A stretch of 64,000 nt of DNA from Cheilinus undulatus. Lineage: Eukaryota; Chordata; Actinopteri; Labriformes; Labridae. A model generated the notes under the pieces. It saw nothing but the letters and a program-made list of their open reading frames with translations, was not told the DNA's origin and did not search any database. Below, piece by piece: positions 1-64,000 of this stretch (positions are counted from its first letter, which is position 1; every line of letters starts with the position of its first letter). Location: contig NC_054867.1 in NCBI RefSeq assembly GCF_018320785.1, forward strand, positions 20,604,855-20,668,854, given 5' to 3'. The position numbers were made by a program, and so were the translations under genes.

Positions 1-1559
1 GCCATTTCTATACATAAGCTGAAATTAACTGAAACACTAGTTCTAAACTGTGTGTGTTAAAACTCTAACAATCTCCTACGCTGCCGTCACTATTTTTTCA
101 TCAGATAAAGGTGCATGAAAAGCCGCACAGACCTTTAAAGAACACAGTTACCCTAAATTACAGAAACTCCAATTCGTACGGGAAGAATTAGAACTACCCA
201 TGGGCCCCTACTTGTACTGAAACATGGTTGATTCACACAGGATCAAAACCACACGTCTTGTGTGATCATCACAAATGACCTAAGGTCCCTAGGTAATACT
301 AATCATGTGTGAATAGGGCGAATAAGAGCAGAAGAGAAAAAGATTACTTTTAATTGACACTTTGGAAAAATTAGTAACTCCCTTTGCTGGACAAAGTCAT
401 TGAGCCTCTCTCTGCATAAAATGTGGTTAACACACACCAGAACAAGGTCAGACAAGGCAGATTTATTTACACTCACAGAGCAATTCAAGTGTTTTACAGT
501 GATGAAACAGAAACTTTATATACATCATTAAGAGCATTTAAAAAAGCTAGTACACATTAAAAATGTTTAGATAATAAGAAATTAAATGACATTAAGCACA
601 AGTGAAAAATTAAAAGACAAAATATATTCAAACGTCCTCAAACCAAGTACATTAAAGTATAATAGTGCTCTGACACCCCTGATTACAGAGTCTCAGTTTC
701 TTGACAGACACAGGTAGACCTTCTGGTCCTACCTAATCAAAATGTTTTCTGTTTAACCATTCTACCTAAAATATTTTGTAAGCTCATATTCTGCACAGCA
801 TAGTCAATTTCAGTGATTAGAAGAGAAACATAGTGAACGTTTTATGAAATAATCCTGGGGCTGCTGAATCCAGAGGGACCTAAATGCAGCCAAGGACCTC
901 AACCCCATACCGGAAGTCGGAAAATCGACGCCATATTTTATCTTCTAACACCAGAAGTCGCTTGAACTGATTGTCTTCTTCGTTGTTTCCTCCGTATAGG
1001 CAAGTTTGCCACATAAGCGAAATACAAGTAGACGAAAAATACGTGAATTTTCAGACTAACAAGCACAGCAATTACATAACATTTATTTTAATGAACTGAC
1101 TTATGATCCAAATTCAAGTATCACTGAGCACAGGATTTCCACAGGATTTCTTATCATTACCACATGCTGAATTATAAAAATGAAACAAGAAAGGACAACT
1201 TGTGACAATCACATACTCCTCCACCAGTTGCACAGCTCCATCTACAAACGTGCATTTGACGTGGGACTGATTTAACTCCTGTAATAATGGTAATATAACA
1301 GACTTTGTTTGGATTTTACTATCATTTAACTCCTATGTTAATAATAGTTCTAACAACCGAAAATACTTTAATACTTTATTTAGGTTAAGCATTATGAATT
1401 AAGCCAGACTTCATGTAAAGTTTACTGTACGATTTCATAAAAACTACAGTGTTCACCAGCTGCTCTCATTATCATTTTTACTCTGCAGGAGACTGTCATT
1501 CTTCATGTGATGAGGTGAATAGTACATAAAGAGAACACTAGTTCCTATAAATAGTTACC
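1..1559. other. AT-rich DNA, no gene recognised
   Basis: No open frame here has family motifs or splice context that I recognise. The sequence is AT-rich and non-repetitive to the eye. It could hold untranslated sequence of a neighbouring gene beyond the left edge, but nothing shows this. Confidence 0.5.
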
Positions 1560-2082
1560 AAGTTGCAAGAAAAAGTATGTGAACCCTTTGGGATTTCTTG
1601 GATTTCTGCATAAATTGGTCATAAAATGTGTTCTGATCTTCATCTAACTCACAACAATAGACAAACACAGTCTGCTTAAACTAAAAGTGCACAAAAAAAA
1701 AAATGTTTTCATGTTTTTATTGAACAAAACGTAAACACTCACAGTGCAGGGTGGAAAAGGTACGTGAACCACTAGGCTAATGACTTCTCCAAGAGCTAAT
1801 TGGAGCCAGGAGTCAGCCAACCTGGAGTCCAATCAATGTGATGAGATTGGATGTGTTGGTTAAAGCTTTCCTGCCCTATAAAAAACACACACCAGTTTTG
1901 AGTTTGCTGTTCTTGAGAAGCACTGCCTGATGTGAACCATGCCTGGCACAAAAGAGCTCTCAGAAGACCTACGATCAAGAATTGTTGACTTGCATGAAGC
2001 TGGAAAGGGTTATAAAAGTATCTCTAAAAGCCGTGATGTTCACGTGTCCACAGTAAGACAGTCTACAAATGGAGAAAGTTCC
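1560..2082 (+). mobile_element. Truncated Tc1/mariner transposon, 5' part
   Basis: The left part of a fish Tc1-like element. A terminal segment with GTATGTGAACCCTTTGG is followed by a second, related motif (GTACGTGAACCACTAGG) near 1760, the inverted/direct repeat layout of this class. A start codon at 1939 opens a transposase N-terminus ([20 protein letters not shown], then a KGYKSISKS helix-turn-helix stretch). The frame is lost near 2065-2080, and the catalytic DDE part and right terminus are absent. It is a dead 5' fragment. Confidence 0.85.
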
Positions 2083-3310
2083 AGATTTTTCCAAGTTCCG
2101 AGTACAATCGAACACAGCCCTAATTCTTTAAACAAGATAGGGCGTTGCAAATATACATTTACTGTTTCTTAATGTTTAGCGTTTCCCTCTGATTAATTGA
2201 TAACACAAAGACATTATTTTACATAGTATGGTTAATAAAATTAAGATCAATTAAGTTATTTTTTAAAATGTTAAAAATTTTAGAGAGAAACCCTGGTTCA
2301 TGTTTATATGTGTTTAAGCAGGCTATGTGTTTTAGCATGAGTTTTTTTTTAAGTTGAAAAATTAGTCAACAAATTCAACATGTAATTAAATGACGTAGCC
2401 TATGATGTGCATTGTGCGTGACTGCTATAGGTTTTTTCTCTATAGATATCTTGGAACTATCTTTTTTTCTAGCCTTCTTCATAAACAAAATACACAGGGG
2501 AGTGACCCCGAGACTTAAACGTCACAAGATAGTTTTTGGCTAGAGGTGAAAAATGTCTCGCTGGATTCACTGTCTTCATGGATAATCCCAAACAGGCTGG
2601 CACACAATAGTCATATTTCAGTGAAAAGTGCCCTGTTTTCTCCTGACACTACAACCCTTTTGTCCAAAAAATGGACCACAGCTGAGCCTCCCTCACCTGT
2701 TTGACACAGTAGCCTACTGACCCCCCCACGCCACATGAGTGCATATATGCACACTCTTGCTAAGTGATAATGTTGGTTACTTCCTAATATTTTTACTCCT
2801 CTCCTCGCTGCCTCAACTTTCCTCCGTTAGTCTCACTGCGTCTGTGTCTCATCCATCAGCTGTTGGCTTTGAGTCTTAGAGCGCTTTGGCTGCTAAAAAA
2901 AAAAACGGGCATAAAGTAGCTAATGCACATGCTGTTTGATGGCTGACCCCTGTCTCTGACAGTGCCAAATGAACGAGATGTGTGTGTGGGAGTTATATGT
3001 CAAACAATGTCACTGTCAAAATTGCAGACCACAAAACGATTTCAGACAGAAATGTCCTGCTCTTTAAAGCAAACGTGTTTAAAAAGTTTGTAATGGTCGC
3101 TGATAGAGGATGAGAAATAGTTCTAGTGAGCTAATGCAGCTTTTTGAATTTCAGTTCCTCACATTTTATAAATGTTTTTCAAAATACGGTATAAAGATAG
3201 TTCAGGCTTATTAAACTGCTGATGTTGTCTTTATTTTCATTGGAATTGTAGCAATTGAAAGTGAAGTAATGAGGATGTGAGGCACTACTAGCATGCGTGA
3301 ATATATTCTA
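2083..3310. other. Intergenic DNA, nothing recognised
   Basis: AT-rich sequence between two Tc1 copies. I see no conserved frame, RNA gene or repeat family. Confidence 0.5.
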
Positions 3311-4554
3311 CACTATATTGCCAAAAGTATTTACTCACCTGCCTTAACTCACATATGAACTTAAGTGACATCCCATTCTTAATCCATAGGGTTTAATATG
3401 ACGTCAGTCCATCTTGTGCAGGTATAACAGCTTCAACTCTTCTGGGAAGGCTTTCCACAAGGTTTAGGAGTGTGTTTATGGGAATTTTTGACCATTCTTC
3501 CAGAAGCGCATTTGTGAGGTCACTCAGTGATGTTGGACGAGAAGGCCTGGCTCTCAGTCTCTGCTCTAATCCATCCCAAAGGTGTTCTATCGGGTTGAGG
3601 TCAGGACTCTGTGCAGGCCAGTCAAGTTCATCCACACCAAACTTTCCCATCCATATCTTTATGGACCTTGCTTTGTGCTCTGGTGCACAGTCATATTCGA
3701 AGGAGCCATCCCCAAACTGTTCCCACAAAGTTGGGAGCATGGAATTGTCCAAAAATCTCTTGGTATGCTGGAGCATTCAGAGTTCCTTTCACTGGAACTA
3801 AGGGGGCAAGCCCAGCTCTTGAGAAACAACCCCACACCATAATCCCCCCTCCACCAAACTTTACAATTGGCACAATGCAGTCAGACGAGTACCATTCTCC
3901 TGGCAAACACCAAACCCAGACTCGTCCATCAGATTGCCAGATGGAGAAGCGCGATTGGTCACTCCAGAGAACGCATCTCCACTGCTCTAGAGTCCAGTGG
4001 CAGCATGCTTTACACCACTGCATCTGACGTTTTGCATTACACTTGGATGTTTCCATGGCTTGGATGAAGCTGCTCAGCCATGGAAACCCATTCCATGAAG
4101 CTCTCTATGCACTGTTCTTGAGCTAATCTGAAGGCCACATGAAGTTTGGAAGTCTGTAGCAATTGACTCTGCAGAAAGTTGGCGACCTCTGTGCACTATC
4201 CACCTCAGCATCCACTGCCCCCGCTCAGCCATTTTACATGGCCTACCACTTCATGGCTGAGTTGCTATCATTCCCAAGCGCTTCCACTTTGTTATAATAC
4301 CACTAACAGTTGACTGTGGAACATCTAGGAGTGAGGAAATTTCACGACTGGACTTGCTGCACAGGTGGCATCCTATCACAGTACCACCCTGGAATTCACT
4401 GAGCTCCTGAGAGCGACCCATTCTTTAACAAATGTTTGTAGAAGCAGTCTGCATGCCTAGGTGCTTGATTTTATACACCTGTGGCCATGGAAGTGATTGT
4501 AACACCTGATTTCATTATTTTGATGGGTGAGTGAATACTTTTGGTAATATAGTG
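3311..4554 (-). mobile_element. Full-length Tc1/mariner element with decayed transposase
   Basis: The outer ends are inverted repeats: CACTATATTGCCAAAAGTAT on the left, and on the right the complement of a near-identical motif ending ATATAGTG at 4554. The TA dinucleotides at 3309-3310 and 4555-4556 match the TA target duplication of Tc1/mariner insertion. The 1,244-bp length is typical for an autonomous copy. The transposase lies on the minus strand and is broken by frameshifts. Confidence 0.93.
3393..4421 (-). pseudogene. Tc1-type transposase, frameshifted
   Basis: The minus-strand frame starts at 4421 (MGRSQELSEF) and includes a DNA-binding stretch with QSTVSGIITKWKR. The catalytic region shows LWSDQSRFSIW (first Asp), EYDCAPEH where an Asp-bearing motif is expected, and SPDLNPIEHLWDGLEQRL (last acidic residue). 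It ends at 3393. The span of about 343 codons matches the usual length. The reading falls into at least two frames, overlapping near 3690-3780, so no active enzyme is encoded. Confidence 0.9.
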
Positions 4555-7500
4555 TATATGAAGTGCTGTTAAATGCAAGTTTGAGTCATGACTAGAAAAG
4601 ACAATAACTACAATAGCTGTTATGTTTGCAGTGATATTCAGTGCGAGAGGATTAGTGGGTAAAACGTTTCAAAATGGCCCTGCAATCTTTGCAAATTATG
4701 TCTCGCTTTTGGATCAATGAAATTTTCTCATCATATATTCTATTATCAAATAAAAAAAAATACTAAAAAATAAAATAAATCTCGTCTCATTCTTGTGAGC
4801 CCAAGTCTCATTTTGTGAGATAGAAGTCTTGTAAACACAACATGTTCGTCTCAGAGATAGAAATGTAAAATGCAGACATATTCTTGTTAAACATCATTTC
4901 ATGAAAGAAATTACAAAACACACAGTGTGGTATTGCACAGTTTACATGTACAACACTGGGCTCAACTTTAAAAAAAAAAAAAAAAAACAGTTTTGACATT
5001 TTGTGTATTCAAGATGTATTTAAACATGTCCATAATAATATATAATACCAAATCATTTCTTTATTTATAACACAATATGTCGTTAGCTTCCTAGCATAAT
5101 TGCCTAAGTCCTTTCTTAGGGCCAAATTGTGATATCTGCCTAACTTTACTCTCCCACTGCTGCTGCTAATTCATTGTGCCTTATTGGCTACATCCTCAGG
5201 TAATCAAAGTGCTTGTTACAGTCCATAATAACTATATGCCTAAGTCATCTACTAATTGTTATCTATTAACTCACTTTTATTTGTTTAATAGTCCTTATTG
5301 TGGCTTTTTTTAAGAAACAGTATAAATAAAAAAAATCTATGTAATTGTCAAAATATGTTTTTTTCTGAAAACCTTAAAATAAGACTTAGGCAATTGTGCT
5401 ACTAGGCTAATAACATTCTTATTCTAGTTATTTATACTACAAAAAAAATTATACAGCATGTGAACAATGTCTTTTACATAAGTCACCAACTCAGTAAAAC
5501 TCATATGTTTTAACACACATATGATGTGACAGGAATACAGACAAGCACATGAATTCTGTCATTAATATGTAATTTAAATTTGTTGTAAATGTAAGTCAGT
5601 CTTGAATGATCATGACACCGAACTGTTTCCTATGAAAAATAATACTGGGAAATGCGGTATCTCAGAACACGCTTGTTCATTAGTCCTGAACTACAAGTGC
5701 AGGATGCAGTTAGCATACATTTCTCAAAGTCAGATTTGTTACGATGTAATCGAGATATCATAGCTGATCAAAGGGTCTGTCAATTATTGTGTGAACACCG
5801 TTACATTCACCCTATCTTTACAAAGTGTGATTTAGTCTAACTCTAAGTCTTGTTCACCATGTCATATTTAACACATTTTAAAAATAAAGCCAAACTCAAT
5901 GATCTGATTTCAGTTCTCTAAAGATGTAATGTATCTGGCGTTTTTTGTTTCTATCCATTGAAGAATCCTCAGTTTCTACTTACTCCTCTTGTTTCTCCAT
6001 GGTTTCCTTTCCATCTTCATATCTAGAATCCCATCATACCTGAAACTTCACGCACAGCAATAGAGCAAAGACAGGTAAGCCAAAGTGATTAAAAAAAGGC
6101 TGATCATGCTGATCTAAAGGCGTAGATGTTGCTGCTAAACGAGAATATAAAGATGCCTTTAATGGCTGCATTTCAGTTTAACAATGCCAGACAGGATGCT
6201 CTTTTTCTCACTGGCTTCCCCTGGACACCCACTTCTTGTAGAGAGCACACACTCATACACAGATGTTAGTTTCAGGTTGGATACCCTCTGTGTGACTAAT
6301 AGGGAAGCCCATGCAGGTGTGTTTGTAGATGACTAGACTCTGAAACTGAGGTATGGAACGTGAAGTGGGCAAACTGAGAGCATTCTGACTGTGACTTCCC
6401 TTTAGTCGAAGCAACAACAGAATCCCCTGCTTACTGAAAACACAAAACCAAAATCTGGTTTCTGTTAGGATGACGAACAAAATAACTGATAAATCACTGT
6501 AAAAAAAAAAAAACCCAAAAACTAAAAGATTACAGAATTTTCACATAACATGTCTGATTTGGGCTAATTTTGTGACATGGTAAGGAGCTTGTAAATTAAA
6601 CCCCTCTTTCTTAATTGATTCTTATCTGTTTCTCTACTCCCACTTATGGAACAGATAATCGCCCACAGAAGAGCAAAAGTCAGCTCTTGTTGCCCATTAC
6701 TAAATCGAAGCTCTTTGTTTCCATCACTGAACAGGAAACAGCATGACCCCGGGTTGCGCCACAGACGCTGTCAAGCTTTTTTAGTTGAACTAGCTGGAGT
6801 TTCACTTCCTTAAACAGTTTGGTTTGCATACGAAGACAGGTGAAGTGATGATAAAGCGCTGACGTAGGATTTATTCATCTAGCTGATGGAAAATTCAGTT
6901 TCATCGGCTGGGTCTTGTTGACTTCGCTCATCATTCCTATTTGTTGTGATAACATTTGACTTACCAGTGAATCAGAGTCATGGTCAATCAGGCAAACCAT
7001 GCTCAGTCATCTAATCAATGTTACTTAAACACATTATTTCAAAGTAAAAGTAACCCAGAAGTGGTTCTCAAAAAGTTAAATTTAAGTTTTTTATTTTCAG
7101 TTTTGTATGATTTACTAATTAGCTTTAGTTCTGCCTTTGCTGCCATCTTGTGATCAAATGAATTTCCCTTTTTATTAATACAAGGCTCAAAAGGCAGTGC
7201 CACTCTCAGGTCTTCAGAAGAGTTGGCTCGATACATGATTTTTTTCCTTTTCTCATTTTGAAATGTTATTTATTTCATGAATCATATTGATGCTGAGTTT
7301 TAATAACACTATCTAATGGTTGTTTATTTGTTTATTTTTAAAGGGGCCATGTACAATAAAAAACAAAAGTTTCTATTTGATGTATTGTACCAGAGTTAGC
7401 TTAAAGCTAATTTACATCTGCACTATTTCATATTGCTGTCAGATGGATAAATTGACAAAATTAGATTAAGTAAAGCACCAACATGAAATCACCAATGCTG

Positions 7501-8840
7501 ATTAAAAAATCCTCAAAATGAAATACGTTTCCAGTGCATGATATGACAGAGTACTGTCATTTTAGATAAGGGCTCCGTCACAGTGAGTGGTCTGGTTGTA
7601 AATGGAAACAGCGGCTCTGGACGACAGAGAAATGACTGAATGTAGACATCACTTAAATCCACTCAGGTTGTGTCTATTTTCCGGCTCCTCTCTTATCCTC
7701 TGAACCAGGAATAAAAGCAAACACAACCGCTTACAGGGGCAAGAAATGCAGGGAAAATAATAAAAAAAAATTTCATGAAATATTTAGTAGTTCTATACTC
7801 CCTTATTGCCTAAACTATGACATTTTGCCTTGACTTGACTTTTTTTTAAAACACTTTGCAAATATTTTAGGGCAATTTGTCTATTTTTCTTTTTTTAAGT
7901 GTAATGTTTGATATCTTTATTGTAAAGTTTATACAGTGCAACTTTTACAACTCTTATGCACAAAAGACATGGCAAGAAAATAATAACAGCAAAACTACGG
8001 AGCCCCTAAAGGGACATTGGCAGAAAAAATTAAAATGTAAGTTTCTTTTGCTCACAAAATAGACTTTCCCATGAGCACAGGAAACTTATATTTTAATTTT
8101 TTCTGCTAGTGTCTTACTTGGGACTCTGTACAAAACATAGAGAGTAAGAACATCTTGTCTAGAACTGGATGGGAACAAATTGTGAGGATATTGTGCATTT
8201 TTCATGTCTTTTCTTTGACCTCTATCATGGTTTTACTTGCGTATTATTTATGCCAAACAAGCTGTCAAGACTAACTTAGATGTAGAATTAAAAAATGTAT
8301 ATTTATAAAAATAGTCCATGAAAGGTTTGTAAAAAATGTCATCTTTTCAAGATGTTTCCCTTTTTGAGCCAAAACCTGGGGCCTGGGGCCATATCAGGCA
8401 CCCCCAAAAGATAATCAAATTTAGAAAATTTGAGTAGGAAAACAGATGTGGTTTTTAGGGCATCTTTTGTCTTTAAACCCCTACAACTATCAAATCAACC
8501 CCAAAATGACCAAGAAAACAACATTTTTTTTTATAAGGAATGGCTTCGTGTTTGATCCGTTGCTTACAGCTGTGAGCTATTTCAGGTCAATATGATGCAT
8601 GATAAGCATGCACTTATCAGTCCAGTCCTAATTAAATATGCAGTTTTCTTTGTCAACTTTTCACTTCAGGCTATTTTAGAATGTGATTTTCCTGCATGAG
8701 AAACAAAACAAAAGATCAGCTTTCTCCATTTGTTTTTCACCAATCAGGACACAGTATATTAGCATCAAACCTAGTGATGGACAACATGGCAGTTCCTGAA
8801 ATATGTAGCAAAAATATTAAGATATATATATAGATATAGA
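4555..8840. other. Intergenic DNA upstream of cd8a copy 1
   Basis: About 4.3 kb without a recognisable exon. It contains A/T runs (for example poly-A near 4970-4986) and a TATATAGATATAGA stretch immediately before the duplicated cd8a block at 8841. Several CACTTCCT-like motifs near 6800 could be ETS sites, but nothing supports a promoter there. Confidence 0.5.
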
Positions 8841-9266
8841 TTCAACTTTTTGCTTGTGCTAAAACCCTGCATGGTTGTATTTGCAAAAAGTGGGCTTCTT
8901 TGTACATAGACTTAGTAACGTGCGCTGTGTCGTGTCTTCACTTCCTCAGCAGCCTACATATTTTGCACGGCTGTTTTTGTGTGTCAGTATATAGTGGATA
9001 AAGTTGGGCTGTCAGAAGCTTCAACTAAAGGCAAAGGTGTTGTGTGTAGATCGGTGGGCTCAACTTCAAACATCTCAGAGACCACGACTGTGCTGCAGGA
9101 GGTCTCTGCAACACTCTGCAATGATCTGCAATGATCTCATTTGACGTGGCAGAGATGAAGGGTACAGGTGGGACGTGGTTTGATATCTCACCAAATGATC
9201 TCCTGCCTGGCTCTAACAAACACCACAAAGACAAGTTTAACAGCTTTTACTGTCTGCAGGATTAAA
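8841..9266 (+). promoter_or_regulatory. Upstream region and 5' leader of cd8a copy 1
   Basis: This stretch is almost identical to 18590-19015 and is the only upstream sequence the two cd8a genes share. It includes CTTCACTTCCTC near 8937 (ETS-like core), a TATATAG motif near 8989 as a possible TATA element, and a GTGGTTTG motif near 9175. The coding start is set at 9267, where the hydrophobic signal peptide begins. An in-frame ATG at 9195 also exists and would add an N-terminal extension, which I consider unlikely. Confidence 0.5.
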
Positions 9267-11017
9267 ATGGAGCAAAAATGGATGCAGATTCTGGTGATCC
9301 TGGTGTTTTACCAAAGTAAGTTTGACCTTTTACTTGCCCGTTTACAGCATACATAAGTGTCACAGTGTTTCAGGATTTGTGTTTTGGTCATGTGTTTTTG
9401 GCTGCTGAGTTATATTGCTGCTGTCATCTTATTACATTTTTCAGGAATAAACACTGGAGCTTGTGAAGAGAGAGTGAAGCAGGGACAGCTGGTTAACATC
9501 TCGTGTAGTCTTACAGATTCTGGCTCTACCCTTACCTGGTTTAGAGTACTGGACACACATGCTATGGAATTCATTGTATCATACAGCACCCATGGGGATG
9601 TAAAGACATCATCCACTTTCTCTTCCATCTTCAGTCACGGAAAAAGCAAATTCATTCTTACATTGAACTCATTTGACAAAACTCGTGACAGTGGCATTTA
9701 CAGGTGTGCATTACGGAAACAGTTGAAATTGGAGTTTGGTAAGGTTACTCGACTGGTCGGAGGTGAGTTTTGTTGGATAATGGACATGATAATGAAATGA
9801 TGAATGACGATCAGACAAAGTTCCCCTCACAATCTTCTTCTCTCTTAAGAAAAAGATGAAGTCCAAACAGAAGCACCAGTGGCAACCATCGAACCAACTT
9901 CATGCACCACTGCCAAACCATGTGTCTGTGACAAGACAAGACATCAAGGTGAACATTTCAAATCACAATATGATGTGTTGCTGAACCCTGTGCCTTCTAA
10001 AGTGAAAAGATGAGCTTGAATTTCCCTTGAGATTAATAAAGTATCTATGTATCTAGACCACGCTTATTCAGGGGAAACAAATCCTTCCATGCTTTGTTCT
10101 TCGATCATATTGGGTCCACTCGCTGGCAGCTGTGGCCTTCTTCTTCTACTCCTTATCATATCCACTCTGTACTGCAACAGTAAGTCCTTCTCATTCTTTA
10201 AACAAATACAAGTTTTAATGTTGCTTTATAATGTCTTGTATGAGTTTTGAACATTTCTGCAAATTCTTCCCAGTCAGTTTTTCCAGCTTCTCTTGATTTA
10301 AAATTGTAAGAATTTGCAGTGTTTTGATAACGTCTTTATTTTCCCTAAGAAATACGAACACGGAGATGCCCACACCATTATAAAAGAAAGTAAGATGTTT
10401 CCTTTTTTTCTTTTTCTGTTATATTATTTTTCTGTAAAGGGCTGTAGCCAGAGACAACAGTGGTAATAAGTGAATAAGCTGACTTATTGAATTGTTTTTC
10501 TAACTAGACATGTAGTAATCACTCTGCTGCACCATGCATTTTGTTAGTATTTTTTATTTTAAGAATAAAGAGGTTCTTTAAAACTCTGAAACAAAACTGT
10601 AAAAAATACACTTCCCTGAGATATATACTATATATAAATGATCTTCACCGTCTTCTTCTCAGTAAATTGTTAAGCAGTTGGAACTCTGATAAAGAGTGAG
10701 ACTAGTGTTTTTAATTGTGTTAGTTATCGTTTTGTTATTGAAGTAGTCCGCTTGAGTCAAACACAAAAACATTTTCTTATTACTCATGAACGGTTGATAA
10801 TACTGTCAGTCTTATGTTGCAAAAGCAAGACACAAATTCTATCCAAAAAATTCGGTTTGTGTTGGATGTGGCTACAGCCCTGTATTCTTTTTGTATTTCA
10901 AACAATCAATGAGCTGTTAATTATTATAAGACTATTTATTTTTGTACCTATTTTATCTCATACAGACCACGGCCGATGCCTCCTGGAAAACAGATGATGA
11001 CCAACAGACGGATATAA
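9267..11017 (+). CDS. cd8a: T-cell surface glycoprotein CD8 alpha chain, tandem copy 1
   Basis: A membrane co-receptor of cytotoxic T cells that binds MHC class I and recruits Lck. Exons are 9267-9315, 9445-9762, 9850-9948, 10072-10179 (alternative start 10057), 10350-10389 and 10966-11017, all with GT/AG ends. The product is about 221 residues (226 with the longer exon 4). Exon 1 encodes signal peptide MEQKWMQILVILVFYQ. Exon 2 encodes one Ig V domain: NISC (first Cys and an N-glycosylation sequon), WFRVLD, DSGIYRC (second Cys), and a J-like LEFGKVTRL. Exon 3 is a stalk with TTAKPCVCDK, whose Cys residues could link chains. Exon 4 is the membrane helix ([14 protein letters not shown]). Exons 5-6 are a basic tail with RRCPHHYKRK; the fish CXH motif replaces the mammalian CXC Lck-binding site. 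cd8b is the alternative, but the tail and signal favour cd8a. Confidence 0.9.
10012..10055 (+). mobile_element. Retroposon 3' tail abutting cd8a exon 4 (copy 1)
   Basis: The sequence around GATTAATAAAGTATCTATGT resembles the common 3' tail of fish non-LTR retroposons (ATCAATAAAGTATCTATCTATC type). It ends directly at the candidate exon 4 acceptor and also occurs in copy 2, so it predates the duplication. Confidence 0.6.
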
Positions 11018-11750
11018 AGTGACATGGACGTTCCTTTGCACTGAAAATGAGGCAGTGTTGATTCATTATAAGAAGTTTTTTTTTTGCTCTTTATTTTGAG
11101 GGTAAACATTTTTTTTGCAGTCTTCAAAGACGGTAGCTGTTCAAGAATTTAATATATATGGACTACTTTAGAAACCAGTTTCACAGAGTTTTAGTTTACA
11201 ATGCTGCGCTGTTATCACACTCAAATTCATGTGTCTATTCATCCAGTCACCACAGTAAATGATGAGTATACCCCACAGAAAATCTTAGTAAACAATGTTT
11301 AAAATTTAGCAAACTACACTTTATTTTTAGGTCAAATGTAAAAAGAAGTCTTTACGCTGGTTTTTGCTTTGGTGTTATTTGATTTATATTCCTATACGAT
11401 TTTGAAGTTTTCATCAGATTTATAATCATTAAATACCTGCATTTATTGCATCAGTGTCACTAAATCTAAGGATCTTTAGTTTAGTTTTTATTGATTTTAG
11501 ACCAAAGCTGCTGCTTTGTTTTTTAACGTTGCATTTTCAGCTGAGCTTTGACAGTTATTTCTTGCCGGTAAATCTGATTTAGTTTTCATCCATATTAGCA
11601 GTTATTTCAGTTCAACTTATGCAAAAAAGGAACACAAAGAATTTTCTTTCTTTCAGTTTCTTTTTTCTTTGAATTATATTTACAGTCCTGAGAACTTTTT
11701 TCAATCTCCACACTTTTGTAACTGGAAATAAAATATACAACCTCTCAGAA
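11018..11750 (+). other. 3' untranslated region of cd8a copy 1 with poly(A) signal
   Basis: This follows the TAA stop at 11015-11017. A canonical AATAAA lies at 11727-11732. The region is conserved with the matching part of copy 2, including the signal and the sequence after it. The true cleavage site is not visible. Confidence 0.6.
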
Positions 11751-12029
11751 AAGTATGTGTTCATTTCATTCATATCCTTTACTGTCTTCTTTGAGGGGGA
11801 AAAAACATCAAACCTACTCGCTCATATTGGGTCTTAGTGCAGAAATACACTGTAAGTTTGAGCAAAAACAGTTGTTTCATTCGGAACATTTGTTTCATAG
11901 CGAGCTCCCGGGTCAAAGGAAGTGAACTCTTGCAGTCTTATGCAGTGTGAAAAACCACCAACATACAAGTAGAGAGATATTTTCACACTGGAGATTCTGT
12001 GACAAGTTATTTTAATTTGATAGGTATCA

Positions 12030-12262
12030 GCCCCCCCATGACCCCCAACGGGATAAGCGGTAAAGAAAATGATGGACAAAAAAAGACGCTGTTAATGTCA
12101 ACATGATAATAGATTTCTACAAATCAGTGTCAATTAAATAAAAACATGTAAGGTAAAATAAGTGGTTGCAGAAATCTTCACCCCCTCTAAAGTGACCCAG
12201 ACCTTGGTTTGATTTATAAAATCAATAAAAGGGTAAAACACCCAATAATTTTATAGGCACTG
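12030..12262. mobile_element. SINE tail plus right end of a Tc1-type element
   Basis: ACCCCCAACGGGATAAGCGG is the end of a SINE, and TTTTATAGGCACTG ending at 12262 is a Tc1-type terminus. Both match the larger composite at 23107-23523, so this is the truncated duplicate of that insertion. Confidence 0.7.
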
Positions 12263-12319
12263 TACATGTTAAACTGGTCAAAACTTGATCAAGGTTGAGA
12301 GCAAACCTTACCATGTGGC

Positions 12320-12418
12320 TTATCTCTTGCCTCTTTTCTTTGTAGATGTTGACACAACGTCTGAGCTCAGCGGAGAGGATAGCTGGCCGCTGGCAGATGG
12401 ATCTTCTGCATGGTGTTT
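12320..12418 (-). pseudogene. Duplicated terminal exon of calpastatin
   Basis: A copy of the cast last exon (23581-23679). It begins after a TTTTAG acceptor with [19 protein letters not shown] and ends KKRGKR then TAA at 12320. It is intact and in frame, with a few substitutions relative to the main gene (VVSTS against VVPTS, KKRGKR against KKGGKR). It is labelled pseudogene because the set of cast exons around it is incomplete; it could still be transcribed. Confidence 0.7.
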
Positions 12419-12628
12419 CTAAAATAGAGCAAACTTTATTTAAAAGGAAATAGAAATATGTAAAAAAAAAAAAAGAAACAACAGCTTTGCATTCAATGTT
12501 TAAACAGAATCACTAAAAATCTATAATCTTATCTTTATTTTTAATCGTAGCCCATTTCATTCCTTTAGAATTAATGAAAGAGCATAGCTGATTGGTTGAG
12601 GTCTTCGTGCAGCAGGCAGTTTGCTTAC

Positions 12629-12658
12629 TTTAGACCTTGACTTTGACTTGCTCTTGCC
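12629..12658 (-). pseudogene. Duplicated 10-codon calpastatin exon
   Basis: The 30-base exon encodes [10 protein letters not shown] between a TTGTTACAG acceptor and a GTAAGC donor. It is identical in product to the main-gene exon at 23950-23979. Confidence 0.65.
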
Positions 12659-13171
12659 CTGTAACAAATTTGACAACTTGGTTAGGCTCTACAGCTGTTT
12701 GTCAGTCCAGGAGGGGTGACCAAAGATACTATTTGTTTGTCAGCAACCAACAGAGGGCGCCATCTAATAATGTAACTGAGCATCATGGACACTCTAGGTG
12801 CCTTTAATATGTTCTAAATTTCATCATTAGAGTTCAGCTTTAAAAAAGATTTAACACTACATATGTATTGATCAAACTGAAGAGAAATGCTAGATTTTAT
12901 AGGTTTTATTCTTCTCTAAAAAAACGACTGATTAAAATTATCTTTACATCTAAATATGTCTAGGTTTAACTGTAAAGGTCTCTTAGGTCTTATGAGGGTT
13001 GATCAGAGATTACTGCAGAACAGAAACAATTGATTAGACACTGTCAGAGATTTGTTTTGCAATGATTGTCATCATCACACTGAAATTAGTCATAATTAGT
13101 TAATAATCCAGAACATTTTGCCCTTTATTGGAACATTTTATACACCCTGATCTCACACAGATTTTTTTTAC

Positions 13172-13258
13172 CTTTGGTTTGTCTGTCTTAGATTTAAACT
13201 CTGGGACGTCTGGGAGCAGAGTGCTTGCCATAGCATCCAGTGCAGGACCAGGCATAGG
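13172..13258 (-). pseudogene. Duplicated late A-type calpastatin exon
   Basis: 87 bases with intact splice sites. It encodes a product starting [20 protein letters not shown] and ending SKTDKPK, the same residues as the main gene at 24494-24580. Homology with the main gene stops shortly upstream, near 13411, where a transposon end is inserted. Confidence 0.7.
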
Positions 13259-13411
13259 CTGAGGAATATTGAAAAGATAAACAGCATAAATAATGAAAAA
13301 CACTTGTCAAATATTATCAGCTTTTACAGATTTCATGCATAGCAGAAATAAAATGTAAAATCTGAAACAACCGTGTATGAAAGCAAAATGTCCAGCTTTT
13401 AAATAGTACAT

Positions 13412-13615
13412 TTTTACAGTCATGGACAAAAATATTGGCACCCCTGGAACTTTTCCAAAAAATACAACATTTCTCCCAGAAATTGTTGCAATCAACAAAT
13501 GTTTTTGGTATACATGTGTTTATTTCCTTTATGTTCATTGGAACAACAAAAAAAATGGAATATATATCATGTAAAATCATAAAAAGATTGTAATTTTTAT
13601 TTTGGAGGTGCTAAT
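13412..13615. mobile_element. DNA-transposon fragment interrupting the duplication
   Basis: CAGTCATGGACAAAAATATT followed by GGCACCCCTGG is a terminal motif common to fish DNA transposons. A weak inverted counterpart (GGAGGTGCTAATGGTA) lies near 13605. It sits exactly where similarity to 24733 ends, so it either inserted at or mediated that breakpoint. Confidence 0.5.
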
Positions 13616-13973
13616 GGTATCTTGGAGTAGAGGGCCCTACAGCAAAACCATGAAATTAACACTGATATTTGTATAGAGGCAGACCCTAGGTCTTTCTCAT
13701 TTCACATTTTTGTTTCCTTCCTTCCTCCGTTCGCGTCATTTCCTTGTGTCTTAGCTCCACCCAGCGAGAAATTGAAAGAGATGCAAGGAAGAGACAGGAG
13801 GAGAGAGGAGGCACAACTTAGTGAATGAGAAATCCTTCACTTCACAGCGTCAGTCTGAGCGCCGTCAGGTACTGACGATGGGATGATAGCTGATTCACGC
13901 TAGCCCAAACATTAGCAGACCTGTATTTAAAATCATTTCAAAAACCTTCGCGATGACTCACCATAAAAATGGT

Positions 13974-14012
<39 letters not shown>

Positions 14013-14739
14013 GCAATAAAATGTATTAAGAAAAGCATTCTTTATATTACATATCTGATTTTCAGTGGAATTACTTTGGTTTATAAACTCACCCATTTAA
14101 TCATTGTCAATATCCTCATCTATGTAACCTACTGATCCATTTTTATCAGCTGATAACCTAGGCTCTCTTTCATATAATCTGTTCAATAATCCAGCACAGA
14201 GCTCTGTGAGTTTGTTGATTTTTTCAGTTAAACAGGAACAATAAACTATCTTCTGCCTGAGTGAGGCCGAAATTCTGTCAGATTACATCATCCTATATGA
14301 AGTTAAAACATAAACATATTTGTTATTTAACCTACCTTTGTTTAAGGGTTTTATTTAAAAAAAAAAAAAGTATAAGAATATAAACAGTCACGAACTGTGC
14401 AGAGGTGCGGCTTTTCTGGCAGATGCCGCGCCTCCAATCCAATCACATTGTACCCTTGGTAAAAAGACTTCCGTGGAGGATACACCAGTGCTTCCTCGCT
14501 CAGCGCTCCTCCAGGAGCTGCTTCCTTCCTCGATCCTCGCCTCCTCCAGGAGCATTTAAGGAATTGGAAAATCTGTCATCATGGTGGAAGGAGAGCGATT
14601 TCCAGGTCAGTTGAGGAGAGAGAACGCGAGGATGGTCAAAACTTTATTTTGAGAAGCATCCCCTGATCATACATGTAAAATTTGAAGGCAGTTGGTTGTT
14701 TCATATGAGAGTTACACCCACTTCCTGTGTCATGGCGTA
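13616..14739. other. Non-coding DNA between duplicated cast pieces
   Basis: It contains a TA dinucleotide microsatellite and a G+C-richer patch at 14400-14620. No cast exon is found, although this interval corresponds to the part of cast lost in the duplicate. I see no confident gene. Confidence 0.45.
13977..14007. repeat. (AT)n microsatellite
   Basis: About 15 uninterrupted AT units. Confidence 0.95.
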
Positions 14740-15055
14740 GGATCAAAATGGCTGCCATGGCCACTGGGGCATCTGTTAATGAGTCATGTCAATATGAGGA
14801 CAGATATTGATGAGTTCAGGTGAAAATCAGAGCATCATAGGTTCAAAACAGCAAGAATCATACAGAAATGACCCACCTCCTGTCTGAGGTGAAGGATCAA
14901 AAAGGCCGCCATGGCCACTGGGTCATCCAGGAAAGAAACATGTAAATGTAGGACCAGATATTGAGGACTTCAGGTCAAAATCAGAGCATGATAGGTTCAA
15001 CACACTAAGACAAATGCAGAAATGACCCATTTGCATCACTTCCTGTTGGCAGAGG
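14740..15055. repeat. Tandem repeat, two units of about 154 bp
   Basis: GATCAAAATGGCTGCCATGG (14741) recurs as GATCAAAAAGGCCGCCATGG (14895). The following motifs (AGATATTGA, CAGGT-AAAATCAGAGCAT, AGAAATGACCCA) recur in the same order. Partial flanking units may extend it on both sides (ACTTCCTGT motifs at 14718 and 15038). Confidence 0.75.
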
Positions 15056-15989
15056 AGGGCGCCATGATGAACTTTTTTCATGTGGACGTGTTCAGTGTAA
15101 TCCTGTCAGTTTTCAGTGAATAAATGTCCAAAAAGAGACCTTTTTTGAAATTTGGGCAGAGCTGGTGGACTTCCTGTTGGGATTTTGGCATGAGTCCAAG
15201 AGGCTTTTTTTGTAGGTGTGGTCATGGTGCATTTCCTGACCGAAGATCATCTGCCTAAGTTCAACGGTGTTTAGGGGCTGAATTTTTAAAGTGAGAAAAG
15301 TGAAAAAAGTGCCAAATTCAATTTTGATTTGTCAGAAGGGGGCGGAGTTATGAATTTCTGATCTTAGTGCTTGATTTAATAGAGGTTCCATGTGTGATCA
15401 TCTGAGGGGCCATTTTTGAGTGAGATGAATGGAACCTCCAGAATATGAAATTTTTCACAAGGATCTAACAAGCCACCAAATTTGGTGAGTTTTGGAGCAT
15501 GTTAAGGCCCCCAAAAATGTAAAAGTTGTGACAGAAAAAAAATCATTCCTACAGATATGACAGGGATCTCGCCCTGGTCAGTGTGTGAGCCCTAATTATT
15601 CAGGAAGTCAACAAATTGCATCTTAAAGGCTCAATTCACCCAAATTACAAATTATTCCCTGTTTTCATAAATATGTTCAAGTTGTGAATTATCCATCTAC
15701 TATGTTTATAATAACAACCTTAAACTTGTGAGTTTTACTCTAGTTATGAAAAAAACTTAAAATCTTCCTGATGCCTCTTTATGACTGACAAAAGCAAACA
15801 AGATCATCAAAACTGATGTTTTTGATAGAGTTATTAATAATTCCTTAAAACTGGGTCAGACTGGGTCATTTGGTTTAGTTCATTTTTCACAGAGCTGTAG
15901 TCAACCAAAGTAAAGCTTGGCCAACTGACATTACACCCAGACACCGAACTCATCAACTGAGGGGGGAGAAAAATGTCATAGCTCCATCA

Positions 15990-16480
15990 ACCTTATAGTT
16001 AAGGTAAGGGTTAGGACTCCGAAAGTTGAAAGCTGACCTGCAAAACCTGATAACAAACAGCATAGCACCATTAGCGGTCTAATCTATGTAGATAATATAG
16101 CTACGTAACTAATGTAGGTACATAGCAAACATAGCTAAAGCTAGGCTCACAAAGCAGCTACGTAAGGTACATAACTATGTTATATATGTAGCAAAGTACA
16201 TTTTAGATACATTTGCCAAAGCAAAAGACTAACTTGGCTACAGATAATGGAACTATGTAGCTAACATAGCTAGAGCTGAGCTATGTAAGGTACATAGATA
16301 TGTAATCTACATAGCTATGTTAGCTTCAGATAGGTTAGCTAAAGCTCAAATTGCTAAAGCTGACTTAGCTACACTAGCTTGTTGTAATGCTAGCAAAGCT
16401 ATGCTTGCATCGCTAGCATAGCTTTGTTAGCTTTAGCTAAAGCTAACAAAGCTAAAGTTAGCCACCATTTGTGTAACTAC
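15990..16480. repeat. GCTA/TAGC-rich low-complexity cluster
   Basis: A long run of short, degenerate units such as AGCTAACATAGCTA, CTACGTAA and GCTTTAGCTAAAGCTAAC, many self-complementary. Related clusters lie at 42310-42600, 47980-48260 and 57270-57380. Confidence 0.75.
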
Positions 16481-16482
16481 TG

Positions 16483-17303
16483 CAAATAATAACAATTTAT
16501 GTGTAATTTAATCCCGGATTAGACCACTTACCTTTTTTTCTGTTTTATCTATGAAAGGTTAACCTTGCAAAGCAAATGGATATGCCTGTTTCCTTGTTTT
16601 CAATGGCGAATCCATCTTGCAAAGCTCCCATCTGAACCGTTTGGGCCCGGTTAGAAAGTGACAGGACCAATCAGCTACGAGGGGCAGTACTTTCAGGTGC
16701 AGCAGAGTCCTGACGTAAACAAGCAGCAGCAAAAGCTGGTGCAGTTATGGAGGAAGAGATTAGCGTGGATGCTGCTAAAGCACCAGTTTTATCAGAACTT
16801 GATAACATTTCTTTGTTAAAAGAAGAACAAAGAACAGCAGTGAGTTGTTTTCTTTTAAAAAATGACAAAAGTCTAGTGCTTACATGTCTATAGTCGCCAT
16901 GTTTCGCATCATTCCTCACTAGCTGCGCACGTGCAGCTCAATAATTGGCCTGTAGAGATGTGATAGACAGAATGTTAATCCAATCACACTCCGAGTGTTT
17001 TTCAAATCCTCTTTTTTTTCAAAACGTTTCCTATTGAAGCTTTCCCAAATGGATATGTGAAACAAATCCATCTGGCGTGTCAGGTTAATGAAAGGTCTCT
17101 TGGTCTTTAATGTTTGCAATGTGGTTATTTCATTAATGTAACTGCCAGACTATTTTATGAACAAAGTTGAATTTTTAAAAATATCCTAAACATGGAATAT
17201 TTTGGCCTGACAAATTATAACTTTTCCTTTCTGAGATATACAGTTTGTCAGATGAATGATCTTCAGCCAGACCACTCTCGATCACACCACAACTAGTGTA
17301 ACT
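16483..17303 (+). mobile_element. 821-bp insertion with RecQ-helicase-like remnant
   Basis: Absent from the source segment near 42582. The insertion is flanked by a 10-base direct repeat, GTAACTACTG (16473-16482 and 17304-17313), where the source has a single GTAACTATTG. Inside, a plus-strand frame at 16747-16893 reads MEEEISVDAAKAPVLSELDN and then LKEEQRTAVSCFL. This resembles the N-terminal lead-in of RecQ-type helicase repeats found in fish genomes, then stops before any Walker motif. The insertion is well supported; the family assignment is tentative. Confidence 0.55.
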
Positions 17304-18137
17304 GTAACTACTGACATGTAAAAATCAAGATCAAATGACTGCTTTTGTCTCATTTTGTACTGATTACAGTTAATAAGACCCATTTTTTTAGTCTGAGTAG
17401 TGTAACTTTATCAGCATTAAAACTATCCAGACAGCATGCAACATGTATTTACCAGGTTTAATGAAACATAAGTCAGCAGATCAGGATGCAATTAAATATT
17501 TTGAAGGGCCATGACACATCACTGTCTCTCCTCTCTGCTCTGTGTCTGTTACATTAACGTTGGGTTTTATTGAGATGATACAGGGACTTGATAAAGGGGA
17601 CTAATTAAAATGCATTTACTGACCGGTGAAAAAAAAATGGAACCAGGGGTATGGCTGTTTGAAAGCAGTGACACTTGCAGCACCTCTTCAACAGAAACAA
17701 AACCTGCATATACATACAGGTCAAGTTGTGGATGTGTTGTGTTGTGTTTAAGTTCCTTAGAGCGTAATCACTGTGAAACAATCAGAAAATACCATTCTGT
17801 GTGACTGCCTTCCCTCTGCTGCTGTCTCTGTATAATTTTGCGATCTATGAGATTTTGGTCAGATGAAAGCTTATCGACCAACTAATTAAACAACTGATTG
17901 GGGGGTGTCAGCCCTATGTTTTTTTATCCGAGTGCACGTACTTCAGGCTACTCTTGAATAAGTCACTACCACAGTTCCTAGTCAAAAATGTCAGGCTACA
18001 CCACTGAAATGAGTATCAGTAAAACAAAAAGTGTTCATTTTGAGACAAGTCAGTGTGACACCAACAAACACCAGGAAAGCAAAGCTGCTCTGTGAATCAG
18101 AAAAGCTGATGAGGAAGTGCATGTGAGTAGAACTGAC

Positions 18138-18218
18138 CATATCTTCAAGTCTGTACCCTGGAGGCAGCGTTTCTTTTCTTTCTCCATATTTCTCACTCTT
18201 CTCTGAGGTGACTTCATG
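18138..18218 (-). pseudogene. Duplicated B-subdomain exon of calpastatin
   Basis: 81 bases, acceptor CTGCAG and donor GTCAGT. It encodes [20 protein letters not shown] then GYRLEDM. It is a copy of 43414-43494, with C to Y and ED to KE changes in the inhibitory loop. The frame is open. Confidence 0.7.
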
Positions 18219-18330
18219 CTGCAGCGCATGCAAAACTAACACTTACTCAACGCTGCTCCATGCTGCAGCTTGAAGCAATCATCACTAGCTTAGCTTACAT
18301 ACAAATGTTATCCCTGTGGCTATGCTTTAC

Positions 18331-18406
18331 CTCTTTGACCTCTGGCCCTGTGTAAACTGGCTTCTGGAGGACAACAGGATCAGCTGATGGTAGAGTGCTG
18401 GCGAGT
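18331..18406 (-). pseudogene. Truncated copy of calpastatin exon at 43607-43708
   Basis: Keeps the 3' three quarters of the exon ([18 protein letters not shown], donor GTAAAG) but is cut at 18406, losing the acceptor and the DPFDAL start. The breakpoint lies inside the exon and marks the edge of the duplicated block. Confidence 0.75.
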
Positions 18407-18589
18407 TCCAGTTTTCATCTTTTTTAAGGTACATTTACAGGTCTACAATTAGTACAGAAAGATAAAGGGACAAAATACACTACAGATTAGCTGCTGAACT
18501 GCTTAGAAGGCTTTTTTGCTCAAGAGCAGATTTAAATCTGTTTGAATTATTTCAAAAAAGAACATGCCAAATTAAAGTACTTCATGACA

Positions 18590-19015
18590 TTCAACTTTTT
18601 GCTTGTGCTAAAACCCTGCATGGTTGTATTTGCAAAAAGTGGGCTTCTCTGTACACAGACTTAGTAACGTGCACCTTGTCGTGTCTTCACTTCCTCAGCA
18701 GCCTACATATTTTGCACGGCTGTTTTTGTGTGTCAGTATATAGTGGATAAAGTTGGGCTGTCAGAAGTTTCAACTATAGGCAAAGGTGTTGGGTGTAGAT
18801 CGGTGGGCTTAACTTCAAACATCTCAGAGACCACGACTGTGCTGCAGGAGGTATCTGCAACACTCTGCAATGATCTGCAATGATCTCATTTGACATGGAA
18901 GAGATGAAGATTACAGGTGGGGCGTGGTTTGATATCTCACCAAATGATCTCCTGCCTGGCTCTAACAAACACCACAAAGACAAGTTTAACAGCTTTTACT
19001 GTCTGCAGGATTAAA
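18590..19015 (+). promoter_or_regulatory. Upstream region and 5' leader of cd8a copy 2
   Basis: Near-identical to 8841-9266. It starts at ATTCAACTTTTTGC and has the same ETS-like CACTTCCTC near 18686 and TATATAG near 18737. Only about 185 bp separate it from the broken cast exon, so the more distal upstream sequence differs completely from copy 1. Confidence 0.5.
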
Positions 19016-20721
19016 ATGGAGCAAAAATGGATGCAGCTTCTGGTGATCCTGGTGTTTTACCAAAGTAAGTTTGACCTTTTACTTGCCCGTTTACAGCGTA
19101 CATAAGTGTTACAGTGTTTCAGGATTTGTGTTTTGGTCATGTGTTTTTGGCTGCTGAGTTATATTGCTGCTGTCATCTTATTACATTTTTCAGGAATAAA
19201 CACTGGAGCTTGTGAAGAGAGAGTGAAGCAGGGACAGCCGTATGAAATCACCTGTAGGCTTCAAAAATCTGTCTCTACCTATTTCTGGTTTAGAGTACTG
19301 GACACACATGCTATGGAATTCATTGCATCGTACGGCATCAATGGGATAAAGACACAATCATCCACCTTCTCTTCCTTCAGTCATAGAACAAGCGGAACAA
19401 TCTTCATCCTCACATTGAACTCATTTGACAAAACTCGCGACAGTGGCGTTTACGGCTGTGCATTTCAGAAACAGTCGAAATTGGAGTTTGATGGGGTTAC
19501 TCGACTGGTTGGAGGTGAGTTTTGTTGGATGACCAGTATGATGGTGTAATCATGAATGACGATCAGACAAATTTCCCCTCACAATCTTCTTCTTTCTTAA
19601 GAAAAAGATGAAGTCCAAAAAGAAGCACCAGTGGCAACCATCGAACCAACTCCATGCACCACCGCCATACCATGTGTCTGTGACAAGACAAGAGAGCAAG
19701 GTGAACATTTCAAATCACAATATGATGTGTTGCTGAACCCTGTGCCTTCTAAAGAGAAAAGATGAGCTTGAATTTCCCTTGAGATTAATAAAGTATCTAT
19801 GTATCTGGACCACGCTTATTCAGGGGAAACAAATCCTTCCATGCTTTGTTCTCCGATCATATTGGGTCCACTCGCTGGCAGCTGTGGCCTTCTTCTTCTA
19901 CTCCTTATCATCACCACTCTGTACTGCAACAGTAAGTCCTTTTCATTCTTTAAAGAAATACAAGTTTTAATGTTTTATAATTTCTTGTATGAGTTTTGAA
20001 CATTTCTGCAAATTCTTCCCAGTCAGTTTTTCCAGCTTCTCTTGATTTAAATTGTAAGAATTTGCAATGTTTTGATAACGTCTTTATTTTCCCAAAGAAA
20101 TACGAACACGGAGATGCCCACACCATTATAAAAGAAAGTAAGATGTGTCCTTTTTTTCTTTAATATTATTTTCTGTACAGGGCTGTAGCCAGAGTTTTAG
20201 GACAACAGTGGTAATAAGTGAATAAGTTGACTTATTGAATTGTTTTTCTAACTAGAAATGTTGTAATCACTCTGCTTCACCATGCGTTTTGTTAGTATTT
20301 TTTAAGCATAAAGAGGTTCTTTAAACAAGTGCGTCAGTAAATTAAAAACTCAAACAAAACTGTAAAACATACTTCCCCGAGATATATACCAAATGATGTT
20401 CTACACCGTCTTCTTCTCAGTAAATTTTTTAATGATGCATTTTGTTATTGAAGTAGTCCGCTTGAGTCAAAAACATTTTCTTATTACTCATGAACGGTTG
20501 AAAACACTGTCAGTCTTATGTTGCAAAAGCAAGACACAAATTTTATCCAAAAATTGCGGTTTGTGTTGGATGTGGCTACAGCCCTGTATTCTCTTTGTAT
20601 TTCAAACAATAAATGAGCTGTTAATTATTATAAGACTAATTATTTTTGTACCTATTTTATCTCATACAGACCACGGCCGATGCCTCCTGGAAAACAGATG
20701 ATGACCAACAGACGGACATAA
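19016..20721 (+). CDS. cd8a: T-cell surface glycoprotein CD8 alpha chain, tandem copy 2
   Basis: Exons are 19016-19064, 19194-19514, 19602-19700, 19824-19931, 20098-20137 and 20670-20721; the product is about 222 residues. The layout matches copy 1: signal MEQKWMQLLVILVFYQ, V domain with ITC, WFRVLD and DSGVYGC, stalk with PCVCDK, membrane helix, and tail RRCPHHYKRK. Three things differ. The V domain has many substitutions clustered around ITC and in the ASYGINGIKT stretch. The N-glycosylation sequon of copy 1 is lost (EITC). The J-like FGK becomes FDG. The longer exon 4 start used as an option in copy 1 is not available, because its AG is GG here (19807-19808). No stop or frameshift is seen, so it looks functional. 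Confidence 0.88.
19764..19808 (+). mobile_element. Retroposon 3' tail abutting cd8a exon 4 (copy 2)
   Basis: The same GATTAATAAAGTATCTATGT tail as in copy 1. Here the terminal TCTAG has become TCTGG, removing the splice acceptor that would join directly to the tail. Confidence 0.6.
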
Positions 20722-21625
20722 AGTGACATGGACGTTCCTTTGCACTGAAAATGTAGGAGTGTTGATTCATAATAGCAGGATTTTTTGCTCTTTATTTTGA
20801 GGGTAAACATTTTGTTGCAATCTTCAAAGTCAGTAGCTGTTCAAGAATTTAATATATGGACTACTTTAGAAACCAGTTTCACAGAGCTTTAGTTTACAAT
20901 GCTGCGCTATTGTCAAACTGAAATTCATGTGTCTGTTAATCCAATCACCACAGTAAATGATGAGTATACCCCACAGAAAATCTAAGAAAACAATATATGA
21001 AATTTAGGAAATGTAAAAAGAATTCTTTACTTTTTTTTTTTTGGTGTTATTTGATTTATATTTACATACATTTCTGAAGCTTTCATCAGACTTATAATCA
21101 TGAAATACCTGCATTTATTGCATCAGTGTCACTATATCTAAGGATCTTTAGAGTAATCGTGCAGTATTTTGAGACTTTTAGGTTGCAGGTTGTAAAAATT
21201 TTGTAAGTGCGTATGTGATTCGATGTCAGGGCCCTGACTTAAAAGCTGTGGGTAGCTTCTGGGTGTTCCCATTTCACAAACGACAATCATATGAGAACTC
21301 AAGATTAATGTTATCAGCATCTTATTTAATTTTGTGGATAAACTAAATTAAATGGTTGGTCTTTATTGATTTTAGACCAAAGCTGCTGCTTTGTTTCTTA
21401 ACGTTGAAATTTCAGCTGAGCTTTGACAGTTATTTCTTGCGGGTAAATCTGATTCAGTTTTCATCCATATTAGCAGTTATTTTAGTTCGACTTGTGCAAA
21501 AAAGGAGCACATAGAATTTTCTTTCTTTCAGTTTGTTTTTTCTTTGAATTATATTTACAGGCCTGAAAACTTTTTTCAATCTCCACACTTTTGTAACTGG
21601 AAATAAAATATACAACCTCTCAGAA
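20722..21625 (+). other. 3' untranslated region of cd8a copy 2 with poly(A) signal
   Basis: Conserved with copy 1 apart from an additional segment near 21140-21360. AATAAA lies at 21602-21607. Similarity to copy 1 continues to about 21886 and then stops. Confidence 0.6.
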
Positions 21626-23106
21626 AAGTATGTGTTCACTTCATTCATATCCTTTACTGTCTTCTTTGAGGGGGAAAAAACATCAAACCTACTCGCTCAT
21701 ATTGGGTCTTAGTGCAGAAATACACTGTAAGTTTGAGCAAAAACAGTTGTTTCATTCGGAACATTTGTTTCATAGTGAGCCCCCGGGTCAAAGGAAGTGA
21801 ACTGTTACAGTCTTATGCAGTGTGAAAAACCACCAACATACAAGTAGAGAGATATTTTCACAGTGGAAATTCTGTGACAAGTTAATTAAATTTGTCTTTC
21901 ATTTACCTTTAAGAAAACAAAACTTAGAGATTGTTCCACACATTTAAGTCCTTTCGTTATTAATAGCATCTTTTTTTACACAAACTAGAGAAAGAAAGTA
22001 CACGCTTTGAGTTTAGACTCTTTATTTAATTAGTATTCCCACATCTGAAAAATCTCACATCTCTTGACTCACACCCACACAAAACCATGAATTGACATGA
22101 TGTTTTTTTTTCTTTTTTTTTGAAAAGTAATTTGATTGTGACTTTACATTTAAGAGCCCTTTTGAAAGTACACAGTGTTCAGTTAGAGCAAAAATCTTTT
22201 CTACAGTATACAAACAAGGGCAGTTTACAAAGATATAAACCACCTCAATTCACTAAGTGCACTTTTGGACACCTGTATTTAAATTCTCTACAAGGCCAAA
22301 TACGTACAAAAGAACCTCAGAAAGTATATGGCATTTGCAAGAAGCTCTTGGATACAGATTGAAGCAGAACACCTTCTTTAAATCCTCCACATATTAAAAA
22401 ATGTAAACCATGTGTTGTCCAAAATATAAGCAAACTAAGCTGTACACTAGTGTCTTAAAGGCATCTTAACACATCATGAGAAAAGTTGGCTTTTACGTGT
22501 ACATCGACATTGCACAAACATCCCGATACTAAACACCCACTCTGTGCTGCTCCCACACAAGAAGACAGTCGCGACTTTTACAACTGAAACCCACCAGGTT
22601 TGGATACCAGGTGGTATGTTGTCATATAAGATATCTTTGTAAAAATAGAAACCGTCAGCTTACGTGGTTGTACAAGACTCTGATGAGCATAGCCTTCCTT
22701 CCTTAAACATGTTACATGTCTTCAACTTCTCAATTTCCCCACAGTCTCCTTCCTTTCTTGGGCTGCTCATCATTCCTCACCCTGCATCTTATTTTAAAAT
22801 AATTCTTTTTGCTTTATCAAAAACCTCTCATCCTTAAATACAAATAAAACTGAGCTAAACACTCAGATGTGTGTGTGTGTGCTTGTATGTGATGCAAATA
22901 TTATGGGTATGTCGAAGGTTTTTCTTTCTTCCAGTATACATTCTTGACATTTTAGAAGAATAGGGACATTTTCCAGAGAGCAGCTCCCTCAATCATGCTT
23001 CCCTTTGGCCTCGAGAACAGTTTGCGCTGGCAACCTGCAACATACGACACATTCAGCTGTAAGTGGAGAGACACGAGGATATATACTCCAAATGCTGAGC
23101 AAGCTG

Positions 23107-23523
23107 CAGTGCCTATAAAAACTATTCACCTCCTTTTATTGATTTTATAAATCAATCATGGTCAATATAATTTGGCTCTTTGACAAAGATGGGCTGCACG
23201 GCGGTGCAGAGATTAGCGCTGTTGCCTCACAGCAAGAAGGTTGCTGGTTCACTTCCCGGACAGGGCCTGTCTGTGTGGAGTTTGCATGCTCACCCTGTGC
23301 ACGAGTGGGTTCTGACCCCCAATGGGATAAGCGGTCAAAAAAAATGAATGGACAAAAAAATATGTATAGGCTATATAAAAATATGTAAGGTATAACAAGT
23401 TACATAAATCTTCATCCCCTTCAAAGTGACTGAATGACTTCACCCCCTTTAAGGTGACCCAGACCTTGGTTTGGTTTATAAAATCAATAAAAGGGCAAAA
23501 TACCAATAATTTTATAGGCACTG
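23107..23523. mobile_element. Short Tc1-type element with matching ends
   Basis: Both ends carry CAGTGCCTATAAAA as a perfect 14-base inverted repeat. The interior has the family's TTGATTTTATAAATCAATCA signature, but transposase is absent and a SINE is nested inside. It is non-autonomous and lies just downstream of the cast stop codon. Confidence 0.8.
23191..23350 (+). mobile_element. tRNA-type SINE nested in the Tc1 element
   Basis: GGGCTGCACGGCGGTGCAGA starts a well-known fish short repeat, with GATTAGCGCTGTTGCCTCAC, a GGTTCACTTCCC box and a GGGATAAGCGG tail followed by ATGAATGGAC. Confidence 0.75.
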
Positions 23524-23580
23524 TACATGTTAAACTGGTCAAAACTTGATCAAGGTTGAGAGCAAACCTTACCATGTGGC

Positions 23581-23679
23581 TTATCTCTTGCCTCCTTTCT
23601 TTGTGGATGTTGGCACAACGTCTGAGCTCAGCGGAGAGGATAGCTGGCCGCTGGCAGATGGATCTTCTGCATGGTGTTT
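23581..23679 (-). CDS. cast: cast last exon, with stop
   Basis: TTTTAG acceptor; [19 protein letters not shown] then a Lys/Gly-rich end KKGGKR and TAA. The AEDP motif recalls the C-terminal linker region of calpastatins. Confidence 0.8.
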   Translation of the reverse strand, partial: KHHAEDPSASGQLSSPLSSDVVPTSTKKGGKR

Positions 23680-26600
23680 CTAAAATACAGAGCAAATTTT
23701 ATTTAAAAGGAAATAGAAATATGTAAAAAAATGAAACAACAGCTTTGCATTCAATGTTTAAACAGAATCACTAAAAATCATTGTGTCAAATCAAGAAGCA
23801 GAAGTGTATCACATGCAGCTGTATGCAGACTCTACCAGACTCTAGAATCTTATCTTTATTTTTAATCATAGCCCATTTCATTCATTTAGAATTAATGAAA
23901 GAGCATAGCTGATTGGTTGAGGTCTTCGTGCAGCAGGCAGTTTGCTTACTTTAGACCTTGACTTTGACTTGCTCTTGCCCTGTAACAAATTTGACAACTT
24001 GGTTAGGCTCTACAGCTGTTTGTCAGTCCAGAACGGGTGACCAAAGACACTGTTTGTTTGTCGGCAACCAGCAGAGGGCGGCATCTAACAATGTAAATGA
24101 ACATCATGGACACTCTAGGTGCCTTAAATATATTCTAGATTTCATCATTAGAGTTCAGCTTTAAAAAAAGGATTTAACACTACATATGTATTGATCAAAC
24201 TGAAGTGAAATACTAGATTTTATAGGTTTTATTCTTCTACAAAAAACGACTGAATAAAATTATCTTTACATCTAAATATGTCTAGGTTTAACTGTAAAGG
24301 TCTCTTAAGTCTTATGAGGGTTGATCAGAGATTACTGCAGAACAGAAACAATTGATTAGACACTGTCAGAGATTTGTTTTGCAATGATTGTCATCATCAC
24401 ACTGAAATTAGTCATAATTAGTTAATAATCCAGAACATTTTGCCCTTTATTGGAACATTTTATACACCCTGATCTCACACAGATTTTTTTTACCTTTGGT
24501 TTGTCTGTCTTAGATTTAAACTCTGGGACGTCTGGGAGCAGAGTGCTCGCCATAGCATCCAGCGCAGGACCAGGCATAGGCTGAGGAATAATGAAAAGAT
24601 AAACAGTATAAATAATGAAAAACACTTGTCAAATATTATCAGCTTTTACAGATTTCATGCATAGCAGAAATAAAACGTAAAATCTGAAACAACCGTGTAT
24701 GAAGGCAAAATGTTCAGCTTTTAAATAGTAAATTTTTAGGTGCATTTTATGGTAAAGCATATTCTAACAGTTTATTTCTGTGTACCTTTGACTTGTCTGC
24801 ATAACCTACAACCAGCTCCCCAGACTGAGGAATAAGAGACAAGTCGTCGGGTGGTTGAGCATCTTTAGTCTCCTACAACACAGAGAAGGACAGAGTCAAA
24901 ATCTGCACGCTGGATGAAGAACTTGAGTGTGCACACAAAGAAAACACAACATAAAAGGCATAAATATAGTATTTCTTTAAAACTGAAGACATTTTGACTG
25001 GCCTGTCAAAGCAGAAAAAGCATAGTTAAGATAAGTGAACCTTTATTGACCACCACCACCACATTTCATACACAGGGTAACACTACACTCTTTACATTCA
25101 GGCACAAACCCATGGTAAATCTTACCCATACAGAGCAGAAGCAACAAGACTGTACCATTTGTTATACTATTATAAGTCACTATGAGCACAGCATAAAGAA
25201 ACATTTAACTTAGGACAAAGACAAGGGGGAAAAAATCACCACCATATACATGCTGAGCAGCCATCTGCAAAAAAATATAAACCCATAGAGATTATTTTTA
25301 AAAGCTTGAAGCATTTTTCACAATCATTTCTGTGTAACCTTCAGCTGTGGAGGTTCCATCTTTTTTGTTTCTGCTGCATAGCACACAGCCAGTTCCCCAG
25401 ATTGAGGGAGAACAGACAAGTCACTGGCTTTTTGAGCATCTTTAGTCTCCTACAACACAGAGGACAGAGAATCAAACCTGTCATGTACATAGAGGGCTCT
25501 AGTGCATGCAAAAACAAAATAAGTAACAAGCTGCTTGCTTTTAAAGGCTTCAATTTCAAACAGCAGACATGATTTGGCTCAAAGTGGTGAAAGCAGAGGT
25601 CAAACCCTAGAAATTTAGAAATGCAAAAGATTCATCTGAAACTATCAACTGAGGCCATAAATGTTCTAAGAGGCTAGAAGCAAATTCTTTCTATTTATTT
25701 TTGTGTTGCTTCCAGCTGTTAAGTCAAAGCAAACTTTAAATGTACAAAGACTCATTTAACCTAGGACAATGGCAAGATACAAAAAGACCTATCACCACTA
25801 GACTTATGTTGAAAACCAATCTGTCAAAAATATAGACCAATCATTTCTGTGTAACCTTCAGCTGTGGAGGTTCCATCTTTCCTGTTTCTGCTGCATAGCA
25901 TACAGCCAGTTCCCCAGACTGAGGGATAATAAACAAGTCACTGGCTTTTTGAGCATTTTTTTAGTCTCCTACAACACAGAGGACACAGAATCAAACTCTG
26001 CATTTACATAGAAAGCTCTAGTGCATGCACACAAAAAGTAACAAGCTGAATATAGAAATTCAAAAGATTAGTCTAAAACTAATAACTGGGCCTCAAATGC
26101 TTATGAGAGCCTAGAAGCAAATTATTGCAGCCCATTTCTGTATTGCCTCCAGCTGGTAAAGCAAAGAAAACTTCATTTCTAAAGCACATTAGATACACAG
26201 ATACAACATTCTCCCCACTGGATCAGTAAATTAATCGTCCTATATAAGGCTCAAACTCATGATTAATCTTACTTACACAGAACAGGTCTAGACTGTACTC
26301 TTTATATGAGTAATCACAAAGACCCAGCATTTATTCACTGTGAGCACAAAGAATAATCTAACTTAGGGCAGTGTCAAGATAAAAAGTGCCCATCTTCAAC
26401 AAACTCATGTTGAACAGAGAGACTGTTTGCAGAGACTGTTTCTAAAAAAAACTTGAAGCACATTTTTTGCAATCATTTCTGTGTAACCTTCAGCTGTGGA
26501 GGTTCCATCTTTTTTGTTTCTGCTGCATAGCATACAGCCAGTTCCCCAGACTGAGGGAGAATAGACAAGTCACTGGCTTTTTGAGCATCTTTAGTCTCCT

Positions 26601-29600
26601 ACAACACAGAGGACACAGAAAAAGTCTGCATGTTACATTAGGAGCTTTAGTGCATTAGTTCTCAACTGGTCAAGTTTCAGGACCCACCATCTCCTTAATG
26701 GTAAACTGTGGCCCAAATTTAACAACTTTTTCAATCATGACCAAATGTTTTAATGAAAAGTGAGGGAGTATGACTTTAGTTAATACAAAATGTGATGAAA
26801 CAAAATGATAGGGCAGGTCCTTCAAGATAAAAGCACATCATATACTTTTTGCCATAGTTCATTCTAGGCACACATTCATGACCAGCTGAAAAAGGATTTG
26901 TGACCCTCTTTTGGGTCCCAACCCACCAGTTGAAAACCAAGGCTTTAAGGCACACACAAAACCAAATACACAGAACAAGCTGTTTGTATTTGTAGTCTTT
27001 TTTCAAACAAAAAACATTCAGACTGGACTGTCAGAGCAGAAAAAGCTGAGGTAGGTAAGATATAATAAACCACTATGATCTCTCAATAATCTTATTTGTA
27101 AAGTGCCACCTCATCGTAAATCTTATAAACAGAGCAGTTCTAGACTTTACTCTGTTTTATATTACTTACAAAGACCAAGCATTAATTCACTATAAGCACA
27201 GCAAAAACATGAAGCTCAGCATTAGTTCATGCAGGACATGGTAGTCATACACCCAGCCGTGGTCAGCTGACAGCCAACTAGTCCCAAATATAGCCTCAAA
27301 GCTCCCACAGCCAATCACAGCTCTTTCTCTCAAAACAGTGGTGTATTTGAATATGACGCCCTTCTCACTAATGCATTAACGCTGATGCACCACGCTGCTG
27401 CTGTTAGCAAAGCTTATCCTCCACCCCAGCCTCCTCCTTTATGGCCCAAAGCTTTCTGTATAGTCAATAGTGTTTTAAGAGGTTTGACGTATGTTCCTGT
27501 TTATTTCTGTCTTACCTTTAGCTTGGGAGGCTCTATCTTCATCATTCTTGTTTCTGCTGCATAACATGCGTCCGGTTTTGCGGGCTGGCTGAAGTCACCA
27601 GACAGTATGTCCAGAGCTGCTTTATCATCCATAGGCTTCTACAGCGCAGAGAGAGACATAAAATCAAAGTCAATCCATTCTAAAAAAAGATTGTATTATA
27701 GTTGATCACTCTATATTGATCACTGATTGATTCTGTTTTTGCATCTTTACCTCCTTGGGTGCTAATGCTGCTTTTTCCTTTTCTTCTGCCGCTTTCTTAA
27801 AAAAGCAAATAAAAAAAAATTAACAACCCTGTAAAATTAACAGAGTGCATAGTACATAGCAATTGTGTAAATAGGTCAGCGTGACCCTGCGATACAATTT
27901 CCCATTGTTTCTTTATGAAATAGTCTAAATGAGACAAAAAAATAAAGAAGCCAAAAATGTGCAAGTTTTGTAAATTGCAAAAGTTGGTACAAAATTGGCA
28001 GATAATTGGTCAGAAGGGGCAAAAATGGCTTAAATGAGGAAAAGTGGCAAAAAGGGCAAGAAAGACAAAAATCTGCAAAACAAAAGTGGCAAAAACATTA
28101 CAAAAAGGGTAGAGAAGGCCAATTACTTCCAAAAATGAGGGGGCGGCAAAAAAAATCATAATAATGGATAGAAAAAGAGGTGAAACAAGTTTAAAAGTAG
28201 CACAAATAAATGATTCCAGCATCAGATCCCAATAATAGTTTGACACTCTTTTCAGCTCCAGAATGAGGTCACTGTTAGCCAGAATGCTAGCCCAAACAAT
28301 ACTCATCACACATGCATTGATATCATCAATAAATCACAACTGGGGAGGGCCCATTCTCTCTGTTTTTTAGGGGCCCAGCCAAATCTGTGGGCAGGCCAGA
28401 CTGGCCCCGGTCCAATCAGCTATCCTTGTAGGATATTGGCAGGCCCTGGTATGGATCCAACAAAATTCTCTTTAAAGATAGGTTCAACTGGCCTGCCTTT
28501 AACTTTATGAAACAAAACTTTACAAACAAATTTAGCAGGGCCCTAAAAAACATTTCCCCCCCTTGTGGCCAGCCTTGCCTGTTAATCAAGCCTTCAGCTG
28601 ACTCCAATCAAACTTTAAATCAGAAACTGTTACATCTGCTTTACAGAGGGATGCATGAGTGAAGATGTCACATTAATTAATCCATCCATTTAGGAGCATT
28701 CATATGTTTCCAAGTGTCCCTGTTGATGGAAATTACAAAAGTAAAGCAATGAGTGTAAAATAATGATGTCAGTTTACCTTCTTATCTTCCTCAGTGGGTC
28801 TGTATTCTGGCGGTAAGGTGTCATCTCTTTCTCCCATCTTAATCAGCCGTTCTTCAACCACCTTTTTCTCCTGTAACAGACGCAAACATCAGCACAGCTG
28901 AAGTGACTGATGAACATTTCTCTGCATGCAGAAATTGAAAATGAAACTAAATACTATTGGTTACATCAACAATGTCTTTGACTGGAACTGGAGTGGGCTG
29001 GGGGGTGGGTTTTATATCCTTCAAGGTGTCAGACAAAGCGTCCAACGCGTTGTCTGCTTCACCTAGCATCTGTGTGCAAAAGAGAAAATAACCATTTGTA
29101 GTGGCATAGATTTAAACAAAAACATGTTTACTGGATGGAGTTTTAACTTGTACTTGTATGTATACCTGTTGTTCAGTGTCTGTGGGAGCCAAAGCAGACT
29201 TGACGCCAGTAGCGGCAGTGGGGGTAACAAAATCTCCTGCCAATGCATCCAAAGCAAAGTCTGCAGAGGGCTGAGGAAGTAAGAGAATTAACAGTATTAA
29301 TATGAAATAGTTTTTGTTTGTTTGTTTTTCACAGTAAGCAGTGGTGGATCTGAAGTTTACCTGTGCAGGAGGAGCTGAGGGACAGACAACTGGAGCCTGG
29401 ACAGCAGGAGCTGATGAGGAGGTCACAAAGCCTCCAGACAAAATATCCAGAGCCTCACTGGTGTCCAAGGTGGGCTACAGGAGAGGGAGAGGATGTAAAA
29501 TGTTATGAAGCTCTGACTGAATTTGATCTATTGCTTTTTAAATGTAAAGGCCTGGCCACAAAATAGGCTGGACCCTTGACAAACCCAAAGAAGGGGGCTT

Positions 29601-32600
29601 CCCCAGCTGGGGTTTATTGATGCTATCATTGCATGTGTGTTAGATCAGCAGCATCAGTGCTAGCATCCTGGCTAACAGTTACTTCATTTAAGAGCTGAAA
29701 AATGTCTACTATGCTGCTAGCTACTATGGGGTTGTGGTGTTGAAATAATTTATTCATGACCCTTTTTAACAGCTTTTACCACCCATTTTTTCCACTTTTT
29801 GCAAGTTTTAACATTTTTTTTGCCACTTTTTGCCCATTTCCTACTATTTTTTACCATGTTTATACCCTTTTTACTACTTGTAACTCTTTTGCTTGGTTGC
29901 AAGCCATTTTTCACCCATTTTTGCCACTGTTTGCCACTCAACACATATTTTTGACATAATTTTTTTCTAGTTTTCTGCACTTGGGGCCCATTTTGCTGCT
30001 GCAACTTTCGGTGCAACTTTTCCTCTTTTTTGCCACTTAATGGCTATTTTTGCTTCATTTTTCCCTGCTTTTTGTCCTTTTATCCATTTTCACACATTTT
30101 TGCATACTTGTGAGCTAGTTTTGCCACTTTTCTGCCATTTGGGGCTCGTTCTGTATCTTCCTTACCATTTTTAACCCATTTTTGTCCTTTTTGCCACTTG
30201 GGGCACTTTTTTTAGCCAGTACTTTCTCATTAAAGTTGTCTCAGTTTTTCTACTTAATTTGCTGGTATCCTGATATTTGTGCACATCAAGGCTTAGCTAT
30301 GAAGTCTGGTATTACTTTTCTTATTGCTTTGTTCAATATGCCCATCCACACCGTTAACATTACCAGTTAAAAGGTAATTTCGTTTTAAGTAAATGGTTTT
30401 ACACTTAAAAATTGGCAAAACTGAAGTACAGTATGAATGAATAAATCTTTTGTTGTTAATTATTTTTTGTTACTTTGATAATAGTTATTATTCAAATTAA
30501 ATGTAGTTATCACAGCTTTACTTTACAATGGATCATGATTTTGCTGACCTCCATGTGCCCCTCTGTTTGGCTGGGCCCCAGAAAGTCTTCACCTTTATTC
30601 CCCCTTATTGGCGGCCTTAATTATGAATAACTTTAAAAAGTTTACACAACTTCTTCATCACACGTGCACTGACATTAAAAAGACACATGAGTGACATTGT
30701 CTCTTCTCACCTCGGGTTTGGGGGCAGGCAGCTTTTCAAGCTCCTCCTTGTTGAACCTGTACTCTGGAGGAATGGTGTCCTCCCTTTCTCCTACCAACAC
30801 ACCCTTCTCCTTCTTGTGTTTGTCCTCCTGTTACAAGAGAAAAAATAAGAAGAAGAATGCTCAACCTGATAGAAACAATAATGCTCGCCTTCATGCATTT
30901 TCTGAATCCAGTTTGACCTTCAACTCACACAAAAAACACATGAACTGTATTTTTGTTTGCTATGAGAGTTTTTTGTGTGTTTTTGTGTTTGCTGTGAGAG
31001 CTTTTTGTGTGTTTTTGTGTCACATACTGAGACCATGTCCTCCGGTTTGACCTCGGGGAGTTCGGGTTTTGGAACGTCAGCCGGTAATGTGTCTCCAAGA
31101 GCACTTAGAGCGTCCAGAGACAGTGGGTCAGCCTAAGGAGAAGATAGATGTTTTAAGACAGTGCTTACCAAAGTGCAGGCCGTGGCCCACTGGTGGTCCT
31201 CAGAGATACTGCAGGTGGGCAGCAAGAGTTCATCTTAGTACTAGAACTGGCGGCGTGTTCTGTGTGTCTGTCTCGTTTTGCATGCCACATCGTCGCTCCA
31301 GTTGTCCTTGATACTTCTTACAAGACTTTTTTGGTGTACTGGTTTGAAACTTTGAAACTGCCTTGTGTATGAAGGCACAAGGCATTGCTGTTCTCACTGC
31401 AGCCAAAAATAGAATAATTGATTTCATATAATTGTCAATTTCAATTTATATCGTTTAAGTTTTTTAGACAACACAGGAATTTTAAGTATTTTTTGTTACG
31501 ATCTTTAATTACTTGTAGACAACACTTTTAATTTTATTATTTTAAGAACAGGATTAAATACATTTGTTTTTAGAATTCTGGTTGTTTATAGCAAACTAAT
31601 ACAATTTTGATTATTCTAGGACAGGGGTGTCAAACTCTTGGCCCGGGGGCCAAATCCGCCCTGTGGAACAGTTAAATCCGGCCCTCAAGATCATATGATA
31701 TTTCTGTAATAACTGGCCCATCAGTATGAGGTCTGCAGATTTCTCAAGTATAAAAACGTTCACTTATCCTTGATGATTAAAGATATCCTTGTTTATTCAT
31801 AAAATCTGAAAAAGTAAGGAATAAATAATTGGATAATAACAAGTCATGAATGTGGGACGAGAAATTGATTTGTGTTTTCATTTCATATTTTTTAATTTTG
31901 CTTAGGATTTAGACTTTTTATTTCGTACTTTGAGCATTTCAACTCATTATTTTGACTTCTTATACAACATTTTGTGCTTTTAGATTCATAATTTAAAAAC
32001 TTAAATCATGTTTTGACCTTTTTAACTAATTATTTTGTATTTTGTTATATTTTCAACTCCTTATGCTGACTTCATAATCCCATAGTTTGATCTTTTAGAC
32101 TCACAATTTAAAAATTTGAGTCATACTTTGACTTTTAATGTCATAATTTTGACCTTTTTGAACTAATAAATTTACTTTTTTCAGATTATGAGCCTTTAAA
32201 CTTATCTTTAAACTTTTTTCTTAAGATTTATTTTTGGGCTTTTCATGCCTTTATCTGAAAGGAGGAGGACAGTGGATAGAGCCAGAAATGGGAGAGAGTG
32301 GGGAGAGACATGCAGCAAAGGGCCACAGGCCAGATTCAAACCTGGGCCGCTCGCTTACATGGATAGTACTGTAGTCCACTAGGCCATCTGCGCACACTCT
32401 TAAACTTTTAATCATTTATCATCATTGCAAAGTTTTTTTTTTCATATTTTATTACTGGTGATATGAGGTTGGCAGTCTATGGTTAAAAAGGTGACCCAGT
32501 TAAGCACTCAGGTTAAACCTGAATCCAGAATCCAGCCCCTGCTGTGATTGAGTTTGACAACCCTGTTCTAGGAGTTTTAAGGGCAGGGGTCATCAGCTCC

Positions 32601-35600
32601 ATTCATGAAAGGGCGAGTGTTTTCTTTACAAATACTATGGAGTACAGTGAAATAAACTAAACTAAAATTAACATTTTAGTCTAACATATTCTTGTAAAAA
32701 TATTATTTCTTTTAAAAATGAATGGAACTTTAAGCTTTTAACAGTGAGACGATAAACTCATCACCTATACTAAAGCCAACCACAAGGGGGGAATTGAAAT
32801 ATTTTAGCTACATATTTCTGGAGAACCTCTCGATGTCTATCACTGAGTTTGATGCTAATAAGCTGTGTCGTGATCGGTCAAATACATGTGCAGGAAGCAG
32901 ATCTTTTGTGTAGATTCTCAGACAAGAAAATTACACTCTCAAAGAACCTTAAAAACACAGCTTTAGTCAAGAGAGGAATGATATGTATTTGCTTTACCAT
33001 GCCAAATTACAGAAATACAATACCTGTTTGCTTCTTGTTTGAAAAGTTGCTAATTTGAAGGTTTTATTTAAACTTTCAGAAAAAAGTTAAACAGTAGCAT
33101 GCCATTTTTTTTTCCTTCTCAAATTATTTGAATTCAATCATCCTCGGGGGGCCAGATGGGAAGCCATGGGGGGGCTGATGTGGTCCCCAGGCTTCCAGAT
33201 GATGATGTTATGGGATATTTTAAATTTTAGGCTTTTTAAAATTTTATTTTATTTCAGAAAATAAGATCACAAAGTTTACGTTAAATATAACACAAAACCA
33301 CCCAAAATACATGTTAATAATGATTTTTTTTAAATCAAAAACATGAACAAAAGTAGAAAATAATGAAAAAACAGACTCAATAATTGAGATGATTGTGACA
33401 TTTTGACTGTTAGTGACCACAGCTTGATTAACTAGGCATCTTTCTTAGGCACTCTTTCTCCCTCCAGACCCCAGACCTGCCCAAGTTGAGAACCAGGACT
33501 GAAAAGGGCTGCTAGTTCACAATAAATAAACCATCGTTTCTAAATAATTTTTGAAATCCCTTTTTAAAATGTCATTAAGTACTTGATTACATGTTTGTAT
33601 TTTTCCCAGACCTAGTCCCAGACCTAACGAAACACTTTCAAATAATAATTTGGCCTGATGTATATAACTAGCGTTATGGTTCAACTGGTGCTGAATTAAA
33701 TGGTGACATCATGTTGAACATTTTACTGCACTGCTCGCTTCTCCTGTGGCAGATTTCTCAGTACTGCTGCATTATCACCCACAGTTTGCATATTACTCTG
33801 GCGCCCTCTATTGGCACTAAGATGCAATAACATTCTACTGTCACTTCATAACACAGGGGAAGTCGCTGAATTATGACATTTTTGGATTTTATAGAAAATC
33901 TGTACAAATTTATGATTTTCTTATGGCACCATTTTCAATCCGGAACACTCAAGAAGGGCACGCCAGTAGTCAAGTGGTTAAGGCGCACGCCATGTACCAG
34001 GGACGTAATTTTGCGGGGGGGGGCAGGGGGGACATGTCCCCTGCACTTTTTAAAAAGGCACTTTTGGTCCCCTGCAGTTTTTACCATCCAAAAACAATGT
34101 TACGCTGTATTAAATGGAGACAGGTTGAGCACTAGGACCAAGCGGAAAACGGCTGCTCAAGCTGAAGCCTGTTTCTCTTTAGACCGCCCACTGGCCCACA
34201 AGCTCATCGATTGGCTTTGCCGTTTCTCGCTAACGTGTGATTGGCCGTCCCTGCTGTCACTCCATCTGGTTGTAAACAGCGCCTGGACTATAGCACATGA
34301 TCACACCGGTGTTTAGCAAGTTGGCCATGAGTCCATGTTCATCTGCCACTGTAAGTTGTTAACATGTTGGGCATTTGTTCTGCCTGGGTCACGTCAGCTA
34401 GACGGATTTTGATATCAGAGGTTTCGTTTACATTAACATTGAATGTGTGTCTGTGTGTGTGCGTGCATGTGAATGTGTGTTTGCTAATTAGGCGCAGCCA
34501 GGTGGCAAGATGTCGAAAAAAGAAAACTGGATATAAGAGGCTTCTTTAGAAGTCAAAGTGTAAGTTACTCAGAGGAACACATTACACCACAAACTCCTTC
34601 CCCTCGTCCATCAGAAACTCAGGCTCTCTCCCCTCCTATTATTATTATTAGTAGTAGTAGTAGTAGTAGTAGTAGCAGTAATAGTATTACTTATATATTT
34701 TTTTAATATTCTATTATTTAACTTTATGATAAACGTATGTATTGCAATTTATATGTTCATATTATGTAATTGTTTTATTCTTGTAAAGTGTCTGAGTTTT
34801 ATTGAAAGAGCTGACAAATAAAATATTATTATTATTATTATTATTATTACTGTAGAGCCTCAACAACACAGAGATTTTAAAAAAGCATATATTTAAAGCC
34901 AAAGAGATACACTTTTTGATTTTTTTTTTCATGTATTATTTGTGTTTTGAAAGGCAGCCACTGTTTAAAATCACTAACAATGAAAGTTTGTGGGAAAAAT
35001 AAAATAAAACCTTGGATTATAAATACGAATTTATACATCCATATTGTTTGTGAATAAATTAGACATAATAATTGAGAAACTGAGTTTTTTCTTCAGACTA
35101 TACCATCAAAATCAATGATTGTTGTATCCCAAATTGTCCCACTGTTCATATGTCATCCATCAATATTTTTTTGTCAGGTGACAGATAATAGAAATCCAGA
35201 AGAAGATACAGGAGGAGGTAGAGCAAGAGAGGCTGGAGGAGATGGAGGAGGTAGAGGAGGAGATGAAGGAGGAGATACAGGAGGAGGTAGAGGAGGAGAG
35301 ACTGGAGGAGGTAGAGGAGGAGAGGCTAGAGGCTCACAGGTGAGGTTGAAAGAATAAAGATATGTTAGTCATGAGATTGAGTATTGTGACAAATGTTAGA
35401 GTGATGATAATCTTATTTTTATATCTTACTATAGCTTATTATAGCTTATTTTTACTCAAAAATTAGGTATAATTTTATGTAAATGAGGCCTATTGACCAT
35501 ACCCCCCCGTACTCAAACCAGTTGTGCCCCCCCCACCTCTGAAATCAAAATTTCGTCCATGCCATGTAGGCAGGCGACCCGGGTTCAAAACCGGCCCGTG

Positions 35601-38600
35601 GCACTACTTCCTGTATATCTCTCCCTGCTCTCTTCCCTGTTTCCAACTCTATCCACTGTCCTATCTAATAAAGGCCAAAAATAAATCTTAAAAAAAAAAA
35701 ACACTCAAGAAGTTTTCTGAGAGGTATCAAGGAGAACTGGAGCAATGGTGTGGCACAGAAAAGACTGATATGCCGCCAATTATAGTAGTAAGATGTATCA
35801 GTGCTTTCAGTTATGTTACTAGGAAAGACTTTGAGGAATGACAAAGTAAAGAGATGAATATTGAAAATACAAACATTTAAAAAAAAATAAGTGACTTTGC
35901 AGATGCCTGATCAAAACAAAATAAATTAAAGTGGCTTGTTCATTGTACTTTGTGAATCCACAGACACTTTACTTGCAGTTTTATTGCAACTAAAAGACTG
36001 GTTTAAAAACTCTCTGTTTATGAAATATAAAACTATGTGAGTGTAATGTTAATGGTTGTATGAGGGCCGTGGCTGGCCCCAGAAGATTTTCAACTTTCAA
36101 ATTAGGCCGCAGCATGCTGAATTTTGGGAAAGGCTGTTGTAAGAGTTTCGGCTGTGCTCCTATGGTTGACTCAAAAGAAGTCATATGAAAAACAAATATA
36201 AAAGGCAGCAAAGGTCAAACATGCTCTAGTAGTTTCTCATAATTTTCTTTTCACAGAAACTAAAAAAAAATCTCAAAAATGTAAAAAGTTCTGAAGCAGT
36301 CGTTTTGTTTACCTTATCAGTCTTGCTTTTTGTTTGTTGATATTGTCCAGGAGGGATATCAATTGTGTTAGCTTTCACCAGAGGAGGGAATCTTTTCTGC
36401 AGAGTCACAGAGACAAAAAGTTGGAAATACAAAAAAACTTTAGACAGTAGCAAAAGCAAGGACAAAGTACAATCTAATTTTATACCCATTAGTCCAACAC
36501 AGAAAAGCTCACTATGAATGAAATATTTATTATAAATCAAACCAGAGAGACATTCACATGGAATAAATTTTACCTCAGGTGTCTTCTTAGCAGAAGGAGG
36601 GATGGGTGCCTGGACTCCTGATGCTTTAGTTGGAGCAACAAGGTCTCCAGAGAGTACATCCAGTGCTGACACATCCTCTACTTTACTCTGTTAAAGAGAG
36701 ACATCAGCTTTCAGCCTGGTCATAAAGGGAATTACTTTTCTGTAGATACCCACAGAGTTTCAGTGCCAAGTGTTTTATGTGTATCAAAAATTCCAACTAA
36801 CTGTGAAAAGTGACATTTTTCAACCAAGATTTGAGACATAATGATTAGTAAGACAGTGAACCTGAACAGCAGGGGCTACTGCAGGGGTCTCAAAAGAGCC
36901 GCTCAAAATATCCAGAGCCTCACTTGTATCCATGGTGGGCTGCAGGAGGAGAAATGAGAGGGAATGACCTGCCAATATCATGCTGTGTCTTTCATCTGTA
37001 ACATTTTACCATTAGTAAAAACTAAAATTAAAAAAAGGAGAATAGAACATCTAAGTTCTTTTTCTCCATCTCACCTCAGGTTTTGGTGCAGGCAGTTTTT
37101 CAAGCTCCTCTTTGTTAAACCTGTACTCTGGAGGAAGTGTGTCCTCCCTCTCTCCAACAAATACACCCTTCTCCTTCTTGTGTTTGTCCTCCTGTTGAAG
37201 AACAAAAGCAGGAAATAAGCAAAAATGCCATGCCAATGATATGCCAACAACATGAGGGTTTCTGCAATATCAGCAGTGGAAAAGGCCGTAAGCGTTTGTG
37301 CTCTTACTGAGACAATGTCCTCCGGTCTGACTTCAGGTTCTTCTGGTTTTGGTTCGTCAACTGGTAGCGTGTCTCCGAGAGCACCGAGGGCATCCAGATT
37401 CATCGAGGCACCCTGCGAGGAGGACAGGAGAATTGAAAAAAGATGTCTTGCTGGGCAAACATAAGACAGGTAAATAAAAGCAGAAGAAACAAAATCTCCA
37501 CCTGATCAGTCTTGGCACCCTTTCCAGCAGCAGTTTTCTTTGCTGTTGCTTTCTGTTCCATGGGTGGTAAGGCAGAGGACTCAACTTTCTGCACAAAACA
37601 GAGGTCTCTGATCAGGATCTGCACTTCATCTAATCGCTAATAGCTCAAATTGGAATTATTATTGTCATGGTGGAACCCGGAGCCATCATCTATGATTCAA
37701 TGTTTACTTCAAAACTGTATCAGTTTACAGACCTGAGGTTGGTTGTAGGAGATTTAAATGTTAAAACGTATCTAGACCGCCTTATTTTCAGTGCTTTCCA
37801 CTGCGGTTACACTTATAAACTTACAGTTAAATAATACTGCAAATAAACTTGGTGGGACTGGTTTAGTAATAACAATAATAATTATATATTTCATTTTCAG
37901 GACACTCAAGGTCACCATACAACCACAGCAATGATAAAATCAACTCAATAACAGTAAAGCCAAGCTATATACAAATAAAGGCAACAATATGTAGTGCAGT
38001 AAAAGGCAGAAAAAGGGAATATTACCATGACTAGGTAATTCTAAAAGGTTTGGTTTTCAAGAGGGATTTAAAGGTATGGAAAAAGTCAGTGTAAAGGATG
38101 GTTCTGAGGCAGAGTTCCAGAAACAAGGGGCAGTAGGTTGAATGCTTCACTAACCATAGTGTTAAAGCAAGGAGGAGTAAGAGTTGGGGAAGGTGTGTAG
38201 GTATAAATGCGATCATATGAGGTTATGGAGAGACTGGATTCAAGAGTTAGTGAAATGGGGATCATGTGAGTGCAGTGATTGAAATATAAAGACACCTGTG
38301 TCTGGAAGGTCCGGTCACTAGTTAGTCAGTATTCCTTGCTACCATTACACCATAAGACAAAAGAACACTCCAAGCAACTCAGAGCAAACATTATTGAAAA
38401 GTTCAAGTCAAGGAATGAAAAAAAAGACTTCAAGGGCACTGAACGTCCCCCAGAGTTCGGTTAAATCCATCATCAAAAATCTGAAGGAATATGACACAAG
38501 TATAAATCTGCCTAGATCAAGCCGTCCTCACAGACTGAGTGAGCGTGCAAGAAGAAGACCAGTGAGAGAGGTCACATAAACACCTATGACTACTCTGAAG

Positions 38601-41600
38601 GAAGTACAATATTTAGCAGCTGAGATGGGAGAGACGCTGCATACAACAGCTGGTGGTCAGGTTCTTCACCAGTCAAAGCTTTATGGGAGAGAGGAAAAGA
38701 GAAAGCCACTGTTGAAAACTCATTATAAATCTTGACTAGAATTCACCAAAACACATGTGGGAGACTCCATGGTCAAGTGTAAGAAAGTTATTTGGTCTGA
38801 TGGGACCAAAATGGTGCTTTTTGGCCATTAGACAAGACACCAAACACTTCACATCAACACAAACACACCATCCACACTGTGAAACACGGTGGTGGCAGCA
38901 TCATGCTGTTGGGATACTTCTCAGCAGCCAGCCCTGGAAGGCTTGTAAAGGGCGAGGTAAAAATAAATGGGTAAAAATATAGGAAAATCCTGGGGGACAA
39001 TCCTATTCAGTCTGCAAGAGAACTATGGCTTGGGAGAATATTTATTTTCCAGCAAGTATACAGCGAAAGCTGCACAGAAATTGTTTAAAGACAACAAGGT
39101 GAATGTTCCATCCTCAGTCCAATAAAGAATTTGTGGCTGGACTTGAAAAGGGCCGTCACACCCAATCCCAGTTGAGCAGTTTTGCAAAGAAGAATGGAAT
39201 AAAATTGCAGTATCCAGATGTGAAAGCCTGACTAAGACTTATCCACACAGACTCACATGAAGGGGTGAACATTTATGCAGTCACGTATTTTTCAATACAT
39301 ATTTTCATTTAATTTTTGTAGAAATCTGTTTCACTTTGCCATTATAGTTTTTTTGTATTTTGTTTTTGTAAAAAAAAAAGCCAAATCATATTGACCATAA
39401 TAGATTTATAAAATCAATCAAAGGGTAAAATATCCAAAGGAGTAAATACTTTTTACAGGCACTATAGCACCAATAGTCACATTGCTGAGTTAAAGTGGTT
39501 CACGTCTGTACTGTAACTACATGAGCTATCATAGAAGCAGCTATGCTCAGACAAGCCTTAGTATCGTGGTTTCTGTGGAAGGACAGTCTTAATCTAAAGA
39601 TGGAGTTAGTTTAAAGTGCAAATTTATTCGACATATTTTGAAGATGTGATGTGACCTATTTTATCATCAGAAACTTTGTGATAAAAAACAAAATCTCATT
39701 TGTTAACATAATTTGTTCTTGTATTTTTACTTCATGTTAGATAAACTGTACCTTTGCAGTAGAAGCAGAAAGTCCTTCCTCCAGAGAGAAATCATCTTTC
39801 ACTTGCCCCATCTTGGCTTTTTTGTCAGCAGCCACAGCGGGGGCTTTCTGCAACCACCAACAAAGACAAAAGTTTAAAAGATGACACTAAAAGACATCTC
39901 TACTTCTATTTACTATTCTCTCTCTTACAGTCTGATGACGTACCTGGGCCGGAGGAGCCTTGACTGCAGAAGCTGCTGAGGAGTCCAGAAAGTCTCCAGA
40001 CAAAATATCCAGAGCTTCACCAGTACCCATGGTGGGCTACAGAGGAAGACAGGGAGGTCAACAACAATATCATGCAGTTAGGGTTAAGATCACATTTAAA
40101 CACTATTTTTAAAAGCCAGATTTAATTTCACCTCAGGTTTGGGAGCAGGCAGTTTTTCAAGCTCCTCCTTATTGAACCTGTACTCCGGAGGAATCGTATC
40201 CTCCCTCTCTCCAACTAATTCACCCTTTTCCTTCTTGCGTTTGTCCTCCTATAGGAGGAGCGATTGTTTGTTAGTAATTTTTCCAGGGGTGAAGGAGATT
40301 AAAAGCTCTACACCGAAAAAAACAGTAGGACTAATTTTGCTCTCACCAGGGCCATGTCCTCTGGTTTGACTTCTGGGAGTGCTGGTTTGGGTGCATCGGT
40401 TGGCAGTATTTTTCTGAGAGCATTGAGTGCATCCAGATTCATCTGGGCAGTCTGAGAAGAAGAGAGGAAAGGGTATTGGTCTAGTAATCGTGTAGTGTTA
40501 TACCATGTTTGTCTTTCTGGTAATTGTGTTGTAAATACAAAGAAGAAAGAGTGGGACTAGTGAATCTCACATCAGGCTTGGTGTCAAGTCCACAGGATGT
40601 TGGCTGTGGTGTTTCCATTTTGGCTTTTTTTTCAGCAGGACGAGGCATCGCAGTGGAAGCTGTGTTCTATAAACAGAGACAGAGACAGTGTTTCTCACAG
40701 TAAAAATCCAACCGACAAAAAGAGGAGACAAATCTGACACCAGAGAAGACAATTTAACCTCCTTCAGGTGGACATCATTGTTATTAAAGAATTAAATAAA
40801 GTTTTTACTTTACCTTAATGGGAGCAGGTGCAAAGTTAGCTGGGCCAGCAGAGGCAGCAGTGACGGTTTCAACTGGGACTTTTTTCTTCATAATCCACAA
40901 AGAAAACACAAAAATGAGACATTTCATATAAATTATTTCATATTCAACTTCATACAAGACTAAATGGTTGATCTACTCTGTCTTTAACAGAATGAGGGCA
41001 AACAGAGGCAGAGAGGATGGACTCGCAGCTGAGTGCTACACGCTCAAAGACTCTGACCTCTTGCTTCTTGGGTGCAGCTGGACCAGACGAGGACATAAAA
41101 CCCTCAGAAAGAGAGTCCAGGGCTTCGTCTGTGCTCAGAGGTTTCTGGAAGGAGAAACAGAGCAGTTCGTCATCACCAGCACAACATCAAGGCACAATGA
41201 CACCTAAAATATCATCTCTTACTAATGCTCATTTGCAGAAACATGATCCTCCACTAGAGGGCATGTCCTCCCAAGACAAAAGGAAACAAAATGGCAAAAT
41301 AATGCAAACCAGACTTCATGAACCAACAGTGGAGGAAAAGCACCGACACTCCCTTCAACATACCATGAAGACAAAAAAATACAAATAAACTCATAAAAAT
41401 ACACATTTCCTCATATAAAACTCTAAGAAAATGCAAAATGATGGTAAAACTCACACCAGAGGCAAACTGTCAGGGTTGAAAGTGATCGAGAGACACAGAA
41501 CAAGAGCTTCTTGCAAGACAAGATGACAAAGTGGGAGTCGACTATGATGCAGATGTGGGTGTGTTGAGGTTGAGTAAACAGCAACCTTCATATGGGTGGA

Positions 41601-44600
41601 TATCAAAGAGTGTAACAAATGCTTCTGTTTGTCTGTGTGGACGCATGTACAAACTTACGTGAGCGTTTGGGTTTGGTCCGACAAGAACTGACTAGCGCAA
41701 AAAGAAAAGGAAGGTGGACGCTGGGCTGTTTGCTGTGACAACACCCACCAGTGTAATGCAACATTCCCCACTCTAGAGGAACCACCACATCATACAGTGG
41801 AAACACTACTTCCTGAATGGGTGTGTAATCTGTGCTTATGCATAGAAAATGCTTACAGAGATATTTTAGTAGTTTTTGACCTTAGTATGAAAATACGCAT
41901 AGTGATTTTACTTACTGGAACATCCTTGGGTTTCCAATCTGCAGGAGCTGGAGGCTGAGAAGTATTAGGGGAAAAAACAAACAGATTAAATTAAGATTTA
42001 ATTTGTTTGTAGACTGGAGGAAAAAAATCAACATGAATTTATTCAGGAAGTCAACAAATTGCATCTTAAAGGCTCAATTCACCCAAATTACAAGTCATTC
42101 CCTGTTTTCATAAATATGTTCAAGTTGTGAATTATCCATCTAATATGTTTATAACAACCTTAAACTCATGTGAGTTTTAATCTAGTTATGAAACAAACTT
42201 AAAATCTGATGCCTCTTTATGACTGACAAACGCAAACCAGATCATCACAACTGATGTTTTTGAAAAAGTTATTAGTGATTCCTTAAAACTGGGTCAGACT
42301 GGGTCATTTCATTTAATTCATTCATCTATGTAGCAAAGTACGTTTTAGCTACATTTGCCAAAGCAAAAGACTAACTTGGCTATTGATAATGGAGCTACAT
42401 AGCTAACATAGCTAGAGCTGAGCTTACAAAGCAGCTATGTAAGGTAAATAGAAATGTAAACTACATAGCTACGTTATCTTTAGATAGGTTAGAAAAAGCT
42501 TGCATTGCTAAAGCTGACGTAGCTACATTGGCTTGTAGTAGTGCTAATTATGTAGCTAGCATAGCTTTGTTAGCTTTAGCTGTAACTATTGACATGTACA
42601 AATCAAGATCAAATGACTGCTTTTGTCTCATTTTGTACTGATTATAGTTAATAAGACCCATTTTTTTAGTCTCAGTAGTGTAACTTTACCAGCATCAAAA
42701 CTATCTAGACAGCATGCAACATGTATTTACCAGGTTTAATGAAACATAAGTCAGCAGATCAGGATGTAAAGAAATATTTTGAAGGGCCATGACACATCAC
42801 TGTCTCTCCTCTCTGCTCTGTGTCTGTTACATTAACGTTGGGTTTTATTGAGATGATACAAGGACTTGATAAAAGGGACTAATTAAAATGCATTTACCAG
42901 TGGGTGAAAAAAACAATTACGAGGGGTATGGCTGTTTGAGAGCAGTGACACTTGCAGCGCCTCTTCAACAGAAACAAAACCTGCATATACATACAGGTCA
43001 AGTTGTGGATGTGTTGTGTTGTGTAAGTTCCTTAGAGCGTAATCACTGTGAAACAATCAGAAAATACCATTCTGTGTGACTGCCTTCCCTCTGCTGCTGT
43101 CTCTCTATATGATTTTGCGATCAATGAGATTTTGGTCAGATGAAAGCTCATCAACCAACTAATTAAATAACTGATTGGGGGGTGTCAGCCCTATGTTTTT
43201 GTATCCGAGTGCACGTACTCCAGGCTACCCTTGAATAAGTCACTACCACAGTTCCTGGTCAAAAACGTCAGGCTACACCACTGAAATGAGTATTAGTAAA
43301 AACAAAGTGTTCATTTTGAGACAAGTCAGTGTGACACCAACAAGCACCAGGAAAGCAAAGCTGCTCTGTGAATCAGAAAAGCTGATGAGGAAGTGCATGT
43401 GAGTAGAACTGACCATATCTTCAAGTCTGTACCCTGGAGGCAGCGTGTCTTCTCTTTCTCCACACTTCTCACTCTTCTCTGAGGTGACTTCATGCTGCGG
43501 CACATGCAAAACTAACAGTTACTCAAAGCTGCTCCATGCTGCAGCTTGAAGCAATCATCACTAGCTTAGTTTACACACAAATGTTATCCCTGTGGCTATG
43601 CTTTACCTCTTTGACCTCTGGCCCTGTGTAAACTGGCTTCTCGGGGACGACAGGATCAGCTGATGGTAGACTGCTGGCGAGTGCATCAAATGGATCCACT
43701 GCAGATGCCTGCACATGCAACCGTAATCAACACAGAAGAGCAAGCAACGTGCTAACTAAAGCTAATCCATACTGCAACATGCATTTACCTCTTTGGCTCC
43801 TGCAGCTACCTTTGGTAGACCCTCCACCTGCACCTGCAATACAGACACAAAATCAATCTAAAACATAGAGCACATGGACATCACAAGCTTGATTGTGACT
43901 CAGTGTAAACTGACCAACACACTAAGTTAAACAGGTGTTTTCATCATGATGGAATAACTCCCAAAATAATTAAAATGTGAAGAGCCCTGTCAGGACTCTG
44001 CTGATGTATTCAGCCAGAACACCATAAAAATACCAAATGCTTATCCATCCAAATGTTGCAGACAAGCAAATACAAACATGACAGCCTCCATCTATGCATG
44101 TTTTAAGTTGTCTGCCTGAGTTTGTGCCAGTTTAGCATCTTCCTTCTTTCCCTGCATAGAAACATTTCCACCTGCAGTCATGGCTCCTCTTGCTGCAGGC
44201 TTGGGCATTTTAGCAGGATCAACTTTTGGTAAAAATCAGCTGTGAGAGTTGTGTTGACACTTGCACTCTAAAATGTGATTGCTTTAAATCTATTATAGCC
44301 AAAGTTTGTCAGGTATGAGTTACGGGTGCAGTACATGCACAAAAATAAAGTTCAGACCCAATGAATGGCATAAAAGACCACAGTGGGACCAAATGTAGAA
44401 ACTAAAAGCCAACCGCCTTGATGGCAGTCATGTGGTCAAAAGTGTCAGAAGATAGTGAGCAATGAAACAAGCACCAGTAAACAAACCAATAACTAGGGAT
44501 GTTCCATTACCATTTTTTTCCTTCCAGATACAATTCCAATACCATGGTGCTGGGTATTGGCCAATACTGAGTACTCATCTGATACCAGTGTGAACTTTCT

Positions 44601-47600
44601 GGACTAACTGTGCAGAGTAGCAAATTATTTTGGACCTATATTTGACTCAACAAATAGAATCATAATGTACAGCATCTCTGTTACCCTAAAGTTTGCTGTT
44701 GATTATCAATTTTTACTTCTAAATATTAGAATAACAGTAATAAAGGGGCTGCATCACAGGCTCTCTCTAACTCTATATTATGCTCTATCTGGGCAGCATG
44801 ACGTGATTATAGAACAGCCTGCAACTGGCTGACAGACCCTCACAAAGAGTACACAATACGGTGGTTATGATTCGCCTTAGAATTTGAGCTAGTGGTAATA
44901 AATGATCGTAATTCAATTAAAATAGACAAAAAAATAAGTTCATTGTCGCGCTTACTGGTGTGGATCTAATAATTAAAGTCCCCAAAAGTCACACGAGCTC
45001 CAGGCTCGGTGAAAATGCTACCGCAAGGGATTCAAAGGCAAACACAATGGCAAGCTTCAAGAGGAAAAACAAGTTAGAGGCAAGGATTTATGGTTCAAAA
45101 GTTATAACTTTTTATAAACTGTGTCACATCTTGTCAGCGTTGGTCTGGAATGCATTTTAATGATCACATTCAGAGGAAGACTGTCACACAGCCACCATTC
45201 TTTGTTGCTGCAGTGGGTGCATGACACGCTTTCCGGCAGCGAAGAAGAATTGATTTCCGGTTTATAGCGCTAACAGTTAGCATGGCTGAACAAACCAAAA
45301 TATAAAGCTAAACCAAACAGTATTGGATCGGTGCATAAACCCCTGCACTTGCTGATACCAATACCAGCATTTTAAGCAGTATCGGACATATTCCCAAATC
45401 CCGATACTGGTATCCGAATTGAAACAACCCTACCAACAACCTCTAGAGACTCTGTCCCTTTTGTTTCCACTGGTTGACTCTGACTTCAGATGAGTTCGAA
45501 GTTACAGGTGTGCACTGTTTGCTATTATAAGTCCAAGAGTAGGCACGCAAAAGGCTTCAGTGAAGAGGAAAAGTCCTTTATACTTCCCAACAGGTCAGAT
45601 CCAAAGCAGCAACGACAAGACCAAAGCACTGAGTTATTCCTAAAGAAACTTCCAAAACAAATTGTCCTTAGACAAAGAAAGAAACAAAAACCTGCATAAA
45701 ATCTGCAAAACAGAGGAGATTGTCTAGGAGGGAGGAAAGAGAGCAATGACCAAAGAAAGCCCTTGAAAAATAACCTATGAAAAGGCTACCTTGGCCGTGT
45801 CTTTGGCTTTGGTCACAGCAGTAGATGCAGAGCCGGCAGCTGCTCCAGCAGCAGCAGCGGAGGACACTGAAGTTGTGGTTTTAACTTGGGACAGAGGTGC
45901 AGCCTACAGATATATTTTCAAAGGATTACTTATGAACACATGGATCAAAGATTTGCAGCATTTTATAACTACTAAACTTTACATAGTAGGTGTGGCTTTA
46001 ATTTTACAAGTGTTAGTAAAAATGAGAAATTCTAAAGTGATCTCTGGTCAAATCTGCAAAAAATGATCAATCATTCTTGTCTCCTGAGACTACCTGTCCA
46101 CTGATCAGTGTCTTTAGTTGAATGCTTGTGCTTCTTAGCCAATTCAAAAACAAACTTTGTACATTTTACAGTACTACTGACCTTCTCCAAGCTTTAAGAA
46201 ATATTTTCTGCCTCTCAGGCAGCTTAGGAAATTTTACATTTGTATTAAAGCGCCATGAGCAGTTTAACCTTTTGTTGTATTTGTAGACCTCAATATAAGA
46301 GTCAGCTGCTAAGCATTATGTTCTCCAGCAAGGCCATTAGAAAATCTTAAGGACGTCAATAAAACAAAAACTAATTTCTGAAACAATACAATGCAATAAG
46401 CAGACATTAATGTTGTGGGGAATATCATGTGAATTTAGTATCATCTTAAAAAAAGCTAAAAGCAGCTGATGCACGATTTCTGAATATTGGAGTTTCCTAA
46501 AAAACCTCATGGTTCATTTCACATGAAACATTTTCTCATCAGGTGACTCTGGTCACAACACATTACAACCTCACTGCCACAAAGGCTCACTGAAACTGAA
46601 ATACTCAAGCATGTGCAAGCTCTGCAATTTGTCGAAAACAAATCCAAATGTGTGTGAAGTGGTCAGCAGTATTGTAATAACACCATCATGACACCATTAC
46701 CTGTGACATCTCTGAAGGACCGCCCCTCACCCCAGCTGATGTCATGTCCACAATAGTATCCTCAATGGACGACATGTTTATAACAGTAGCACCTGCTGGC
46801 GTAGTGTTAGTCTATAAACCAAGGAGCACGTGTTTAAAGGAAGTCATGAGAGTGTTAATCATGAAGTCAGCTCCAACACCCGCTGTGAGCATTCAACCCA
46901 AAAGCGTGACTATACCAGAGTTTATAACTGTGATGGAAACAAGTGTCAGCTTCAAATGAGGGAAAGGTCGAGATGTTAAAGTGGCTGAGCCACAGTGACA
47001 CACACAAAGAGGTGGTGCAAGATAAACAATAAAACCAGTGAAGAAGAAGAGAAGAAGAAGCAATGTTTTATGTCCCATCACAGCCAGAAGCCCCTCCACT
47101 TTTATAAAATCACCCAGGCTCCGTCTACCTCAGTTCTGGCTTTAGGTGCCTCTTTTCCTGCTGTCCCAATGGAGGCACTTCCTCCTGCTGTGATGCCACT
47201 TCCTGCAGGTCTGCCTGATGCTGCCTGCGACCCAGGCCTTGTAGCCATGGCAGATCCTGATGAAGCCTTCTGCAATGCACCAGGTGTGACATGTTGACTA
47301 TATTGTATCTCCTGGATGATCATATTACCTTTAGTTGTAGGAAATACAAAACTATTTCCTGTTTCTTAAGAAAACTGAAAATAACAAAGGGCAGGTGAAA
47401 TAACCCTGTTGACATCACAGTCATCATTTTGACTTGGGCTTATGTTTATCACTGAAAGATTTAACTATAAAAACCTTTAACTGAGAAGATGGCATTGCTT
47501 ACATCACTGGAAACACATAACACAAATCAAGGACTCTCAGGGTTTAGAGCATCAACGTATGTAGTCTTCCACACACTTTATTTATGATATTAGGTCTGAT

Positions 47601-49797
47601 GGTCTCATCAAATGTGCACAAGTATTAATAACTTTGAGAAAAGTTCACTAGGCTTTTTAAACCAATCAAAACCCAGCTTTCTATTTGCAACATTAGCGAC
47701 CAGAAGCTAAGTGAAATAAACAGTTTTGGTTGCCTAATAGCAAAGTTTTTGAGCTAAGCTAACAGTTATAAATGCAGTATAGACTGAAAGCAAAGCTAGA
47801 GCAACAATAAAGAAACTTAATGAGGCTGTTTTTATGTTTAAATCATAGCTGTACTGTAGGGCAGTACAATACATCACATGTTTTATCCTTATCCACTTAT
47901 GAGCTCAAAAAATCCCCATAAATGCAACTTGAAAAGTCTGACTTTATTGCAATAAACTTTTAAACTTCACAAATATAAACAAGCTATGCCTGTAGCTAAG
48001 TTAGCTTTAGCAACATGAGCTTTGGCAAACATAGCGAAAGCTAACATAGCTACATAGATAACATCCCTAGCAACTTACAAAGCTGCTTTGTGAATTTAGC
48101 TTTAGCTACATTAGCTACCAAGCTACATAGCTATGTTATCAACAGCAAAATTAGTTTAGCGAAGTGAGCTTTAGCAAGCTTTAGCAAGAGCTAACTTGGC
48201 TAAGCAGATAACGCAGATACATCGCTTACGTAAGCTGCTTTTGTGAGCCTAGCTTTGACTCCAACGGAAGTTTTATCTGATTTTATTTCTAAATTTTTAA
48301 AGTGTATTTCTTGTGTTCTAAGATATAGGCCTACGGCGTCTCAGATGAATGGTCTGTAGCAAGACTGTTTGGGAGAAAAAGTTACAAATGACTGTAGCTA
48401 AAGCTAGAATGGATTCTTTAATACGCTAATAGTTAACCAAACTTGATATTATTATCACAGTATTGAAAACATAGTACATATATCGTGATACAAAAATGTC
48501 TTTTATATTCTACTGCAGCAATGTCAATTTTTTCATTATTTTAAGACTGTATTTTTCTCTATCTTTGAGTTGAAAAACAGCTACTGCTTGACCAGTCAAC
48601 TGAGAAATGCAGTTAAACTAGTAATGCTAGTAAAGCCACCACAGCAGCCCTGAACTGACTGATATGTCTCTTGCAAGTCCAAAATTTTACAGAAGAGCAG
48701 CTTGAATCACATGACTTTAAGAAAAAAGACAAAAAAGTTCTTCAAATGTCTGTTAATATAATTCACAGTCTGTATAGTCTTAGTAGAGCGCCGCTGAAAA
48801 ACGAGCAGCTGCAGCCCACTATAGCGATGTCAACAAAGAGGTATTAAAGGGGCAACAGGGTCAGCTGCTAACAAGAGTCACTTATAGCTGAAGATTAATG
48901 TCTCTGTAACACAAGCTTGGTCTATTCATAGGTCATATTAAAACATGTTATTCCCTCACATTACATTATAATTCATCACTATTTCAAATATTGTGCCACC
49001 TAGTTCAAATCTCCTGACAAAGCCTTCCCCTACAAGCCAGGCACCAAAATAGATGATGCCAAAGCCTGGTTGTTAAAGGAGAAGTTTAAACTCCTCAGAC
49101 CTATGCTGTTGATTGTTTTACTGTAAAGACTGTCTTGATTTTAAAAGTAACACTGAAGACTTATCTTAAAGAGTTTCTGGAGAGAATCATTAAACTTTAA
49201 GTGCTTTTATTGTGGAGAATAAAGAGCCTTAAATCATGCAAAGCAGACATTCAGCCATAAAAATATAACTGGTTTCCATCTCAGTTCCTGATACGTTTAA
49301 CTCACTTCCTTAAGTTATTTTTTTAAACAAACATTCAAAGTGCTAATACAAAATTGTATTTTACTCCAATCAGCATCACATCTAACTTAACATACATGCA
49401 CAATCAGTTTGGTCCATTGTTTTGGAGCACCATTAAAGGATTAAAGTGCTTCCTAATGGTGAGAAACTGGGTGTTAACTCTCATGCCCTTGAATGGGAGG
49501 AAATGAGACTTGTTTTCTAGGTTACTACTACTCCTAAACTTATTTATTCCTACACTTTCATTAGAATTAAGGCTTCGCCGTCCTGGAACAGGACAAAAAA
49601 TTCTACACATAGTCCAGATAGGTCAGAGGTCAAAATGAAAACAATCCACTGGGTGAACATGGGGAGTTGTTCTTTCTTTAGAGAGAGGCAGGGAGAGGCG
49701 AGGTTAGAGGACATAAAAGAGGAATGTTTGATACCTCAAACTGTGCCGGCTTCCCCGTGGAGACCTGAGCTGCCGGTTTGGGCGTGGCCTCACTGGG
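23581..49797 (-). CDS. cast: Calpastatin, calpain inhibitor (multi-exon, 5' end not fixed)
   Basis: Endogenous inhibitor of calpains 1 and 2: each repeat uses helices A and C to hold the protease and loop B to block its active site. I find 36 coding exons, about 1,103 residues. Every exon is a multiple of three and every junction is phase 0. Five complete A-B-C sets are visible, with B loops [55 protein letters not shown] and [15 protein letters not shown]. Mammalian calpastatin has four. Extra exons encode a second C helix, a degenerate B-like stretch ([11 protein letters not shown]) and a late A-like helix. Linkers are rich in Lys, Pro, Ala and Thr, as expected of an unfolded inhibitor. The stop is at 23581. 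A first coding exon with ATG is not secure. The exons are listed separately. Confidence 0.93.
23950..23979 (-). CDS. cast: cast micro-exon [10 protein letters not shown]
   Basis: 30 bases with a TTGTTACAG acceptor and a GTAAGC donor; an alternating Lys/Ser peptide. Its conservation in the 12.6-kb duplicate supports it only as sequence, not as selection. Confidence 0.65.
24494..24580 (-). CDS. cast: cast late A-like exon
   Basis: [20 protein letters not shown] carries an A-type helix (ALDAMASTL). It is followed by SKTDKPK. There is no B or C exon after it, so it is an A remnant or a C-terminal cap. Confidence 0.85.
24786..24872 (-). CDS. cast: cast tandem-duplicated exon, copy d (shortened)
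   Basis: Starts [20 protein letters not shown] like its neighbours but ends VVGYADKSK, using an earlier donor (GTACAC). It lacks the KKMEPPQLK end. Confidence 0.8.
25339..25449 (-). CDS. cast: cast tandem-duplicated exon, copy c
   Basis: 111 bases: [20 protein letters not shown] then a segment ending in [15 protein letters not shown]. The frame is open; the donor GTTACA is weak but shared by its sister copies. Confidence 0.8.
25856..25968 (-). pseudogene. cast: cast tandem-duplicated exon, copy b (frameshifted)
   Basis: Same exon with both splice sites kept, but two extra bases in the A-run after GAGACTAAA make it 113 bases. Read in phase 0 it shifts frame and meets TGA near its end. If spliced in, it would truncate the protein, so it is probably skipped or dead. 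Confidence 0.75.
26488..26598 (-). CDS. cast: cast tandem-duplicated exon, copy a
   Basis: 111 bases: [20 protein letters not shown] then a segment ending in [15 protein letters not shown]. Surrounding intron sequence also matches copies b and c, so the duplication included flanks. Confidence 0.82.
26652..26944. mobile_element. Short hAT-type MITE in a cast intron
   Basis: Ends are inverted: TAGTTCTCAACTGGT on the left and ACCAGTTGAAAACCA on the right. GCTTTAG and GCTTTAA flank it as a worn target duplication. No coding frame. Confidence 0.65.
27516..27638 (-). CDS. cast: cast exon, C subdomain of repeat 5
   Basis: [20 protein letters not shown] is the C helix. The second half, with [17 protein letters not shown], matches the end of the tandem-duplicated exons and is probably their source. 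Confidence 0.88.
27751..27795 (-). CDS. cast: cast 15-codon linker exon
   Basis: Encodes [15 protein letters not shown] between a TTTTTTAAG acceptor and GTAAAG donor. Charged, helix-prone linker between B5 and C5. Confidence 0.78.
27950..28425. repeat. GCAAAAATGG-type repeat element, inverted partner
   Basis: Purine-rich degenerate units (GGCAAAAATGGC, AAAGTGGCAAAAA). The following CTAGCCCAAACAATACTCAT segment is the reverse complement of sequence near 29660. It is a partial, inverted copy of the element at 29545-30620. Confidence 0.7.
28778..28870 (-). CDS. cast: cast exon, B subdomain of repeat 5
   Basis: [20 protein letters not shown] then [12 protein letters not shown] complete inhibitory-loop consensus. 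Confidence 0.9.
28965..29069 (-). CDS. cast: cast exon, A subdomain of repeat 5
   Basis: [20 protein letters not shown], then a Pro-rich [15 protein letters not shown], acceptor CACACAG and donor GTAACC. Confidence 0.88.
29166..29270 (-). CDS. cast: cast exon, second C-like subdomain after repeat 4
   Basis: [20 protein letters not shown] carries an extra C helix directly after C4. It ends PTDTEQQ. Confidence 0.88.
29361..29474 (-). CDS. cast: cast exon, C subdomain of repeat 4
   Basis: [20 protein letters not shown] then an Ala/Pro/Val linker ending SAPPAQ. Confidence 0.9.
29545..30620. repeat. Low-complexity transposon-like repeat, CAAAAAGTGGC family
   Basis: The core 29755-30215 is full of TTTTTGCCACTTTTTGCC-type degenerate units. 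It is flanked by GGCCTGGCC (29549) and GGCTGGGCCCC (30570) patches. It is the larger inverted partner of 27950-28425. No transposase is seen. Confidence 0.65.
30711..30827 (-). CDS. cast: cast exon, B subdomain of repeat 4
   Basis: [20 protein letters not shown] then [19 protein letters not shown]; acceptor GTAACAG, donor GTGAGA. Confidence 0.92.
31028..31132 (-). CDS. cast: cast exon, A subdomain of repeat 4
   Basis: [20 protein letters not shown] then an acidic/Pro linker ending VKPEDMVS; acceptor CTCCTTAG, donor GTATGT. Confidence 0.92.
31622..32565. mobile_element. hAT-type non-autonomous element with perfect 8-bp target duplication
   Basis: Starts CAGGGGTGTCAAACTC and ends GAGTTTGACAACCCTG, an inverted-repeat pair. 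TTCTAGGA flanks it on both sides (31614-31621 and 32566-32573), the 8-bp duplication of hAT elements. The interior is AT-rich without transposase and hosts a SINE. Confidence 0.9.
32218..32399 (-). mobile_element. tRNA-derived SINE nested in the hAT element
   Basis: On the minus strand it reads GCGCAGATGGCCTAGTGG (A-box region), then AGGTTTGAATCTGGCC (B box), then a TCTCTCCCC and CTATCCACTGTCC body ending in ATAAATCTTAAG. TTAAACTTTT flanks both sides (32208-32217 and 32400-32409). Confidence 0.85.
34512..34640 (+). pseudogene. N-terminal remnant of hAT (TTF zinc-finger type) transposase
   Basis: After AAGATGTCGAAAAAAGAAAA the frame gives [20 protein letters not shown] and [10 protein letters not shown], the usual low-complexity start of this transposase group in fish. 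A stop follows the first codons in the ATG frame, and no zinc-finger or catalytic region is present. Confidence 0.6.
34640..34850. repeat. ATT/AGT trinucleotide microsatellites
   Basis: ATTATTATTATTAGTAGTAG-type tract near 34640-34686 and a second ATT tract near 34826-34850. Confidence 0.9.
35205..35335 (+). repeat. GGAGGTAGA-type purine minisatellite
   Basis: Repeats of GGAGGAGGTAGAGGAGGAGA, pure purine apart from occasional T or C. In one frame it reads as Gly/Glu/Arg-rich peptide, which I take as chance. Confidence 0.85.
36313..36396 (-). CDS. cast: cast exon with degenerate B-like motif
   Basis: [20 protein letters not shown] retains a shadow of TIPPxYR, then QTKSKTDK. Acceptor TCTGCAG and donor GTAAAC. 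It follows an extra C-like exon, suggesting a decayed additional repeat. Confidence 0.78.
36574..36687 (-). CDS. cast: cast exon, extra C-like subdomain
   Basis: [20 protein letters not shown] then a linker ending [10 protein letters not shown] second C helix after C3. Confidence 0.85.
36862..36939 (-). CDS. cast: cast exon, C subdomain of repeat 3
   Basis: [20 protein letters not shown] then VAPAVQ. The donor GTTCAC is non-optimal. Confidence 0.87.
37075..37191 (-). CDS. cast: cast exon, B subdomain of repeat 3
   Basis: [20 protein letters not shown] then [19 protein letters not shown]. Nearly the same peptide as B4 and B2, so the repeats share a recent origin or exchange sequence. Confidence 0.92.
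37308..37412 (-). CDS. cast: cast exon, A subdomain of repeat 3
   Basis: [20 protein letters not shown] then a linker ending VRPEDIVS. Confidence 0.92.
37502..37588 (-). CDS. cast: cast linker exon before repeat 3
   Basis: [20 protein letters not shown] then GKGAKTDQ. Lys/Ala-rich linker with acceptor TTTGTGCAG and donor GTGGAG. Confidence 0.82.
38288..39464 (+). mobile_element. Decayed Tc1/mariner element in a cast intron
   Basis: Contains the fish Tc1 lead ACACCTGTGTCTGGAAGGTC and transposase pieces: [19 protein letters not shown], a [16 protein letters not shown]-type stretch near 38870 and an [10 protein letters not shown]-type stretch near 39130. It ends with TACTTTTTACAGGCAC near 39464. 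The start codon is lost (ATAAG where ATGAAG is expected), there are many frameshifts, and no left inverted repeat is found. Confidence 0.85.
39752..39847 (-). CDS. cast: cast linker exon after repeat 2
   Basis: [20 protein letters not shown] then [12 protein letters not shown]. Acceptor GGTTGCAG, donor GTACAG. Confidence 0.83.
39944..40036 (-). CDS. cast: cast exon, C subdomain of repeat 2
   Basis: [20 protein letters not shown] then AVKAPPAQ; donor GTACGT. Confidence 0.9.
40132..40248 (-). CDS. cast: cast exon, B subdomain of repeat 2
   Basis: [20 protein letters not shown] then [19 protein letters not shown]. Confidence 0.92.
40347..40451 (-). CDS. cast: cast exon, A subdomain of repeat 2
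   Basis: [20 protein letters not shown] then a linker ending [12 protein letters not shown] replaces the usual GDTL, a weaker helix end. Confidence 0.9.
40571..40666 (-). CDS. cast: cast linker exon before repeat 2
   Basis: [20 protein letters not shown] then CGLDTKPD. Acceptor GTTTATAG, donor GTGAGA. Confidence 0.82.
40814..40885 (-). CDS. cast: cast linker exon, 24 codons
   Basis: [20 protein letters not shown] then APIK. The acceptor GATTATGAAG is weak in pyrimidines; the donor GTAAAG is good. Confidence 0.72.
41058..41144 (-). CDS. cast: cast exon, C subdomain of repeat 1
   Basis: [20 protein letters not shown] then PAAPKKQE. Acceptor CTTCCAG, donor GTCAGA. Confidence 0.88.
41659..41691 (-). 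CDS. cast: cast 11-codon micro-exon
   Basis: [11 protein letters not shown] between a pyrimidine-rich acceptor ending GCGCTAG and a consensus GTAAGT donor. In phase, but too short to be sure from sequence alone. Confidence 0.55.
41916..41954 (-). CDS. cast: cast 13-codon micro-exon
   Basis: [13 protein letters not shown] with acceptor CTTCTCAG and consensus donor GTAAGT. Confidence 0.68.
42310..42600. repeat. GCTA-rich cluster in a cast intron
   Basis: Source counterpart of 15990-16480, shorter, with units such as AGCTAACATAGCTAGAGCT. Confidence 0.7.
43414..43494 (-). CDS. cast: cast exon, B subdomain of repeat 1
   Basis: [20 protein letters not shown] then GYRLEDM. Duplicated at 18138-18218. 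Confidence 0.9.
43607..43708 (-). CDS. cast: cast exon, A subdomain of repeat 1
   Basis: [20 protein letters not shown], then [11 protein letters not shown]. The YTGPEV motif matches the segment that follows subdomain A in mammalian repeat 1, which anchors the repeat numbering. Confidence 0.9.
43789..43833 (-). CDS. cast: cast 15-codon exon
   Basis: [15 protein letters not shown] with acceptor GTATTGCAG and donor GTAAAT. Confidence 0.72.
44116..44208 (-). CDS. cast: Possible alternative or lost cast exon
   Basis: An open frame begins with ATG ([20 protein letters not shown]) and continues [11 protein letters not shown]. Its composition suits the linker before repeat 1. No phase-compatible AG acceptor precedes it, and the only phase-0 end is CAG followed by GC, a non-canonical donor. 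It may be an alternative first exon, a GC-donor exon or a relic. Confidence 0.3.
44494..45432. mobile_element. hAT-type element with 8-bp target duplication
   Basis: Starts TAGGGATGTTCC and ends GAAACAACCCTA. CCAATAAC (44486-44493) and CCAACAAC (45433-45440) form the target duplication with one mismatch. The interior has CCGATACTGGTATCC-type sequence near the right end, and no intact transposase. Confidence 0.85.
45790..45903 (-). CDS. cast: cast N-terminal region exon, Ala-rich
   Basis: [20 protein letters not shown] then [18 protein letters not shown]. Acceptor ATCTGTAG, donor GTAGCC. Probably part of the disordered N-terminal (L/XL-type) region. Confidence 0.78.
46701..46811 (-). CDS. cast: cast N-terminal region exon
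   Basis: [20 protein letters not shown] then a segment ending PSEMSQ. Acceptor GTTTATAG, donor GTAATG. Assigned by phase, strand and splice sites rather than by a known motif. Confidence 0.7.
47129..47269 (-). CDS. cast: cast N-terminal region exon, Gly/Ala/Ser-rich
   Basis: [20 protein letters not shown], ending [10 protein letters not shown]. Acceptor ATTGCAG, donor GTAGAC. 47 codons of low-complexity sequence consistent with the disordered head. Confidence 0.72.
47270..49734. other. cast intron, 2.5 kb
   Basis: Holds a GCTA-rich cluster at 47980-48260 (units such as AGCTTTAGCAACATGAGC). I see no exon. Confidence 0.5.
49735..49797 (-). CDS. cast: Most 5' supported cast exon
   Basis: [20 protein letters not shown] then E, between a TAGTCTCAG acceptor and GTATCA donor. 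No ATG lies within it in frame, so the true start is further upstream (higher coordinates). Confidence 0.68.
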
Positions 49798-50798
49798 CTG
49801 AGACTAGAGAGAAACAGAGAGAGAGAGGGAGAAGTTATGAGTGAAAAATAAAACAAGAAACTGCCATTGTTTCAGGATTCACACAGAGGAACAGCTTTAA
49901 AGCGGATATTTTTAGACAGATTTCACACAGCTCTTAGCTCGAGGGAATAGAAATATGCTGAAACACTCATCACCAAATTTCTGACAGTAGTAAGAGGAAA
50001 AAGACTAAAAACAGTCATGGATAAAGACGTAGAACACCTTTGTTCTGATCAGTTGTATAAAACTGAAAAGCAGACAAACACATCAGTCAAAGTACAGTCA
50101 GAGGTGTTTGATTGAAGCGCTACATTCCAGGCTCAAGGGTGTGACTTGTTAGACAGCAGAGAGCAAAGAGACCGAGTATTATTGTTTTCTGTGGTCGCCT
50201 CAGCAACCTACAATGAACATAATCTGGTAATTTACTGTTAAGATGATGTCATACAGTGTAAATGGACTCCAAGATAATTCACATCAGTCTGTTAGAGTCC
50301 CAACACCGCCGACCTTTGACTCCAGTGTATCCATGCTCTCACACTTACAAATACATACACATGGCTGTGTTTTCAGAGCTGCACTGTACTTCCTAACACT
50401 GTCTGAGGTGAGATAATCCTGGTCTATATATCCTCTTGATGAGATTATACTTCTGCATAAACGCAGCAAACTGGAAAAAATGTTTATCACATTAATCCAT
50501 ATGTAGAGTGCACTTGTGTTCATGTATTGTCTTATGTAAAGACAAAATTTAAGAACAATAACTGAGAAATATAACAAGCTTCAGCACTTTTTAGTCTGTC
50601 TTTTAACTTTCCCACAATTAAAAAAAGGTCATTTGTGGTTCTTTAAACGAGTCACAGTTAAAGCCACCACCGGCCTCTACTTGTGCAACCAAAATTACAG
50701 TCAATACAACACAGTCCACCAGTCCTAAAAGCTGGGCATTAGGACCAGCTTGTCTCCCATAGTCTCCCTCCTAAAATGCCTTAAAATTAAGATATGAT

Positions 50799-50966
50799 GG
50801 GGCACGCCAGTAGTTGAGTGGCTAAGGTGCGCACCATGTACACAGGTGACCCGGGTTCGAATCCGGCCCGTGGCACCATCTCCTGCATGTCTCTCCCCGC
50901 TCTCCTCCCTGTTTCCAACTCTATCCACTGTCCTCTCTCTCTAATAAAGACCCCAAAAAAATCAAA
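50799..50966 (+). mobile_element. Intact tRNA-derived SINE
   Basis: GGCACGCCAGTAGTTGAGTG with TGAGTGGCTAAGG (A box), GGGTTCGAATCCGGCC (B box), the body TCTCTCCCCGCTCTCC and CTATCCACTGTCC, and an A-rich tail. ATATGAT flanks both sides (50792-50798 and 50967-50973). Same family as 32218 and 33957. Confidence 0.9.
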
Positions 50967-53318
50967 ATATGATATACAAACTGATACAAAGTAAAATATA
51001 AAAGATTGGAGTGCATTAATCTGTCTGGCACAGAGATAGCTTTAAAGCTAGAAATAAATAAATAAAAACTGTACTGGAAAAAAATACAGCAGCCTGACCA
51101 AGTCTGGGCAGTTTTATTTCAATTCTTACTGGTTTACTTCTGAGTGTACTTTGTATTTTTTATCATGACACAGAGCCTGATTAAAAACAGCTTTTGTTTG
51201 CTTTTGCTCAGTCTCTTAAAATGAACTTTTTCTAAATGGATCAGATCAAACCAGGTTATCCAACAAGTCTGAGCAGTGCTAAATAAACTCCTTTTTGAAG
51301 GTAGCCGTGCAAACATCATGTTTAGCGTTCTCTGGGTGGAGCTGCAGGGCCCGGCCAAGTTCTTGCAGGTTGTGTGAAAGTAAAAAGCACAGACACTCCA
51401 CCCTACAAAACCAGGTCAGAACATCTGCAGGTATTTTTACATCCGATCCATTGTGTTTCTTTGTATCATGATACAGTCACATCTTACCAAGCCAGTTGGT
51501 TAACATTACTCTGATTATTTTCTCCTAATAAGCACACTGAGATTTGACAAAATTCAGATTTCAGCACACAGGCTGCTGGAAGGTTTAATTCACAGAGTGG
51601 ACAAAAGGTACAGATGTTTTAAATACAGTCTGCTCGTGTGCTGTTTAAAACCATTTCTGAAGTTGTTCTGTTGTCTACCATATTATCTTTACCTTGGGCA
51701 ACTTTAAGCCTCTGAGTGAGTTAACCTGTAAAGCCAGCTGTGCATGATGTTTTACATAAATACTAGGCAGGCAGGTTGGAGTAAAACCAGGATGGATATC
51801 TGATTCAGACTCAGGCAACTGCATTTATCCCTAAAAGCAATTCAGTTTCACAGCCTGCCAACACAGAAAAACTGGCACTTTTAATTAAACTCATACGGAG
51901 TACAATTTAACACTAAAGCACCCTTTAGGATCACCTAAAGTCACAGGTGGGAACTCTAACTCAGTGGATAACTTCGCTCATGGTGCAAATGTGTCTCACA
52001 TCAAAAATGACAACAATTCTCAAGAAATATTACCAAAAGAACTAACACTGGGGGATCAACAATGTCAAATGCCTCCAACACTAAAGAGCATTTCTTTCAG
52101 AATGGAGTTAAAAATACACTTTGGGAGTTAAAATAAACTCTAAATGTTTAACCCTAAGATTTCAATAATCTATTTTTTGCTGTTTGCATGATGTGTAGAG
52201 CTTAACATCTCTGCTGCAAAAAAGTGTTTTTAACTGGTATATTAAAAGAGAGAAAGAAAGAAATACAGCACCTTGTGCAATTTGAAAACTGCAGTAGAAC
52301 ATATTGCCATTAAATCTAAATTTCAATGAATTGTTCAGCCTTTTGGACAACCAGCCAGTAGATGCACAGGTCACTGATAAAAAAATAGAGGCACTACAAT
52401 ACTTGGAATGAATCGAAACTAAACCCATAAATACATGAATCCTAAAGGTTATTTAAGTGTGCAGGGACCATAAATCAATTACAGTTGTCATCATTCAACA
52501 GCCTGATCTGTGAATGACTGAAAGCAGTGAATGAAAACGCAGAGAGGAAAGGAGGAAGGATCAACTCAGAGAGTCAGAGCACATCATAAGTTACACCACA
52601 TTTAGAAATGATTGCAGCCCTGTGCTGTTAGATTGCTTCACTCACTGGTGTTACATTCAACACAAATAAGGTCACAAATCAGCCCTGAGTTCAACATGTG
52701 AATCACATTAGGGGATCTCTCTGCCTTTGCTCCACTTAACTAGGAAACAATATAAACACTAAACTAAGAATTATGCTCCAAATTTCCATTACCTGATGGT
52801 TCCAAGCATTTTAAACACATATAATAATTTGATTTTTCCCCCATACATTTGTGTTGCGTGATCTTAGAGACAGCCCTTGTGTGACCAGCCTGAGTCACAC
52901 CTATGTAACTAATATGTGGTTTAATCATTTTCTTGATATGCCAGATCTGCTAGGTGGTTGGATTATCCTAGCCAAAAAGATGTGCTCCATACAATGAAAA
53001 AACAAATTAGTGGATTAATTTTTCTTTTGTTAAAAAAAATAACCTGATCTATTATTTGTACACATTAAAATGGGAGCACATACCTTAGATATGACTAGCA
53101 TTTTGAAACTATCAATATTTAATTGAAATAAAAGAAACAGTAACACATTAGCAAAGGCGAACAAACGCCATACTTTTCTTTGGTTAGTTTCTTTATTCTA
53201 CTTTTCTCCAATTATTTTACCTCATTTAATTCAACTGTGAATTAACTGACAGTTGGCACAGTAAGCACAACCCATTTCTGAAAGAGAGTAAGGAGGAAGT
53301 AGCTCTGTGGGGAGGAAG

Positions 53319-53326
53319 TGACGTCA
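53319..53326. promoter_or_regulatory. Perfect CRE palindrome TGACGTCA
   Basis: The motif sits in GGAGGAAGTGACGTCACAAG, next to an ETS-like GGAAGT. Upstream of the known cast exons it could mark an alternative promoter; mammalian calpastatin promoters have been described as cAMP-responsive. Position alone does not prove function. Confidence 0.3.
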
Positions 53327-53489
53327 CAAGCGGTCCACAGGGAAAGTCATGTTGCTTCTCTTACCACAATAAATATTGATTGTTGCTGAGTTACCAAAAA
53401 AAAGGCTTTACTGACAAAGAAAAGGACACAGATGATGGGTCGTTCTTTATGATGAGTCATATTTAACAGTGCAGAATCAACTAGTCTGT

Positions 53490-53509
53490 TTTTTTTTTTT
53501 TTTTTTTTT
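53490..53509. repeat. Poly-T run
   Basis: About 19 T residues followed by GTGAAATCATG; possibly a minus-strand retroposon tail, but no body is recognised. Confidence 0.8.
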
Positions 53510-56500
53510 GTGAAATCATGAGACTAAGGTTGAAAATCAAGAAGTTTTAAACTCTCTATAAAAACGACCACAACTTAATATGTCTTTTAATTATTATACT
53601 GTAAACATGATCTGCAACAAAAAAGCTTGTGTGGTTTCTTCAAGGAATAGTGAGGAGCTTTAGAAACTTATACTTTTCTGTTCACCTTCCAGTACTGTGT
53701 TGGAGGACTGCTGATCAGTCAAAGCTAATATCTGATGAAATACCACAACAAAATTACATGAAGTTTGACTAAGCTCTACAAGAAAAGTTCAGCAAGTTTG
53801 GAACTATGAACAGCAACAATGTGAAAAGTGGGAAACAAAGAGCTAGGCCTATAATTAGGTCCATAATTAATTTCTTAACTGTATTATGCTCACAGACAAC
53901 TATATGACCTTTAAGTATAACCCCAGTTTTCCCTTTTCTTCAGCCTTTATGCTAGGCTAAGATAACCTGCTGCTGAGTGTGTTGCATAAAACCATCCTCT
54001 CATAAAACTCTGTGCAAAAGGACAAAAACTGTCACTGTTCCTTTAAAAAAATGCCAGAAATTACTTTCTGTTATTTCATTACCAAAAAAGACCTGCCTAA
54101 AATGAGCTTACATTTATAATTAAAAAATCATTGGCCTTTAAATGCAGCATGTAAATTTCACTACCTGGGTCTCTCAATCAAAACAATAATAAATGATGAG
54201 AAGTAGAGACACACTGCTCAGCTCTGGCCTCTGCCTCCAGAAACTGTGCATTCACTGAACCACCATTTTTGTTTCATGGATGCATTTCACGTAATGAGGG
54301 AGAAAAGTTGTAAAAGCTGGCCCTCCTGATTTGCTCATAGTGTTAACTTTTATGTTAGCTTTTCTCCTTTATTATGCTGATATTCATGCAGGAAATAAAA
54401 ATAATGGTACATGAATGCAGCTTTTGTTGAAAATCCTTCTCAGTTCAAAATAACTTGTTATGCCATGGTGGGACAGGGTTACAGGCGTCATTGGGTTGGG
54501 AGTTATAAGTTATTGGCGGGAGCTTGGGTGACATAATGCACAGCCAATGATGGAGAATAATCATGGTCCATCGTGAGTAAGCAGCACAAAACATAACTGA
54601 GATACAGCAGTAACAATTCACTCTTCCTTATGTAGCAGTTTTCATGTATCATCCAGCATTTCCACTGATGCAACCTCTGTCACGGCAGCTTTATCATGGT
54701 GGGAGCCGTAACAAGAAACGTCCCGTTACAGCTAAAGAAAATAATATTTATTTCAGGCTTTGAAAATATCTGAAAATATTTGAGGTAATGTTAGAACTAA
54801 TATACAAATGAGTAGAATTTTGTTAATTAATGTGGACATTTCAGTGTAAAAATTCTGCATATTGTACTTTTAAAGTTGTATATATTATCTAAACAGGTAT
54901 AAAAAAATATGTATATATCAGTAAGAAGTATTTTGTTTTAGTGTTGGATTTTTTGTCTATATGATGTAAAATATCTCACAAATACAAAAACAGCATTTTG
55001 GGGGAAGATAAATAATAACTCGACTCTAAACTTTCACTTACAGAGCACATAAAAAATCAAGAGCTCTTGGCAACAAAGTCTGAACTAAATCTGGAATCCC
55101 CCAGACCAGCTGAACTCAAAGAAAGCTGCCCGTAGGATTTGATGACTCATTGGCCTGAAAGTCATATGAGAGCAGTCCACAATCACAGTGTAAGACCAAA
55201 ATCATGGGAGTGTAAGACCAGCAGATACAGCATTGCTGATCTAAATATGACACTGTTGTTTTAACCTTGAAATCCTTTCACAATTCTGATTATGCTTATA
55301 TTATGGTTATAATCATGTATATAAATGAAAATGAGTTACCATTACTGATTGTGAGCTATACTTCAAAATATAGTGCCCAAATCATTTTACCATAGGGCCA
55401 GTTGTGGTGCATTTCCACATTTGGTACAGGTATAACTCAGCTTGACTTTTCCTGGTTTTGGTGCGAGGCACTTTGTTTCCCATTCCAGTATGAAATTTGC
55501 TTGTAGCTCTTCAACATAGGTGTTAACCATCTCAGCAAGGCAGTGTGAAACTGCTGATGTCCAAGACAACAACAACAACTGAGGACACTGAGGCGATAGA
55601 GTGCCTGGTTCTCAGTCTGCAGCTTTTGTCACAGCCAAGAGACAAGTCAAAGAAATTTGAAAGCAGTGAGACAAAATATTATTGAAAAGTACAAGAGAGT
55701 TTGAGAAGTCATGAAGCAGTACAAAGCTGACTTCTAGATGAGTATTGCTGCTTTGATAACCATAATTTTGTAGTTATATTAAGTAGAGGTAGTATAGTTA
55801 TTCAAAATTCTCAAATCCTTTATAAAGGAACACTAAAATGAATCAAAGCAATATTATAAAGAAGGCACACATTTCGAAGGTGGTCAAAAATAGATTGGGC
55901 AAAATTGTCATGATTGCATTATTTTACTCATTTAATTCTGTGTAATATTATGACAAGGGCCAGACACCTGGCACTAGCAGGCCTGACCTGGCCTACAGGC
56001 AATCACTCCGACATCACTGCTTTAAAGCATTGTGATAACAAAACAACCTCTCCTTAAGGCTCAGTCTGACACCAAAACCATCAAAATAGCAACACAGGCA
56101 GGTTATGCAGCACCCAGTGAACCTCCCAGATACCTTTAAAACAAAAAACCAAGTTACTTAATTTCTAAATGCCTAATTAGAAGAAACTGTATGGGTGAAA
56201 GGAGGAGAGCCAATTAGCTTGTTTGAAAGATGACTAAATCAGATCACAAAAAATATCAAAATCCACAAAAATCTCGCTCATACATGCGAAGGCTTTATAG
56301 GCCTGAAAGCAAGTTTGTGTTATTGTTGTTTTCTAACTCAACCTTGAGCTTCATTTATATATCATCAAGCTAAACAAGAGTATTTTTACATAACCAGAGT
56401 GAACTCATTGCTCACCTGAAACCCACCCAAACACCCTGCAAGCTCTCAGTCTGCTGTCACTTCTGGCTGCATTCCTACATTCCTCATGCCTCATGGAAAC

Positions 56501-57269
56501 ACACTCTGCATCCACAGACACACTTAAAACAAACTCAGGCTGCTTTTAGCAAGTGCAACAGAAACTGTGAGCATGCTGTCATCCACAGTGTTCCAGTCCA
56601 GGTGACTCCAGGTAGGATAAAATCATGGATGGTGGCACTAACACACATTCATGCAAAACAAGCTAGCTTCAAAAGGCAAAGTCTGGCACACTGCCTGCAG
56701 GTTAGCTTCTTCTCTGTAACATTTTTGATGAGATTTGTTTTTTCTAGAAAAGCTAGAACCTGAAACTTGCCCCACGAGCATGTTTTCATTAGTTTACCAT
56801 TTCAAGCTAACATGAGATGTGTAAGTGAATTGTAAGTGAAGTGAAGTGTGATGTAAAGATATTTATATCTTTAAATTCCAAAGCTAGTGCTGATTCTAAC
56901 CGACCTGAATCCATATCAAAACATACAATTTTATTACTAAATTTGTGAGCCCAGGTTTTAAGCTAGCCACATACTCGATTAATGTGGCTGTAGTCTACTT
57001 AAAATTAATGTTATGACCTTCTTTATATAGGCCCAAAGTTTTGGTGTATGAAAAGCTTACATGTTAACGAGTGATAGCTTGTTTGGCTAGTGTCAATGCA
57101 GCAATATAATTATATAGACTGGGTTTAAATGATAATAATACAACATGTTGATGATAATGGTAATGAAAGGTTATCATACAATTCTTGTGAAATAAAGGTT
57201 ATCATTTTGTTTGTAAATGCCCCAAGTTTTATATTTGAAAAGCCGGAATACTTATTGAGTTTAACTGGG

Positions 57270-57380
57270 AAGCTAGCTGCTTACGCTTACACGTAGTAGC
57301 ATAGCGTGTATATACTGTTAGCATGCTAGCCCGCTAGCTAGCGTTAGCATCTGCTAACTAGCTAACATGCTACTAGCAAC
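57270..57380. repeat. GCTAGC-rich palindromic patch
   Basis: Dense GCTAGC, TTAGCATGCTAGC and CTAGCTAGCG motifs over about 100 bases. Confidence 0.75.
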
Positions 57381-57976
57381 ACCAGCAGATTTTAATCAAG
57401 AAAAAGGCCTTCAAGGCAAATTAAGTTAATTTTCTTTATGAGAATAATGTTAACCTAATATACAAGTTACTTGAATACTAAAGTGAATGAAAATAGCCAA
57501 TTTTGATTATAAATGCTGAACTTCTACTTATAACTTGTTATAAAAGAAGCAAAAGAATAAAACAGAGGCAGTTAAACCTTCATCCATTCTAAAGTAAAAC
57601 TGCAGTATGTAAATTGAGTTGATACTAGCCCACTGTAATCAAGGGCTCTGCACTACATTTAAGTGTATTGTATTACGGTATACTAAAAGAGTATTTGTAA
57701 TTTGAGAAACACTGTAAATTAGAATGCTAGCTTATTTGTTAGTTGGTAAATGCTAATCAAAGCAAGGTTATGATTTTGTAAGCATAGAGCCTTAACTATT
57801 GTTTACTAGAAAAGCTAGTGTCCTAGCCATTTGAATTCACGTATATACTAGCTATATACAAGTGGGCTAGGACTAAATAGAAATGACATAGCTCCAAGCT
57901 GTTGTGTTAGTTAGTATTTCTGATTATTATTCTGATTATTCTGAGTGTGAGTTTTTTTAACATGGATTTTTTAAAT

Positions 57977-58592
57977 CCCTAATTACCTCCGCCAAGGAGG
58001 TTATGTGATTGGGTGGGTTTGTTAGTTAGTTAGTTAGTTTGTTTGTTAGCAACATAACTCAAAAAGTTATGGACAGATTTTCATGAAATCTTTAGGAAAT
58101 GTCAGAAATGGCATAAGGAAGAACTGATTCGATTTTGGAAGTGATCCGGATCACCATCTGGATCCAGTAATGTTTTTAAAGGATTCTTCACTATTGGGAG
58201 ATAGGGCTAATGGCAGAGGTCTGGGCTGTTACCACTTTATACCAGGAGATGAAGGACATGAGTAACTTATTCAAAGTTTTGGAGTTCGAGGTCGAGGAGA
58301 CGAGTCAGAGCATAACAGAGAGAAAGACAGCGAATTGTAGCAAGAATACTCACAATGCTGGGAGGAATAGATGAATATTCACCCTCTGCCATGACTTCCA
58401 GACATAGCGAAGCCAATGCTTTGCCTTGCTGTGTCTCCACCCAACCGGGGTGGAGGGAGTAATCAGTGAATTAGATTTTGGGAGTGATCCGGATTGCTGT
58501 CTGGATCCAGTAATGTTTTTAAAGGAGTCTTCACTATTGGGAGATAGGGCTAATGCCGGGGGTCTGCGCTCTCTGAGTGCTTTTCTAGTTTT
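57977..58592. mobile_element. CCTCCGCCAAGGAGG-type MITE, two partial copies
   Basis: The first copy starts TACCTCCGCCAAGGAGGTTA, then (TTAG)n/(TTTG)n, GCAACATAACTCAAAAAGTT and GTGATCCGGATCACC, ending near 58225. From 58455, GTGATCCGGATTGCTG, GGATCCAGTAATG and ATTGGGAGATAGGGC recur to about 58592. About 230 bp of unrelated sequence lies between. Confidence 0.75.
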
Positions 58593-61039
58593 ATATGGGT
58601 TTTACAAAAACTCAAACCACATAGGAGAACACAGGTTTGCACTTATTAGCTGAAGAATTTGGTTTGGTTATAGGGTTATAGGATGCAAGACAGGATTCAT
58701 ACAGGATTTTTCTCATGTGGCCAACAATGATAAGTGACAAATTAACAGGAACACCTTAATATTCTATCATAGGCCCTGCAGCAAAAGCTAGGCATCTCAT
58801 TGTCGACTGTGACAACTGATATCTTCATTCACATTTAAACTGTGATTTGCAGCCTCATACTAAAATGTTCCTGTTATTTTATCTACCCCATACAGTGCAA
58901 ACAACAAAGTCTGTAAATGCTTGAAATGTCATACAGCTGTACCTTATAGAAATTTTGTCGGGGTAAGGGAAGACGCCGATAGTTGCCATGTATCTGTTTC
59001 ACAAGGAATGATATGGAGGTTGTTAAACAGTAGTTCAGAAAGACTGGAACAATGCAGTCATACTGTATATTGAAACACAAACACTGTTTATATTGAATAT
59101 AGGTGCTAAAAACATATGCACATAAAGCACAACATATATTCTTGACAACACAACACATCATAATACAACAGGGTGCAGACCCACGATGACGTAGGTGACT
59201 TCTTTAAAACTTTACACTTTCTGACCAAGTTTCAACCCAACATAGTTTTCATGACAGTGGTAATCAATCTGTTGTCCAAACAGCTTCAATCTTTGTTAAT
59301 AAAAATACAATAGACCAAACAGGCATGTGTGAAAATCTGTATGACAATGTGGCAAGATCCTACTGGCAAGAAAACCACAGTTTGACGTATTTCCTGCTGT
59401 AAATTACACCCAAACACACACAGCTGTATGCACACTGGATTGCCATATTAAGGCTAGTGTGTACATGAGGACAACACTGACTGAATGGACGCTGCCAGCA
59501 GTGTCATGGTCATTCTGGGAGAGCCAGGGCACACAGCCAGGTGAAACATGAGTGAGAGAGGTCAAAATAGACACAAGATTTCAGAGCATGGACAACACCA
59601 GCTTGCTGACAGATGACACCATTGCTCATTTCAATCTGGTACCTCATCTTGGGAGACACTTTTTGTGCTCGAGGTCTGAATCCATCGTTGGCCTGTTTAG
59701 GAAAATGCATGTTCACATTAAAAATCAGACCAGCTTTTCTGCATGGCGCTGAGCTCATGGTGCCACCCAGAAATAAAGTAACAATGTGGTACATCATGGC
59801 CTTACCGGACAATATCAGCATTTGAAGCTGTGTAGCTTGCGTCTGTAATGAAAACTGATGACTAATGCTGGGCCACGCCTGGCAAACCACAGACACGCAC
59901 CTCTGAATATGGCTGGAAACTGCTCCTAGCAAGCTGCTGCTAACTTCAAAATAGAACTCGCAATATCCAGATAGTTAAGTTGTGATACTGTGGATCGCTT
60001 CACAGATGAGTAGAGGAAATGACAAAGGTGACAGTCAGGGTTACAAAGCAAGAATGTGGAGGAGAAGTGTGACAGTAGCAAGGAAGCTAATTTGTGTCAG
60101 AAGTTACAGTGCAGAGCTGCATGAGGATGAGTGTTGCTGTAGGGGAGACTTGGATAGCACAGAGACAGCTGGGTAAACCAAGGGAAAACCACTACTGTAA
60201 AAAGGCTTTTTATTCTCTTGTGGGACACTAAAATGCAAAGCAAAGTAAACCAGGAGGAGCAAACAAACAAGGCCCTTTAAGAGCACTTCACTTGGTCATA
60301 TGATCAGATCAATTCCGCTCAGGTTTGATTTGTTTTCTCTGATGGTTTTCTATGCAAAAATACACTTTATTGCAGAAAATGTGAGAAATCAAGCAGAGGC
60401 ATTGATCTAGTTCAGTATTTGATTGCAGCATTCACATTGGCATGTCTTTTAATGGTAAAAAATGTTGTTTAAAGCCATTTTGTGAGTCAATGTAAGCCTC
60501 TGGTGGCATATTAATAGAACATCAGAGCTGTATCCCTTAGTCTTCATGCACAGTTGGTTGTTTACTGAGTATTTTGATCCCTTTGTGTTGCTACCTTGCC
60601 TACAAAAGGCTTAATGGTTCAAAAATACGATGATAGCAATCTTTAATCTTCTGCCAACGTTCCTCAAACTCTGCGCAGCAAAAGGAAGTTAACTTTTCAC
60701 GACAGTCTGCTGTTTTACCAAACAAACTCAACATGCAGAGGTGCTGCTAGGTGACATCGCAAGAAGCCATCAGAGTGGTTCAACAGGTGTCACTCAAACA
60801 GGAAGCCTTTCTATACCCACGTAAAGTTACTAAAGAGTGAACACAAAGGGGAAATTCTACCCAGATACATACCATAGGTGTTATAGAGAGTGAGTATCCT
60901 CTATATATTCAGCTGTTTTCCACAAAAATGCTCTCCTGAGGCAGCTTCACCTTAGATTCCCGCTGTTAAAGCACTTTAATCCACACTGTATGTTAAAAAC
61001 ACACAGGCAGAAACACACATGTAAACACACACACCCAAG
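58593..61039. other. Non-coding DNA, nothing secure
   Basis: Contains an unrecognised 140-codon minus-strand open frame (59510-59932) without motifs. No splice-supported exon is seen. Confidence 0.45.
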
Positions 61040-61160
61040 CTTGGTGCTCCGCCTATTTTTAAGGCAGCACGACAAGCCTGTGCTACTCAGAGCTCCACCT
61101 CCTCAACCACAAGGCAGCAAAGCCGGCTAAGTCAGATTGGACAGTCTAAGCCGCGCCCAC
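61040..61160 (-). promoter_or_regulatory. Candidate minus-strand promoter, possibly for cast
   Basis: Reading the minus strand: a GGGCGCGGC GC-box-like motif (about 61160-61150), CCAAT (61140-61136), then CCTTAAAAATAGGC (61064-61051), which fits a TATA-like or MEF2-like element. A possible untranslated exon ends at 60951 (AATCTAAG, then a GTGAAG donor). The order and spacing fit a promoter, but no transcript evidence exists. Confidence 0.3.
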
Positions 61161-62264
61161 TGCTCGATCCCTGCCAGGAAAAAAATAAATAAAGTCAGCT
61201 CAGGGCAAACTTTAGATTGGGTCAGGGCAGGCTTTGAGAAGAGGGATGTTGCAGTTTGATAACAGACATGATGGCCTTCATCAACATCACTGCAGGAAGG
61301 CTTTTAGAGTGGAGGCAGAGCTGAAGGATGGAGCAGGGCTGGATTTGAAGCAGAAGTGTTGTTTGGCACAGTCAGGGCGTGTCTGATAGACTCACTGCTC
61401 AGGAATCCAGGCTGCAGAGCTGCTCAAGCAACACAGTCAGAGAGTCTGTGTGTGGTTAAAGAAAAGAAGTGAGGGAGGAGGGATCACATCACATGGAGTA
61501 CAAACCGCACCCAAAGACAGTCAGGGCAGAGGAGAAGAAAAACTGTGAATTTAGGAAAGAAACAGCTGGAGGAAGGAGACTGAATCTGATCAGAAACACA
61601 AGTTCAGACATGTTTTCTCCTTTTAAGTAGACTCTGAACAAAGGAGCAGACAGGAAACACAGCAGCTGGACTCCATCCAGAAAGTTGTGTAAGAATCAGC
61701 AAAAACATGGTGGTGTAATTCACCCCCTCTGAGCTCACGAACCTAGCAGTCACAGCGTTCATTAGTTTTTAGTTTAATACCATCCAAAGAGATTTTAAAA
61801 CACATCTCAGATAAAGCAGCAGACATCACATAACTTGTCAAACATGTTGGAGGTGGAGGACTTTGAGAGCACAGCAGAGGAGAGCACCTCCCTGTGTCTA
61901 AAATTAGTCATAGCACTTGAATGAAATCAATGGAGGACTGTGTGAGTGTGCGTCTGGACATGTGGAGACTCATTGTGTCTCTGTGTGTTGTTTTAAGTGA
62001 ATGGACAAACAGGCTGGCGACTGCTGTTTATGCAGCACTTTGTTTTGTCTCTGAACTTTAAAAATGGACAAATACAAAGAAACACGGGACTAAAAAAAAG
62101 CTTGAGACCATCTACACATTTGAAGTTTCTAAGCCCCATGAGAATTTTATACCTGGTTATGAAATGGACTGACCTAAATGTGAATGCTTCATTTTTGAAG
62201 CAAAACAAACAATACTTGAGAATACTCATAGATTCTGTATAGTTATTTTCATTTTCTTAGATCA
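61161..62264. other. Non-coding DNA at the right side
   Basis: No gene or repeat family recognised; a small overlapping pair of open frames near 61997-62242 has no motif. Confidence 0.45.
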
Positions 62265-62693
62265 GCCTTTCTCAACAGGGGTGCCGTGGCGTCCTTGAGT
62301 GCCTACTGGCATTCTCAGGGGTGCCCTCTAAATGCTTTATTTGTAACCAAGAATTATTACTTACATGCAGATCATAAGCTATCTGCATTAATAATCAAAA
62401 TTGTCTCTGAAATCACATCAATATAGGGGTCATGCATTTTTGTTAGTTCATCAGGTGTTCATGGAGTGAGGAAGTCATCAAAGTGTGTTTTTAAGGTCCA
62501 CACATTTCGCCCAAGGCATTTAAATAGTTTAAGGAGAGTGCTTTAGAGATATATCTTATAGTCCTTGTATGACATAAAATCTTTAGCAATCATAGAGAGG
62601 TAAAATGTTCATTTTTATTATTTGACAAGGGTGACTTACAATTTTTAAATTGTAAAGGGTGCTTTGACAGAAGTAGGTTGAGAAACACTACCC
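62265..62693. mobile_element. hAT-type element, decayed
   Basis: CAGCCTTTCTCAACAGGGGT at the left and GTTGAGAAACACTA at the right are inverted. TCTTAGAT and CCCTAGAT flank it as a worn 8-base duplication. Confidence 0.7.
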
Positions 62694-62699
62694 TAGATC

Positions 62700-63035
62700 A
62701 TTGGTTCCCAACCTGGGGTCTGGGACCCCCTATGGGGGGCACCAAAGATCTCAGGAGGGCATGAGGCTTTGTCTGTTCTGAGGCTGCCAAAATTAGATTT
62801 ACACAAATGGACTAAACCATGGTAAAACAGTTATGAGGAAGTTTAAACAAAGGCATTTGTGTAAGAAAAACATGCATAGGTCTTTTTAGGGCTTTAAAAA
62901 AATTAAAATCAGTGATGATTTTTGACAGAAAAGTGTCACATTTTATTTTCATATGGGCCCTGAGGGTGGTTAAGCTTTTCTTAGGTACATGTAGGGAGGG
63001 AGCTCCAAGGAAAAATGACTGGAAAACACTGCCTT
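62700..63035. mobile_element. Second hAT-like fragment
   Basis: CATTGGTTCCCAACCTGGGG followed by GACCCCCTATGGGGGGCACC is typical of fish hAT ends. A weak right end (GGAAAACACTGCC) lies near 63030. Confidence 0.55.
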
Positions 63036-63270
63036 GCAAGGCTAAATCAGTCAAAGCAAGCTGCATTTACAGCCTCTTTTTAAACAGGTTAAACAGCAGA
63101 AATGATCGATGACTGACACATTTAACTTTCAGTAAAGCAGGAAGAGATTGTTGGTTAAAAAGATCTGACTTAAGCATAAGAAACAATGAGCAAAGATGAG
63201 AGATGAGAGAACTTTGAGCACAGAGTGCGCCAAAATCAGCCAAAGCCGAAAGTTCCTTACAGGTGATGCA

Positions 63271-63756
63271 AGGGCGGTTTCACATGGAGCCAGGATCCCA
63301 AAGTAAGGTTCATTTGATCATGTGAGTGGTACACAAGGGTACCAGACTCAGGAAACCACTTGAAGATGTGGCATGACTTAACTGTGCCCAACTACGGGGT
63401 ACTCACACAGGTGCAAAGGCACTTCTAAACATCTCTGATCACTTCAAAACCATTGTATCCTTGCAGCACGGTGCAGTTTCATCCTCTGAGCTGCACGGTA
63501 GATGTGGAAGTAGGAAGAAAGCTTCTGTCTGCATCTTAAAAAATAGAAACATCAGAATAACAGGATGGACTCCAAGATCTACACAGAGCGTACACAAATG
63601 TCAACATCAGTGGTTGCCATGCAAACCAACAATGTTTATTCTGCCACCTACTGTATCCAACTGCTCAGACATGCAGTGTGAAAGCAAACCAGCTAGAGAA
63701 GAGGGCAGGGGGGCTAAACATTCTTGAAACAACGGTGCCTGGTGTGAAAACAGCCT
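63271..63756. mobile_element. MITE with GGCTGTTTTCACACC-type ends
   Basis: GGGCGGTTTCACATGGAGCC on the left and GGTGCCTGGTGTGAAAACAG then CC on the right are inverted and imperfect. No target duplication is clear. Confidence 0.5.
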
Positions 63757-64000
63757 AAGAAAAAAAGCGAGGTCAGAGGGTAAGCTGAGTCTGTTCAGCC
63801 CAAGGTTAGTTTCTTACTGTAAACTCCAAACCTGGGCAGTAACAGGCTATGGTCAGAGTAACAGCTTAAGATCATCTCTAGAGGGCTGTCGTTTTTACTC
63901 ATTATTACCACTGAGGAACTTTGGTTTGAGAAATAAGTTTGTGGTCACTTTTGCCATCATAATGTTACATCTTTAATGATACAGAATGAACCCACTGAGC
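63757..64000. other. Right edge, nothing recognised
   Basis: Short unannotated sequence to the window end. Confidence 0.5.

Follow-up and report, generated by a model that had tools for sequence, protein, structure and literature searches.

Two adjacent cd8a genes of the humphead wrasse that differ mainly in the Ig V exon

We analysed a window of 64,000 nucleotides (the whole stretch of DNA, with positions counted from its first letter) from the humphead wrasse, Cheilinus undulatus. The window holds two intact, adjacent cd8a genes, each with six coding exons and no internal stop, and a single cd8b gene immediately upstream of the pair. The features referred to below are the following.

5114-7067, + strand: cd8b (best match 89%; best named match Siniperca cd8b, 64%)
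8840..18588, + strand: first duplication unit, with cd8a copy 1 (self-BLAST and alignment)
9267..9315, + strand: copy 1 exon 1, start and leader (splice sites, translation)
9445..9762, + strand: exon 2 of copy 1, coding for the Ig V domain (33.8 bits against a Pfam V-set cut-off of 26)
9490..9799, + strand: divergence peak, from V-exon base 46 to intron-2 base 37 (copy alignment)
9850..9948, + strand: copy 1 exon 3, stalk with CVC (splice sites, translation)
10057..10179, + strand: copy 1 exon 4, membrane span (splice sites, translation)
10350..10389, + strand: copy 1 exon 5, tail with the CPH (CxH) motif (splice sites, translation)
10966..11017, + strand: copy 1 exon 6, tail end and stop TAA (translation)
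12039..13416, - strand: relic of a calpastatin-like gene (copy of its 3' end), 5.6% different from 23313-24738
18589..43682, end approximate, + strand: second duplication unit, carrying copy 2 of cd8a as well as the more complete downstream gene (self-BLAST)
19016..19064, + strand: copy 2 exon 1 (splice sites, translation)
19194..19514, + strand: copy 2 exon 2, Ig V domain (Pfam V-set, 22.7 bits, below the cut-off of 26)
19602..19700, + strand: copy 2 exon 3, stalk (splice sites, translation)
19824..19931, + strand: copy 2 exon 4 (shared acceptor TTCAG, in frame)
20098..20137, + strand: copy 2 exon 5, CxH motif (splice sites, translation)
20670..20721, + strand: copy 2 exon 6 and stop (translation)

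The translation of copy 1 is identical to the public protein P0001. Its exon 4 has an alternative, in-frame acceptor 15 bases in. In copy 2 the position aligned with the copy 1 acceptor reads GG (19807-19808), and the TTCAG common to both copies, 15 bases further, yields the 222-residue public protein P0002.

The two genes are products of a tandem duplication. In self-BLAST and alignment, 8840-13416 pairs in three pieces with 18589-24738, and 15596-18406 pairs piecewise with 42039-43682; the DNA at 13417-15600 has no counterpart within 24700-42100. The first unit carries the neighbouring calpastatin-like gene without its interior. Between the units about 17 kb of interior is absent from one, the inserts differ and substitutions amount to about 5%. 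The calpastatin label is weak: two Pfam matches have E-values of 0.01 and 0.018, both under the cut-off, and a third piece of the gene has no Pfam match.

Both copies group with teleost CD8α, and they are sisters in the V tree as well as in the non-V tree (support 100/97 and 99/93). The V domain of copy 1 scores above the Pfam cut-off and that of copy 2 falls below it with an E-value of 1.2e-4; for models of both V domains, the nearest solved fold, ranked first, is grass carp CD8αα (5z11). Both copies keep the CPH tail motif and the CVC stalk cysteines, which are invariant columns across 54 aligned sequences, and CxH is given as the Lck-binding motif of teleosts in excerpts of PMC10768021 and PMC10362645. 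The layout of V domain, stalk, membrane span and tail, the CxH motif and the tandem arrangement with cd8b are as described for teleost cd8a in excerpts of PMC10140343 and PMC10362645, except that the humphead wrasse carries two copies. Among the open-licence papers found in searches for duplicated fish cd8a, no title or abstract reports a tandem cd8a pair in a wrasse.

The differences between the copies are concentrated in the V exon, where 25 of 104 aligned codons are changed and five more are gapped. In the non-V exons together, 8 of 120 codons are changed (exon 1, 1/17; stalk, 4/33; membrane exon, 2/41; tail exons, 0/13 and 1/16, with split codons assigned to the exon of their first base). 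These numbers bear out the by-eye counts of an earlier note on this DNA (1/16 in exon 1, 4/33 in the stalk, 2/41 in the membrane exon and about a quarter of the V domain). The codon alignment contains four whole-codon gaps placed by hand, and a MAFFT alignment of the V-exon DNA has two gaps of 3 and 6 bases; under either alignment all gaps are whole codons and the net length difference is one codon. The same note had called the introns nearly identical, which holds for introns 1, 3 and 4 (1.6%, 1.9% and 3.0% difference), less so for intron 5 (7.1% by MAFFT, 5.9% by BLAST), and fails for intron 2 (12 of 87 sites). Ten of these 12 sites lie within the 21 positions of 9779-9799; one cluster, perhaps a single complex mutation, makes up most of the signal in this intron. 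Directly before the divergence peak, the copies are identical over 128 bases (9362-9489). Since divergence is also high in the 3' flank (41 of 427 sites), the duplicated block is uneven anyway.

Is the peak due to selection? Over the whole V exon dN/dS is 1.25, which is not significant (bootstrap P(ratio<=1) = 0.28) and gives no support to simple positive selection over the whole exon, a reading we dropped. Replacements in the V exon occur at a rate above that of neutral sites in the distal duplicon (0.149 vs 0.050, P = 6e-8; vs 0.055, P = 3e-7). They are concentrated in loops with nominal significance under three of five loop definitions, the P values being uncorrected for trying several. With wide loops, whose limits were set after the differences between the copies had been seen, dN is 0.327 and dS 0.073 in the loops, against 0.068 and 0.182 in the framework (P = 3e-5 for replacements); when the loop mask is shifted circularly, none of 99 shifts attains the observed rate (closest 0.243 vs 0.265). 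No significance is reached with strict IMGT-like loops (P = 0.15) or with the full set of predicted loops (P = 0.13). At the sites most variable among other fishes, picked blind to the two wrasse copies, dN is close to dS (0.254 vs 0.226 for the most variable half of sites, 0.247 vs 0.197 for the most variable third). As to contacts, excerpts of PMC7719794 place the chicken CD8α residues touching MHC I in the DE loop, the AA' loop, CDR1 and CDR3. In endotherm CD8α, CDR1 and CDR2 vary freely and CDR3 is considered the main MHC-binding loop (PMC4848529, in excerpt), which weakens a reading of CDR1/2 changes as binding changes.

Private V changes in copy 2 and copy 1 number 10 v 5, 11 v 6, 11 v 5 and 9 v 4 with four wrasse outgroups, and 9 v 9 with a fifth. 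We dropped a relative-rate asymmetry between the copies, the changes being too few to claim it.

Silent sites of the V exon are raised too (dS 0.125 vs 0.023). With intron 2 at 13.8%, the silent and intronic divergence around exon 2 goes part of the way to matching the replacements, the pattern that the earlier note had named beforehand as speaking against selection. Taken together, neutral sites of the V exon and intron 2 differ at 19 of 164 positions, compared with 26 of 909 elsewhere within 8840-10349 (Fisher's test, P = 8e-6). The V exon alone has 7 of 77 against the same 26 of 909 (P = 0.011), and intron 2 has 12 of 87 against 103 of 1870 (P = 0.004). Relative to the distal duplicon, V silent divergence is 0.124 vs 0.050 (P = 0.02; with a wider distal set, 0.06 or 0.03 by rounding). 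V silent sites alone show no significant excess over the remaining sites of the gene and its flanks up to 11479 (P = 0.20; 0.054 with NG86 counts). The flanks of the V exon are 2.9% divergent and the distal duplicated block about 5%: 26 of 909 is lower than 149 of 2998 (P = 0.006) and lower than 194 of 3533 (P = 8e-4). The smaller distal set omits two aligned pieces (15/282 and 30/253) and an off-diagonal piece (49/187), and the larger one adds the first two.

Conversion that made the gene uniform and left out the V exon would be expected to give such low flanks. Of the two causes proposed earlier, diversifying selection and conversion sparing the V exon, the latter fits the DNA better, because the V silent sites and the start of intron 2 are raised while the immediate flanks lie below the rest of the block; selection as sole cause is not shown by the dN/dS of the whole exon. 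We favour, at somewhat less than even chances, a history in which tandem duplication left two intact cd8a genes beside one cd8b, gene conversion would have homogenised the gene outside the V exon, and selection likely keeps the V-domain loops, and with them the predicted MHC-binding faces, different. Conversion as the cause of the low flanks is an inference, and so is the protection of the V exon by selection as opposed to chance. The pattern resembles the "peak of divergence" described for the red and green opsins in excerpts of PMC3924837, where adjacent duplicates likewise have one functional exon as a divergence peak and low flanks. The opsin case, however, has several species and a known spectral effect behind it.

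On the other hand, it is quite possible that the V domain simply evolved at its usual fast rate after the duplication and that conversion had no special role. Rapid change of the V domain is widespread among teleost CD8 chains. The ratio of V to non-V difference is 4.5 in the wrasse pair and 1.1-4.9 in 19 other close CD8α pairs among the matches listed, of which, with the wrasse pair, ours is the second highest of 20 (pairs with a non-V difference of 3-12% and a V difference above 0). This ratio used 31/98 V differences, and the 25/104 of the hand-placed gaps would lower it. The comparison draws on 115 of 120 proteins (length 200-260) from the best 120 of 156 matches, with sets of 6216 pairs, and of 6480 pairs with a minimum of 85 columns in V and 80 elsewhere; since species recur among the pairs, these are not independent. 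Because other close teleost CD8α pairs likewise change fastest in the V domain, a V-only pile-up is not special to the wrasse. Moreover, the copies differ at sites already variable among fishes (permutation P = 5e-5), the V domain of CD8β is nearly as fast (mean 0.43 vs 0.47; 435 pairs, 30 species), and the V silent sites are not clearly above the wider block. Ordinary evolution nevertheless leaves unexplained both the raised intron 2 and the flanks that lie below the rest of the duplicon.

The V exons could also be older than the duplication, if unequal crossing-over joined two long-kept cd8a alleles and the V tract kept its allelic age. The excess of V silent divergence over the distal duplicon would agree with this, and so would two medaka entries under one taxid with 12 differences in 97 V sites, one in the 98 sites after the V domain and two in the leader, as well as chicken CD8α, which in excerpts of PMC4848529 is polymorphic mostly in the V domain, unlike CD8β. 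However, the two V exons group together apart from eight other wrasse sequences (seven named and one grouping with Halichoeres), and any allele age thus falls within the lineage; we regard this origin as improbable. Apart from medaka, no species other than the humphead wrasse has two V-divergent cd8a rows among the best 120 of 156 matches, in which species were told from shortened names and near-identical copies are merged at 90%; a search for partial transcripts of close relatives gave none (2 candidates, 0 scored). The sharp left edge of the peak after 128 identical bases might suggest a third gene that donated its sequence to one of the V exons by conversion. We dropped this very improbable donor, since the V exon of copy 2, searched against the whole genome, matches no place besides these two at E <= 0.001 (25 scored candidates). 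Hardly credible, finally, is an assembly artefact with two haplotypes placed end to end: the units are highly identical, but the absent interior, the distinct inserts and the substitutions set them apart, and public annotation has both proteins on one 57 Mb contig, though probably in the same assembly.

Individual residues correct one earlier claim and confirm another. An N-glycosylation sequon had been thought lost in copy 2. The direction is the reverse: copy 1 gained its NIS sequon, because Asn34 is found in 0 of 105 other fish sequences among the matches listed and in 0 of the 8 wrasse sequences. The J-like Gly has indeed been lost from copy 2; it is present in 113 of 115 aligned proteins among the matches listed, the exceptions being Asp in copy 2 and Ala in another wrasse, Tautogolabrus. 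Residue 47, which aligns with the MHC-cavity residue preceding Trp, is Thr in copy 1 and Phe in copy 2.

Both chains are predicted to reach the T-cell surface, to signal via the CxH tail motif, and to pair with each other and with CD8β; the resulting co-receptors may then hold MHC class I differently, position 47 being the likeliest switch. It is a rather doubtful extension that there are two grades of CD8α with one signalling tail, such that the predicted αα homodimers, the mixed dimer and the two αβ dimers would differ in strength or allele preference towards MHC class I. Equally speculative is the assignment of the grades, with copy 1 offering a small polar Thr47 and an N-glycan site, and copy 2 a bulky Phe47 that resembles the residue filling the cavity in grass carp. 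If both chains are expressed, they form a natural CD8α pair sharing nearly everything but the predicted binding face, and a direct test of how V-domain loops affect the grip on MHC class I. The pair also suggests that the fast V change seen between fish species, in CD8α and CD8β, can persist inside one genome.

Numbered genes have already been measured in a fish: excerpts of PMC10991768 and PMC8842664 deal with cd8a1, cd8b1 and cd8b2 of common carp, but in them no cd8a2 is named and no sequence comparison given. Extra CD8A-like copies are likewise known from birds, with 24 CD8A1 in chicken and 1 in duck (PMC10845735, in excerpt). There, CD8A1 is described as unable to activate T cells, whereas in the wrasse the tail motif is complete in both copies.

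We compared the two tandem cd8a genes of the humphead wrasse (copy 1, 9267-11017, and copy 2, 19016-20721, both on the forward strand) region by region at the DNA level. Before the V exon (exon 2; 9445-9762 and 19194-19514) they differ by 3.5% in the 5' flank, 2.0% in exon 1 and 1.6% in intron 1. The difference is 16.2% by MAFFT in the V exon (42/312 = 13.5% in the codon alignment) and 13.8% in intron 2; the peak starts abruptly at 9490, directly after 128 identical bases, and ends at 9799, within intron 2. Further on we find 6.1% in the stalk exon, 1.9% in intron 3, 2.4% in the membrane exon, 3.0% in intron 4, 7.1% in intron 5 (5.9% by BLAST), 0% in exon 5, 1.8% in exon 6 and 9.6% in the 3' flank.

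The two duplicated units start at 8840 and 18589. Since they match in two stretches (8840-13416 to 18589-24738, and 15596-18406 to 42039-43682), the original unit probably measured about 25 kb, and about 17 kb of a neighbouring gene was later lost from the unit of copy 1. We tentatively identify the adjoining gene as calpastatin, with weak Pfam matches below the cut-off. The parts of the block away from cd8a (the distal duplicon) differ by 4.4% (49/1103), 4.5% (24/539), 5.6% (76/1356), 5.3% (15/282) and 11.9% (30/253), and the neutral age of the duplication was set at 5.0-5.5%. Self-comparison of the window also showed units repeated about 0.5-0.6 kb apart in the downstream gene (24797-26655), 64-79% identical, and 3393-3776 on the reverse strand holds a reading frame resembling a DDE transposase (31.9 bits to Pfam DDE_3).

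Is the concentration of replacements in the V domain unusual? As a control we used fish relatives (115 aligned among 120 listed, of 156 matches). Among the matches listed, 19 other pairs with a non-V difference of 3-12% have V to non-V ratios of 1.1-4.9, and the wrasse copies have 4.5; Tautogolabrus and Labrus mixtus, for example, differ at 26/97 V and 10/99 other residues. Differences between the copies fall on the sites that vary in other fishes among the matches listed (mean entropy 2.41 vs 1.44 bits, permutation P = 5e-5). The V domain of CD8β is nearly as fast (mean 0.43 vs 0.47 in CD8α; 435 pairs, 30 species), with the CD8α difference exceeding that of CD8β in 335 of these pairs. Given these comparisons, the pile-up alone is ordinary. 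Two medaka CD8α entries with one taxid (P0089 and P0117) differ at 12/97 V residues, 1/98 after V and two in the leader, hinting at V-domain variation within the species or between strains.

The earlier note had proposed diversifying selection on one copy, or conversion sparing the V exon; it took silent and intronic divergence in and around exon 2 as high as that of the amino acids to speak for an older or converted exon and against selection. By NG86, the V exon has dS 0.125 (8.5/73.6 sites) and dN 0.156 (33.5/238.4), the other exons 0.023 and 0.033; the V-exon dN/dS is 1.25 (bootstrap range 0.57-3.3). Neutral differences are more frequent in V exon plus intron 2 (19/164) than in the remainder of 8840-10349 (26/909; P = 8e-6), and the same holds for the V exon alone (7/77; P = 0.011). 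Against all other neutral sites to 11479 (103/1870), P is 0.20 for the V exon and 0.004 for intron 2. NG86 silent V sites exceed the distal duplicon with P = 0.02 (0.06 or 0.03, by rounding, with a wider distal set), and the flanks of the V exon diverge less than the distal duplicon does, with P = 0.006, or 8e-4 when the wider set is used. By these comparisons, divergence around exon 2 is raised at silent and intron sites too, which in part counts against the note's selection reading, with a significance that depends on the comparison set. According to an excerpt of PMC3924837, a divergence peak with low flanks is the trace expected from conversion combined with local selection.

Within the V domain, wide loops (Cys+1 to Trp-1, 61-73, 80-86, 105-116) have dN 0.327 and dS 0.073, and the remainder dN 0.068 and dS 0.182. 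Replacements favour wide loops over framework (P = 3e-5), and dN exceeds dS inside them (P = 0.018). Without the DE loop P is 0.009, and for predicted loops minus the two bottom loops 0.034. The effect is not significant when every predicted loop is included (P = 0.13), under strict IMGT-like limits (P = 0.15), or in the half or third of sites that vary most in other fishes (P = 0.46 and 0.48). As evidence of selection, these tests are suggestive, short of proof.

Every statement on binding by the copies is a prediction. AlphaFold2 gave mean pLDDT values of 75 (copy 1) and 70 (copy 2), with about 90 and 74-92 by block in the V domain, and grass carp CD8αα is the top structural match of both models. 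Thr47 of copy 1 aligns with the grass carp CD8α Phe directly preceding Trp. An excerpt of the shark CD8 paper (PMC10140343) treats grass carp Phe33 as the equivalent of human Ser34 and states that the cavity vanishes with Phe33, and that grass carp CD8αα is still able to interact with MHC I. Residue 47 among the 115 aligned matches listed is Ile in 51, Val in 39, Met in 9, Phe in 9 (copy 2 included), Thr in 2 (copy 1 and Anabas) and another residue in 5. Since all eight other wrasse sequences among the matches listed have Val or Ile, this residue looks derived in both copies, in opposite directions. The NIS sequon is a gain in copy 1, and the near-invariant Gly115 is a loss in copy 2. In chicken complexes, as excerpted from PMC7719794, CD8α residues of CDR1, CDR3, the DE loop and the AA' loop contact MHC I, and these surfaces correspond to those differing between the wrasse copies. 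On the other hand, an endotherm structure comparison (PMC4848529, in excerpt) assigns the principal role in MHC binding to CDR3 rather than to CDR1 or CDR2, which counts against this contact reading.

The copies also differ in the acceptor of exon 4. The copy 1 protein uses an AG before 10057, and the counterpart of this AG in copy 2 (19807-19808) is GG. Both share an in-frame acceptor 15 bases downstream, the use of which in copy 2 yields P0002, the matching public protein ('CD8 alpha chain-like', 222 residues). Copy 1 has five additional residues here. Each of them is missing from between 84 and 101 of the 105 relatives outside the wrasses among the matches listed, which points to the downstream acceptor as the probable ancestral one.

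P0001, a public Cheilinus undulatus entry named 'CD8 beta chain-like isoform X2', is 100% identical to the protein of copy 1. The 'beta' looks wrong, since both copies fall within fish CD8α and the window is preceded by a cd8b gene, in a stretch (L013) with its own coordinates:

L013 5114-7067, forward strand: cd8b, same strand as the cd8a copies, upstream of the window
L013 5114-5566, forward strand: V exon of cd8b, at 4.4-4.9 kb upstream of the window
L013 6933-7067, forward strand: cd8b membrane exon

Its best match is unnamed (89%) and its best named match is cd8b of Siniperca (64%); further named matches are mostly cd8b or CD8 beta, with a few under other names. The CRH (CxH) motif of this cd8b lies in a further small exon, 3' of the others.
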